Source: Limnanthes douglasii subsp. nivea (lineage: Eukaryota > Streptophyta > Magnoliopsida > Brassicales > Limnanthaceae). From it: a stretch of DNA of 64,000 nucleotides. The translations under genes were made by a program, and so were the position numbers. Where the stretch lies: positions 320,804,893-320,868,892 of the forward strand of contig JAUPFV010000002.1 in NCBI GenBank assembly GCA_036936605.1. The letters are read 5' to 3'. Positions 1-64,000 of the stretch are shown piece after piece; position 1 is the first letter of the stretch, and every line of letters starts with the position of its first letter. The notes beneath the pieces are model-generated. The model ran no database searches, was not told where the DNA came from, and saw nothing but the letters and a program-made list of their open reading frames with translations.

Positions 1-430
1 ATAAACCAGGCAATAACCATAGGAAAATATATAAGACCAACCGTCACAACACAAAAGCTGAAACAATAACCATACTATAAAACATATATAGAAATTACCG
101 TTCGACAATGGCAATGAAATAAAAAAGATTTAGTCATACTACTATGCAACATATGTAGACAATGTCATTCAAAATTCCAAGCACATAAAGAATCAGAAAT
201 TCCTACTATGGGACTATATAGACAATGTCTTTTAGAACTCAAAAGAACTTGCATACAATTACTAATCCATGATATGAAACATGTATACAAAATGATCAAC
301 TAAACCAAAAATTACAAGATACTACGTACATATACATATAATCTTTTAGGAAACAAATTTAACCAAAAAAATACCATGATTTTAAAAGACAAGCGGTTAA
401 AAACTTCTGACGTAGCATTACCCTAGCCAT
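1..430. other. A+T-rich sequence, no gene seen
   Basis: No coding frame or RNA gene could be supported. The stretch lies 3' of the Transposase_24 pseudogene and may be the tail of the same element. Confidence 0.5.
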
Positions 431-1891
431 CCTTGTTGCCATATGTAAACCTCAGGCGTTTGGCCACCACAACATTTCTCCGGTTTCCTCAAACTGCACC
501 AGAGGGTAAAAATTAATGTAATAAAAACATTAACTTAATTTAACTTCAAAGTAATTAAACACTTACATGCTCCTTGATCCACCAGCATGATTCCCTGCCC
601 CGCTATAATGAGCTTTGCAGTTTCTCGAGTTTGTTTCCGACAGCTTCGTCTGGTTAGGACTACACCAGAAATTAACCCATGACTTCCATAATATTGGCCT
701 ATTTTTTAAGAAGGGTGACCGAACATTGATAAGCTCAGCTGATGGAAGCTGTAGGTTGGCTCTACTCAAGGCACTTCCTTTCATTCTAGCAACAAAATTC
801 TTGTAACAACTATTTAGTTGTTCCAAGAAGAACGTGTGGACAACATCACAATTGGTATCTTGTACAGTGTAGCATTCCTACAAACAAAAAAAAAATAAAC
901 CAGTTATTCAATTCCATAAATAATACATGGACAAATAATTATACGGTTATTACCTAAAATGCCTTTCACATATCAACCCTAAAACCAGGTGGTGTCTTCT
1001 CAAAAGTCTTCCAGAAGCTTGTAATCCGATACCTTATTTTATGTGTAAACCAGCGAGCAATATCATCTGGTCTTAGTCTAATACGAAACAAAAAATGAGT
1101 TTACCAAAAAATTAATAATACTTAAATACAAATAAATGTAGTTGTAAGTCACTAAGAAACTTGCATGTTCTCATAGATCCTGACGTGTTTACGGTCCAGA
1201 ATAAGCTTTGGTTAAGGTAGAGCATACCCACGACATTAGCAATGCTTCACCATTCCCTCTGGATACGCACCAATGTCTTGTTCCCTAGCTTCCTCTTGAA
1301 CATCACCAACATTCTCTTATTCCACTTCCTTTTGATTGGTGCCACCCTCCTGTTCCTCCACTTCCATTTGCTCGTCCGCGTCCTCATCAACATCTTCCCC
1401 CTCCTCTTCCCCTTCATCATCGTCTTCCACCTTATCTTCCACCTCATATTCCTCCTCATTAGCATCTTCATGCTCTTCTTCTTAACTCTGTTCAGATTCG
1501 TAGTCCTCAACTATACTTTGAGCAGGACGTTGCGAATAAGCGGAGATTCACCAGACTCTATCTCTGGTGAAGTGCTAAGACAAGTCCTAGATGCAGAAAC
1601 ATCCGCAGTGGACTGGCAGTCGAGTGGGAGTTGAAGTGGGAGTGGGAACGGGAGTGAGAGTTGGAGTGAGAGTAGAGATGGGAATTTTTTTCAGGTTGGT
1701 ATTCCGTCTTATTTGGAGACGAACAGTAGCTACCTCCCTAACAAAAGCTTTCTAGCTGGGGGTTTAGAGGATTTTTCATCACGGAGTTTGAGGGAACGAA
1801 TGCGAATTTGAGGCACCGAAACCAAAGGTAACTTCTTCTATTTATCTAACATGGATATTTTTCCTTTGAGATTTTTATTCTTACCAGCCAT
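431..1891 (-). pseudogene. Transposase_24 (ptta/En-Spm type) transposase pseudogene
   Basis: Read on the minus strand, the gene begins near 1891 with MAGKNKNLKGKISMLDK and then an in-frame TAG. A Pro/Ser/Thr-rich stretch (about 1700-1530) and a very Glu/Asp-rich stretch (about 1500-1250) follow. Next is a segment reading RPDDIARWFTHKIR (about 1075-1035). The best-conserved block is 826-563, with WKSWVNFWCSP followed by SETNSRN and an AGGSRS ending. That W..W..SP..SE.NR.NR..H.GGS pattern is what I know from PF03004 (Transposase_24) of plant CACTA-related elements. The frame ends at a GTAAGT donor near 570. An exon containing FEETGEM follows after a CAG acceptor (about 500-440). Several stops (1839, about 1728, 1325, 1255) and frame changes show that it is broken. 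The family call rests on pattern recognition, not on a search. Confidence 0.6.
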
Positions 1892-2928
1892 ACCTTCCAA
1901 AAACAATTTAAATTATTAAATAAAGCAATTTCAAACATTAAACACAATAACAACAACAAGCATATAGGGCTATCCACTATATGTACTCATTCTCATAAAA
2001 AAAAGTATTTTTTATACTTAAACTGTTGTATTTAAATTATTAGAAATGTACAAACAGCCTACATCAGCCTAAACACAACTACAAACAAAAACATCAACCC
2101 ATATATATGATATACAACATGATATTCATACATACTAAATCACTGACTCACAACATCAACACAATACATGAGTGTTAACACAAATTTATTGAATAAAAAA
2201 CACAATAGGAACAACATACTCACTAAATCACTGGCACAGTACATACTCACTAAATCACTGACTCACAACATTAACACAAGACATGAGTACACAAACTTAC
2301 TGAATCACAAATACAACATTAACACATACTCTCTAAATCACTAACATAATACATACTCACTAAATCAATGAATCACAACATAAACACAATACAATATCCA
2401 TGTTAGATTTATAACTATAATTTGGATTCAAACAGAGTACTAACACAATAGAGTCACATTTAGAACATAAATGGAGCAAAATACTTAAACTAATATGTTA
2501 AGACAATCAATACATGTTAATGATAGATCGTATTCTTCCTTACAACCTTGCTGCAACCCACATTCCTACAACAGACAAGCATATTGTTAACAAGCAACAA
2601 CAACAATATATTAACAGACAATAAACAAATGTAAACTGAAAAAAAAAACCTAAGTCACTCACTATTACCGTATATATGAAGCTTAACACTAAAATTCATA
2701 GAAAAAATATTACCTCTAATCAACAGAGTGTACACTTCCTTTAGAGAAGACTTCTGCTTCTGTAAAGAGACAATGAGCAAGACTCTGGTCAACAAACTGT
2801 AGTAAATAAAATTTAAAAAATACAGTGGAAAATACAAGTCTTCTGTTAGACAGTCATTACATGTTGTCAATACTATTTCTAATGAACAAATTGATGCAAC
2901 CCACCTTCCTGTAAGAGACAAGTTAAGT
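1892..2928. other. Repeat-rich flank of the Transposase_24 gene
   Basis: No gene seen. It lies directly upstream of the minus-strand transposase start and holds short imperfect direct repeats. One pair is at about 2550-2580 and 2893-2920, sharing a core like TGCAACCCAC.TTCCT. It could be the subterminal region of the element, but the N gap hides the end. Confidence 0.45.
2128..2400. repeat. Imperfect tandem repeats, CTCACTAAATCACTGA units
   Basis: The phrase ACTCACTAAATCACTG recurs with variants at about 2135, 2217, 2247, 2325 and 2355. It is often followed by CTCACAACATTAACACAA and an ACATGAGT. Spacing is irregular. Subterminal repeat arrays of this look are common near CACTA ends, which fits the neighbouring transposase fragment; that link is inference. 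Confidence 0.5.
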
Positions 2929-3028
2929 NNNNNNNNNNNNNNNNNNNNNNNNNNNNNNNNNNNNNNNNNNNNNNNNNNNNNNNNNNNNNNNNNNNNNNNN
3001 NNNNNNNNNNNNNNNNNNNNNNNNNNNN
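2929..3028. other. Assembly gap (100 N)
   Basis: Exactly 100 unknown bases. The left edge of the gypsy LTR that follows is hidden by it. Confidence 0.99.
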
Positions 3029-4603
3029 CTAAAAAATATTATTTTTTTATTTTATTTATTTTTTTTCTAATTTTTTTATTTTGATTCTTATATAATTTTA
3101 TTTTTTTATCATATGACTACTCTTATATAATTTTGGCTCTTATTATGTTGTTTGTTTTCTCTTTCGTTTTAGTTTTTGTGGCTATGTAATTTATTTTCAC
3201 TTTTGTTATCTCGACTATCTCGTAACAGTGTTCTTTTTAATTTTTACAGCGTATTTTGTTGGACACTACGGAAAATGTTAAGTTTAAAATGTGGAGTTAA
3301 CATAATTATAGTTTAAGTAACATTATAACAATTTTAAGATCTCTTGCGGATCTATATGTTATAGAATCTTAGAAATTTAACTTAATTCTAAGTGTATTCT
3401 TGCTAAGTTCGAAAACTGATAATTGTACTTTTATATATTTATTTGATTATATCCTAATCATATTATTATTTTTTGTTTAGGATTAAAATTATGAAAAGAT
3501 ATGAATACGTTGTGAATATAATATTTTGCATCAAAATTAATACTTTGATATAATATATTCTTCATATATAGTAGTTGGCATATAAAAAAATAAAACATGA
3601 ATTTTTTTCATAATACTTTATTGAATAAGGAGCTCTCGTGTCGAATAAACCTTTATGTATCTTTATGTATCGTGTTTAGAATTTTAGCTGGACTAAATTC
3701 AATTATTAAATGTTTCATAGTATTTTAACACCTAATACTCACCTACTATAGTGAAAGATATTGACAGGACATTTTATAAATGAATTAGTTAAAGAGAATT
3801 TTAAAAAACTAAATATTACATAAATCACACGAATTTATTTAAAAATTAATGTGTTTATTCCGAATTTATATATCATTTGGGATGTTTACCAGCTAACGCT
3901 CTTAACGAAATAGTTTGAGAATAATTGTCACATGGATACATAACACTAATTGAATACAAATTAGATGACTTTGTTTATTAAAAGAAAATGTTCAAAAGTA
4001 TGCTACTTTAATAATATTATGTTTGTTTAAATATAAAAAATATTAAATATATATTATCTCGAAACAAATATTAGAACATATGATCTAATTGTCTATGGTA
4101 GGAGACTAGATATAGCTTCATCTATACAATAAGGTAGTATATTTGAGATCGAAAAATGATATTATTAGTCTTAAGGGAATATGATTTTGAGAAAAGTTTA
4201 AATGCTTATACTAATTAGATGTATAAATAATCTGGTTTATGTTCAATAATCATATATCCATTTATTATTTGATTTAAGTGCATTTTATGATTAATTTCTT
4301 AATTTATTTTTTTCAAAGAATAAATCTAATTTTAAAATCAAACAAATCGACACATAGATCGTATTTAAATAAACAGTAAAAATAATAATAAAAAGAATTA
4401 AAATTATTTAGTTCGATATGTAGGTCGTTAAATATTTATCATTAGTTGATGATATTTGTACGCCTTATAAATTATATCATCAATTTTTTAGAATCTTTCT
4501 TGAATTATTGCAACATTTTAGAATGGAAAACATTAAGCTTATATATTGTTGTTTAGGTTAGATCATATATGTAATCTAATTCAATATCGTTTGATTTAAA
4601 AAT
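3029..4603 (+). repeat. 5' LTR of gypsy copy A (left part)
   Basis: It aligns by eye with 47385-48874 over its whole length, for example the shared run TTTGTTTTCTCTTT near 3150 and 47430 and GGTTAGATCATATATG near 4557 and 48824. In copy C this sequence ends about 90 bp before a gypsy-type primer-binding site, so it is LTR. The Mutator element interrupts it at 4603, and it resumes at 15715. The true left end lies in or before the N gap. Confidence 0.7.
4595..4603. repeat. 9-bp target-site duplication, left copy
   Basis: TTTAAAAAT, identical to 15715-15723. The empty site occurs once, at 48866-48874, in paralogous gypsy copy C. A 9-bp duplication is the Mutator superfamily hallmark. Confidence 0.92.
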
Positions 4604-4760
4604 GGGAAATTGTACTTAAAGTACCCACTCAACTATTCAATTGTCACTTACCACCCAAGGTTTGATCAATTGTTACTTAATACCCAACTCAACTACCTTA
4701 TTGTCACTTACAACCTAATTTTATTTTAATACCCTAACTACCCTTAACTCACCATATAAA
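4604..4760 (+). repeat. Left terminal inverted repeat of the MULE
   Basis: It pairs with the reverse complement of 15585-15714. Shared stretches include TACCCACTCAACTAT near the tip and GTTACTTAATACCCA further in. The repeats are diverged, with several mismatches and indels. The inner edge holds a TATAAA box at 4755-4760. Confidence 0.85.
4755..4760 (+). promoter_or_regulatory. TATA box for the transposase gene
   Basis: CCATATAAACC, about 845 bp upstream of the transposase ATG and at the inner edge of the terminal repeat. A transcript starting near 4785 would have a short leader exon to 4899, a GTTTGT donor at 4900 and an acceptor TTGTCCAG ending at 5592, so the 5'-UTR intron would be 693 nt. 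The transcript model is inferred. Confidence 0.6.
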
Positions 4761-5288
4761 CCTTATATTTCTGTTTTCTTTCTATGTTTTTCTAGCTTTT
4801 TGAAGATTTGAATTTGTTAGCCGCTCTAATCACCTAACCCTACCAACCACCACGAGCTGGGTTGAAATCACATTTTCCGGTGATCGGAAGCTGCTAAAGG
4901 TTTGTTTCTTTATGTAGGTTGTTGTGTTAGTCCTGTCTAACCTCTGTTTTATACGTACAGGAGTTGATCGTCGCTTTTTGGAATCTTATAGCTTACAAGT
5001 AATCGTGTTGCGAGTTTTTTAGGTAATTACCTACCGATTTCGAAGTTTTTTATTGGTTTTCTCTGTTGGAATAGGTTCTATTCTACTGTTTTTAGATGTC
5101 ATTGCCTGATTTCGAGCTTTCCTCTATTTTTTTTTTGTTATAGTGATCTGTTATTGTTTAGTTAATATTGTTCGTTATATAGTTATGTCCTTGTTTTCTG
5201 ATGTTATATTCTAATTTGGTAGTGCTTTAGTTTTGTCGTGAATGTGTAGATTACAAGTTTTTAGGTCAGCTAGAGTATTGTATTTCGA

Positions 5289-5576
5289 AACAAATATCAG
5301 GACCGGTGGTACATAGGAATATCAGGACAGGAGGCGAATAGCTCTATATAGATACACACAATTCGCAAGATAGGATGCGAATTGTTTGATGGTGCAGTAA
5401 ATAATTTGCACATAGTTTTTGTGACTAATAACAAATATCAGGACTTTTTTACATACAAATACCAGGACAAGATGCGAATAGATCGTTGTAGGTATACACA
5501 ATTCGCAAGATAGGATGCGAATTGTTTGATGCAGTAGTAAATAATTTGCACCTAGGTTTTGTGACTAATAACAAAT
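5289..5576 (+). repeat. ~140-bp tandem duplication in the transposase 5'-UTR intron
   Basis: Two head-to-tail units, about 5289-5430 and 5431-5576, each run from an ACAAATA(T/C)CAGGAC phrase to TTTGTGACTAATAACAAATA. Each holds one complete palindrome TTCGCA-AGATAGGA-TGCGAA (5362-5381 and 5502-5521) and one extra half-site (about 5335 and 5475). The units differ at several positions, so the duplication is not recent. Confidence 0.8.
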
Positions 5577-5600
5577 AACTTGTATTGTCCAGGTTAAGAG

Positions 5601-8164
5601 ATGTCTAAATCACGAGTTTGTATTTTTAAATATGGTCACCAAACTGCAATTGTGCCTTTCACGGAGTTTGAAAGCTTCGAAAGTATCCAAGCTTATGTAG
5701 AGGACACATGGGAGGAGCTTGCCACAGGTGAGTACCTAATTACTTACTCCTGCGGGGATCACAATACTTGTTTCTTTAATAAACAGAATGATTTTGTTGG
5801 GTTGGTGTTATATCTTGATTTGGAGCGTTTAAAACGGGTTAGTTTTCTCATAGAACAACACGTCTTCGATAAGGGTTCTGGTAATAAAAGTTCTGTTGAT
5901 AAGAGCTCTGGTGGTAAGGATTGTGGTGTAAAGCGTAAAGAGCGTAGCTTGATTTTGGGAGAACCATCTCTTGATCAACTAGTTAGCGGGGATAGTAGTA
6001 ACGGTTTAGTTATTTCTGATCAGAGGAAAAAACAACTTGCTCCTGCTAGTTGGGCTGATGCTATTAGAGGAGTGGGTCAAGATTTTGAAGAAGGTGATGC
6101 CGGTCTGAGGGTATCTTTGTGCAAGTTTGCGTTAGAGCATGGTTTTTCTTTCAAATACCTGCACACAACAAATAAGATCACTGCTTATTGTGAAAATAAG
6201 CTCACAAGCTGGTGCAAATGGAGGGTTTATGCATCTATTGACTCAAGCACCGGCCTTATGACAATCAAGAAGTATGTCTCGTACCATACTTGCAGTCCTG
6301 TTTTCTCCCAGAAGCATAAGCATAAGCGGCACAGGCATTTGACATCAGATTTGATTGCAGAGGAAATTCAGGATTCTCTCCGGACCTGCCATTCGTTGAC
6401 AGCCAAAACCATACAATCGACTGCCAAACAAGATTACGGTCTTGACATCTCTTATTGTTTATCATGAAATGCTTTAGAGAAGTCTAGGAGGGGAGTTTTT
6501 TGAGATAGTTCAAGTTCTTTTAGTTTACTAAGCGGATACTTCAAACGCTTGAAGAGCCAGGATATTACTTCAGACTGCCAGTTGGAGTTGTCAGCTGGAA
6601 ACCGAATCAAGCGCTGTTTTGTAGCATTCGGTTCGTCCCTTAGTGGTTTTCATTCATGCCGTCCAATGTTGTTTGTCGATGGAACCCACTTATATGGCAA
6701 GTACAAGGGTACATTGCTCACTGCTGTAGCAAAGGACGAAAACAACGGTTGGTTACATTTATCTAGTTAATGAACGATGTTTTTGTGTGAAAATGCTGAT
6801 GCACTTCGCAACATGTGATGCGAATTAAGCAGTGTTGTGATCCTCACATTTCGATGTGATGCGAATTAAGCAGCATTTGAGGCTGCGAATTATGTATTGT
6901 GCTGAGTAAACTGTACTTACATCGCAGCTTGAGTTAGGTATTATTTAAAGTTGTGACAAACAATTCGCATGACAAGCTGCGAAATATTTGCATGAGCAAT
7001 TAAAATGTCACACATATTTCGTATGACAAGCTGCGAATTGTTCCAGGACAGCATGCGAATTGTTTACAATTTTTAAACGTTTGCATACTGTTGTAGTCTT
7101 CATTTGATCTGCTTTTTTCCAGGACTATTCCCTGTTGTTGTTGTTGTAGTTAGCATTGAAGATTGGGACAATTGGATGTGGTTTTTGGGGTGTTTGAAAC
7201 CACATTTGCTGGATCGTCAGATCACATTTATTTCAGACCGTCATTCTGGTATTGTTAATGCTGTTTCTGTCTTGTATCCAAACAGCTATCATGCGTACTG
7301 TTATTTCCATCTCATGCAGAATTTGAAAGCCAAACTGGAACATACTAACAGGGAGTATAAAAAAAGATGTTGAGTTTCTTCCACCGTCTTGCTTATGCTC
7401 CCAGTCAAGAGCTTTTTAAAGATATACGAACAGGTTTTCTATGTGAAGGTGGTGAGAGAATGAGTGATTTTCTTGCACTTTTACCCCCTGAAAAGTATGC
7501 GCAGGCTTACGTAAAAGGGAAGCGATACGGCTCTATGGCTTCTACCGTAGCTGAATCATTTAACAATCAGATTAGAAAATATTGCGGCTTACCAATTGTT
7601 GAGTTTATTGATTGGATTAGAATCTTACTTATGACTCAAGTTTCACGGAGATGCGAAGAAGGTCTCAGCTGGAGTACTAATTTGGTTCCCGAGTACGAGA
7701 AGAAGCTAAAGCAGAATGTTGACATGTGCCGAAGTTGGGTAGTACGTAAGTCCTCTTCCGCCATGTTCCAAGTCTTTTCGAATCCTGTGGCTATTGTTAA
7801 TCTGTTGGATTTCAAATGTTCATGCGGATCATGGCCACAACAGTGTTTTCCATGTGCTCATGCTCTAGCAGCATTACAATACACCGACCAAGATCCATTG
7901 ACTGTAATAGAACCCTTCTTTACGGTTAAGAATTACAGGGAAAGTGACTCTTTCAGCATACCAGCTATAACTGATTTCGGCGAAGGGTCCAGCGCTAACG
8001 ATCCTTCTTTTGTTGAAGTTCTGCCTCCGAACGTTAAGAGACGCTCCGGAAGGCCTAAGAAAAAGAGAATCCCTTCTAGAGGAGAAATCTCAACCAAGAA
8101 GTTAAGATGTGGCCGATGTTCGAAATCAGGCCATAACCGGAGGACTTGTGATGTTCCAGTTTAA
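5601..8164 (+). pseudogene. MURA-type Mutator transposase, broken
   Basis: It starts ATGTCTAAATC right after a 5'-UTR splice acceptor. Residues 1-288 (5601-6467) end in a MuDR N-terminal DNA-binding-like region (about 170-285, KFALEHGFSF, CKWRVYAS, HTC). At 6465 the frame hits TGA where Trp is normal for this region, and the next ~80 bp are frame-disrupted. The DDE domain restarts by 6549. The first catalytic Asp is in FVDGTHLYGKYKG (codon 6678-6680) and the second in ISDRH (7236-7238), with YCYFH after it. A 375-nt intron (6748-7122) splits a Gly codon and joins DENNG to LFPVV. A 7-A run at 7359-7365 carries a frameshift. Domains beyond it are a SWIM zinc finger (CSCGSWPQQCFPCAH, about 7818-7862) and a CX2CX4HX4C knuckle (about 8107-8150). 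Everything needed is present except an open frame. Confidence 0.9.
6748..7122 (+). other. Transposase intron packed with TTCGCA/TGCGAA sites
   Basis: The donor is GTTGGT and the acceptor TTTTTTCCAG; joining them keeps the DDE domain in frame (phase 1, GGA Gly). It holds palindromes at 6805-6824 and 6964-6983, a variant at 7018-7037, and at least four single half-sites. The donor is a weak match to GTAAGT. Confidence 0.7.
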
Positions 8165-8279
8165 GGTCAATTCTGGTTGGCCATATCACATTTATTTTTG
8201 TATAATAGTTATTGTTCTGTACAGCAAACTAAACATTTGTACATTCCTGTGTGTTTGTATTTTCTATTATTGGAGTTGT

Positions 8280-8640
8280 AAGCATTTCGCATCCTGTGTT
8301 GCGAATTATGTACAATATGTTGATGTATTGTTACAAACATCTATCAGGACTACATGCGAATTATGTACAATTATGTGAAATTTCAACAGGATGCGAATCG
8401 CTAGTAAAATCATATCAAACATTTATCATATCTTACGTTTCGCATGATAGGCTACAAATTAGGGCCATAATTGTGATGCGAATGGAGATCAATTAAAGTG
8501 CTGATATTTGTCATATGGTAAGCTGCGAATTGTGATTTAATAAAAATACCAGGATATTCAGTAAGGTTCAAAATAAGTAATATAGCATGTTAACATGCGA
8601 ATGATGTGCAAAATATATTTGGATGCGAATCCTTTATATC
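8280..8640 (+). repeat. Motif cluster downstream of the transposase
   Basis: One full palindrome (8286-8305, spacer TCCTGTGT), a decayed one (8439-8458, second half TACAAA) and about seven single TGCGAA half-sites (near 8353, 8393, 8476, 8524, 8597, 8625) lie between the transposase stop and the small minus-strand gene. Confidence 0.85.
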
Positions 8641-8862
8641 ATTGAAACTCTGTAAACAAGTTGAATTACAAAAAGGAGGATTACAATATTTCCAGAACTA
8701 ACAACTGTTTACACATATCACTACAAGCTACTGGTGCTAGTTAGTTGCATTTCAAAAAAACAAAAAACAAAAAACAAAAACCAACTCTAGCAGTTGGTAG
8801 AGGATTCATCACCAATTGTTTCCTCTTTCTCCTCTTTGTGCTGATCATCTTTGTCTTTCTCC
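8641..8862. other. Convergent 3' intergenic segment
   Basis: It lies between the ends of the transposase (plus) and the small gene (minus). It includes an A/C-rich run at 8754-8780 that reads as a poly-A/T-like tract. No motif copies seen from about 8640 on. Confidence 0.4.
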
Positions 8863-9174
8863 TCATTCTCTTCCACTTTCTTTCTCTTCCACTTTCTCTT
8901 CAGCTTCAATATCTACGTCCATCATGCTTAAAAATTTTGTCCTTGATGGACCAGCTTCGTCTTCCCTCTTCCTTTTGTTGTTTTGAACCTCTGTCGTTTG
9001 AGGTTGCACCTGTTCTGGCTGAGGTGCAGCAGGAAGCATTGGAACCTGTTCTGGCTGAGGTTCAGCAGCAACCAGTGGAACAGCTTCCACTGGTTGAGAG
9101 TCAGCAGAGTAATAGTCATCATACATGTCTAGTTCGAAGACAGAGACTGGGCTGGGGGGTGGTACTGCTGGCAT
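8863..9174 (-). CDS. Small acidic, proline/glutamine-rich nuclear-type protein of the MULE
   Basis: An intact frame of about 103 residues begins MPAVPPPSPVSVFELDMYDD. It continues through two imperfect repeats of PQPEQV(P/Q) (about residues 41-58), a basic cluster NKRKRE (about 68-73) that looks like a nuclear localisation signal, AGPSRTKF, and an acidic tail (MDVDIEAEEKVEEKESGRE). An in-frame TAG lies upstream, so the start is at 9174 (or a TTG two codons earlier). A TATA box at 9368-9380 and a CT-rich leader precede it. I do not recognise a domain. Composition suggests a nuclear adaptor or regulator encoded by the element. It is the only gene in the element that I could read without a break. 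It could also be an orphan exon, but no splice acceptor is needed to explain it. Confidence 0.55.
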   Translation of the reverse strand: MPAVPPPSPVSVFELDMYDDYYSADSQPVEAVPLVAAEPQPEQVPMLPAAPQPEQVQPQTTEVQNNKRKREDEAGPSRTKFLSMMDVDIEAEEKVEEKESGRE

Positions 9175-9180
9175 GATCAA

Positions 9181-9540
9181 CTCATCACTCTAGTTAACGG
9201 TTAAGGATGACCAGGAGTCACCCAGAGAACCGAGTGAACCAGAGTTTGAGTATGAGGTGGTTTTTGTGGTGGTGGAAAAAGATATGACTATTTGAATTCG
9301 AAGAGAAGAAGAGGTGTTTTTAAAAAAATATAGAGTTTGGTGTAAAGTTAGCCTTTGGTTACTAGAGGTATTTATAGGGAAGGAGGTAATCATTACATAG
9401 CCTCCATGTCCAATCAGCATTTAATGAATTATGTACTTGATTAGATTGTTTTTTGTGTGCTCAATGGAGAAAACGTTTACCAAGGCATAAGCCACAGCCT
9501 ATTCGTATCCTTGAACTTTGTATTTTTAATTTTTTATTTA
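9181..9540 (-). other. Leader and promoter segment of the small gene
   Basis: From the TATA box down to the ATG, the minus strand is CT-rich (about 9330-9250), typical of plant 5' leaders. Upstream (9385-9540) I see no gene and no motif copies. Confidence 0.45.
9368..9380 (-). promoter_or_regulatory. TATA box for the small minus-strand gene
   Basis: CCCTATAAATACC on the minus strand, about 195 nt upstream of the ATG at 9174. Confidence 0.6.
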
Positions 9541-9775
9541 TGCACCAGGCTGCGAACTGGTTTTAAGCTGGTATACCAGGCTGCGAACTGTGGTGTAGTG
9601 ATAACCATCTATCAGGTTAGGCTGCGAACTATTTGATGATAAGTTAGGCTGCGAACTGTTCATACAGGTTAGGCTGCGAACCGTTCATACATACCAGAGA
9701 TTTGCTGCGAATTATTTGGTTGGAATTAATCGAGTATTAATCAACCCTTATATATCAGGTTATGATGCGAACCAT
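9540..9775 (+). repeat. Irregular tandem array of GGCTGCGAAC half-sites
   Basis: Seven half-sites in one orientation (near 9549, 9584, 9621, 9651, 9675, 9704, 9764). Most are preceded by CAGGTTAG or ACCAG and several are followed by TGTTCATACA. The pitch is about 25-37 bp. It lies between the 3' end of the protease gene and the promoter of the small gene. No paired palindrome occurs here, unlike in the introns. Confidence 0.85.
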
Positions 9776-10189
9776 AAGCTAAGGAATATTCAAAATTCTA
9801 AAGAAGTAATTTGTTTATGTATGGACAACAAAACTAAAAATTACAACATATGTATTTACAAGAAACAGATGTATTTACAAGCAATACACGAATCAGCCAT
9901 ATGCGATGCGGTCTTTGTCATTTAAAAAGTAATAAAACATTGCTCTGAAAGCAGTTACCATATCTGCATCGTATTTTTTCTGCACTGATCCATGCTCAAT
10001 AACATCTCTTGCATATTTGCAGACAAAGATACCACAGTCCACGGTGCCTCGCCTTTGTTGTGGGATGCCTCTTTCCACTTTCACCTTCCACCCTATATTA
10101 TATTTAGGTAGGAATCCTCTATCCAACAATAATTGATCTGTGTATAATAATTAGTGTTAGGAATAAGCACAAAAACAAAAACAGTTGGT

Positions 10190-10400
10190 GACATACAATT
10201 CGTATCTTAGGCTACGAACTATATGACAATGAATCCAACATAATTCGCATCTTAGGCTGCGAATTGTATGACAACAAATCTAACATGGGCATGTCACACG
10301 ATTCGCATCATATGCTGCGAATCGATTTATGGATAGGCTTCGAAAAAACAATTGATTTACTCACAATTCGCAGCATACCAGATCACAGTTCGCAGCATGC
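10190..10400 (-). repeat. Motif cluster in protease intron 9
   Basis: Palindromes at 10244-10263 and 10302-10321, a symmetric variant TTCGTA-N8-TACGAA at 10199-10218, and half-sites at about 10364 and 10388. The intron runs 10447-10138 (310 nt). Confidence 0.85.
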
Positions 10401-11334
10401 ATACTTAAAATGTGTTTAAATTTAAGTGTACAGTTTGGAATATTTACCAGTAGTGCAGGTGTCCTTGTGGTGGTGTCTGTGGCATGAAGCTTAGACATAA
10501 GCGAATTTTAGTTTGAAATTGTCCTGGCATCGATGTCGATGACGAGCAACGTCCAGTGGTTTACACTGTCCTTCGTCTCGGTGCACACTGGAACCATGAT
10601 GATGTTGGCATCTTTGCGCCTCATCCTAAAAGTCATGTCCACCAAATTTTCTACTTGCCACCCTGCTCGCATTTGATGCTGCATCCAAGCAAGAGTATAT
10701 TAAAATGAGAACATTTTTCTGAAAACTTTGTTCAATTTACCTGAGTTAAACTTACCGCAGTCATGCCCGAAATCAGTACGGCGTCGTGATGCTCTCCTTT
10801 AGCTTTAGTGCATGGAACTTTGTAGTCTGCTTCTTCAAGCATCTTTCGAATCCAAGCATCGATAACCTAAGAAAGGAGTTGTAGATTTATGTTAAATATA
10901 GAATACATATTTGAAACATTGAAAATAGAATTGGTTGACAATTGGATACCTTTACGTACAGCTCCAGTTCTAAAGGTAGTGCCATGACATCACTCGCTTG
11001 CACCCTGATTCCGTATGTAAACTTGGACTCTGGTAACTGCCATACCACTGGATGAGGGGTGTCGCTCTCGTAGGCTTTAACCAACTGTATTTTGTGGTAT
11101 TCTGCCAGATCGATACGGTCAGTTACTTTTGTTTTCTTTGGCCAGTCGCTGTATTCTACTACTGGCGGTTCCCGTATTATTATTACGAACTCTTCTTCTT
11201 CCTCTGCCACTTGAGGCTGCGTTTGTGTCAGTAGAGTAAAACTTGGCTCCTCTATCTCTTTACTGGGCTCGAGCTTAGTAAATAACAAAAATCAAAAGTA
11301 GAAGGGCGTCAGTGATTACAAGTGCAACGAGTCC

Positions 11335-11470
11335 AAACAGTTCGCATCTTAGGCTGCGAAATGTATGGTTCCAGTTAAATAAATTTATTAGTATCCATCA
11401 GGGTAAGGTGCGAACTGTTCGAGGTTCCACTGAACAGTTCGCATCATACCCTGATATTCGTTTGTAATAC
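11335..11470 (-). repeat. Motif cluster in protease intron 6
   Basis: One palindrome (11341-11360, spacer TCTTAGGC) plus half-sites near 11409 and 11441, in an intron of 259 nt (11532-11274). Confidence 0.85.
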
Positions 11471-11984
11471 CCCAATCATCATTAGACACAAATCTCATGT
11501 TATGATACGAAATCATTATAAGTAGGCCTTACCGCACGGTCAGCGACAACCACTGCCGTTGACTTGTTCGGCATAGGATCTGGATCGTGTCGGCAGAAAT
11601 CATTAAAGTTATCCTCCGACATGTTCTCGAAAGACCGTTATATTATAGAATCGTAATATACATTATCAATTTCATTTAAAAATGTCTGTGAAACTTGAGT
11701 GTAAATACCATCAACAAAAGCATCGGGTAAACCTACTATGTTATCGTGTGACTCTGGAGCTGGCAGTTGATTTGTTACCGGGCCTACAGTTTGACGTTGG
11801 CTTAGCAATTCTGACTTTGCTGACAGCACCGTTGGTCTTTGAGGTTCCACCGAAGAAGTGGTGTTGTCTTCTAAGGATGGTCCTTCCTGGCTGAGTAGTT
11901 CTGTCTTCTCACCGGGATGGACAGGTTCTGACTCTTGAGGTGCTATCTCTTGAGTTACCCTTTCTCTCTTCGCCAAGGTTATCT

Positions 11985-12354
11985 GTTGCTGTTGTTGTTG
12001 TTCTTGTTGCCGGTCTTCGTGTTGAACCTGTAGCTGCTGGGGTTGTTGCTGGTGATGTTCTTCTTGTTGTTGTTGCTGGGGGAGTTCTTCTTGTTGTTGC
12101 TGTTCGTATTGTTGTTGTTGGTTGTGTTCTTCTTGGTCTTGCTGTTGGGTTTGTTGTTGTTGTTGTTTTTCTTGTTGCTGTTGTTCTTGTTGTTGTTGTT
12201 GTTGTTGTTGCTGTTGTTCTTGTTGCTGTTGTTGTTGTTGCTGGGGGTGTTCTTCTTGTTGTTGCTATTGTTGTTCTTGTTGTTGTTGTTGTTGTTGTTG
12301 TTGTTGCTAGTGGTCTTGCTGTTTCTGCTGGTGTTGTTGTTGTCTTTCAATCTC
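11985..12354 (-). repeat. CAA/CAG trinucleotide tract coding poly-Gln
   Basis: In the protease frame (codon starts divisible by 3) this reads IERQQQHQQKQQDH, then long Q/E runs, and joins directly to TLAKRERV downstream. The frame of the ORF starting at 12350 reads Asn instead, and the plus strand reads Leu/Val/Cys; those are shadows. Two CAG-like positions have become TAG (12309, 12267). CAA outnumbers CAG, with occasional GAA and AAA. Confidence 0.85.
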
Positions 12355-12419
12355 CTATTTCATACAAAAATATAAAAAAAACAAAAGGGTGGAAGGGTTA
12401 AGCATAAGTTAATCATTAT

Positions 12420-12550
12420 TGAACACGATTCGCATCCTGACTTGATATCTATGTTATACATTCCTAACAATTCGCAGCTTAGCATGCGAATTGTGTAATA
12501 ACCAAACCCACCAGTTTATTACATAATTCGCAGCTTAAGCTGCGAAACGT
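12420..12550 (-). repeat. Motif cluster in protease intron 5
   Basis: Two palindromes, 12471-12490 (spacer GCTTAGCA) and 12527-12546 (spacer GCTTAAGC), and one half-site near 12429. The intron is 256 nt (12610-12355). Confidence 0.85.
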
Positions 12551-13459
12551 TTAGACAAGACTACACAAGAGTCCTGATATTTGTTTGATAACATTATATC
12601 ATCTACTTACATTATCTACCTCCTCTGTATGTGTCTCCATGATGGGTGAATTGTAGGCATCATCGTCCCTTTCTTCCGGCAGTACTCCATCAGCATGGTG
12701 CTGATCAGCATTAGACACGGATGCTTGCTGATCAGTGGATTTTTGTCTCTCTGGAAGTGTTGCTGGTACCTGCTCTATTGGGCTTTCAATACGGAAAATT
12801 GGTTGAGAGATAGCATTGTGGAGTTGTTGTACTTCAAGTTCCGCTATCTTGCATTTCAATTCTTTCAGCTGTAAAAATGATAGCAAACTTTTTATAAACA
12901 TATTAAGTGCTGATTGTAGTGATTATTTAAGGTTACTTCTCTGGCCTGTTTTTCTATTTTTTGCTCGTACTTGTTCTTGTCGGCGTATGTCTTCAAACAC
13001 TTTGATTGAGCAGCAATATCGGGATTAGGATCTCTGAGTTTGATTACATACTGACCGATTGTTTCACTCATACTGGTTGTGTCGGTGTCGAAGGGCTCCT
13101 GCCTGGATTTGCCTTTCGGTTGTGGTGGAATCGTTTTCTTGGGGAGTCTTGGTGGTGGAATCGATGGCTCAGGTGGTGTTGGTTGTTCGATGGGAGACAT
13201 CACCTTATTCATTACATTCTGTGATGCTCGTCTCCTTTGTTTTAGTTTTGATGCTGTGCTTTTCGTCCTCTTCCTAGGTCTTTCTTCTGGTGAAGTTGAT
13301 ACCGTTACTTCTGCATCTTCATTATCTTCTTGTGGTCCGAAAGCTTCAATTTCAGCCTCGGTAAGCTGTAATGGACCTTCTAAAACCTACCAACAGAAGC
13401 ACATGTAAGTAAATTAATTGTTTCAAAAGTATGAGGGTGTAGACAAACAAATTGTTTTT

Positions 13460-13750
13460 TATAAACAGTTCGCATCATATGATGCGAAATGTGTGATTTT
13501 AAATCACATTTCGCATGCTGAGCTGCGAAATGCGTATGGGACAATATGCTGCGAACTATATGTAAAACATATGATGGGAACTAAGTGTAAACCATATGAT
13601 ATGAACTAAGTGTAAACCATATGATGCGAACTAAGTGTAAACCATATGATGCGAACCGTGTTGGAAAAGAAGCTGCGAAGTAAAATTCATATCAGGCTGC
13701 GAAATGATTGATACATTTTTCTAAGCAAAACGCATGATATGATGGGAACT
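13460..13750 (-). repeat. Motif cluster and 24-bp tandem repeat in protease intron 3
   Basis: Palindromes at 13469-13488 and 13510-13529 lead into about four tandem units of GTAAACCATATGATGCGAACTAA (about 13556-13655), each holding a half-site or its decayed form (GGGAA, ATGAA). Two more half-sites lie near 13672 and 13696. This is the longest coding-region intron (403 nt). Confidence 0.85.
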
Positions 13751-14854
13751 CTATGCATCCCCAGTTCAATACATATATAAAGCTTATACCTGGTCATTAT
13801 CCAGGTAGGGTGTTCTAAGAAGATATGTCATGGTTGATGCTTGGCACTCTAACCCCAACCATTTGAATAACCTTGGTATCGAGGTTGGCTTCGCTACCTC
13901 GTGGCCGATTGTTGTGTGCTCCATGATGAAGGGCTGCATGGGGACAAGTTTTATCAACACGATGCTATGTACATAACTAATTTTGGAGTTTATTTAATAG
14001 ATCAATCTTACAACTACAAGGGCGACGCAGCCGACGACTTTATCAGCTCTTTCTACTACTAAGAAACTCCTGATAGACTGTCGAAGCTTGAACAGTATTG
14101 ATCCAGCCCAGTCATAATTGTTTATTCTGTTGAGGTCTTCAACGTAATAAACCGTGCTCCAGCCCAGGATATCTCCAGACACGGAGTAAAATAGCGTGGA
14201 GCACAAAAACAGTATCAACAACCTCGCCACGTCTTCCAATTCATGCTCCCCTCCTTCGTTTATGGCCTTCTCTATACCCTCCTGTAAAACCAATGACAAC
14301 ATGCTATGTTAGAAATGTACAGAATTTTTCTTTATAAAGATGAAGTCCATTTTAGACGTACCTTTATAATGGCATTTGTTAGTGTTTTGGTATTACTAGC
14401 TGCTACTTTCCTGCCAGTTTTACCCATGAAGTATTTCTTCATCATCCTTGATTCGTCCTCCTCGCCGGGTGCATACTTGTTGTGAAAAGCTCCGGTTTTT
14501 GTTAACTCCATTTTCTCGGTGCCATGCCTCAACCCGAATATGATCTTGATATCCTTTTTAGTTAGCTTTGTATACTTGTTTCCAATCCTAAAGGCGTCTC
14601 TTTCCAGAGAGAATTTCTCGATGATATACTGAATGATTTGGTATAATATTTTCCTTGTGAGCTCTTCCTCATTACGGATTTCGAACGCCGTTTTCAGAAG
14701 CGTGTAGAAGGGTGTATTTCTACATGCTTCAATGTGGGCCCTTGTAATACGCATGTCTTTGAGTAGCTTCAGAAGGCTCACCAACCCTGATATGTAGTAG
14801 CTAGGTTTTGTTGTCATACTTTCTGCACAAACACAAATCAGATGGAATGTCACA

Positions 14855-15005
14855 AATAATTCGCATCACAAGCTGCGAATTGTATAAATATAAATATTGT
14901 TTTAGCAGACAATTCGCAGCTTGAGTTGCGAATTGAATGTAAATAAGCATAAACATACAATCGAGCTGCGAATTGCTTGCATAGTGGGTGATTAGGATGC
15001 GAACT
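14855..15005 (-). repeat. Motif cluster in the protease 5'-UTR intron
   Basis: Palindromes at 14860-14879 (spacer TCACAAGC) and 14913-14932 (spacer GCTTGAGT), and half-sites near 14965 and 14997. The intron is inferred as 15303-14823 (donor CAG|GTATGC, acceptor TTTGTGCAG). Confidence 0.8.
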
Positions 15006-15009
15006 GTTA

Positions 15010-15600
15010 CACTTTTTACATGCACGTTGCAGGGATCTGGGAATTATGCAACAAACACCAAAATCAACAATGAACTACCTAATGCAAATCTAACATACAT
15101 AATATTTCTCAGGAGAGTATTAGTATTACATGCAACTAAAATTCTACCTTGGCTTCGACTATAAACCCATAAACTGAGCAACTATCTTCAGTAGATACTT
15201 CATTCTAGTATAAAAAACAACGCATATCGTGAATTAACAGAAAAAATTGGTTCAAATTCGTCAAAAACGCAAACAAAAGTACACTTTCCACGATAATGCA
15301 TACCTGTTAAATTTCACCAGTCGGAGAACGAGATTGGAGCTTTCAGAGACGACTTCACGACAACTTTGTCGAACGAGATTGAAGGTGTGTAGTCTGAGTG
15401 AGTAAAACACGCTGACCGGTGCGATAGTGTCGAAGGTGCGAACGGTGAGAAGCTGTAGGGTTTTTGGGTTTGAGAGAGAGAGAGTATCACGAAGTCGAAC
15501 GGTTTTTTTTCTGGTGGTTTCTAAAATTAGAATTTTGCGTTTGTTTAGGGTGATAGGAAGGTCGAAAAAGTGGGTTGGAATTGAAAAATGGGTATATATA
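15010..15600 (-). promoter_or_regulatory. Promoter and leader of the protease gene
   Basis: A minus-strand TATA box, CTATATATACC, lies at 15592-15602 at the inner edge of the terminal repeat, mirroring the transposase side. The leader exon would run from about 15560 to 15304. Between 15010 and 15300 I see no motif copies and no gene. Confidence 0.55.
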
Positions 15601-15714
15601 GTGGAAGGGTATTTTTGTCCAATTTATTAATCTGGGTATTAAGTAACACTATGTTAAAAGCGGGTACCGCCGGGTAATAAGATAGTTGAGTGGGTATTTT
15701 CAGGTACTTTTCTC
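15585..15714 (-). repeat. Right terminal inverted repeat of the MULE
   Basis: On the minus strand it begins GAGAAAAGTACC, then TACCCACTCAACTATCTTATT, and shares GTTACTTAATACCCA with the left end. It is diverged from the left repeat. Confidence 0.85.
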
Positions 15715-15723
15715 TTTAAAAAT
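15715..15723. repeat. 9-bp target-site duplication, right copy
   Basis: TTTAAAAAT, identical to the left copy. The following TCAAGAGAAAGAAAAG matches the empty-site paralog at 48875. Confidence 0.92.
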
Positions 15724-16464
15724 TCAAGAGAAAGAAAAGTGTGCATGTGTTTGGAAATTTGAAATTTAATATATCATGTTGGTTTAAGATAAACTTTAAT
15801 ATTCTTGAACACAATTGGTTTCATAAGTGGGCACAATATATATTCTTCCCAAATAATCAAAGCAAAGAAGAAAACTCAGACTATTTGATGTCGAATTATG
15901 GAGAAATATATGAACCATTGGTAGATGAGGTGGAGATGGAGGATCCCGACTGACAACCCCTTTTGATTCAACTTGAGCGACTAGCTCAATCGTTGAGGAA
16001 GGAAAAAACTAACAATTTATATTATTACATGAACAATTAGTCCCACATGTTTCCATAATCAAATCCAATGTGGAGTATATCGGTGATGAGAAAGGAGATG
16101 ATACAAATCCTGGAACATTGAAAGACCGTTTCATGAGAAAAAAATCAGAGGAGGAAGCTTCTTTTAATATGTATCGCAAAGAGGGCAGAAAATACTCTAA
16201 CAAGGGTCATTAACCCAAAAAAAGAAGTGACAATGTACTAGTAGTTCTATAGGCATTTGTCGAGTTTCTAGTAGGCCCAAACAGCCCAGTGGAGAATTTC
16301 CCTTAATCAACAACAAGTTTAATCCTCCCATTCGTGGATGACCCAGAACAATAATTAAGCGTAAATAGGTTTCTCGTTGAATGGTGTACCCCCATCCAAA
16401 ATCAGTTGTAATATTATCCACAAACGTAACATGATACAACCAACACAATTTATAAGGGTAGAAG
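15724..16464 (+). pseudogene. LTR end, primer-binding site and gag leader of gypsy copy A
   Basis: The LTR ends ...GAACACA near 15811. A decayed primer-binding site follows (ATTGGTTTCATAAGTGGG, matching ATTGGTGTCATCTGTGGG in copy C). After it come an open stretch ending EPLVDEVEMEDPD (15741-15953) and the phrase ERLAQSLRKEKTNN, both shared with copies B and C. Stops are frequent after about 16030. The function is the gag N-terminal region by position only. Confidence 0.6.
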
Positions 16465-17799
16465 AAGTGGCGTAGCCTGGATGGAAACACAATGGTGTCC
16501 TGGACCTTCTGATTATTATCAAATGAATGTATATATATTTATCAAAATAAATTAAAATAAGATACAAAAATGGTTATAACGAATATGGTTTATATTAAAA
16601 TCTCAAACTAAAATGTGATTAAAAATAAAAACATAAATACAAGTTAACTTTACTTGTAATTCCTCTTACTCATACCTTGAAAATGTTGAAGGATAGTTGT
16701 GTTAATAATCATGGTAAATACTTCTTTTCAACATATGTCACCAAACAATCATTAAGCCATGGATCGCTCAATCTATTTCTCAACTCATTCACATGATTTA
16801 AACTTAAGAAAACTCATATAAGAGTCAGGTAAAAGCAAAGCAAACCTCAAATGCTCATAAACCCAACTGAGAATTTTATGTTTTTTTTTGTATTCACAAT
16901 AATCCTAGAAAGTTCCGCGAGTTCTTTTATCTTGTGTCTTTCCCACGGTTAACTCCTATATTTAGGATTTGTTTTGAAATATCTATGCATCTTATAATGA
17001 CAAACATAAAAACTCAACCAACAATAAAATTTAAACTTAGCATTGCAAAATAAAAATTATGATTTATGCATGTCTATTTGCTCTTAAATTGAACTCTACG
17101 GCTCTCTATCTAAAGAAGAAACATAGATCAACCAATATTATTCTTAAATAATAACATAAGACATACAACAAAGCTTCCATTTTGAGAATTAATAACGTAA
17201 AAACGTAATAAATATCTTAGTGTTTGAAGGTGATTAGAGTTTTCTAATTGATAGTAGATGAACAATCGTTCAAAAAGATTGTATCTTGTTGTTACCCTTT
17301 TCTTACTAACACTATGAAATCTATGTGAATTTATTTTATTTTTTAAATCAGTATATATATAGATGAATTTATATTAGATCAATTTATAGCTAACTTATAT
17401 ATATAGATGAAATGTATATATAGCTAACTTTAAATCAGTATATATAGATGAATTTATATTATTTTTTAAATCAATATATTCATTTATATTAATATAAATT
17501 TATATGATTTTTTAAATAAATATATTCGTTTATACTAAAATAATATAGATTTGTATTATATACATTAAAAATAATATTAAATAAATATGATAGATTAAGT
17601 TTGTAGGAAGTACTATAAAACGTATGATAAAGTTAGCTATTGTCATTGTTGAGTCTATAACTCAAGACCGGTGATTTCTTGACATGGTTCTTTACCGGCT
17701 AGACTAATGTTTAGTGCGCTTCTTCAAGTGCTAAAGATATATTTTAAGGAATTATGTGGGTTCCTGGGCTCCACATGAACCCACCTGGCTTCGCCTATA
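16465..17799. mobile_element. Non-autonomous hAT-like element, 1,335 bp
   Basis: Ends read AAGTGGCGTAGCCTGG (left) and, on the other strand, TATAGGCGAAGCCAGG (right); GGCG.AGCC near the tips is typical of plant hAT (Tip100-like) ends. The flanks are GGTAGAAG (16457-16464) and AGTAAAAA (17800-17807), 8-bp duplications differing only by G/A transitions. The empty site GGTAGAAA is seen in copy C at 49635-49642. The interior is A+T-rich (many TATATAGATGAATTTATATT-like runs near 17340-17480) with no transposase reading frame. Confidence 0.8.
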
Positions 17800-18120
17800 A
17801 GTAAAAATGGGTCCAACAAAACAAGCACTTTCTAGGATAACAATGAGACATGTTAAAATAAAATGCTCATCTCCCGGGTGAAAATTTTGCAAAGACATGG
17901 GTTCGAGAACGTATATCACTTCATTAATATCTTCTATGTGGATACGGAATCTTGGCATGATGAAGAATCCTCAGTAGCCCCATATATTTTATATAACATT
18001 ATGTCATTACTCGTTTAAAGCCACAAGATGGACAAGTATTACGGCAAAAGAGAACTAAAGCGTCAAATTTAGTAGTTTAACAATGTAATACTACATTATA
18101 GAGCTGATGATAACATTTCG
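17800..18120 (+). pseudogene. Gag fragment of gypsy copy A
   Basis: It resumes the homology interrupted by the hAT element and matches 49650-49940 (C), 61135-61410 (E) and the minus strand of 34350-34620 (B). Homology stops after AACATTTCG near 18119, where the large internal deletion begins. Confidence 0.65.
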
Positions 18121-18199
18121 AACCAGAGGTGCGAGCTAAAATAGGTATCTCATATACCGTGGAAAAATTGTATGATGAACCAAGCAATGCACAAGCCAA

Positions 18200-19150
18200 A
18201 GTTCTAAGGTAGAATTAATTAAATAAAGAAGATTCAAAACACATATGCGATTAGAATATTGCAATGCGTTCATGAGGAATAAATATAATTCTAAAGTGCG
18301 ATTTAGAAATTCAAAACCATGAAATATTGTGTTACAGAGAGTTTTCTTTCACAATAAATATAATTGGCTTGACAATTTGTATCTAAATTGGGGGCATTTT
18401 TTAACGATCAAAGCCATAACGTATAGAGTATTGGATGGAAAAAGGAAACCAAAATCTTCAACCCTCGAATATTGAGAGCTTAAAGCTCTATAATAGTTCT
18501 TGATACTCAAGCTTTTAACTAACTACTACTTGCGAAACATATATGTTATACCAATGGGGATATACTATTTCCTCATTTGGTGGTGCGAGAAGTTATTAAG
18601 CATGCACTCGACATTAATAAAAAAACTTTCGTGCCAAAAAATTAGTCTCATTTTATATGCTCTCAAAAGCATAAATTTTAAACAAATGCCAACAAGCCAA
18701 AATATGGGACGCGATCAAGAATTTTGAAGGCTTTTTAAACCCTAACATGAGTCTTATATGATAAAAAAACCATTTTTTATAAAATAAAATGCTCCATCAA
18801 GGACACCGAAGCTTAATAAAGTCTCTAATAATAGCAGGTCTCAACAATAACTCTTTTAAAAATAAAGTGATCCATCAGAGACATTAAAGGCTTTATAAAC
18901 TCTATAATAATGACAGAAAATCAAGCTTTGGCTACTTCAAAAAACAAGATAGGGAACTAATACTAGGAGTTATGCACCCTAAACATATCTAAACAATTCT
19001 AGAAAAATCCAAGAAATGAACATAAATAATCATTAATAAAGTGTCATCTTATCGGGATTAATCAATTAATTAAAAAATAGAGAGTGTTAAGTGTTTAATA
19101 AAAGCATAAAAACTTATCAAATAAAATTATAATAAGGAGTACTTCAATAA
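18200..19150 (+). pseudogene. Integrase-side remnant of copy A
   Basis: It pairs in inverted orientation with about 30770-29830 of copy B. In B this segment directly follows an integrase-type phrase (LYKRG near 30810 on the minus strand). In copy A it is full of stops, and no catalytic motif is readable. Confidence 0.5.
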
Positions 19151-22100
19151 AAAAACAATATTCTTAATACAAAAGTAAAATACAATTCTTTCAACATTAC
19201 AAAACATAGAGTAATAAGAATTCGTGTTTCTACATTCTTTTCAAAAGCAATAGGATATTTGGTTAGGACAACACTAGTATCGTCAAGATTGTAACTTCTA
19301 GGATCCGCAGATTAAACATTACTAGTTCCACCACCATCTTTCTCAATACCACTATCTTTCTCAATACCACTTCTTTAACAATATTCATGAAACATTGTCT
19401 ATCTTAAGTCATTTATTTCCTTGTTTTCATTTTATTCAACAAGGCTGCAATATATGCACTATCCTTAAGCTATCCAAGTCATTCTCTCATTCATTCTCAG
19501 GAACATAATACCATAATCTACCTAAATTCACATTGAGGTATTTCTTGTGAAAATCTAGAAGTGACTTGGAACGTCTGTCTAAAGCTGGTGCACGACTAGA
19601 CACAATAATTTATGTCCAATAAGTAATAGCGTCTTGCATCCGAGACTGATGTTTAGTAATTAAATATTTTTAAATGAGTTATTATTTAACTTCTAAACAT
19701 TTAATTTCTCATGTATCTTTGACTTTACAACCTCTCGTATAGGCTTTGGCATCAATGAGCTCTTTCTCAACATAAGATCATGAATAATAAACAACAATTA
19801 GTTCAACCTTAAAAGCATTCTCTTTATAAGAACAAATAACGCTACCTTGAACACAAGTCACATTCCAAAAAAACTTACCAAATTGGTAGCTAGTCCAGAT
19901 GGTTTCTTGGGTGTGATTCAATGCACTCCTTAACTGGGACACGCAAACGACTTATTCTTCAGTTATTCATTTAGTACAACCTCATCTTTAGTATTCGATT
20001 CCAACTCAATTTTCAACATCATATCTATTTATTTCTCTCTTCTAACAACTTCCAATTTCGGTTGTTCTTAGCTTGTATCATTTCAATCTTAACTTCCAGA
20101 GAAACTCTTCTTGAATAATTTTTCTAAAGGTTTAGCAGCACCATCAAGAAAAGTCCAAAGATCGGAAACGTAATTTATATGATGAACATTGTAAAGATAA
20201 AGCATGGTTAAACCATTAAACATTCCATGAAAACATGTAGTGTATATACAATATATAACTAGTTCACATACTGTAGCAAGATTTAAAGAGGTAAGCATAA
20301 AAAGAGAAATAAAATCTTATGATATCTCAAATCTTAAATTAAAGTTCCTCTTTTAAAAGTCCATGGACAAAAGGTGGGTTGGAATTTTCAATTTGTTGAC
20401 TAAAGAAAGTGAGTTACTATCTCTTGAATCTCCAACAAAAATACATAACATGTTGTAGTGGTAGCTTCAGACGAATACACACCCATATTGGGTATGTCAC
20501 CATTTGGATCCACATTTATGGTATCCTTAATATTGATATCCATAACATAAGGTACTCTAAATATGATGTTGCATCATTCAAAGGATCATCATCAACAATG
20601 ATATGAGGTTAAGGAGTCATTCAAGAGTTAACACAATACTCACTGGTGATAACCACATCCTCATTATATTAACCTCTTCATTAACTACTTCGACAACAAA
20701 AATATTTTTCTGAGTATGTGAGTTCACTAACAACAACATTAGCTGCCTTAAAAAGTTCAACAGTTTCATTATCAATACAAAAAGAAAGCTCCATAAATAA
20801 ATAAGTACAACCTTAGGAATACCTTTGACGTTATTCTAATCAAATTGGAAACAAAATCAATCATCACGATCTCATTTGGTGGCCGTCCGAGTATCAACAA
20901 TTTGTTTACATCTCATATCTTTAAAATCAGACTGAGACATTAACTATAGCATATCATTTGGTGGCCGTCCGAGTATCAAAGACTCATTTCGGAGTAGAGC
21001 TATAAAAAATAATAACTACTTTAGATAGAACAGGAGAAATGATGATCATGTTAAATAGGTCTGGTCCAAACATATTTTCAGATAAAACGACATACTTGGA
21101 AAGAACATGTATATAAAGATAAATGGTATGAGTTAAAGCCTCATATATACTTTTCTCAAAAACAGGCTTTAAGGAATGAGATTGATGAGGAGCATTAGTA
21201 TATTAAAGAACAGAAGTAGTAGTTTATTGCTCAGTAATGCGAGCTAGAGGTATACCTCTTTCATTCTGGGTACATAAGTTATTTTTAATGGTAGTGATAG
21301 TATTATCACTTCTTCGAAAATATATGATCGTGCTTATCTTTTATCTCTTCTTCGAAAATACTCGAAGAAGATCCTCGTTTATTTTCTAAGGCAAGAATAC
21401 TCGTAACAATTTCTTTACAAACATCAGTAGCCCCAACTTGGACCTTTGTAACATCTTAAGGAACATAAGATATTTGAGTTGAACCTTAGGTCTTCGATTT
21501 GCTATACAATTCCATATTAGAAAAATAATTTCAGTAAAATTTCCTTCTCAAATTTTTATCTTTATAACCTTCATCCTCGAAAATAGCTTCAACAAATCCT
21601 TCTTTACAAGAGAAGGTTTTTCTAGAGTATCTCCCTTGGGGGAAATACAAATAATAAAGCCTTTTTGCACAAAAATACTCTACCATAACCCACTATGGAT
21701 AAATTCTTCGGGTATAATAATAGAGATGTAGAAATAAGAAAACTTGGAAACCTCATCCACTATTTGAGTGTACTTCATGCGAGTATGGTTTTCTTTCTTT
21801 TCATAAAAATACATCTTAACAATAGGAGCCAAGAACGAGAAAATAAACATAAATAAGCAGACACATAACAGATAAAATCAAAGAACAAAGATTTATAGAG
21901 AATGAGCGAAATTTTGAATTGAAACCCCAATATCGGCTGATATGTGGATTTGTTGTTATATGATTGGTCTTCCAATAAATTTATCCTTTCACACTTTTTA
22001 TAAGTTAGAAGTTCATTAAAAAAATTGGAATTTTATTTTTTCAAAAATAGAACAAAACTAAGAAATTCATTTGTAAACAAAGTTCCAAAGCATCCACTGA

Positions 22101-22370
22101 TAAAATGATAGCCAAAAGCAAAGGGCTTTAGGAATTAAAAACAAGTTGTCTTGGACACATATTTATAATTTGAAAAACTTTGACTAGGTTTGGAGCGAGA
22201 GAAAATCGAAGCCTGTGATTAAGAAAACAATTTAAAAAAAACAACCTCATATTCACGAGCATCCAATGGATTTTTTATATTTGCAAGAAATCTAATATTG
22301 GCATCATATGTATACCCCAATCGGTGAGATGTTTTATACATTCATTATTGGTAAAATTACTATATGAATG
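19150..22370 (-). pseudogene. Antisense-ORF region of copy A
   Basis: It is the inverted counterpart of 26757-29840 in copy B. Minus-strand fragments are readable, e.g. from 20298 a segment beginning MLTSLNLATVCELVIYCIYTT. Tat-lineage gypsy elements often carry an extra gene antisense to gag-pol between pol and the 3' LTR, and the position and strand fit. Broken throughout. Confidence 0.5.
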
Positions 22371-22812
22371 CTCCAAGATTCTCTTTATCTACATCTCGTT
22401 CAAAGTTTCATCTTCTAATTTTGGTTTATCTCTGCGACTATAAACATCACCTTCTAATTTTGTGAGTTGTAGTTTTGCCTGGCAGATATAGAACTACTTT
22501 GGTATCTTATTCAAGATAAAAATTGACAGATACATGATAATAACTCACGTAATTAGATCATGGTTTTGGTTCTCAAAACATAAAGTCCATGTGACTCATA
22601 TAATCTCGCAAATCATTTGCTAGGTTATATAGAAAAACGAAAACAATTCGAAATCTACTAGAAACCATGACTCTGTTAACAGTTCAATAAATGTGATTAA
22701 AAGCATTAGATCTGGTATTGACATGGCTAACAAACTAACCAGTAAACATTGGTCTAAGTATTTTACAGCACGTACAACTTTAGGATGTTAATCTTTTGAG
22801 AAAAGAAACAAA
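22371..22812. other. No gene seen
   Basis: A+T-rich spacer just beyond the end of the inverted-repeat arm of copy A. The expected 3' LTR of copy A is not recognisable here. Confidence 0.4.
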
Positions 22813-23220
22813 AAGCCAATTTACCTTAAATGGATTCCTGTAGAAAGTAGAAGATTGAAGATGAATATCGATGGAGCTTGCCTTCACAACGGGGAGTCTA
22901 GTGGAGGATTCTGATTAGAAATGGTGAATGTGATATCATTCTTAGTACTTGCATTATATTTAATAAACTAACACATTTTCTCACAGAGTCCATAGCTTTA
23001 TTGGAGGGCCTGATCATTTGCAATCGAAATAACTGGACTGAAATCGATATTTAATCAGATAGCTTACTGTTAATCAACTTACTTGCTGATAGAAAAGCTG
23101 CATGGTACCTCGACTCCCTTCTCTCAGTATGAAGAATGTTTATTAATTCCAAAATGATCATTAGACATATTTCTAGAGTCAAGAACCAAATCGTAGACTA
23201 ACTTGCAAAATGAACTCTGA
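22813..23220 (+). pseudogene. RNase H-like (RVT_3 type) fragment
   Basis: It opens with LKWIPVESRRLKMNIDGAC, the K.N.DG entry of the plant LINE-type RNase H domain. After a TGA near 22911 and a frame change it continues with the LTESIALLEGL-like helix, an I..SDS..L.N.L segment, HISRVKNQ and a final D.LAK. All conserved landmarks are in order over about 135 residues, but with at least two stops and a frameshift. It is either the tail of a LINE reverse transcriptase or a stand-alone RNase H-like gene; no reverse transcriptase is seen upstream. Confidence 0.6.
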
Positions 23221-24590
23221 AATGCAAAAAAAAAAAATACTTTGATCATTGTAACCCTCCAAACAATCTTTTGACTATTGTTGTTTTTTAAAGTTTAGGC
23301 CTGTGATACATTAATCCGGATTAAATCAAAAAATTTCTCTGCTTTCATTGGTATGTGGTTGTTCTTCCTCTTGTAATTTTGTTCAGAAACCTCAAAAATT
23401 AAGGTTGTTATGGTAAAAGGTGACGGATTGGTTCTGATGGTAAAACAAAGATGAGGTGGAAATCAAGACTCTTGGTTACTTGGAGAAAGAAGATTCTCGT
23501 TTCAATAATACTTCATTTAATCATGTATTTGACTTGAGATTGGCTAGTTGTAGAAAATTTGGAAGAGGAAAAAGGTTATGTGCTTGGCCTAATATGAAGG
23601 CTTTCAAAAGTTTCAAATCGAATCTAATTTCATTAGAAAGGAAAATTAATTTTTTTCCTAAAATTGACGTTCTTTCAAATTTCATTTGGAAATTTACTCA
23701 GAAGTTTTTATCTTTATAATTTTGCTTCGTATATTCTTATTTTTATATTACTTCGATTTGGATCCTTATTATTTATAAATATATTTTTTTATTTTAAAAA
23801 CAAATAAAACCCTAGTAATGAAAATAAATTAAACACCTCAAATAAACAAAGATTATTCTCAATATTTATTTTCAAAGTTTTAGAAAAATAGCACCCGTGT
23901 AATAAAGTTAAAGGTAATTTATATTATTTTAACATTATTTATATTATTCTAACGTTAGCTTTAACTTTTGAGAAGACGCGTGTATTTATGGGTAAGTAAC
24001 CTTCACATAATTTATTTTATAAACATTATAAATTTAGCCGTTAACCATTTAGAATATTAGATAGTGTATTAAAAAAGTATTGATTTATTATTAAACATTT
24101 TTTATAACCGATAAATTCTCTCTTTATTTTATATCTTATTTTACTCAATTTGAACACTCTACTTGTGGTGTGTACTATATGCCTTCTTAAATACCTTTCT
24201 AACCGCTTGACTTTATCTCATGTTCAAGTAATTTTATTCAATGTATTTGTTCATTCTAAAATTATTATTAATATAATTATTAATGTGACCCCTAAGTTTG
24301 ACACGATATTCAATTAATCCAAAACTTTCATGCATATCACCATAACATATAACATAGGTACTATATAAATCATAAAATTATCTATGTTACCCTATTATAT
24401 ATAAATATTGGGCAATATAGGCAGAAATGAGAGACATGTTTTTAAGTATTCAATGTGATATATCTTTTTAGTAAACAATTTAAGAACCAAGGAATAAATA
24501 TAAATCTGACCCAAAGAAAATCTTAAACGTATTCTATTTGTGTGCTAAATCATCCATATATAAGTATAAGAGTTAATTTTTTTTAAACTA
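23221..24590. other. Spacer with one small unidentified ORF
   Basis: A frame at 23456-23719 (87 codons, Lys/Phe/Ser-rich, no recognised domain) could be chance. The block 23725-23925 recurs in inverted orientation at 35285-35460. The rest (to 24590) is A+T-rich without visible genes. Confidence 0.4.
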
Positions 24591-24614
24591 TATTTTGTCA
24601 TCCATGCGCAGTAT

Positions 24615-25040
24615 ATAAGTATAATACTTCCGTTTCTCTTAGTAAAACTTTCTTTTCTTTGTGCCCTGTCAACGATATAAGTATTGTTTCTCTTAACCAT
24701 GTTAACAGCAGAGGAAAAATAGAGAAGAAGAGTTTAGTAAAACACATAATGAAACCTTTTTTTGTATATAGATTATATGACTTGCGTTGTTTATAAACAA
24801 GATGCACTAGGGTAATTATATTTTGGATATAATTAATCATAAACCAAATGCATACATTATTACCCTAGTCTCTCTTCTTTATAAACAACCCAAGTCATAT
24901 AATCTATTCATTCTCTATTTTACTAAACTTTTCTTCTATCCTTTTTCCTCTGTTGCCAACATTGTTAGGAGTAACAATACTTATATAGTTGACAGAGCAC
25001 TAAGAAAAGCAAGTTCCACTAAGAGAAGCGAAATTATTTT
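24615..25040. repeat. Head-to-head inverted duplication of a MADS-box promoter and 5' end
   Basis: The left arm (about 24615-24818), read on the minus strand, matches the right arm (about 24858-25040) on the plus strand. Shared words include ACCCTAGT, TTTATAAACAAC, AAGTCATATAATCTAT, TACTAAAC and AACAATACTTATAT.GTTGACAG. The spacer is about 40 bp. Each arm has a TTTATAAA box about 90 nt upstream of the start position. The left arm keeps ATG (24700, minus) followed by a MADS-type start; the right arm has ATT there (24961). Confidence 0.8.
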
Positions 25041-25449
25041 GAAAAAAGCTCGTGAGCTTAGCCTCTTATGTGATGTTAAAGTCTGTACAATCATACAAAG
25101 TGAGTTCGACGTTGAACCAATCATTCAACCTCCTATGAATGAAGCTAGGCTTATTCTTAGGGAATTCATGAACATGGCACTGGAGCAACGAGAGAAAAAA
25201 TATGCTCAACCAAGAGACATATCTACGCGATAAGATCAAAAAACTCTCAAGAAGAATCATGCGATGTAGATGACTCAAGTTATGTTCCAGCTCTCGAACG
25301 GTGAGATCGAAGTAAGAGACCTCAGCTATGATGAACTCATATGGGTTATGAAGATAAACAATCAATATCGAAAGGATATTCAAACAAGGTGCGAACTTCT
25401 CAAAAGAGCTGCTAATACATCCGCTAGTTCATCCTGGCCAACTCACTGA
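24961..25449 (+). pseudogene. Type I M-gamma (AGL80-like) MADS-box pseudogene, copy 1
   Basis: The readable protein contains NTYIVDRALRKASSTKR, then ILKKARELSLLCDVKVCTII, i.e. the MADS domain (DNA binding and dimerisation). It then has the M-gamma-type region EPIIQPPMNEARLILREFM and a C-terminal helix DELIWVMKINNQYRKDIQTR. The start codon position reads ATT, the C-terminal part needs a frame change near 25230, and an in-frame stop follows near 25267. Family members act as nuclear transcription factors, often in the female gametophyte or endosperm. A second, partial copy lies at 37761-38145 and an inverted 5' copy at 24840-24610. It is the only clear host-derived gene family in the window. Confidence 0.8.
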
Positions 25450-26756
25450 GCTTAAAAAATAGATTTTGCACAAATTGGACATTATCCAGCACACAAAAGG
25501 ATAGTATCAAACATGGTCAACCAACCTGATCCCCCTAAAACCATCACATCAGCAAGGACACTTCATTGAGGAGCGAATCATACCCCAACATTATCATCCA
25601 TTAGCCCTCATAGGTGCTCGAGGAACCAATTACTACCAGGTCAATAAAACTTAAAAGTGGTTCAGTTAGAAATATGATAATGTGGTTTTAGCATTTGAAT
25701 CAACGAGTTACTTGGTTTTCCAAATCTTTTGATATTTTGAGAAGAGTTGTTCTTTGGAAAGCATAATCAATGAAAGTTTTAAACTGTGTTAAAATTTGTG
25801 TTAAAATTTAAATGTGATAATTTGTCCTCTAAAATAGGAAATATTGAATGAATTGATTGTAGATTATAAGATTTTGCTATTGAATGAATTGATTGTAGAT
25901 TATAAGATTTTGCTAGTTCTTTCCCCCCCTTAGTTTATTATAAAAGAAATTTTAACTATATTTTAGAATGTATTAAATATTTGTTTGATGCATTCTTCTA
26001 ATTGATAAAACCTGGTTGCTTTATGTTTCTCGATTATTTATGTACTTCTATGGTCGATCGTAGTTCCTGATAAAGTGACAATGTTCAAATTTTCTATTTT
26101 AACGATGAAATCGTTTTCTTCTTTTCCTAATAAATAAATACTAGTTTATGTCTATTACATAATAAGGCATCAGATCTTTTTCTATCACATTTTAGGTAAC
26201 CATAATTCGAGTTTGTATTTTATCATTGTTTGATATTATGTTTTTGTTGATTACTCAGTGATTGCTGGTGTTCTGCATTTCCTTGTCAACCATCTTATGA
26301 TTTGTTTGATTGACGGATTGTAGGTGGTTTTTTTATTTTACTTGTTCAATTATTTATGCTAATAAAACAATCATTGTACATCTTAGTATCTATTGATGAT
26401 ATCAAATCATCGTCAAACCCTTTGAGCGACAATTTTTTAAACAACATAAACATCTTCTTAGCAGTCTCGTTTACCATTTCTTCTCAACGTTCATTAGTGC
26501 TGCATCATTAGGAGATACTGATAGACCACAGCACCTACTGTGTTGGACCCTAAGATTTTTGAGTTATTTAAACAGTATATTTTTTCTAATCACGGTATCA
26601 TGTCTACATTCATGTCTCGCACAAGTTTGTCATCATTTTTTACTTTAGGTATTCTGTTATTCTTTTAAGAATGATAGTTAAACTAACTATCATTTTAAAC
26701 TAACTATCATTTTAAACTAACTATCATTTTTTTACCAAGAATGATAGTTTGTTTAC
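25450..26756. other. Spacer with short tandem repeats, no gene
   Basis: It contains a 36-bp perfect tandem pair (25843-25878, 25879-25914) and three 17-bp units AACTAACTATCATTTTA (26681-26731) flanked by their inverted form AGAATGATAGTT. No coding potential seen. Confidence 0.5.
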
Positions 26757-27239
26757 CATATAGTTATTTTACCAATCATGAATGTATATAACATCTCACC
26801 AATTGGGGAATCCATATGATGGAAAAATTAGATTTTTTGTAAATATAAAAAATCCATTCGATGCTCGTGAACATGAGGTTGTTTTTTCAAAATTGTTTTC
26901 TTAATTACGGGTTTCGATTTTCTCTTGCTCCAGACCTAGTAAAAAAATTGCAAAAATTATAAATATTTCTCCAAGATAACTTGTTCCTAATTCCTAAAGT
27001 CTTTTTTCTTTCGGGTATTATTTTATCAATCGATGCTTTCGAACTTTGTCTACGAATGAATTTCTTACTCTTGTTAAGGTTTATGGCTGAAAGACCAACC
27101 CATTTTCCTACTTCTTGAAGAAATAAAATTCCAATTTTTTTAATGAACTTCTAACTTATAAAAAGTGTGAAAGGATAAACTTATTGGGAGACCAAGTATA
27201 TAAACTTAGGGTTTCAATTGTAAATTTCCCTCATTGTTA

Positions 27240-29830
27240 AGATGACTTTTTATGAAAAAAGAGAAAACCATACTCGCATGAAGTACACTCAAATGGAGGA
27301 TGAGGTTTCCAAGTTTTTTTATTTCTACATCTCTATTATTATACCCGAAGAATTTATCCAGAATGGGTTATGGTTGAGTATTGTTGTGCAATGAGGCTTC
27401 TTTATTTTTATTTCCCCAAGGTAGATACTCTAAAAAACCTTCGCTTGTAAACTAGGATTTTTTTAAGGTATTTTCGAAGAAGAAGGTTATAAGGATAAAA
27501 CTTCTAGAAGAAAATTTTGCTGAAAGTGTTTTCTAATATGGAATTGTGTAGCAAATCGAAAACCTGAGGTTCAACTAAAATATCTTATGTTCCTTAAGAT
27601 GTTACAAAATTCAAAGTTGAGGCTGATGATGTTTGTAAAGAAATTGTTGTGAGTGTGCTTGGCTTAGAAAATGAACGAGGAACTTGTCCTAGTATTTCTG
27701 AAGAAGAGATAAAAGATGACCACGATAATATATCGTTGATTAAGTGGAGAAAAACTCGATCGCCAAACATAATATGTGTGATAATATTATCACTACCATT
27801 AAAATAATTTATCTACTGAGAATGAAACAAGTATACCTCTGTCTCCCATTACTGAGTAATAAACTACAACTTCCACTCTTTAATATACTCATGGTCCCCA
27901 TCAATCTCATTTGTTAAAGCATGTTTTTAAGAAAAGTATATATGACGCTTTAACTCCTACCATTTATCTTTATATGCTTGTTCTTTCCAACTATGTCATT
28001 TTGTGTGGAAATATGGTTGGACTTAACCTATTTAACATGAGTATTATTTCTCTTGTTCTATCTAAATGAGTTATTATTTTGTATGGCTCTACTCCGAAAC
28101 GAGTCTTTGAATTTAGAGGGAAAGTTATGGAAGTCATTCCATAGTTAATTCCTAAGCCTGGTTTTAAAGATATCAGATATAAGAAAATTGTTGATATTAA
28201 GGCGACCACCAAATGAGATTGTGATGATTTATTTCATTTCGAATTTGATTAGAATAAACCCAAAAGTATTCCTAAGGTTGTAATTTCTTTATTTATGGAG
28301 CTTTCTTTCTATATTGTTGAAATTTTTAAGGCATCTGCGGTTGTAATTAGTGAACCCACATACTCATAAAACATTTTGGTTGTCGAAGAAGTTAATGAAG
28401 ATGTGAATGTAATGAGGATGTGGTTGTCGCGAGTGAGTATTGTGTTAACTCTTCAATGACTCCTCAAACTCATATCATTGTTGATGATAATCCTTTGAAT
28501 GATGCAACATAACATTTAGAGTACCTTATATTATAGATATCAATATTAAGAATACCATAAATGTGGTTCCAAATGGTGACCGACCCAATATCGGTGTGTC
28601 TTCGTCCGAAGCTACCACTACAACATGTTATGTATTTGTGTTGGAGCTTCAAGAGATGGTAACTCACTTTTTTTAGTCAACAAAATAAAACTTCCAACCC
28701 AACTTTTGTCCATGGACCTATAAAAGAGGCACTTTAATTTGGGATTTGAGATAACATAAGATTTTATTTCTCTTCTTATGCTTACCTCTTTGAATCTTGC
28801 TGCAGTATATGGACTAGTTATATATTGTATATATACTACAGGTCATATAAATTACGTTTCCAATCTTTGGACTTTTCTTGAGGTGCTGCTAAACCTTTAG
28901 AAAAACTATTCAAGAACAGTTTCTCTTGAAGTTAAGATTGAAATGATACAAGCTAAGAAAAACCAAAATTGAAAGTTGTTAGGAGAGAGAGAGAAACAAA
29001 TATGATGTTGAAAATTGAGTTAGAATCCAAGGGTAAAGTCGAGGTTGTACTAAATGAATAACTGAAAAATAAGTTGTTTGCGTGTCTCAGTTAAGGAGTG
29101 CATTGAATCACACCCAAGAAACCATTTTGGCTAGCTACCAGGTTGCTAAGGTTTTTTGGAATCTGACTTGTGTTCAAGATAGCATTATTTATTATTATAA
29201 AGAGAATAGGTTAAAGTAATTGTTGTTTATTATCTATGATCTTCTGTTGAGAAAAAGATCATTGATACCAAGGCCTACGGGGGAGGTAGTAAAGTCAAAG
29301 ATACATGAGCAATTAAATGCTTAGAAGTTAAAGAATAACTCATTTTCAAACTTTTAATTACTAAACGATAGTCTCTCATGCAAGACACTATTACTTATTG
29401 GACAAAAATTATTGTGTCTAGTCGTGCACTAGTTTTGGACGTTCGTTCCAAGTTAGTTCTAGATTTTCATAAGAAATACCTCAACATGAATTTAGGTAGC
29501 TTATGGTATTATGTTCCTGAGAATGAATGACAGAATGACTTAGATACCTTAAGGATAGTGCATATATTGCAGCCTTCTTGAATAAAATGAAAACAGGGAA
29601 ATAAATTACTTAAGAGAAACAATGTTTCATTAATATTGTGAAATAAGTGGTATTGAGAAAGATGGTGGTGGGACTAGTAATGTTTAAGCTGTCGGTACTA
29701 GAAGTGACAATCTTGACGATACTAGTGTTTTCCCAACAAAATATTCTATTGATTCTGAAAAGAATGTTGAAACACGAATTCTTATTACTCTATATTTTGT
29801 AATGTTGAAAGAATTGTATTTCACTTTTGT
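27240..29830 (+). pseudogene. Antisense-ORF remnant of copy B
   Basis: Plus-strand fragments include MKYTQMEDEVSKFF (27279), VSIVLTLQ-region text near 28440, LTSLNLAAVYGLVIYC (28780) and an acidic Ser/Asp-rich end (about 29690-29770). Stops and frame changes interrupt it throughout. By place (3' of pol) and strand (opposite to pol) it fits the aORF of Tat-lineage elements. No domain is recognised. Confidence 0.45.
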
Positions 29831-30749
29831 ATTAAGAATATTGTTTTATTTTGAAGTGCTCCTTATTATAATTTTATTTGATGAGTCTTTATGCTTTTAT
29901 TAAAAACTTAATGCTCTCTATTTTTTAATTAATTGATTAATTCCAATAAGCCGACACTTTATTAATGAACATCTATGTTCATTTCTTGGATTTTTTTACA
30001 ATTGTTTAGATACGTTTATAGTGCATAACTCCAAGTATTGGTTCTCTCTCTTGTTCTGTGAAGCAGCCAAAGCTTGCTTTTCTGTCAAAGGATTAATTTT
30101 TTATCATTTCGGACTTGTCGTTAATATAGATTTTATAAAGCCTTTAATGTCTCCCATAGATCACTTTATTTTTTAAAGATTTATGTTAAGACCTGCTATT
30201 ATTAGAGATTTTATTAAGCTTCAATGTTCTTGATGGAGCATTTTATTTTATAAAGAATGGTTTTTTATCATCTAAGACTTGTGTTAGAGTTTAAAAAATC
30301 TTCAAAATTCTTGATCGGGTCCCATATTTTGGCTTGTTGGCATTTGTTTTATATATAAAATGAGACTAAAGTTTTGGCACGAAAAAACATTTTATTAATG
30401 TCGAGTGGAGGCTTAATAACTTCTCCCACCACCAAAGGAGGAAATAGTATATCCTCATAGTATAACATATACGTTGAAAGCTTGAGTATCAAGAACTATT
30501 ATATAGCTTTAAGCTCTCCATATCGAGGGTTGAAGAGTTTGGTTCCCTTTTTTAATCCAATATTCTGTAAGTTATGACTTCGAACGTTAAAGGACGCGCC
30601 CAATTTAGATAATAAATTGTCAAGCCAATTATATTTAGTGTGAAGGAAAACACTCTGTAACACATCATTTCATGGTTCGGAACTTCTAAATCTCAGTTTA
30701 GAATTATATCTATTCCCATTATAATATTCCAACCACATATACGCTTTGA

Positions 30750-31560
30750 CTCTTCATATATACCTAAGAATAAGAGTAATGTCTTTGTTAGCCCTCTTTT
30801 GTATAATATGTCCAAAGTCCAAACGAATGTTGTTGGCTTCATATTTATCATTCATGCTTCTCTTTTATCGTCAATGATTATTCATTCTATCATATACTTC
30901 TTGATTAGTGTTATCCAATATTTTTTTTCTTCTTTCTCACCTTGTATTATTATTACTTTTGTGGGCGTGAATGTCAAAATGAAATGGTTTGGTAATGTAA
31001 TAGATGGATTTTCGTGAAGGATTATTTATGCGGCCGTAGATGTCCATACAAAATATGTGAGCGTGTTAGTTATTAAATTCTCAACTTTCGGGACTTTTTT
31101 TAAATTCCACTTGCTCTAACTTACTAATTAGAGATTGTAACTCTATCAAGTACTAAATAATGTTCTCGTATTCGACTATCTTGATGTCTGGTTGAAATAT
31201 AATTAAGAATTAGTTAGTAGATCTACTCTCATAGCTCCATAGATATTTTTCCCCGGAGTCTTACAATTGCAACTTCATACTCGAATTCATTCTTAGATGT
31301 TTGAAATTAAAACTTGATGGATTGATTTATGATATTCTCTGTTGAATATATGAGTTACCAAAAACCTTGATTATTATTTTATTCATCAATTATAACTTTA
31401 CAAGTGTCTTTAGACTCTTCTTTTGGAAAAAAATTTCTCTTAGACTCGAACTTCATAAAACAATTTCCCAATGCTTGGGCTTTGATTTTTGTTATCAGTT
31501 CAACATAAAAATTATAATCCCCCCATTTTTCGGACCATTTGGTCTATCTTCCTGATACAA
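30750..31560 (-). pseudogene. Second RNase H and integrase start of copy B
   Basis: Minus-strand text includes a VPKVEN-like piece near 31090, resembling the HVPR..N segment that closes the extra RNase H of Tat elements. Further on come KKYWITLIKKYM and LDILYKRGLTKTLL (about 30910-30790), resembling the linker and start of the integrase zinc domain. Low-complexity decay makes the boundaries approximate. Confidence 0.45.
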
Positions 31561-32540
31561 CAGGGTCCTGTATCATATTTCCCAGGGGGATAATACGTTA
31601 TAAGTATTGTTATGTGTTCTTGGAAATATCGTATCATTTTCCTAACGGAAAGTACTAGTGCTAAAATACGTTTATCCAATTGTAAATATCCAGTTTCTGT
31701 TGGTAATAAAAATTTACTTACATAGTATACTATACTACACTTTCTTTCTTTCTTCTCTTAGTAACACTACACTGACCATATAATCTGATAGTGTGAGGTA
31801 CATACACAAGGTTTCGTATCACTAAGGCTACTTTAGCACCTTTGAGGAAGATTAAAACATCTTTATGTTATTGAGTTCTTTATCAAATTATATGGTTCAT
31901 TCACACATTACTTATTCTCTCATGACTTGAAATAAGGAATGACACTTATCTGAGGATCTTGACAAGAACCTATTAAGTGTTTCTCTTCCTATTAGGATTT
32001 AATTTTTTTTATTCCTTGATGGCTTTATTGATACTAAATTTGCAGTTGGATTAGATTTTATTTTGGTCTTATTTCGCTCACCATGTAATCCAAGAATTTA
32101 TCGAACCGTACGCCGAAGAACTTTTCTGGATTCAATTTACGGTTCACTTGTTCAAACCTTTGCACATGCTCGGTTAAGTATGCTAATTGAACTTCTTTAT
32201 GAAGTATTTTTACCAACATATCATCAAAATATTTTATATGTTAGGGCCCAACTGAGTTCCGAAGATACCATAACTAGCATTTTGGTAGCTGCTATGACTT
32301 TTATTAATTGGATGGGCATTACTTTGTAGCAATGTAACATTCTTTTGGTCATGAATGTTGTGTGTTCGTGGTCCTCATTCCACATATGCATTTATTGTAT
32401 CTTGCACATACATCTTTAAAAGATAAGATTTTGTTTTCATATTTTGCATCTATAAGTTGTTCAAACATTGGAAGTGTAAATGGATCATTTGGAAATGATT
32501 TGTTGCGGTAAAGTCTATGCATATTCTTCACTTTCAATTA
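31561..32540 (-). pseudogene. Reverse transcriptase and RNase H of copy B
   Basis: The segment from 32537 reads NDPFTLPMFEQLIDAKYENK, then SFKDVCARYN, matching the LPRIDQLVD..SFMDAYSGYN block of gypsy RT. The thumb/connection and RNase H end read VYYVSKFL, then LQLDKRILALVLSVRKM and YFQEHI (about 31690-31590). The YVDD region is garbled. Several frames are needed. Confidence 0.7.
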
Positions 32541-32749
32541 TTCTTCTTGACCCAAACATGATTGGATATCGACACAGGTTAATAGGACTCTCATATGTGT
32601 TTTACAACAATAATTTTTTATATTTATTTTATAATTGATTATATTTTTTTATTGGGAGTAGAATCTCCTATTTTGTACAATAAGCCAAAATAATTTTTTG
32701 ATACGTAATTGGTGGCTGATGACTTTTGATCAGACTCTAGTCCCATCAT

Positions 32750-33640
32750 GTGTACTCCATGCAGACATATTTAAGTAGTTTTTTTAAATGATATTTTTTT
32801 ACACGAGGTCAGTTGCGATATCTCGGCTAATCTTAAGGGTATTGTTTACTCCCATCTCTCTATCTTCGGCATCTTCCCCTGGACCAATTGGGAGCCTTCT
32901 CCGCGGTCATACATCCCTTCCAAGATGACCAAATCTTCTTCTGTTTGCAATACTTTAAGTGAAATAATTCTACATAAATGATGATGTTTGTACCACTATG
33001 AATAAGCATTGAACCTTCTTTTAGTACACCTTTACGAGAGCAACTTTCAAAGTTACCTCCTCTAATATAGTCTATTTCGGTGAAACCTTAAAGATATTTC
33101 TGAGCTGGGCTCAACATTTGTGCTCATCTTGATTTCTACTCCAGCAAACTCTACTACTATTAATACCGCATCGATGTATAGAGATGTCTATTTATTGAAT
33201 GCTTGTATCCGATATAGATTTTGGTAAAAATACGGGGACGTTTGCCCCAACATGTCGCATTTATCTCATTTACATAACTTTTTCTTAAAATTTAGAAAAC
33301 TCTGGAGTATTGATCTTCTCTAGCAATTAAACCAATTTTCTATCTGTTTGGATCTAGATCCATGCATCATTCCTTTCTTTTCATCACTATGATAATATTT
33401 GTATCCAATGCTCTTTGTTCTCCGGCTTGGACCGAAGCCTGTTTTCCATGTTCACAATAACGTTTTCCCAGTTCCTCTATATTTTTCTTTTTAACAAACT
33501 CAATGATTTTGCCTTCATCAACTAAGGATTGGACTTGATCATTCAAACTACATAAATTTCTGAGAGAATAACCAATATCATCATGAAGATATTTACTTTT
33601 GTTTGTACGCTCCATCACCACATACAACTTCCCTGGCAAT
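32750..33640 (-). pseudogene. Gag C-terminus and protease remnant of copy B
   Basis: From 33639 an open frame of about 85 codons reads KSKYLHDDIGYSLRNLCSLNDQVQSLVDEGKI, the shape of the Tat gag knuckle region (C.FH.D.GH....C..L...V..L...G) with its cysteines lost. Copies C (50644-50886) and E (62086-62343) keep the same segment. The protease segment follows at about 33230-33100 without a clean D(T/S)G. Confidence 0.6.
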
Positions 33641-34079
33641 TTTTATTTAACAATATCTTTTTTTATTTTCATAGATTATCATTAAAGTTTATGTCAGCTC
33701 CGTAGATTTTCCTCTTGGAGGTTAATGAGTCTTCTTGTTACGTGTTGTAACCACTATTGAATTTCCATTTATAACCTTAAGTCTCACTATGTTATGGCTT
33801 TGTCAAAGTTAACGAACCAATTTTCCTTGGTGTATCATTATTTGTATTAATTTGAGCGAGTGTCTCGGTCTTATTGGTTTTAAGGCATCTCGATGGAGTT
33901 TCTATATTCCCTATTTGTTTGCCTCTGGAAAATTCATTTACTTTAATATATCGCTCTACCTAAGCTATTAGATCTTCGAATTTCAAATATTTTTTCTTCA
34001 TTATTATATTTGATATAACACATTGTCTAACTCCCTACTTGAATTCAGCTACGACCATTAGATCGTGACAATATTTTAA

Positions 34080-35278
34080 TTAATATTTTAATTTCTACGA
34101 AGAAGTGGATACTCTCTAAGAGTTTTATTAGACATCTTCTTGTAAATAATTATGTATTCTATGCTCCCTTGATAACCCTTAAACCCATAAGATGGTTCCT
34201 GGATCATCTGAAGCATCTTATAGCATTTGATGCATTTGTTTGGGAAATGTTTGAACCATGGACAATACTTTATCGACATGTTAGAGAAAATATTGAAATA
34301 CGTGGGCATATACTTCCTCGAAATGTTATCATCAGCTCTATATGTAGTATTACATTGTTAAACTGCTAAAAATGACGCTTTAGTTCTCTTTTGCCGTAAT
34401 ACGTATCCATCTTGTTGTTTTAAACGAGTAATGATATAATGTTATATAAAATATATGGGTCTAGGGAGGATTCTTCATCATGCCAGTATTCCTTATCCAC
34501 ATAGAAAATGTTTATGAAGTGATATACGTTCTAGAACCCATGTCTTTGGAAATTTTCACCCGATGGATGAGCATTTTATTTCAACATGTCTCATTGTTAT
34601 CCTTGAAAATGCTGGTTCTGATCCGCCCGCTTCTACCCTTATCAATTTGGTTGGTTATATCCTCTTAACGCTTGTGGATAATATTACTACTGAATGTGGA
34701 TCGGGGTTACATCATTCAACGATAAACCTATTTGTGCTTCATTGTTGTTCTGGGTCATCCACGAATGGGACGATTACCCTTGTTGATTAAGGGAAATTAT
34801 CGGCTAGGCTGCTTGGGTCTACTAGAATATCGCCGAATGGCTATAGAACTACTAGTACCTTTTCACTTCTTTTTTGGTTTAATTACCCTTGTTCTGAGAA
34901 TTTTCTGCCCTCTTTACGAGACATATTGAGAGGAAGCTTCCTCCTCTGATTTTTTCTCAAGAAACGGTCTTTCAATATTCAAAGACTTGTATCATCTCCT
35001 TTCTCATCACCCAGATACTCCACAATGGATTTGATTATGGGATCATGTGAGACTAATTGTTCATGTAATAATATAAATTATTATTTTTTCCGTTCCTCAG
35101 CCACTTAGCTAGTCGGTTAAGTTGAATCAAAAGGGTTGCACGAAGCGTCGAGACAAGAGGTTGTCAGTCAGGATCCTCCATCTCCACCTCATCTACCAAT
35201 CGTTCATATATTTCTCCATAATTCGACATCAAATAGTTTGAGTTTTATTCTTTGCTTTGGTTACTTGGGAAGTAGATA
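34080..35278 (-). pseudogene. Gag N-terminal region of copy B
   Basis: A recognisable gag core lies at 34309-34088: PWFKHFPNKCIKCYKM, then IEYIIIYKKMSNKTLREY, which follows the W...LP..SI.S...L...F and I.Q....LREY pattern of gypsy Gag. Upstream parts share the leader phrases of copies A and C, with stops. Confidence 0.6.
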
Positions 35279-35284
35279 TATAAG

Positions 35285-35460
35285 CTTTAACTTTATTATA
35301 AGGGTGCTATTTTTCTAAAACTTTGAAAATAAATATTGAGAATAATATTTTTTTTAGTTGTTTAATTTATTTTCATTATAGGGGTTTTGGTTTTTTTAAG
35401 TAAAAGAGTATTTTTATTAATAATAAGGATCCCAATGGAAGTAATACAAAGATAAGAACG
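35285..35460 (-). repeat. Inverted copy of the 23725-23925 block
   Basis: The reverse complement reads GGGATCCTTATTATT, AATGAAAATAAATTAAAC, TATTCTCAATATTTATTTTC and AAAGTTTTAGAAAAATAGCACCC, all found in order at 23725-23925. In both places it lies near a MADS pseudogene, so it may be old MADS flanking DNA. Confidence 0.7.
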
Positions 35461-37760
35461 TGTGGAGTAAGATTATTAAATCGCTGACAGCAAAGATGCC
35501 CTATGAAGCATGGACAAGAGACAAGACAAACATAGAACATCTCCGTATATTCGGTTGTATTGCACATGCCAAGGTACCAAACATTTATACTAGCAAGCTG
35601 GATGACCGAAGTAAAATATTGATTTACTTGGGGTGAGAAACAGGAACTAAGGGATGTCATCTATAAAATCCCAAAGACAACAACATCTCTATGAGTCGAA
35701 ACATAGTTTTTGAGAAAGACACAGCCTGGGTATGGAAAAATCAAGACGATTTCGACGCTGGGAAACAAGGCAGTTTCTCTGTGGTTAGTATCACTGTCTA
35801 TGCAACACCAACAGGAATAACCCCACTTGCAGATGTGGGGAAGATTAATTCTGAGATAACATCTGCAAGCAGTGCAGTTCGTACAGATAGTAGTAGTGGC
35901 GATTCTCAGGACATTACAAGTGTTGGTGGCGATTCTCAGGGCAATAAGTCAAGTAGCAGTGCTGGTGACTCTCAGAGTACTGCAATTAGTGGGCCTCGAC
36001 GTTTTTTACTGTTGAGTGATGTGTATGATCAAATATACGATATTGAGGTGGAGCAGGAACTCTTGTTGGGAACTGCGGAGGAAGAGCCTACGACGTATGT
36101 TCACGCAACAGGTGAACACAAATGGGAAATTGCCATGAAGGATGTGACCGATGCCATAGAGAAGAACCACACCTGGGAGTTGGTGACATTACCAGCTGGA
36201 CACAAACTCATCGGCCTCAAATGAGTTTATAAAACCAAACGAGATTCAGATGACCAGATCATCAAATACAAGGCTCGTCTCGTAGTCAAGGGATAAGTAC
36301 AAAAAGCTGGGATAGATTTCGAAGAAATATTCGCTCTAGTTACACGTATGGAGACCGTTAGACTATTGTTGGCTCTAGCAACAAGGAATGAATGGGAGGT
36401 CCATCACTTGGACGTAAAATCAGAGTTTTTGAACGGAGAATTGCAGGAAACAATGTTCGTCACACAGCCTGAAGGTTTTGTGAAGGAGGGTAAAGAACAC
36501 ATGGTGTACAAGCTTCTGAAGGCTCTTTATGGTCTGCGACAGTCTCCAAGGGCCTGGTATTCGAGGTTGAACAGATGTTTGGAGGATCTAGGCTTCACCA
36601 AGTGTCCCTATGAACATGCTGTTTACTTCAAACGCGAATGATGTGAAATTCTGATCATCGGGGTATATGTCGATGACTTGTTGATTACAGGAACAATAGG
36701 CAGAAGGGGACAGAGTTTGAAATGAGCGACATGGGCAAGCTCTCCTACTACTTGGGCATTGAAGTGAGTCAGACGGATGGCTGCATCAAGTTGAAGCAAG
36801 TGCTTACGCAAAAAAATTATTAGAAAAGGCTGGCCTTAGTGAGTACAACTCTGTTCGATATCCGATGGAGCCCAAAATTCAGATTGTGAAAGACGAAAAG
36901 GGGAAGGCTGTTAACTCTACACAGTTCAATAGTCTTGTTGGAGGCTTGAGGTATTTAGTCCATACACGTCCTCATATATTGCACACTCAATTGGTGTAGT
37001 TAGCAGGTATATGTTAGCAGGGTACTCCGACAGTGGCTTGATGGGTAAAATTGAGGACAAAAGAAGTCCTGAAGGGATGGCTTTCTATCTAAATGAAAGT
37101 CTAATTGCCTAGGTATCACGAAATCAGAGGTGCGTGGTGTTATCCTTATGTGAAGCGGAGTTCATGGCTTCTACTGCAGCGACATGTCGACGTGTGTGGC
37201 TGGGCAATTTACTGGGCCAGTTGAAAAACTCAAAACCTCGCCCAGTAGTTCTTTACATAGACAATAAATCTGCGATTGATTTGGCGAAGAATCCGGTCTT
37301 TCATGGGAGTAGTAAACATATCGATATACGTTATCATTTTATTCGTGAGTGTGTTGAAAGATGGGAGATAATCATTAAACACATAAATACACATGAGCAA
37401 CGAGCTGACATCCTAACAAAGTCAATGCCAGCAGTGAAGTTTGAACAAATGCGTGATCTACTTGGAATGAAGGAGGTGCAGACAAGTATTTAGATTAGGG
37501 GGAGTATGTTGGAAATAATCTAAATAAATTGTTTGAAATAAATTAAGTAGTTTTGTTATTATTTGGATAGGTAGCATTGCTTGTTTTTAGGCAGAACTGG
37601 GGTAGTGCAGTTGCTTGTTTTTAGGCAGTTTATTTTTTTAAGTACCAGTTTAGTATATCCTTTATGTCAAGCAAAATTTATAGTAACATTTTTGTTTTCT
37701 ATATCCACTTTATTACTTTTGCTTCATATTTGTGTGTGTATTCTGGTGTTTAAGACTTCA
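35461..37760 (+). mobile_element. Ty1/copia element, 5'-truncated, with 3' LTR
   Basis: It begins inside the integrase C-terminal region (KMPYEAWTRDKTNIEHLRIFGC, 35480). It continues MSRNIVFEKD (35691), then a Ser/Gly-rich linker, the reverse transcriptase (WEIAMKDVTDAIEKNHTWEL; LDVKSEFLNGELQE; YVDDLL near 36670; SDMGKLSYYLGIEV) and the copia RNase H (SLCEAEFMASTAATC; YIDNKSAI; HIDIRYHFIRE; RADILTKSMP). Stops occur at 36222 and 36292, with a frameshift after YVDDLL. The purine tract TTAGGGGGAGTA (37496-37505) is followed by an LTR from TGTTGG (37507) to ACTTCA (37760). The 5' LTR, gag and most of integrase are missing. Confidence 0.85.
37507..37760 (+). repeat. 3' LTR of the copia element (254 bp)
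   Basis: It starts TGTTGGAAATAATC after the purine tract and ends CA exactly where the MADS homology starts. It includes a local repeat TTGCTTGTTTTTAGGCAG (twice, near 37580 and 37610). Confidence 0.75.
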
Positions 37761-38145
37761 CTTATGTGATGTTAAAGTTTGTACCGTCATACAAAGCGAG
37801 TTCGACACTGAACCCATCATTCAACCTCCTATTAGGAAATCCATGAACATGGAACCGGAGCAACGAAAGAGAAATATGGTCGACCAAGAGACATAACTAC
37901 GCGAGAAGATAAAGAAATTCTGGAAGAAGTGCGGAGAGAAAAGCAAGAAGAATCATGAAATGTGGATGACTCACGTTATGTTCCCACTCACGAACGGTGA
38001 GATCGAGGTAAAAGACCCCACCTATGATGAACTCATATGGGTTATGGTGATAAACAATCAATATCCAAAGGATATTCAAGCAAGGTATGAATTTCTCAAA
38101 AGAGCTGCAAGTGCTTCGGCGAGTTCTTCAGGGCCAACTCATTGA
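37761..38145 (+). pseudogene. Type I M-gamma MADS-box pseudogene, copy 2 (3' part)
   Basis: It begins CTTATGTGATGTTAAAG, i.e. inside the MADS box (LCDV), directly after the copia LTR. It runs through EFDTEPIIQPP, a short deletion relative to copy 1, a basic helix (LREKIKKFW) and THVMFPLTNGEIEVKDPTYDELIWVM to the same stop as copy 1. The C-terminal 60 codons are open (37960-38145). The 5' part was lost with the left half of the copia insertion. Confidence 0.8.
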
Positions 38146-38537
38146 ATTCAACATTCATAAGTTACAAATTTCAAGCGTTGCTCGATTGTTATGTTGTTCA
38201 TTTTCGGTTCAACATTCATAAGTTATACGTATCGTTCATTTTTAGGGGCTGTACCCAATCATGTGTACAACTTTTTGCATAATATTAAAAAAAATCAAGT
38301 TACAAAATCACCCACAAAAATACGGGTTCTTGCTCAAACTTTCGAGATTCAAAACCCAAGATTAAAAATAAATAATTAAGATATGTTACCCAAATAATTT
38401 TGGGTTCTTGCTCAAATCTTCGAGATTCAAAATCCAAGATTAAAAATAAAGAATTAAGATATGTTAGTAGGTGTTTATGCATTAGGATTCAATGGAGAAG
38501 AAAATGAGAACCAATATATTAATGTGTGTAAATAGGT
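38146..38537. other. Spacer with a 78-bp tandem duplication
   Basis: Units 38311-38388 and 38389-38466 share GGGTTCTTGCTCAAA, TTCGAGATTCAAAA and AAGATTAAAAATAAA. No gene seen. Confidence 0.6.
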
Positions 38538-38906
38538 TTACAAAGATAAAAATATATGGACTAAGCTAAACTCATACCCGTTTTTCTTAGAATGAAATTT
38601 CTTAGAATGAAATTTCATATTGTTACCTTTGACTCTCTGGGTTACAGGTAAGTTTTGGTAAGGTAAGTTTATTTTATGTGTTGAATTAGTCAGTGTAGGT
38701 GAAGAGTCATTATTGTTAGAATCGGGTAAATGATTAGGTATAGAAGCAGAGGAAATGTTTGATAGAATAGGAGTCTCACCATATGTCCTAATATTAGGAA
38801 ACTGAGGTATACACATTGACCTAGACTTGGAAGAACCGACACCTGAACTTAAGAAACCAGTAGAAGATGGAAACTCATCTTCATTGAAGATGACATTTCT
38901 AGAAAT

Positions 38907-39679
38907 CTAGACTTTACCCGTAGAAATTAGACACCTATACCATTTGTTGACGCAAGTGTAACCTAGAAATACACATTTAATAGAATGATATTGAAACTTG
39001 TTTGTCTGGTAAGGTCTAAGACAAGGGAAACAAGCACACCCAAACACCCTTAGGAACCCATAGTCTGGTTTGACAGCAAACAACTTTTCAAATGGAGACT
39101 TCACTTGTAAAACAAAGTAGGGAGCCTATTAATTAGATATACAGCAGTGTGAAATGATTCAGGGAAATATTTGAAAGGAATACTAGACTGAGATACCAAA
39201 GTCAGACCAGTCTCAGTGACATGTCTGTGCTTTCTCTTTGCTCTCCCATTCTGAGCAGAAGAGTAAGGACAGGATGTTCTGAGTTGGATTCCAAACTCCT
39301 TTGCCAATGAAATAAAAGATTTGAACTCACCACCCCCATCTGACTGAAAGCATTTAATTTTCCTTTCAAACTGATTTTTGACCAAGTTTTTGAACTCTCT
39401 GAAAGCTTGTATAGCATCATTTTTAAGTTTAAGTGGATACAACCAAGTGAACCTAGGAAAATCATCCACAAATAGTATGTAAAATTTGTTTCCTTCCTTA
39501 GAAACCACAGGAGAAGATCCCCATAGGCCAGAGTGTATGAGATCAAACACATTAGCAAAATGAGAGAGAGATTTAGTGTAAGGAAGAGAGTGAGACTTGC
39601 CAAATTGGCAGTCATCACAAAAGAACTTTTCATTATTCAAACTGATAGGTAGATTGCATTTTTTCAGAATATCTGACAT
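38907..39679 (-). pseudogene. Copia integrase
   Basis: It begins at the tail of the GAG-pre-integrase zinc region (FFCDDCQFGKSHSLPY). The D,D-35-E core follows: first Asp region DLIHSGLWG (usually D.H.D.WG), FVDDFPRFTWLYPLK, second Asp in FQSDGGGEF, Glu-side motif SSAQNGRAKRKHRHVTE, where the usual Glu of NG.AER reads Lys. A stop at 39101 is followed by the C-terminal module (PFEKLFAVKPDYGFLRVFGC..CFPCLRPY..NKF) in another frame. The damaged catalytic positions make it inactive. Confidence 0.85.
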
Positions 39680-39959
39680 TACCCTTATAGAAGGGTGGCC
39701 TAATCGCTTATGCTAACCCTTTTTTTAAAAAATATACAAAACTAGACTGGACCGAAACATGATAAATTCTAGAAACAAACTCTAAGACCTCATCTTTAGG
39801 ATGTATAAGAGCAGAAGATAATTGCCCCATAACACTAGGATTATCCCTGTAGTAACAATAAGCGCCTCCATGGCCATACTTACCACAGATTTGGCAGATA
39901 ACCTTGTTGTTAGAATTGAATCTATCTCCTCCTCTTCCTCTGTAAGCACCTTTGCCTCT

Positions 39960-40814
39960 TTAGTTATTGTTGTAATTTTTTGGATACCTTCCTCTGTAGG
40001 TACCTCTTCCATGTCCTCTGCCTGTGTTCCTTGAACCAGCACTATAATTGTTACTAAAAGACCTAGAATAAATCTTGTTAGAAGAGGTCAAATTAACATC
40101 AGCCATAGTTGATTGTAACTTGCCTAGTTGATCCAATCTACTTTCATAAGTCAGTATAATAGCTTGAACATCAACCCAACTTTTCACCCCTTTATCAGCT
40201 AGGTGAACTGAAATTGGTGTATACTCAGTATCTAGACCAGCTAATACTTGAGTCACCAAATCATCTAAAGGCACATGAGAACCTGCTAAAGCTAGATTAT
40301 CTGCGATATTTTTCATTCTAGCCATGTACTCTTCCATTGACAGACTTCCTTTTCTCATCCTTTGAAACTTTGCCTTGAAAAACATTACTTTGGATTTGGT
40401 TCGGGAGCCAGAAAAACGAACTATTGCATTCCAAAGGCCTTTGGAGGTATCTTCCTCCATTACTTGGGATGCCATTTCTGGACTCATTCTGTTATAAAGC
40501 CATCCCAGCAACAATTAATCCTTTGCGATCCAGTTATCGTGCTCTATATTTTTCAATTACCAGTCCATCAAGACTACTCACAAGCTTGGCAGGACATGGT
40601 TTATCATATTGATGAAACTTCCCAGCTTATTACCCTTTATAATAGGTAAGACCATTGTCTTCCACAACATAAAATTAGTTATGTCAAGTCTCAAGTTATT
40701 AAACGTACTTATCTGATTCAACTGTGTGCTCTTGTTACTTAGCAGACTATCTAACGGTGAGGACACTTGATCAACATAACCGGAGCTGAATGAAGGAGAG
40801 CGAGTTTCAGCCAT
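39960..40814 (-). pseudogene. Copia Gag (UBN2 type)
   Basis: The start is MAETRSPSFSSG at 40814, just after the primer-binding site. It includes SPLDSLLSNKSTQL and LWKTMVLPIIKGNKL, then a frame break near 40570, then KGLWNAIVRFSGSRTKSKVM, LSMEEYMARMKNIADNLA, LAGLDTEYTPI and a Gly/Arg-rich tail (RGHGRGTYRGRYP). A CCHC-like region appears to follow at 39900-39850. Retroviral-type capsid role. Confidence 0.8.
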
Positions 40815-40826
40815 TGAAGAGGCAAA

Positions 40827-40838
40827 GCTCTGATACCA
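40827..40838 (-). other. Primer-binding site (initiator Met tRNA)
   Basis: The minus strand reads TGGTATCAGAGC, two bases after the LTR end ...TTCTCA. Confidence 0.92.
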
Positions 40839-40840
40839 AG

Positions 40841-41045
40841 TGAGAAACAAGAAAGATGGAAACAGTGTGCAGAAAATGTATTTCATTATTTTGTGACATT
40901 AAGATTTCTCCTATTTATACAGTATTTATTTGGTTTGTTACGGAACAATATATTGTTACATTTACAACTAATTTCAGTTACACTTATTATGCCTTATTTA
41001 CATGTGAAAGAACTTGGGCTTTCTCTCTCAAATCCAATTCACACA
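40841..41045 (-). repeat. 5' LTR of the minus-strand copia element
   Basis: On the minus strand it has a TATAAATAGGAG box near 40920 and ends TTTCTCA at 40841. The outer end is one of several TG dinucleotides at 41043-41047. About 200 bp, with no second LTR found. Confidence 0.65.
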
Positions 41046-42011
41046 CAAACTAGTCCCAAAGAACGACCCGACATATATATTTATCAAGCCTTCCACTACT
41101 CTCTTCACCACTTTTAGACAGAGCCCCAAATCACACACGAAACCCTAATCCGGTTCCACCATAGCCAACCTCTCCTTCTCTTGAACCTTTCTACCATCAT
41201 CAACACTGCTATCCTTAACTGTCACAGCCTTGAAACTTTTATCTCATTGTAGCGGCAAGAAAGAACCTTCCCAAATTTCGGTTGCATTGACATAAAACAA
41301 CAAAACTTCCACACACGAGAAACCCACACTCAGTCTCATCTGAAACACTACAACACAATCAAGCTTCGTCTTCCTTAATGCATAGATTTGGTAACGTCTA
41401 TATGGTCGAAACTTGATAGAATTCCAAAGGTTCAGCCAACATCAAAGTTTAGTTACAAGTTCTGGCAAGGTCACCTCTACGTTCTATCTTGTGATCATGA
41501 AAAATAATATTGTTACTCCTTCCTTAAACATTAAAAATACTTAGGAAGCTGCTTGCCCTCAAATCTTTTTTTGAAAGATTTTGCAAAAGACTTACGGACT
41601 ACTTCAACTTCAACTCACAAGTTTACCATTTATCGCCTCAGTAAAGTCCATTCAAAAGATTTTAAAAAAGACTTGAAGGCTATTCAATGAAATCATAATA
41701 ATTTAAGGTAATCATATTGTATCAAAAACCGCAAGAAAACAATTTTAGCCAACAACAAAGATGCATAACAAAGAAGTTCCCCTCCTAAGGCAGAATGATG
41801 TTCGATGCCTCCTATCAGGGCAGAAAACGAATTTTGACTGAAAGCCACATCAACACAAAAATAGCAGTACTCAATACGTTCGTAAAGATTCAAATGTTAC
41901 TGATAAAGTTGAAATCCGCTTATAATTACTAAACCGACCAGACAAGATTCAGAGTTCATTGGGCCAAAACTTAAAATCTAAAAAACGAAAATCCAAAAAA
42001 CTATCTACCAA
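41046..42011. other. No gene seen
   Basis: C-rich patches at 41110-41350 (AACCCTAATCCGG, many CACAC words) contrast with the A+T-rich surroundings and could be relic promoter or leader DNA. No reading frame is supported. Confidence 0.4.
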
Positions 42012-42026
42012 ATCATGCGGAACGTG
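42012..42026. repeat. 15-bp SINE target-site duplication, left
   Basis: ATCATGCGGAACGTG, identical to 42192-42206. Confidence 0.93.
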
Positions 42027-42191
42027 CCTAAGGGCTAAGGGGATAGCCGAGTTGGTTGAGTATGGCACACTTATGACCAAAAGATCATGAGTTCGAGTCT
42101 CTCTACATACACTTTCTCGGCTGAGCCTGTCACCTTGTGTGGTTTACCTTCTAGCGAGTAGCGGTTGCGGGTTCCCTCTGGAAAAAAAAAT
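42027..42191 (+). mobile_element. tRNA-derived SINE, 165 bp
   Basis: It is flanked by a perfect 15-bp target-site duplication. The pol III A box is TAGCCGAGTTGG (about 42043-42054) and the B box AGTTCGAGTCT (about 42091-42101), at tRNA-like spacing. A tRNA-unrelated body follows (GGCTGAGCCTGTCACC...GTTGCGGGTTCC), then a GAAAAAAAAAT tail. The identical duplications mean a fairly recent insertion by LINE machinery in trans. The family is not named because I cannot compare it. Confidence 0.9.
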
Positions 42192-42206
42192 ATCATGCGG
42201 AACGTG
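42192..42206. repeat. 15-bp SINE target-site duplication, right
   Basis: Perfect copy of 42012-42026, directly after the A-rich tail. Confidence 0.93.
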
Positions 42207-45008
42207 TAAAAGAGGAATTAATTATATGTATTTTCTATTATGTATTTGATACTATGGATTTTATGTTCTCCTACTAATGTAAGATTTAACTGTCAGTAAG
42301 ATACCCGATATTGTTATATTCTCTATGGTCTATAATTTTGGGACCTCAATCCACCAAAATTTGTATAATGGAAACATATATCGTGTATAATGAAAATATA
42401 TTGGATCTACACATATTTATATGTAATATATATATATATACAAGTTGGGTTACTTTGAAGGAGGATATATTAGCCTATCACTTTTTTCTTTCGTAAAAGC
42501 GCAATAAACTTGGTAGCCCCTTGCAGTTACTAGCACATCAAATTATACAATTGAAGAATGAAATAAAGAAATTATTTGATCAAATATTAGAGCTAAAAGA
42601 ATAACTAACAGATTTGGATTTATTTAGAGATTAATAGTCACTTTAACAAAATCAATTCACTAAATATAGATAGTTATTTAATAACCCTCATCTAAGTATC
42701 CATATATTCTAAACGGTCTAGACTTTTGACTCAATTCTTCTATCATATTCATATTTATATTTTCTTAAGTGATATGTGAGATTTTATTTCATTAAAACCG
42801 TTATCCTCTAAAAATATTTAAAAACACTTAGAAAACCAAAAACCACGGTAATCACTATTGTAGGTTTTCCGTCATAAAATCATAACATGCATTTTTTCGG
42901 TATAAGATCGTGAGGTATAATTATTAGTAGATGCAAATTAGTAAGTTTTATTCTATTTTATTTTTGTTTGTTTTTAGAATTGGAGGAATTATCTCTCAAG
43001 TGATTTTAGGTTTACAATACTATAACAAACATATACTTTTGGACATCTCAATGTTTCATAAATAAAAACCTCTAAATTAAGTCTTCCAAAACCCCAATTG
43101 TAAAATTGATTCAGTTTGAGAGAAAAATCTCTATATAGATTTTTTATTATGCGAACTAATTGCATGTTAAGCGATAAAGAACATAGTATGGACGTTAGGA
43201 TTGATTGGTGCAATCGAGAGCACATAATTTATTGTTTCTAAAGCATGTATATAACTGCGGGTCCGTTTTTCTAAACTATCGGATAAAAACCCGAAGGATA
43301 GAAAAATGGTTTTCCTCGGCTTGAAGTACTTCAACACGGAAAACCAACAATTCACCGCAACCAACACTGGTTTATCTTGGCGAACTGTTATGAACTTTTA
43401 AAATGAGAAGTTTGTAACGATCACCCATGTTGTGGTCTTTAAACAGTTCTCTTGTTTGTATTTTTTGTAAATACGTTTTTATTTGATGTGCATGTGAGTT
43501 TGTTGGATTGAACCCGAATAGAACATCACGGAACCAATTTAGATATTAAGAAGTTTCAATCATTGACACTATGTATTTTCAGTTTGTATATTAAGCATGC
43601 TCATATATACACATTTAAGATGGCTTGTATATTTATTTTTTCACTTTTCATTGCATTGCAAAAATGTTTATGGATTTACAGTTATGTAAACCCATCTATT
43701 TGTGCATTAATAAACATCTAGTAATTGAGAATGTGTAGCCTTCATGATTGGATGTAATGACTCATTGACCATTGGCACTTGAACTCTAGGATGTATAAGA
43801 AGGTGTCATAGAATCCAATGGATTATTTATTTTAGGTTGAGAGTTTCAATTGGATTTTATCTCCTTTCATATATCCGATTACTTGAAGGGATATTTTACA
43901 CCCCTGAAATATTTCAGATGTTCATAACTAAAGAAAACTCAACACATTAAGCTTCGCTTTGTTAGATGGACAATTTAGTTGTATTTGTATGACTTGCAAT
44001 ATGAACATTTCAGATGAACGTTCCATATAACTATATTGACATACCTGATATCTCACATGTTTGTGCTCTATTAGGCGAGTCATGTAGGAAAGTAATTTTG
44101 AGCATCATATCTTAAGAAACAGTTATTTTGGGTTGAAATAGGCCTCTACAAATGGATATCTTGCATTTTTCCTGATGGTTAGCAACCCATTGTATAATAT
44201 AGTGTTTGGATTTACTCCCATCATACTAATGCACAACTAGTTTTCAGTGTTTAATGGTTTCTTTAGTATACCATTAAATAGTGAAGTGAGACTTGTACAG
44301 AAGGCTTCAATATTTTTAGATATGATCTTAAACAAAAAATATCTCCCTTAGAGTATTGTCTATTTATTTGATGGATTATACGTTGACATATCTTCTCTAC
44401 TTAATAATCATGGTGAGCCAGCACATATAATTTCCTTTCTGAACTTTTATCCTTTAGGTATTCTTTCAGAACTAATTAAATTAGTTAATTAATTTATTTT
44501 TATTTATTAGTAGTTGACACTCAACTAAGGAACAACATTTAGGTCGCTATATTTTATGGAGGAAAATTTCAAGAGTGTAAAAGGGATATATCACTAATGT
44601 TGGGGCTTACTGACATTGATTATTGGCTTTAATAGAGTAAAAATGCGACTTACAAAAACAAGCACTCCTGATGAAAAGATGTGCTTAGATAAGTAGAAGC
44701 ATTCGTTGTTATGTCTTACACAGCGGAATCGTCCATGTGTTCTTGAGTTATTATATTATTAATATGTTAATTTCTAAGGACATGTTTTATTTATCTTGAA
44801 ATGAGTATTCTTAAGTCACAAGAAGCTAAATCTAAGAACCTAAATAGTAAACCCTCGAGGCAATGTGATAGTCCAAGATTTTTTGTTTAAATTGGTTAAC
44901 ATTCGAAGGTACTAAACTTTAAGATTGCATATTCTATTGTTGTGTCCAATATTTTCCAATCATTTACCCGGTGATTCAATGTATTGAAGACTACTTATAA
45001 TTCGCGGG
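42207..45008. other. Long A+T-rich stretch, no gene recognised
   Basis: It contains a TATATATATATATA run near 42425 and several short chance ORFs (42989-43367 on the minus strand). No domain or RNA gene could be supported. Confidence 0.4.
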
Positions 45009-45206
45009 ACAGGAACATGCTCAAGAGAGCAACCAAGATAATATGGCACATGCTAGTAAAAGTGATTCTCATAACAATACACTTGAGGGATCTATAAAGG
45101 AAAGGGGTAACCCAAAACACGAAAAGGATAAATCCATGGTCGTCTCATGCTTTCATTGCAAGAGTTTGAATTATTTAGAAAATAAGTTCCTTAAATTGAA
45201 GGAATA
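45009..45206 (+). pseudogene. Possible gag zinc-knuckle fragment
   Basis: A plus-strand frame reads QEHAQESNQDNMAHASKSDS, continues hydrophilic, then VSCFHCKSLNYLENKFLKLK. The CFHC..L.H..N.C.K pattern resembles a retroelement knuckle with its His and last Cys lost (Tyr, Phe). Short and isolated, so tentative. Confidence 0.35.
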
Positions 45207-45236
45207 GATCGTTAAGAAACGTAATTTTTTTCTTTT

Positions 45237-46240
45237 TTATAACTTATTAAAAAACTTCATATCATTATCGAATGACACATTATGGGTTGATTCATCTTTC
45301 ATTAAATAACATCTTTCTAGTTTCCACAAATTGTCGTTAGAAAGATGTATAGAAGTCTCTATAATTGGTAATAGATCCCCTAAGAGTTCTATTATACCAC
45401 TATAGTGCAGTGCCCTTGAAATTCTGATGCTCTGCATACGATCCTGTCATCATCTTCGAAGTTTATCATATAATTTTTGAATTGTTCGATGTGATCATCA
45501 GGATCTTGAGTCCCATCAAACCATTCTACCTTGGAGATGTCAAAACGTTTTTTTGAAGAGAAATAGACTAAAACTTATGAGTCAAATGAGAATTTCTCCA
45601 ATCGACTCCTTGCACATATTGGTCATCTCTTCTGGTTCCCATAAAAACATACAAATTTTGATCTAGTACACTTGCGTACTGAGTGGATGTTTTTCCTTCA
45701 TACCATACAGGACCCCTTATATGACAAGGTTACTGTTGCTCTTTGATTCATATTAATTGTGTGATTTCCGATGCCGAATTATTTCTCCTTTCGAAGATCC
45801 CTGATAGTTCTTATACTTAAACAATCCATCCTCAAATTCTGAGCTATCATACTCATCACTAGATGTGATGTATCTATGTTTATCTTTCATTTTCTTTCAT
45901 CAAGTTTGATATTCTTTATCAGAATCAAAATGCACTTTCTTTCGATCACTTCGAGAAATGATGAGTTGTATACGATTGATAAGATTTATTTTCCATTTCA
46001 TTTTTCTCCTCAACCTGACGTACCTCAAATTTTAGACTACTTGACTGAATCCGTTGTTATTTTATCATTCAACATAGTTATTTTTTCCAACAATTGATTC
46101 CTCTAATCTTCAATGTCAGAATGACCTTCTTGTACTAGAATTTGATCATCTTCTTTACTTTCGTCCCAATGTAAATCAGATCTAAAAGTTTCAATACCTT
46201 TGCGGACTTTTGGATCCGCTTCATTTCCTGATTCCATATC
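45237..46240 (-). pseudogene. Ty3/gypsy gag remnant, element F
   Basis: It starts MESGNEADPKVRKGIE at 46239 with an acidic segment (WDESKEDDQILVQEGHSDIED) and a stop. Further along it reads SKVEWFDGTQDPDDHIEQFKN and DDDRIVCRASEF (about 45560-45425). The Y.G..DP..H...F and ..D...CR.F pattern is that of gypsy Gag. Then frames change and the match is lost after 45237. Confidence 0.65.
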
Positions 46241-46620
46241 GATCAAGAACGATATTACTCACTAAAAAGTCAATAATTTTTGGTTTTAACGTCAAATCAA
46301 GGTACCAATCGATAATCTCTCCCTATGTGATTGCCAATTTGTTAAGTATGAATCTTAGTTTTAGAAAGAGAAAGTAAAAGATGGAATGAAATTGTAGAGA
46401 GTCCTCTTTTATTCATCACATCACTTCCTATTTATAGGTATGTTTAACTTCTATAACTGAATCAATTATATAAATGGGAAAATTGCATCGTTACCCCTTA
46501 TGTTGACATATAGTTCAAATATCCTCTTACAACTATATAAGTTATCATAAATAACCTTAACATTATTACATTAAGTCCCTAATATTTCATATCCTTATCT
46601 AATACGGTAAAGATTAAACA
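46241..46620 (-). repeat. Leader, primer-site region and LTR of element F
   Basis: On the minus strand, CTATAAATAGGAAG lies near 46425, then a CT-rich leader. An LTR-like end CTTAACA near 46345 is followed by AATTGGCAATCACATAGGGAG, in the place and shape of a gypsy primer-binding site with decay. The outer LTR end is not determined. Confidence 0.5.
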
Positions 46621-47384
46621 AGTTGTTATAAATATGTTTTTCTTATGAAGTACCGATTTGGATGCAATGTTAAAACTATTGGTAATAGTTTAATCTCTAA
46701 CTATTAATTTATAGTAGATATAGCTATCAGGCATTCGATTAACAGTAAGACACCTAAATATGCCTATAAACTTATTCAAGTCATGAAAAATAATAATTAC
46801 TTATTAATCATTTTTACAACTATTATAGAACCAAAAAATCTCAAGTGATAAAAAGACCGAAGATAATTTTGAAAATGGAAAAAATATAGATATCATAATA
46901 CATAAGTCCGACTAAGCTATTAAATAGTGATTTTAGAACAGAAATAGAACTAATTTTTAAATTATTTTTCCCTTCGACCCTCCACTTATTAACAAGTTAT
47001 TTAGATTAAAATAGATTGAACGAGAACAAGTAAAGTTGTTTCTTCGAGAATTGCAATAATTTTCACGAAAATATTCATGATTAATTTAAAAATAATTATC
47101 AAATGTTTTGACAAAATAATTAAATTTGGTTGAGCATGTTAATTTAAATTAAGTGATGATTTAGAGAGGATTGAATCAATATTATGTAATTTTATATTTT
47201 TTTATATTTTTATTTAAAAAGAAAAATCAATGAGTAATACTCATCGTGGTAAAATTATACACAACTGGGGACAATTTTTTTAATTTGTGACTTTGATATA
47301 GTTTATTTTATGCGACTTTAAAAGAATTACTTTTCATTCTATTTATTGTCGTGAACATTTTTATTTCAGTTTGTATATTATTTT
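46621..47384. other. A+T-rich, no gene seen
   Basis: It may include the start of the copy C LTR, whose left end I cannot fix because the paralog is cut by the N gap. Confidence 0.4.
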
Positions 47385-48865
47385 TTTATTATCATAAAAC
47401 TACTTTTATATAATTTTGGCTTTTATTTTGTTGTTTGTTTTCTCTTTGGTTTAAATTTTTGTCGCTAGATAATTTATTTTTACTCTGAAGTACTTGGTCC
47501 AACAAAAAAAACACCGTATCATTTTGTGAACACAATGCACACCATTAGGTTTTAAGCGTGGAGGTAGCATAATTTTAGTTTAATTAACATTATAACGATT
47601 TTATGATTTCGAATATTGTAAAACTATAGTAATATAATCTTATAAATCTAACGCAGTTCAATGGCTTCCTAGAAGTTAGAAAACTGAGAATTGTATTTTT
47701 ATACTTTTATTTGATCATATCGTAATCATATTATTATTATTTTAAGATTAAAAATATGAAAAATAAAGTTTAGATACAATTTTGGTGTGAATATAATCTT
47801 TTACATTAAAATTAAAACCTCAAACGAATAGATTCTTTCTTACATAGTAGTTGTCGTATAAAAAGAAAATATGAATTTTTCTTATAATGCTTTATTGAAA
47901 ATAACAAGTTCTTGTGTCTGATCAAAATAGAAATTTATATGAAAATGTAATAAACCTATATGTTGTTTAGACTTTTAGTTTGACTAAATTCAATTATCGG
48001 AGGTTTCAGAGTATTTTAACACATAATGCTCTTAACCTATTATAAAGAAAAATATTGATCGAACGTTTTATATATTAGTTAAAAAAACAAAAAAATACTT
48101 AATATTGCATAAGTCTCACGAATTTAATTTAAAATTTAATGTGTTTACTCTGAGTTTATATATCATTTGGGATGCTTCATCATCTAACACTGAACGAAGT
48201 GGTTAAAAAATGATTGATTGTCACATGGAGACATAATAGTGATGGAATAAATTAGATTACTTCTATATTAAAGAAAAAATGTTTAAAAATATGCTAATTC
48301 AGTAATATAATGTTTGTTTAAATATATAAAATACAAAATATATATTAATAATATTTTATCTCAAAATAAATATGAAAATATACGATCTAATTGTATGTGG
48401 TATGAGATTAAATACAGCTTCCTCCGTACAATAATATAGTAAGTTTGAGATCGAAAGATGATACTACTAATACTCTTAAAATAATTGATTTTGAGAAAAA
48501 TTTAATTGATTATACTAATTATATATATATATATAATCTGGTTTATGTTTAATAATCATATACCCATTCATTATTTGATTTAATTTGTGTTTAATTTTTC
48601 AATTTATTTTCTTCAGAGAATTAAAATATGATATTAGAATCAAACAAATCAACATAAAGATAGTATGTAAATAAAATTAAAAATTAGAAGAATTAAAGTT
48701 ATTGATTAAAGTGGGTACGTAGGCATTTGTACGCTTATAAATTATGTCATCAATTGTTAGAATCACTTTTGAATTATTGCAACATTATGGAACGAAAAAC
48801 ATTAAGCTTATATATTTGTTTAGGTTAGATCATATATGTTATCTAAGTAACTATCGCGACATTTA

Positions 48866-48874
48866 TTTAAAAAT
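48866..48874. other. Empty insertion site of the MULE in the paralogous LTR
   Basis: TTTAAAAAT occurs once, flanked by sequences matching both flanks of the MULE in copy A (GGTTAGATCATATATG upstream, TCAAGAGAAAGAAAAG downstream). Confidence 0.88.
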
Positions 48875-49634
48875 TCAAGAGAAAGAAAAGAGTGCATGTG
48901 CTTGGAAACTTGAGATTTTATATATCATGTTGGTTTAAGATAAAGTTTAATATTCACGATAACAATTGGTGTCATCTGTGGGAACAACATATTTTCTTCC
49001 CAAGTAACCAAAGAAAAGAAGAAAACTCAAACTATTTGATGTCAAATTATGGAGAATTATATGAACCATTGGTAGATGGGGTGGAGATGGAGGATACTGA
49101 TTGAGAACATGTTGTCTCGACTCTTCTTGCAACCACTTTGACTGAAATTGAGCGACTAGCTCAGTCGCTAAGGAAGGAAAAAGCTAACAGTTTATATTAT
49201 TAGATGAACGATTAGTCTTGCATGATCTCATAGTCAAATCTATTGTGGAGTGTGTGGATAAAGAGAAAGGAGATGATACAAGTCATGGAATATTGAAAGA
49301 CTGTTTCTTGAGAAAAAATTAGAGGAGGAAGCATCCTTTCAATATGTCTCGCAAAGAGGACAGAAAATACTCAGAATAAGGGTCATAAAACAAAAAATAA
49401 TAAGTGATAAGGTACTAGTAGTTCTATAGTCATTCGTCGACATTCTAGTATGATCAAGCAGCACGACATAAAATTTTGCTTAATGAAAAACAAGGTTGAT
49501 CCTCCCATTCGTGGATGACCCAGAACAACAATGAAGCGCAAATAGGTTTCTCGTTGAATTATATACCCCCATCCAAAATCAGTAGTAATATTATCCACAA
49601 GCGTTAACAGGATACTACCAACCAAATTTATAAA

Positions 49635-49642
49635 GGTAGAAA
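49635..49642. other. Empty insertion site of the hAT element in copy C
   Basis: GGTAGAAA followed by CGGGAGCAAC; copy A has GGTAGAAG, the hAT element, then AGTAAAAA and TGGGTCCAAC. Confidence 0.75.
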
Positions 49643-52284
49643 CGGGAGCAACAAAACCAGCACTTTCTAGGATAACAATGAGAAATGTTGAAATAAAAAA
49701 TTTCATCCGTCAGGTGAAAAATTCCAAAGACTTGGGTTCTAGAATGTATATCACTTCATGAATATCTTCTATGTGGATGAGGAATATTGGCATGATGAAG
49801 AATCCTCACTAGACCCATATATTTTATATAACATTATATCATTACTCGTTTAAAACCAAAAGATGGCAAAGCATTACGGCAAAAGCGAACTAAAGCGTCA
49901 AATTTAGTATTTCAACAATCTAATACTACACTATAGAGCTGAAGATAATATTTCGCGGAAGTATATGCCCAAGTATTTCAATGTTTTCTCTAACTTGTCG
50001 AGGAAGTATCGTCTATGGTTCAAACACTTTCTAAACAGATGCATCAAAAGCTATAAGATGCTTTAGACCATCCAAGAACCATCTCGTGGGTTTAAAGGTT
50101 ATCAAGGGAGCATAGAATACATAATCATTTACAATAAGATGTCTAATAAAATTCTTAGAGAGTATCCATTTCTTCGCATAAATTAAAATATTAGTTACAA
50201 TATTGTCATGATTTAATGGTCGTAGCTGAATTCAAGTAGAGAGTTAGAGAATATGTCATATCAAATATAATAATGAAGGAAAAATATTTGAAATTCGAGG
50301 ATCTAATATCTTAGGTAGAGCGATATATTAAAGTAAATAAATTTGCCAGAGCAAAGAAAACAGGGAATATAAACTCCAGCTAGATGCTTTAAAGCCAATA
50401 AGACCGAGACACTCACTCAAATTAATACAAATAATGATACACCAAGGAATAATGGTTCGTCATCTTTGACAATGCCATAAAATAGTCACATTCGAGGCTA
50501 TAAAGGGAAATTCAATAGTGGTTACGACACGTAACAAGAGGACTCATTAGCTTCCAACAGAAAAATCTACGGAGCTAACATAAACTTTAAGGATAATCGA
50601 TGAAAATAAAAAAGATATTGTTAAGTAAAAATGGCTCGGGAAGTTGTATGTGGTGATAGAGCTTACAAACAAAAGTAAATATCGCAAGTTTCATCATCAT
50701 ATTATTAATTCTCTTATAAATTCATGTACTTTGAATGATCAAGTCAAATACTTAGTTGATGAAGCCAAAATCAACGAGTTTGTTAAGAAGAAAAACATAG
50801 AGGAACTCGAAACATTCATGTGCATGAAAAACAAGATTCGGTCCACGCCGAAGAACAAAGAGCATTGGATACAAATACTATCATAATGATCAAAAGAGAG
50901 TAATGATACATGGATCTACATCCAAACTGAAATATAATTGGTGTGAATGCTAGAGGATATCCATACTCCATAGTTTTGAAATATTTGAAAAAAAGTTAGG
51001 TAAATGAGATAAATGCGACATGTTGGGGCAGACGTCCCCGCATTTTAACCAAAATCTATATCGAATACTAACATTCTCGAAATACACATCTCCATACATC
51101 GATGCGGTATTAATAGCAGCAGATTTCTCTGGAGTAGAAATCAAGAGGAGCACCAATAATGAACCTAGCTTAAATTTTTTTAAGGTTTCACCGAAACAAG
51201 TATGACTGTATTAGGGCAAGTAACTCTTGAAGTTGCTCTCGTAAAGGTGTATCAAAACAAGGTGCAATATTTATTCAAAGTGGTACAAACATCATCATTT
51301 ATGTAGAGTTATTTCACTCAAAGTATTGCAAACAGAAGAAGAATTGGTCACCTTGGAAGGGATGTATGATCCCAAAGAAGGCCCCCAATTGGTGCATGGG
51401 AATATGCTGAAGATAGAGAGATGGAAGCAAAAAATACCCTTAAGATTAGCCGAGATATCGCAATTGACCTCGTGTCAAAAATATCATTTAACAAACTACT
51501 TAAATATGCTCGCATAGAGTATGCATGATGGGACTAGAGTCTCAATAAAAGTCATCAGCCACCAGTTACGTATCAAAAAAATATTTTGGTCTATTATACA
51601 AAAGAGGAGATTCTACACCTAAAAAAACATATAGTCGATTATTAAATAAATATACAAAATTATTGTTGCAACCTGGTGTTCGGTTCTTACGACCATTTGT
51701 GCATAACACAAATAGCCGAAGAGTATCGAAGAGGAGGGTTAATTTTTGGTGGCCCAATTGGAACTACAACTTAGACATTTTACTATGGTAATTTCGATCC
51801 TACCAAAGTTCCAAAGCTTTTTCCTTCTCCCAATATCGAGGAACAGGCGTCATCTAAAATATCTAGCCCTAAAACCCCTCGAACTTCTTCAAATCAAAGC
51901 AAAGTTTATCCTTTGAATATGAAAAAAAGAAATCTTCTTCAACCAAACCTAAAAAGACCTTCATCGCAATGGGAGATGAATCAACAATCGTTCGAACTCC
52001 ATCTCGTTCGAAAACCACCACTAACGATCCTCCTCGGAGAGAAATGATAGAAGAAGCAGTTCGAGCTGTTATCCCTCTTTCGGAATCAAGCATTCCTACA
52101 TCTCAAGATCCTCGAGAAGGTACTTCCAAAGCCAATGAACCTGAATCGGAGGCCTCAAAATCCGATGCTGAAGTTGAATCTCAAGAAGAAGGTAATGTCT
52201 TGTCTATTTCCGAGGAGGAAATAGCAAAGATTGGGAGGAATCTGAGAAACCTCAATAGCAAATATATTATCGCCTTGAAAACGT

Positions 52285-52287
<3 letters not shown>

Positions 52288-52319
<32 letters not shown>
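52288..52319. repeat. (AT)n microsatellite
   Basis: About 15 AT units within the antisense gene of element D. It either disrupts the frame or lies in an intron. Confidence 0.9.
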
Positions 52320-52321
<2 letters not shown>

Positions 52322-53002
52322 CAAAGAAAACCAAACCTCTTTCCTCAAAAAAGCAATGGGGAATGGGAGAAAACATCACCCTTCGACTAACAAAGGAAGG
52401 AGAAACTCTCGTTCACTGCAAGGATGATGAACTGGTAATTTACACAGAAATCATCATCTGGGGTCTTCAATTTCCACTAGTTCCGATGATCGTAAAGTAT
52501 TTCGAAGTTCTCAGCTTGTGCCCTACCCAGGTAACTCCAAACCAATGGTTCAACCTCATGTGAGTGATCATGGCATCTCGCCTATCCAAAATACCGATCA
52601 GCATCAAAAACTTAATTTCACTGACTTAGCTTTCAAAAATTCTCAAGCTTTCATTCTACTACCTTACATTGATGGATGATCTTAAAATTATCGACGATCT
52701 TTTAGAGGATGACAAGTTCTGGAAACAAAGATTTTTTTTCATCCAAAAATTTCTGAAGCTAACTGTGGTCTGGAGAAGCAATCGTAAGTTATCCAAAAAT
52801 TTCCTTTCTATTTTTTTCTTAATACATATTTTATTTTGTTACTTAATATTTTATTTTGTTTCTTTATACTAGAAATTTCGAAGCGCTACTCCACTCGTCG
52901 AAGCTGCTAAGGTGATATACCAAAAATTGGCTGCCTGGGCTGAAGAAGAATGGAATAACGCCTTTCATACCGCTTTACAGCCCATTAACTTCCTCCAATG
53001 CC

Positions 53003-53510
53003 ACATGTTTCCGATCATAGAAGGTGGGCTGCCTCCCAAAGATTTATCTTCTGACCCAGATCCGAAGCTCGTATACAAACGAATTCCTCAAGCCGATTGC
53101 AAAGTCTTTCTCCCAATTTGGAACAGATCAGACAACCATCTGCCTAAATAGAAAAAAGGAAAAAATGACCAAAGAGAAAAAAAATACAAAAATGCAGTTA
53201 GCACATCTGGTGCTAACCCTTCCACGCCCTCAAAACCGAAGCGTCGACCCAATGGAACATGTTTTCGATCATAGAAGGTGGGCTGCCTTCCAAAGATTTA
53301 TCTTCTTACCCAGATCCGAAGCTCGTATGCAAACGAATTCCTCAAGCCGATTGCAAAGTCTTTCTCCCAATTCGGAACAGATCAGACAACCATCTGCCTA
53401 AATAGAAAAAGGAAAAAATCACCAAAGAGAAAAAATGCAAAAAGGCAGTTAGCACATCTGGTGCTAACTCTTCCACACCCTCAAAACCGAACCGTCCAAA
53501 ACGCAAAGTT
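53003..53510 (+). repeat. 254-bp tandem duplication in the antisense ORF
   Basis: GATCATAGAAGGTGGGCTGCC starts at 53013 and again at 53267. The units stay alike through CTGCCTAAATAG and GCACATCTGGTGCTAAC. Both contain the same TAG (about 53149 and 53403), so the stop predates the duplication. The copies differ by point changes and A-run lengths. Confidence 0.85.
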
Positions 53511-55277
53511 GCAGAACAACCTCTTTCACCCATCGAAGAGGGGGAAAATCAAGAAAACTCATCAAAGAAGAATAAAATACCTTCTGATTCCTTCGGAAAG
53601 AAGAAGAAACAAAGAAAAATCACTTCGTATAAATTGATTGATGAGCATGAAGACGATGCTGCTGGAAACCAACAACAACAACAACACCCTCCAAATCCTC
53701 CAACCGAAGATAATTCCTCGCAAGACAATCCTATGATTATACGATGACTTTTCTCCTACCATTTATCATCGTCCCACAAGTTTCGACCCAGATATGTTCA
53801 TCAATTTTGAAAACACAGAGGAATTTGCTGGCGAAGAGGATCCTACCCTTCAAGTCATTCAGAATCACATGCTTGATTTTGCGAGGCCTACTCCATAGAA
53901 AAATCTTCCAAAATCGACTCGTTCCTTCGAACCTGTTACATCTCTAGATATGATTGACAAGCCTAATACCTCGAAATATTGCAGCCCTTCTCCAAATCCT
54001 GCAATTGATGTTGCTCTTCAACCATTTTCCAGTCTTGATACTGCTGCAAAAACTCTTGCCTCTCAAATTGAAGCCTCTCAAGACCATCTCAAACAGCTGG
54101 CCAAGGATATGGTTTATCAATAACGAAGCTTATGAGTCTGAAAAGAAATTCAGAGAGACCTTGCACAACAAAGTATCAGAGCAGTTTTATGCCTATGAAA
54201 TAGCTAGATCCGAGCTGATAAAGCCGCTCTTTGTAGAAAAGATCATCTTTGAATCAAGCATATGGTCAACACAGAACTGCTCACAAAGTCTCATGAAGAC
54301 AAATTAAAGAAACTCAAAACCGAGCATGTCGCTGAATTGAACATTGAAAGGTCCAACTCTACCACACTTCAAAATTCTCTAACTCTTTGCGAGAAAAAAA
54401 TAAAGATTTCTCCGATGAGATAGGAAATTGAAGAAGAATTTTGAAGCAGAAAAAGTTGCGGCTGTAATCACTGCCGAAGCTGAACTTTCAAAAAATATGC
54501 AGACAACTATTCAGGTCGGAAAAGAAGGTGAAACTATCCTTCTCCTTCGAGAATTCCATGTGGCCTATCCAAAAATCAACCTCACAAATTTTTGGAACGA
54601 TATTTCCAAAGAAAAACATCCAAGTGAGGCATTCGACCCTGTTGCCAGCTCATCTTCTTCAGAGGACGAATCGTCCGAAGAAGAAGAATCTTCTGACTAT
54701 CTAGTTTTTTCGTTTAGTTTTTTTTTTCGTCCTTGTCTAATCAGAATATCTCTTTTGTATTGTAACAACTCGATCTGAATGACAAAGAGTTCTTCCTTTT
54801 GATGTCGTTATTCTCTTACATATTATTCGATGCTAAATACCAACTCTTAAAAAATAACAAGTATTGGTTTCTTCAAAAAGATATGAATGTGTTGTTTTTT
54901 TCAAAAGATATGAATATGTTGTTAAGTTTGATTAGCTCATCAAAATTCTCAGATACTTTAAAATTCCAAATGTAAAATCGTTGTAAAACATGGTTATCTC
55001 TTCGAAAAGTGTTAAAAACACTTCAGAATATACTTCCCTTAACTAATCTCAAAAGTGATCAATCTTTGATGATTTGTTAAGATAGTATCCAAATAAATGT
55101 AAAATAACCATTGCCCAAAAATAACCTTTATTGATAAAGTTGGATATGTACAAGTACATGACGCCTCATTAAAAGCTTCCTAGGCCAACGGGGTAGGAAA
55201 GAGTGCGCCATTAAAAACAAAAATTCTCAAGTATAAACACATGTCTACTCCCAATAAAGCTTCAAATCTTGAATATT

Positions 55278-56000
55278 CTATGGATGTTGTAGCATCCTCC
55301 CCTCGAAATCATAAAGACGATAAGACCCTGGCTTAACTCTTTCAACAACTGTATACGACCTTTCCCACTTCAGATCCATTTTGCCGAGGCTCTTGTCCTT
55401 TGTATGTAGAAAACCGTTTCGCAAAACTTTATCGCCTTTTTTAAATTCTCTTATTTTTAGCTTCGAATCAAATCTACTTCTCATGAGAGTTTGATAGTGT
55501 ATGGTATACAAATAAGCTCGAACCCTTTTTTCCTCAATCAGATCTACATTTGCCCTTCGAATTTCATCATTAAATCTTTTAGAATATTGAGATAATATTC
55601 ACAATAATTTGATGACATCCTTTGCTTTTGTACCTGATAACGGTTCTGCTTCTGCCCACTTCGTAAAATAATCCACCACCACAATTATCATTTTCCTTCC
55701 CCCATAGGCCATCAGCAAAGATCCCATCAAATCAATACCCCATATATCAAATGGTATCGCCTCAAATATATAAATAAACGGAACTGTTGGTCTGTGAATT
55801 GTATTAGCAAATCTTTGACAAGTATCACAACCTCAGACTAAATTCTTAGCATCGTTCATGATTGTAGGCCACTAAAACCTTGCAAGTCAAACTCTACGAG
55901 ATAAAGCTTTAAACCCACAATGAGCTGACCCTTCTCCACCATCCAACTCTGATAATACTTCTTGTGATTCTTGATTGCCTAAACATCGTAACAATGGTCT
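55278..56000 (-). pseudogene. Integrase of element D
   Basis: The zinc-domain side reads EGSAHCGFKALSRRV, then WPTIMNDAKNLV.GCDTCQRFANTIHRPT (about 55930-55780). The core entry is DIWGIDLMGSL, then DYFTKWAEAEP (about 55760-55640). The core then stops near 55600 and jumps to the C-terminal part RANVDLIEEKR, REFKKGDKVLRNG, KWERSYTVVERVKPGSYRL (55560-55290). The second Asp and the Glu of the catalytic core are missing, so about 100 residues were deleted. Confidence 0.8.
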
Positions 56001-56129
56001 GATTAATGCCTTTTTATATAAAATTCCATCCAGAACTATATATCAAAAGACTTTACCCCTTGACTTTTTAGCCAATTGAGAATCATCTGGCAGTAATCCT
56101 TGGGTAAAAAAATTAAGAATATCAGATCA

Positions 56130-56540
56130 CCAATCGCGTCGGCTTTCATCAGTGGCAAACAATTCTTCAATAATTTCACATTGGCCAGGTTGAGTAACAA
56201 TTGAAGTATTCTCTTGTAGCAAAATCCAAGGATATTCTTCTTTGTAAGCAACATCTGCTAAAGAATCAGCCACCACTTTACTTCCTCGCCCGATATATTC
56301 CACAACCACATTGTCAAACAAAAGCATTAAATTCTGAAGCTCCCGGAGATATAAAATCAAACGATCCTCCTTGCTTCAGAAAACCCAGATACTTGATTCG
56401 CCAATAAGTGAGAATCCGTTTCTAAACGTACTGAAGTCACCCAACAAATTTTGGCCAATCTTAAACCTGCCAAAGCAGCTTAGTAGTCAGCTTCATTGTT
56501 TGAAGCATAAAAACCGAATTTAATTAATTGGACCATTGTT
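56130..56540 (-). pseudogene. Second (archaeal-type) RNase H of element D
   Basis: The phrase GFYASNNEADY then AALAGLRLAKICWVTSVRLETDSHL (about 56520-56410), followed by VVEYIGRGSKVVADSLADVA, matches the extra RNase H of Tat elements (NNEAEYEAL..GL, DS.L, AD.LA). Two stops lie within it. Confidence 0.75.
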
Positions 56541-56754
56541 TCCCTCCACCTGAAATGCTGGACCCTCCACCTGTTCGAACAATCCACCTCAAATCTATAG
56601 GAAAATATTTTGTGCTTTCTTCCTCATCCGATCTAATTGAGTGGAACTCAACAAAAAAGTCAGCCAATGACTGTGCCTTGATTACTGTTCGAGGTGTAAA
56701 TAAAATATCATAGTCTCCCAACTCCACTGACTATTTGGTCATTGTTCCGAAATA

Positions 56755-57488
56755 TCAGGTCGTTGTAATACCTTTTTTTAAAGGGAATGAAGTTTGGACT
56801 TCTATAGTATGAGCTTGAAAATATGGACGCATCTTCCTAGCAGCAATCACCAATGCTAAAGCCAGCTTCTCCAACTTCATATACATTTTTTCTGCTGCTA
56901 CCAGACTTTTACTAACGTAATATACCGGCTTCAGAATTCCTGAATCTTCACTAATTAACACTGCGTTGAGTGCAAAATCCGATACGGAGATGTACATAAA
57001 TAATTTCTCCCCATTTCGAGGCTTTGTTAATATTTCTGGTGATGATAACAAATTTGTAATGCTTGTGAACGCTGCTTCACATTCTGGCATCCATTCGAAT
57101 CTGTTAGGTCCTCGCAACACTTGAAAGAAAGGAAAGCATTTATCAAAAAATCGTAAAATAAATCGATTAAGTGCTACTAACCTTCCTGTCGAGGTGAATT
57201 CATCGTTATCAAAGCCTTTAATTGTTCTGGGTCGGATTCTATTCTTTTTTTGCTAATAATAAAAGAAAAGAACTTCCCCAATCGAAATCCAAAGGTACAT
57301 TTTTCGGATTTACCTTCAACCTGACTGCTCTTAGATTCAAAAAAACCTTCTTCTAGATCATCAATATGCATTTCGTCCCTTGAACCTTTCACTACCATAT
57401 CGTCTATATATACCTCTATATTTCTTCCGATTTGTGTAGCAAAAGCTTTGTTCATTAATATCTGATAAGTGGCCCAAACATTCTTCAC
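56755..57488 (-). pseudogene. RT C-terminal half and RNase H of element D
   Basis: YQILMNKAFATQIGRNIEVYIDDMVVKG (57450-57380) holds the YIDD catalytic motif. The thumb is frame-disrupted near 57330 and 57180. The RNase H reads KLFMYISVSDFALNAVLI, then PVYYVSKSLVAAEKMYMKLEKLALAL and RPYFQAH (57010-56810). Confidence 0.85.
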
Positions 57489-57514
57489 CCTATAACAATG
57501 GTGGCCTCTATCAG

Positions 57515-58211
57515 TTATAAAGTCGTGAACTCTTGCTCCTTCGGACCCATCTGGATCTGACTATACCCTGCGAAAGCATCCATAAAAGTCAAAATTTTAT
57601 TGCCTGAAGTGGAATGAATCAACTCGTCAATTAGAGGAACTGGAAACGGATCTTTGGGGCAAGCTCTATTTAAATCTGTAAAATCCAAACACATCCTCCA
57701 TTTTCCATTCTTCTTTTTAACCACTACTGGATTCGCAGCCCACAAAGGATTTTGAGATTCCCTTATGTGTCTGACCTTAGACAACCGATCCACATCAACA
57801 ACAATTGCTTCCACTTTTTCCGATGAAAATCCTCTTTTTTTTTGAATCACTGGCTTAACGTTTGGATCTTTCGCCAAGCTATGCTGGATTACTTCAATAT
57901 GTACTCCCGTTACATCTTCCGTCTTCCAAGCGAAGACATCCAAATTATGAGACAAACAGTGGCTTAACGTTCGGATCTTTCGCCAAGCTATGCTGGATTA
58001 CTTCGATAGGTACTCCTGTTACATCTTCCGTCTTCCAAGCGAAGACATCCAAATTATGAGACAAAAAATTAAGCAATTGTTGACGTATATTAGGGGTCAA
58101 TAAAGTTCCAATCCGAAGCACTTTTCCTTCTGAAAAAGTAAACTCCTCTATTTCTTCACTCACTGTTAAAGACCCCGGAGTTTCCCTTGGATCGTCAACC
58201 CTTTCTTCCAA
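57515..58211 (-). pseudogene. RT N-terminal half of element D with 109-bp duplication
   Basis: The segment VFAWKTEDVTGV..EVIQHSLAKDPNVKP occurs twice because of a tandem duplication (57852-57960 and 57961-58069). Then come RHIRESQNPLWAANPVVVKKKNGKWRMCLDFTDLN, ACPKDPFPVPLIDELIHST and FMDAFAGYSQIQM, the first two catalytic regions of gypsy RT. Confidence 0.85.
57852..58069 (-). repeat. 109-bp tandem duplication in pol
   Basis: GGCTTAACGTT.GGATC starts at 57852 and 57961. The units differ at a handful of positions. 109 is not a multiple of 3, so the duplication itself breaks the frame. Confidence 0.88.
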
Positions 58212-58338
58212 CTCCGAGGGAAACCCTTCTAACTATTATTCTCGCATCAAATCTCCACTATTGGATCCTCGGACCCGAACATAGTGACATATCATTCTTT
58301 GACAACCTTTTCATCGCCCTGAACCACTCCAACTTTGT

Positions 58339-58689
58339 CTACAACCACGTACTTAAAACATTGATGGACTGTTGACACCACCCCATACATTCTTGAATGC
58401 CATGATCTTCCAAAAATAACATTATAACTTGTGGCACAATCCACCACCACAAAATTACTTGAACTTTCTTCTTGAATGCTCCTTTCCCCAAACTAACTTC
58501 TCCCTCGAATTCCCCAACAACACGAGCTGTTACACCCGTAAATCCAATAATTGTACGAACCAATTGAGTAATCCGAGGAGGGTTCGTAATCCTATCATAG
58601 GTGGACTTAAAAAGAACATTGGCAGAACTGCTAGTGTCAATCAGCACACGTCGAATTTTGACGCCAGCCACCTCAGCTCCAATTACCAC
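58339..58689 (-). pseudogene. Protease (retropepsin) of element D
   Basis: MVIGAEVAGVKIRRVLIDTSSSANVLF holds the active-site region, where DTSS replaces the usual D(T/S)GS, so the Gly is lost. A flap-like stretch and an ILG-like segment follow, then a frame change. Confidence 0.75.
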
Positions 58690-58917
58690 AATATCCTCAT
58701 GTGGTCATACAGTCCCTCTCAAATCATCTTCATCAAACAAAATGAAGGGAATGTTCTTTCTTTCCATACAAATACGTTGATATCCTCCCTTCAATTTGCG
58801 TTGTCAAGTTGACAACATGTTTTTTCCTTGAGCTATCTGAATTTCCAGTTATTGAATCGCCTCCAAAAATTCCTAACGATTCAAACAACTTGCATAATTC
58901 CCGAACATGTCCCTTTT

Positions 58918-59645
58918 TTACAGAAAATCATCAACAGGCTCCTCGACTGCCATCAGAAGCAACCTGTTCGGATCCTTTTCAACATATTCATTAGAAGCAT
59001 CGAATGACTCAACCTGTGAATCCATAATCATCAAATCCTCAGCTGGCTGCGCAGCTTTCAAAGTTGATGCACCATTATTCTTCGATGCACTTCCATGTGA
59101 TTTGACATAAATCAAGAGCTTTCCATTCTCAATCAAATATTGGATTTCTTTTTTCAAAGCAATACAATCATTTATATCATGCCCAATATCATCATGATAC
59201 CTACAAAATTTATTATTCCTTTCTTCCCTCGGTTTGCTGATAGAAGCTGGTTTCCTAAAGTTCACAGAATTCTTAGTTTTATCCCAAACAGTAGAAACAC
59301 TCTCTGTCAAATCAGCATAGTACTCTGGCCTAACCCATGTATTCGGCCTAGGCCTGTTGTAATTGTTGGATGGAGTCTGGTTCGAATATCCACCACTCTG
59401 AGGAGGCAAATTGCTGTTCTTCTACCTCGACTGCTGATTATTCCCATTAGCATTATTATTTCCATCCGAGGGCTGACCCTGATTATTGGCTGCCTGTCCC
59501 TAATTTATCGAAGTATTAACCGGTGCACGTCGGACTCTGCTAGACTCTTCAACCTTAATTTGATCCTCGACTTGAGCCATCAACTCTCCAAAAGTCAAAG
59601 CCCTTCTCTTTGTCATCTCATTAGCTATGGTCATAAATATACTTG
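58918..59645 (-). pseudogene. Gag C-terminal half of element D
   Basis: From about 59640: MTIANEMTKRRALTFGELMA, then VEDQIKVEESSRVRRAP, then Asn/Gln-rich with two stops. From 59409 it reads WVRPEYYADLTESVS and the knuckle FCRYHDDIGHDINDCIALKKEI, then IENGKL. The N-terminal capsid part is missing, as sequence identity to gag ends at about 59645. Confidence 0.8.
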
Positions 59646-60396
59646 CAAATTTTTGAAGGCATAAACATAAACCTAAACAACATTTAGATATAAAAAATTA
59701 TCCTAAACAACAATTGGCAGACGCATAGCTTATGGAGCCGAGACTAGAAAGAATAAACACTTTTACCAATCTAGAACCTACATATTGTTACTCGAGCAAC
59801 CGGCAAAGCCTTGTTCATCGAGAACCTACAGATTCTGGTTCGAGCAACAAGCTGAGCTCTATTAATCGATAACAAATGGCAAGAAGAGAAAAGATAAGAA
59901 GGTTTAGATTTAGGGCTTTACTAAGTGAGGCAGTAGTATTTATATTAGATAGAGACAAAATTAGGCTTAATGTATAATAATTAAATATTAGGCCGTGTGA
60001 AAGAGGTGAAAATCTGGTAAGTAACTTTTTTTTTAACAGTGGGTTCCTTAAGGGTCTCTATTCCGTTGAGAAAGGGAAATTATGGAAAAAAAATTCACGT
60101 TACAGTACAGAAACACCCAGTCCTTCCTAAAATGAATAGAATACATCCAGCAAGTTATAATGCTGAATCTACTTCTCAAACTCATAATTAGTACATTAAA
60201 CATACCATATTGAGAACACCAAATTTATCAACTCAAAATTGATTCAAATTCATCAATATTGACATCTAATATACAATATCAATCGACATTGTTAATTAGT
60301 CTAAGTCGATATCGTATTGACCACTTCTTACATTATCTATACCATCCTCATCACTAACAAACTCATCATAAACTCTTCTATTTCAACGATCTCAAA
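59646..60396 (-). other. Non-coding segment with a promoter-like stretch
   Basis: On the minus strand an AATATAAATACT box (about 59938-59949) is followed by GCCCTAAATC and a CT-rich stretch (TTATCTTTTCTCTTCTTGCC), the look of a plant promoter and leader pointing into the gag remnant. No gene is seen between it and 60396. Confidence 0.35.
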
Positions 60397-61123
60397 TCAT
60401 ATGGGATCAACAAGATCGTTAGGATTATTTAGGTTCATATCTGGTTTTAGCGGCACCAGCGTAGGCATTTTGGATTCTTGGAAGACTTCTTCTTTTGTTG
60501 CTTTAGCAACTAATACTTCTTCTCTATCTTTGGTCGGAATAACATATGTCATGTCTATTCTATTTTTGGTCCTTGTCTTGCATACAACTACCCATTCTTT
60601 ATGAGATGCTTTTTTCGATACATAATCTAAATAATAGACTTGCCGAGCTTGAGGAGCCAATATAAATGGATCATGTTGTGACATCCAATTCCTTCGACGA
60701 ATTTCTATCAAACCATTTGTACGGTGAATTCACATGTTTCTCATATCAAACCATTACTAAACCAAACGCATTTGAAAAACACAATCGACTCCATCACCCC
60801 ACTATAATACACCTCCCAAATTTCTGCTATTTGTCCATAGTAGTCTAACATATCAGCACCATGTGTCCCGTCAACCTTGACACCACTATTGTTTATCTAA
60901 TTCCCTCTTCCACATTTTGTGTTGAAAAGGTACCTGTTGGTGTAATATCCCTAAAACTTGTGAATCTCGCAAGAGGGACTGTTGGCCAATGTTGATATAC
61001 GATATTCCAATATATCCATGTTTGTATCAACCTATGACACTCACAAAAAAACAAGAAACCAACACTAATTTCTAGCCTACTAATACTCATGCAACAACTG
61101 TGAACTAATTGCTGGAAATGCAC
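60397..61123 (-). pseudogene. CACTA (En/Spm) TNP2 C-terminal fragment, DUF4216
   Basis: On the minus strand, phrases run FTSFRDITPTGTFSTQN (about 60985-60930), NSGVKVDGTHGADMLDYYGQIAEIWEVYY and FFKCVWF (about 60890-60740). The clean segment from 60711 follows: DPFILAPQARQVYYLDYVSKKASHKEWVVVCKTRTKNRIDM. That is the DYYG...I.E..Y.....LFKC.WF....F.LA.QA.QV.Y......W.VV.K pattern of DUF4216 in TNP2. An acidic tail follows. At least three frames are needed. No CACTA terminal sequence is seen. Confidence 0.75.
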
Positions 61124-61129
61124 GGCTAG

Positions 61130-64000
61130 AACGTGAATAACAATGCGATATGTTGAAATAAAATGCTCATCCGTCGGGTGAAAAATTCCAAAGACCTCGG
61201 GTCTAGAACGTATATCACTTCATGAATATCTTCTATGTGGATGAGGAATATTGGCATGATGAAGAATCCTCACTAGACCCATATATTTTACATAAAATTA
61301 TATCATTACTCGTTTAAAACGACAAGATGGATAAGTATTACGGCAAAAGAGAACTAAAGCTTCAAATTTAGTAGTTTAACAATGTAATACTACATTATAG
61401 AGTTGATGATAACATTTCAAGGATGTATATGCCCAAGTATTTCAATGTTTTCTACAACATGTCGAGGAAGTATTGTCCATGGTTTAAACACTTCCCAAAC
61501 TGTTGCATCAAAACCTATAAGATACTTCAGACCATCCATGAACCATCTCGTAGGTTTAAAGGTTATCAAGGGAGCATAGAATACATAATCATTTAGAAGA
61601 AAATGTCTAATAAAACTCTTTGAGAGTATCAACTTCTTCGTAGAAATTAAAATATTAATTATAATATTGTCACAATCTAATGGGCGTAGCTGAATACAAG
61701 TAAGGAGCTAGAGAATGTGTTATATCAAATATAATAATGAAGAAAAAATATTTGAAATTTGAAGATGTAATAGCTTAGGTAGAGCAATATATTAAAGTAA
61801 ATAAATTTACCAGAGAAAAGAAAATAGGGAATATAGAAACTTCAACGAGATACCTTAAAGCCAATAAGAGTGAAACACTCGCTCATATTAATACAAATAA
61901 TGATACACCAAGGAACAATGGTTCGTCAACTTTGACAAAGCCATAAAATAGTCAGACTCAAGGTTATAAAGGGAAATTCAATAGTGGTTACGGCACGTAA
62001 TAAGAGGACTCATTAGCCTCCAAGAGGAAAATTCATCATCTATGAAACTAAAAAAGATATTATTAAGTAAAAATGCTCAGGGAAGTTGTGTGTGGTGATG
62101 GAGTCTACAAACAAATGTAAATATCGTAAGTTTCATGATGATATTGGTAATTCTCTTAGAAATGTATGGACTTTGAATGATAAAGTCCAATATTTAGTTG
62201 ATGAAGGAAAAATCGGTGACTTTGTTAAGAAGAAAAACATAGAGGAACTGGGAAAACGTTCATGTGAACACGAAAAACAACCTTTGGTCCAAGCCAGAGA
62301 ACAAAGAGCATTGGATACAAGTAGGAATGATACATGGATCTAGATCCAAACAGAAAAAAAATTGGTGTGATTGCTAGAAGAGATCCATACTCAAGAGTTC
62401 TAAAAAAATTGAGAAAAAGTTATGTAAATGAGAATAATGCGACATGTTGGGGCAGGCGTCCCTGCATTTTTTCCGGAATCTATATCGGATGCTAACATTC
62501 TAGAATTAGACATCTCCATACATCGATGTGGTATTAATAATAGTAGAGTTCGCTGGATTAGAAATCAAGAGGATCACCAATGTTGAACCCAGCTCAGAAA
62601 ATCTTTAAGGTTTCACCGAAACCAATACCATTGTATTAGGGGAGGTAACTCTGGAAGTTGCTCTCGTTAAGCTGTACCAAAACAAGGTGCAATGATTATT
62701 CATAGTGGTACAAACATCATCATTTATGTAGAATCATTTCACTTAAAGTATTGCAAAGAGAAGAAGAATTGGTCATCTTGGAAGGGATGTATGACCCCAA
62801 AGAAGGCCTCCAATTGGTGCAGGGGAAGATACCAAAGATAGAGAGATGGAAGCAAAAAATACCCTTAAGATTAGCCGATATATCGCAACTGACCTCGTGT
62901 AAAAAACTATCATTTACAAAAACTACTAAAATATGTTTGCATGGAGTACGCATGATGAGACTAACTCTCAACAAAAGTCATCAGCCACCAGTTACGTATC
63001 AAAAAATATTTTGGCCTATTGTACAAAAGAAGAGATTCTACTCCCAATAAAAAACATAGTTAATTTATTAAATAAATGTATAAAATTATTGTTGTAAAAC
63101 ACATATGAGAGTCCTATTAACCTATTTCGATATCCAATCATGTTCGGGTCAATATAAAGAATTGAAAGTGGAGAATATAAATAGACTTTACAGACCGCAA
63201 CAAATCATTTCCAAATAATCCATTTACACTTCCAAGGTTTGAACAACTTATAGATGCAAAATATGAAAAAAAATCTTATCCTTTATAGATGTATGTGCAA
63301 GATACAATAAATATATGTGTGCAATGAGGATCGCGAACATACAACATTCATCACAAAAAGAAGCCTTAATTACAACAAAGTAATGCCCGTCCAATTAATA
63401 AAATTCAGAGCACCTACCAAAATGCTAGTGAATAGAATCTTCGCAACTCAGTCCGACCTTAACATATAATTTTTTTTGATGATATGTTGGTAAAAATCCT
63501 TCATAAATAAGATCACTTAGCATATACTCAACCGAGATATGTGTAAAGCTTGAACAAGTGAACCGTAAATTCAATCCAGAGATGTTCACCTTCAGCGTAC
63601 GGTTCGATAAATTCTTGGATTACAATGTGAGCGAAATAAGAACTAAAGAAAATCTAATCCAAGCGCAAGTTTAGTATCAATGAAGCCATCAAGGAATGAC
63701 AAAAAAATTCCTAATAGGAAGAGAAACACTTAATAGGTTATTGTTAAGATCCTTAGATAAGTGTCATTCCTTCTTTCAAGCCATAATAGAATAAGTAATG
63801 TTTGAATGAACCATATATTATTATAAAGAATTCAATAACATGAAGATGTTTTAATCTTCCTCAAAGGTGCTAAAGAAGCCTCAGTGATACAAAACCTTGT
63901 ATATGTACCTCGCATTTTCAGATTATATGGTTAGTGTAGTGCTACTAAGAGAAGAAAGAAGAAAAGTGTAATATAATATACTATGTAAGTAAATCTTTAT
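61130..64000 (+). mobile_element. Ty3/gypsy copy E, plus strand, cut by the window end
   Basis: It begins abruptly in gag (equivalent to about 49680 of copy C). The gag core lies near 61440-61640. The knuckle-type segment is KYRKFHDDIGNSLRNVWTLNDKVQYLVDEGKI (62086-62343). The protease-like region is near 62520-62760. RT phrases are NNPFTLPRFEQLIDA (63210), KVMP..L.........LVNRIFATQ (63380-63450), and KLEQVNRKFNPEMFTF with KFLDYNVSEI (63550-63640). RLLLRSLDKCHSFFQAIIE follows (63730-63790), then the RNase H start, with YYVSKSL at the very end. Many frameshifts. Together with B it shows what copy A lost. Confidence 0.75.

Follow-up and report, generated by a model that had tools for sequence, protein, structure and literature searches.

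Structure and gene content of the element

The 64-kb window of Limnanthes douglasii subsp. nivea DNA analysed here contains a Mutator-like element of 11,111 bp (4604..15714), whose limits had been proposed in a preliminary description and were borne out by identical 9-bp flanks (TTTAAAAAT at 4595..4603 and again at 15715..15723) and by degenerate terminal inverted repeats (TIRs). Its membership in the Mutator-like group is indicated by this exact target-site duplication (TSD) on each side and by a MULE-type transposase domain (PF10551, E 3.1e-10), found together with a SWIM domain (E 1.8e-4), both above the Pfam cutoff; a DBD_Tnp_Mut match in the same protein (E 4.9e-5) fell below it, and a CCHC knuckle, CX2CX4HX4C, was read by eye. 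The transposase gene (5601..8161, plus strand) is predicted to have two exons separated by an intron at about 6768-7123, and its reading frame is disrupted, by in-frame stops as well as by a change of frame. A small middle ORF on the minus strand (8866..9189), without Pfam match at E 0.01, is apparently broken at a 16-bp tandem duplication (8866-8897). The large Ulp1 gene (9902..14817, minus strand) lies antisense to the transposase and comprises ten exons in our splice model, in which exon 10 is out of frame with exon 9 at the chosen splice sites; it encodes a C-terminal Ulp1/Peptidase_C48 domain (E 9.6e-12, with SENP/Ulp1 chains matched) and contains several in-frame stops. Judging from their sequences, all three genes of the present copy look broken.

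The available portion of one survey tabulates the VANDAL group with a SWIM and CCHC transposase, a 9-bp TSD and short, degenerate or absent TIRs (PMC6446971), a set of features that is not unique to VANDAL and that the present element displays in its SWIM domain, its knuckle read by eye, its 9-bp TSD and its degenerate TIRs. The same portion lists a PMD and/or DUF domain in half of the VANDAL members, hence not in all of them (PMC6446971), and no Pfam match to a PMD or DUF domain was obtained in the proteins of our element. The label DUF1985-like, given in the preliminary description, was not supported: DUF1985, DUF287 and PMD gave no Pfam match in the N-terminal 288 residues of the Ulp1-gene protein at E up to 10, in a search that discards the majority of matches beyond about 0.1 and could have missed a diverged DUF1985. 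No DNA-binding domain was identified in the Ulp1-domain protein, and the structure predicted for its exon 1 was uninformative (mean pLDDT 42.6). A blastn comparison detected no second copy of the element elsewhere within the window, a search for relatives of the transposase C-terminus yielded 10 pattern-matching stretches among viral contigs, none of which was confirmed, and no match in plasmids, so that none of the collections supplied a family member, and Rfam returned no match at gathering thresholds.

An array of spaced palindromes

The palindrome TTCGCA-N8-TGCGAA occurs 14 times in exact form within the element and not once in the other 52.9 kb of the window, and 300 dinucleotide shuffles of the element produced none. 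The preliminary description had placed all 14 at the correct first bases and had rightly seen no spaced pair outside the element. Two of them belong to the non-coding DNA at the left end, one in each copy of a 140-bp tandem repeat (5362..5381 in the first, 5502..5521 in the second); two more are in the transposase intron (6805..6824 and 6964..6983) and one is in intergenic DNA (8286..8305). Introns of the Ulp1 gene hold those at 10244..10263, 10302..10321, 11341..11360, 12471..12490, 12527..12546, 13469..13488 and 13510..13529, and the last two (14860..14879 and 14913..14932) stand upstream of the start of that gene. Three variants reported earlier are also real, one with a single mismatch (7018..7037) and two with two mismatches each (8439..8458 and 10199..10218), of which the one at 10199 carries a symmetric change in both halves and is a 45-bp tandem copy of the site at 10244.

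The constancy of the spacer, also claimed beforehand, was upheld by a scan of spacers 0-40 between TTCGCA and TGCGAA, where only spacer 8 recurred and spacers 32 and 34 gave one match each. Among all exact 6-mer inverted pairs of the element with spacers of 0-30, TTCGCA-N8-TGCGAA ranked at the top with its 14 copies, and the runners-up (7, 6 and 4) were extensions of this same pair; outside the element, the highest counts (as many as 15, for spacer 0) belonged to runs of TATATA/ATATAT, which are simple repeats. The pair AATTCGCA-N8-TGCGAATT was found 6 times in the 11.1-kb element versus one stretch in viral contigs and 102 stretches (80 of the 102 being listed) in the contigs of a prokaryote genome collection described as holding 257 billion bases, counts that serve as a yardstick of chance only.

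Half-sites and the extended unit

The element contains 61 half-sites against 4.5 expected (dinucleotide-shuffle mean; shuffle maximum 14), 28 of them within palindromes and 33 single, the latter in line with the figure of roughly 30 given previously. Ten more were counted in the other 52.9 kb, so that the five previously reported there, although real, formed an incomplete list (1531, 1801, 50173, 57569 and 63440 are to be added), and four of the five had been displaced by 2-4 bases. The single half-sites are biased in orientation, with 28 one way and 5 the other, and two plus-strand clusters are of one orientation throughout: seven half-sites at 9551..9771, some of them within a 25-bp tandem repeat (9613-9691) and none forming a palindrome, and five at 13544..13703, three of which are in another 25-bp tandem repeat (13544-13656).

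The half-site had been described as 6 bp long, which we revise to about 15 bp, since the flanks are conserved on both sides of the core (G at -2 in 52, A at -4 in 48, T at +7 in 46 and G at +8 in 43 of the 61). The extended unit reads YAnGMTGCGAAYTRT, and paired units meet head to head. At a threshold of at least 14 bits, a matrix of this unit had 60 matches in the element (5.41 per kb) versus one outside (0.019 per kb), the matrix having been built from 59 of the very 61 half-sites that it scored (those at 7652, which is coding, and 15437 were left out). The single half-sites are single in that they have no exact partner arm, but 7 of the 33 show A[TC]CA where, in the same N8 register, a second half would stand (the mean for an offset being 0.5 and the runner-up 3), and in 5 of the 33 the full TATCA is present there. 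A [TC]CAGG at offset -6 (4 of 33) was dropped as a separate motif because it overlaps the unit's own YAnG.

Placement relative to coding DNA

Although 5,825 of the 11,111 bp are modelled as coding, 60 of the 61 half-sites are non-coding, a split that depends on splice and ORF models predicted from sequence. All nine non-coding segments of at least 256 bp carry half-sites, within genes on both strands, and seven of the segments that hold them are interior; the five introns of 68-84 bp have none. In a rotation test that kept the clustering of the sites, an equally extreme avoidance of coding DNA was reached in 96 of 11,111 placements.

Comparison with known systems

A close precedent is the Arabidopsis MULE VANDAL21/Hiun with its protein VANC21, which, according to the part of PMC5735166 available, is located at introns, intergenic and terminal non-coding DNA, with a motif that is dense, same-oriented and spread by tandem repeats. 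The present element, a single one, is alike in its dense short motif in non-coding parts, partly in tandem repeats and same-oriented. The VANC21 motif, YAGTATTAY, is however free of CpG and is not described as a spaced palindrome in that part of the source (PMC5735166), in contrast to the two-unit N8 dyad with a CpG in each half reported here; furthermore, DUF1985 was not detected in our element, whose protein bears Ulp1. The VANDAL6/8 motif recognised by VANC6, AGTTGTCC/AGTTGTAC, likewise lacks CpG and, in the part of the literature covered, is not presented as a spaced palindrome either. None of these Arabidopsis motifs is enriched in the element, which has one YAGTATTAY, no AGTTGTCC and no AGTTGTAC. 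Motifs in VANC target arrays are also said to show helical periodicity, as reported by Sasaki in 2022, and in this the present sites differ: no phasing at 10.5 bp was seen (vector strength at most 0.10 at 10.0-10.75 bp), whether among sites on the same strand (94 distances within 200 bp) or among single sites on the plus strand (33 distances within 120 bp).

As for gene content, excerpts of the literature describe KI-MULEs with a Ulp1 domain antisense to the transposase (PMC2528002), and the passages seen of a 2026 review equate such antisense Ulp1 genes with Ulp1-type VANC genes and state that each Ulp1-bearing Vandal has a motif that it recognises as its own, with hypomethylation as the result (PMC13317346). 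Our element resembles these Ulp1-bearing Vandals and KI-MULEs (KIU genes) in having an antisense Ulp1 gene as one of three genes, as far as the excerpts go (PMC13317346, PMC2528002), and by its predicted genes its layout is that of KI-MULE/Ulp1-type VANDALs, a type with VANC proteins that attach to motif arrays in non-coding DNA and relieve silencing. KI-MULEs are termed non-TIR in the excerpt (PMC2528002), whereas degenerate TIRs are present here. Among the literature matches listed for a TGCGAA motif in transposons, none was on plant MULEs by its title.

Interpretation of the array

The preliminary description had read the palindromes as a dimeric binding site and the array as the target of an element-encoded factor, possibly a VANC-like one with its own motif. 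Apart from its DUF1985 component, this is still the best reading, and a partly supported one, given the strict 8-nt geometry, the nearly exclusive non-coding placement, the partial tandem-repeat origin and the antisense Ulp1 gene. We consider it rather probable that, on an element of the Ulp1-bearing VANDAL/KI-MULE type, the array is what a family-encoded, sequence-specific protein targets, this protein most likely being the one with the Ulp1 domain encoded antisense, and that binding acts against silencing. Points against this reading are the negative Pfam result for DUF1985, DUF287 and PMD, the failure to identify a DNA-binding domain in the Ulp1-domain protein, the broken look of all three genes, the absence of a second copy from the window, the lack of helical phasing, the imperfect symmetry within the spacer and the missing enrichment of the Arabidopsis motifs considered here.

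Other binders have to be weighed. En/Spm TNPA sites are short motifs in both orientations, subterminal and bound by an element protein, and the present sites might similarly be contacted by the transposase of the element, or by an accessory protein resembling TNPA, for end recognition or synapsis. The occurrence of a short motif in both orientations, the clusters toward both ends and the presence of three genes would agree with this, but the outermost palindromes are 758 bp and 782 bp inside the element ends, none is within the TIRs, and the sites, rather than being subterminal, fill the seven interior non-coding segments and the introns, which makes such a role quite unlikely. Binding by a host transcription factor, through which the element would be expressed at a given stage, appears somewhat less remote although still unlikely: a fixed-spacing dyad is typical of dimeric factors and each of the outer genes has a cluster of sites upstream of it (5362-5521 and 14860-15003), yet the introns and the spacers on either side of the middle ORF are also filled, the unit is nearly absent from the other 52.9 kb, and we know of no plant factor with a motif of the TTCGCA-N8-TGCGAA type.

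That the inverted repeats are RNA or DNA hairpins or sources of small RNAs, instead of protein targets in duplex DNA, is very improbable. Complementarity does extend beyond the 6-bp arms at some positions (13 of the 14 palindromes have it at the second base, 11 at the sixth, 8 each at the first and third, and 9 at the fourth), but 33 of the 61 units retain the same flanks in spite of lacking an exact partner arm, and the symmetry reaches into the unpairable centre, with a central TA in 8 and a C/G second spacer pair in 9 of the 14, though it is imperfect there, the two other of the four position pairs being complementary in only 2 and 5 palindromes. There is also little probability that we are dealing with a non-functional repeat spread by tandem duplication and conversion inside the element. 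Some motif copies did arise in tandem repeats, four motif-bearing arrays (of 140, 25, 45 and 25 bp) contain 13 of the 60 non-coding half-sites, and decayed cores with unit-like flanks exist, nine with one mismatch and eight with two; however, the other 47 non-coding half-sites are outside the arrays, the spacing is exact, coding DNA is avoided, and the direct CpG-decay products TGTGAA and TGCAAA show no enrichment in the element, their densities being 0.7 and 1.2 times those outside it. The evidence from decay is weak either way. The CpG was lost in 3 of the 9 one-mismatch cores and in 6 of the 8 two-mismatch cores, two of these six by C-to-T or G-to-A, and the idea that the core CpG never decays was dropped for that reason. 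The 140-bp duplication, whose copies agree fully over the 28 bp that surround the palindrome and differ at 31 of 149 positions overall, was given no weight as a sign of purifying selection because the differences bunch at one end.

If the array is indeed the target of the Ulp1-domain protein, the 15-bp unit would be its recognition element: facing units would be occupied by a head-to-head dimer, and the remaining ones by a monomer or by protein that makes a second, weaker contact with the TATCA-like half. The density of sites across the non-coding DNA would restrict binding to the family's own copies, from which the bound protein may strip silencing marks over the whole element, thereby allowing transcription and movement. 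Because its own genes look broken, the present copy would rely on protein supplied by an intact relative.

More tentatively, it is possible, if doubtful, that we have here an anti-silencing system whose target has a CpG core and dimer geometry (TGCGAA facing TTCGCA at N8), with TATCA as a second type of half-site in the same register. With a CpG in every half-site, the factor would need to read or tolerate methylated CpG if demethylation is to begin, or else methylation would block it. Were this true, the CpG-cored site could be a methylation-sensitive on/off switch, which the CpG-free motifs of VANC21 and VANC6 do not offer in the same way; a target code of different geometry, beyond the Arabidopsis motifs considered here, would join the few known transposon-encoded anti-silencing systems, and the way in which such proteins first engage silenced DNA could be put to a clear test. 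The unit would also provide a ready-made motif for tracking down further copies of the family together with its active protein.

A palindromic array in the Mutator-like element

All 14 TTCGCA-N8-TGCGAA palindromes reported in the preliminary description were recovered, each with its TTCGCA and TGCGAA arms exactly 8 nt apart, and its claims that the spacer is fixed and that no spaced pair occurs elsewhere also held: among spacers of 0-40 nt in the TTCGCA..TGCGAA orientation no other recurs, and the element carries 14 palindromes versus none in the remaining window. With up to two mismatches allowed (spacers 0-30), the 8-nt spacer gave 18 pairs, the 19-nt spacer 8, and spacers of 0 and 15 nt 6 each, while 300 dinucleotide shuffles of the element yielded no palindrome at all. 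The element has 61 half-sites, that is TGCGAA/TTCGCA cores, where the same 300 shuffles averaged 4.5 and never exceeded 14; the rest of the window has 10. Of the 61, those standing singly, earlier put at roughly 30, were counted at 33.

Alignment of the 61 half-sites showed that the TGCGAA core is preceded by YAnGM and followed by YTRT, giving a unit of about 15 bp, and a palindrome is two such units head to head. Within the spacer, TA occupies the centre in 8 of the 14 palindromes and C/G the second pair in 9, the remaining two pairs being complementary in just 2 and 5; outside the arms, the second base is complementary in 13 of 14 and the sixth in 11. The 33 single units, which have no exact partner arm, have flanks similar to those of paired units, and 28 of them lie in plus-strand orientation. 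Seven of these 33 show A[TC]CA at offset -12 (mean per offset 0.5), a TATCA-like half that keeps the N8 register. At 14 bits, a unit matrix trained on 59 of the same sites matched 60 times in the element and once outside.

Two tandem arrays show altered cores. At 10197-10286, two 45-bp copies carry TTCGTA..TACGAA versus TTCGCA..TGCGAA, the same change in both halves keeping the dyad symmetry. The 25-bp array at 13544-13656 includes two units with cores TGGGAA and TATGAA and the rest of the unit unchanged; here it is the core that is turning over.

Site placement and CpG content

By the drawn gene models, 5,825 of the 11,111 bp are coding and 60 of the 61 half-sites are non-coding, the sole exception being at 7652; when the site set was rotated round the element, only 96 of 11,111 placements gave one coding match or fewer. 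All nine non-coding segments of at least 256 bp carry half-sites (4 to 9 each), eight of them with palindromes, and tandem repeats of 140, 25, 45 and 25 bp hold 13 of the 60 non-coding half-sites. The modelled introns fall into two size classes, five of 256-403 bp with sites and five of 68-84 bp with none (12869-12936, 13934-14017, 14282-14361, 10679-10755 and 10867-10949), and look as though motif gain had enlarged introns.

Every exact half-site contains a CpG, so that half-sites hold 61 of the element's 312. TGTGAA and TGCAAA, which deamination of the core CpG would directly produce, occur at 0.7 and 1.2 times the density outside, respectively. Among cores with unit-like flanks, those with one mismatch (n=9) kept the CpG in six cases and lost it in three, none by transition, and those with two mismatches (n=8) kept it in two and lost it in six, two with a CpG transition. 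Given these densities and counts, no wave of CpG decay is evident in the half-site cores, nor is protection proven.

Genes of the element and a candidate reader

The element is indeed Mutator-like: its bounds, 4604-15714, are set by identical 9-bp flanks (TTTAAAAAT) and it contains a MULE transposase gene. It has degenerate terminal repeats: locally aligned, the outer 200 bp give 126 identities over 156 columns, with 49 gap positions. The plus-strand transposase gene matches MULE (3.1e-10), SWIM (1.8e-4) and, below its cutoff, DBD_Tnp_Mut (4.9e-5), with a CCHC knuckle spotted by eye. The gene is interrupted: two in-frame stops lie ahead of its first intron, and the frame changes near 7361. A search of viral contigs and plasmids with the transposase C-terminal part found no relative, and a small minus-strand ORF (8866-9189) has no Pfam match.

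Antisense to the transposase, a large minus-strand gene of ten modelled exons (14817 to 9902) ends in an Ulp1/C48 peptidase domain (9.6e-12), whose PDB relatives are SENP and Ulp1 chains (best E 1.8e-4). In this domain (9902-10678) the catalytic His, Gln and Cys positions are kept and the aligned Asp position is Asn, beside an in-frame stop; this copy would not yield an ordinary active protease. The model contains four in-frame stops, three in exon 6 and one in exon 9, and the last exon 6 stop might instead be the true gene end. The earlier label "DUF1985-like" was not confirmed, since the N-terminal 288 residues gave no DUF1985 match in Pfam at E up to 10; their single match, Utp8_C, is weak and below cutoff (E 0.059). 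The protease is separated from the N-terminal part by a low-complexity region, a long glutamine-repeat exon (11641-12354).

Sasaki's 2022 EMBO J work reportedly describes at least 10 anti-silencing systems in Arabidopsis, in which Ulp1, DUF1985 and DUF287 domains have been both acquired and lost and specificity is set by motif sequence, density and helical periodicity. VANC is the best parallel for the array. VANC21 occupies non-coding parts of its own element through a dense short motif spread by tandem repeats, and methylation loss follows (PMC5735166, PMC10398659). Counts of the VANC21 and VANC6 motifs were 1, 0 and 0 inside the element, against 4, 0 and 3 outside it. The array's difference from VANC targets holds for the motifs in PMC5735166; a target in the form of a spaced palindrome may be among those of Sasaki's study. 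According to a 2026 review (PMC13317346), the VANC gene of some Vandals includes an Ulp1 domain, and these Vandals recognise motifs of their own; KI-MULEs share with our element an Ulp1 domain antisense to the transposase (PMC2528002). Because of these Ulp1-type VANC genes and antisense domains, the Ulp1-domain protein is the likely reader of the array; it would bind the units, and this binding would counter silencing.

Other features of the window

By eye, ORFs at 35667-40514 and 55278-59421 resemble Copia-type and Gypsy-type retrotransposon polyproteins. A gene-like region at 53021-53637 contains a tandem duplication, its ORFs repeating a near-identical stretch at a distance of about 254 bp.
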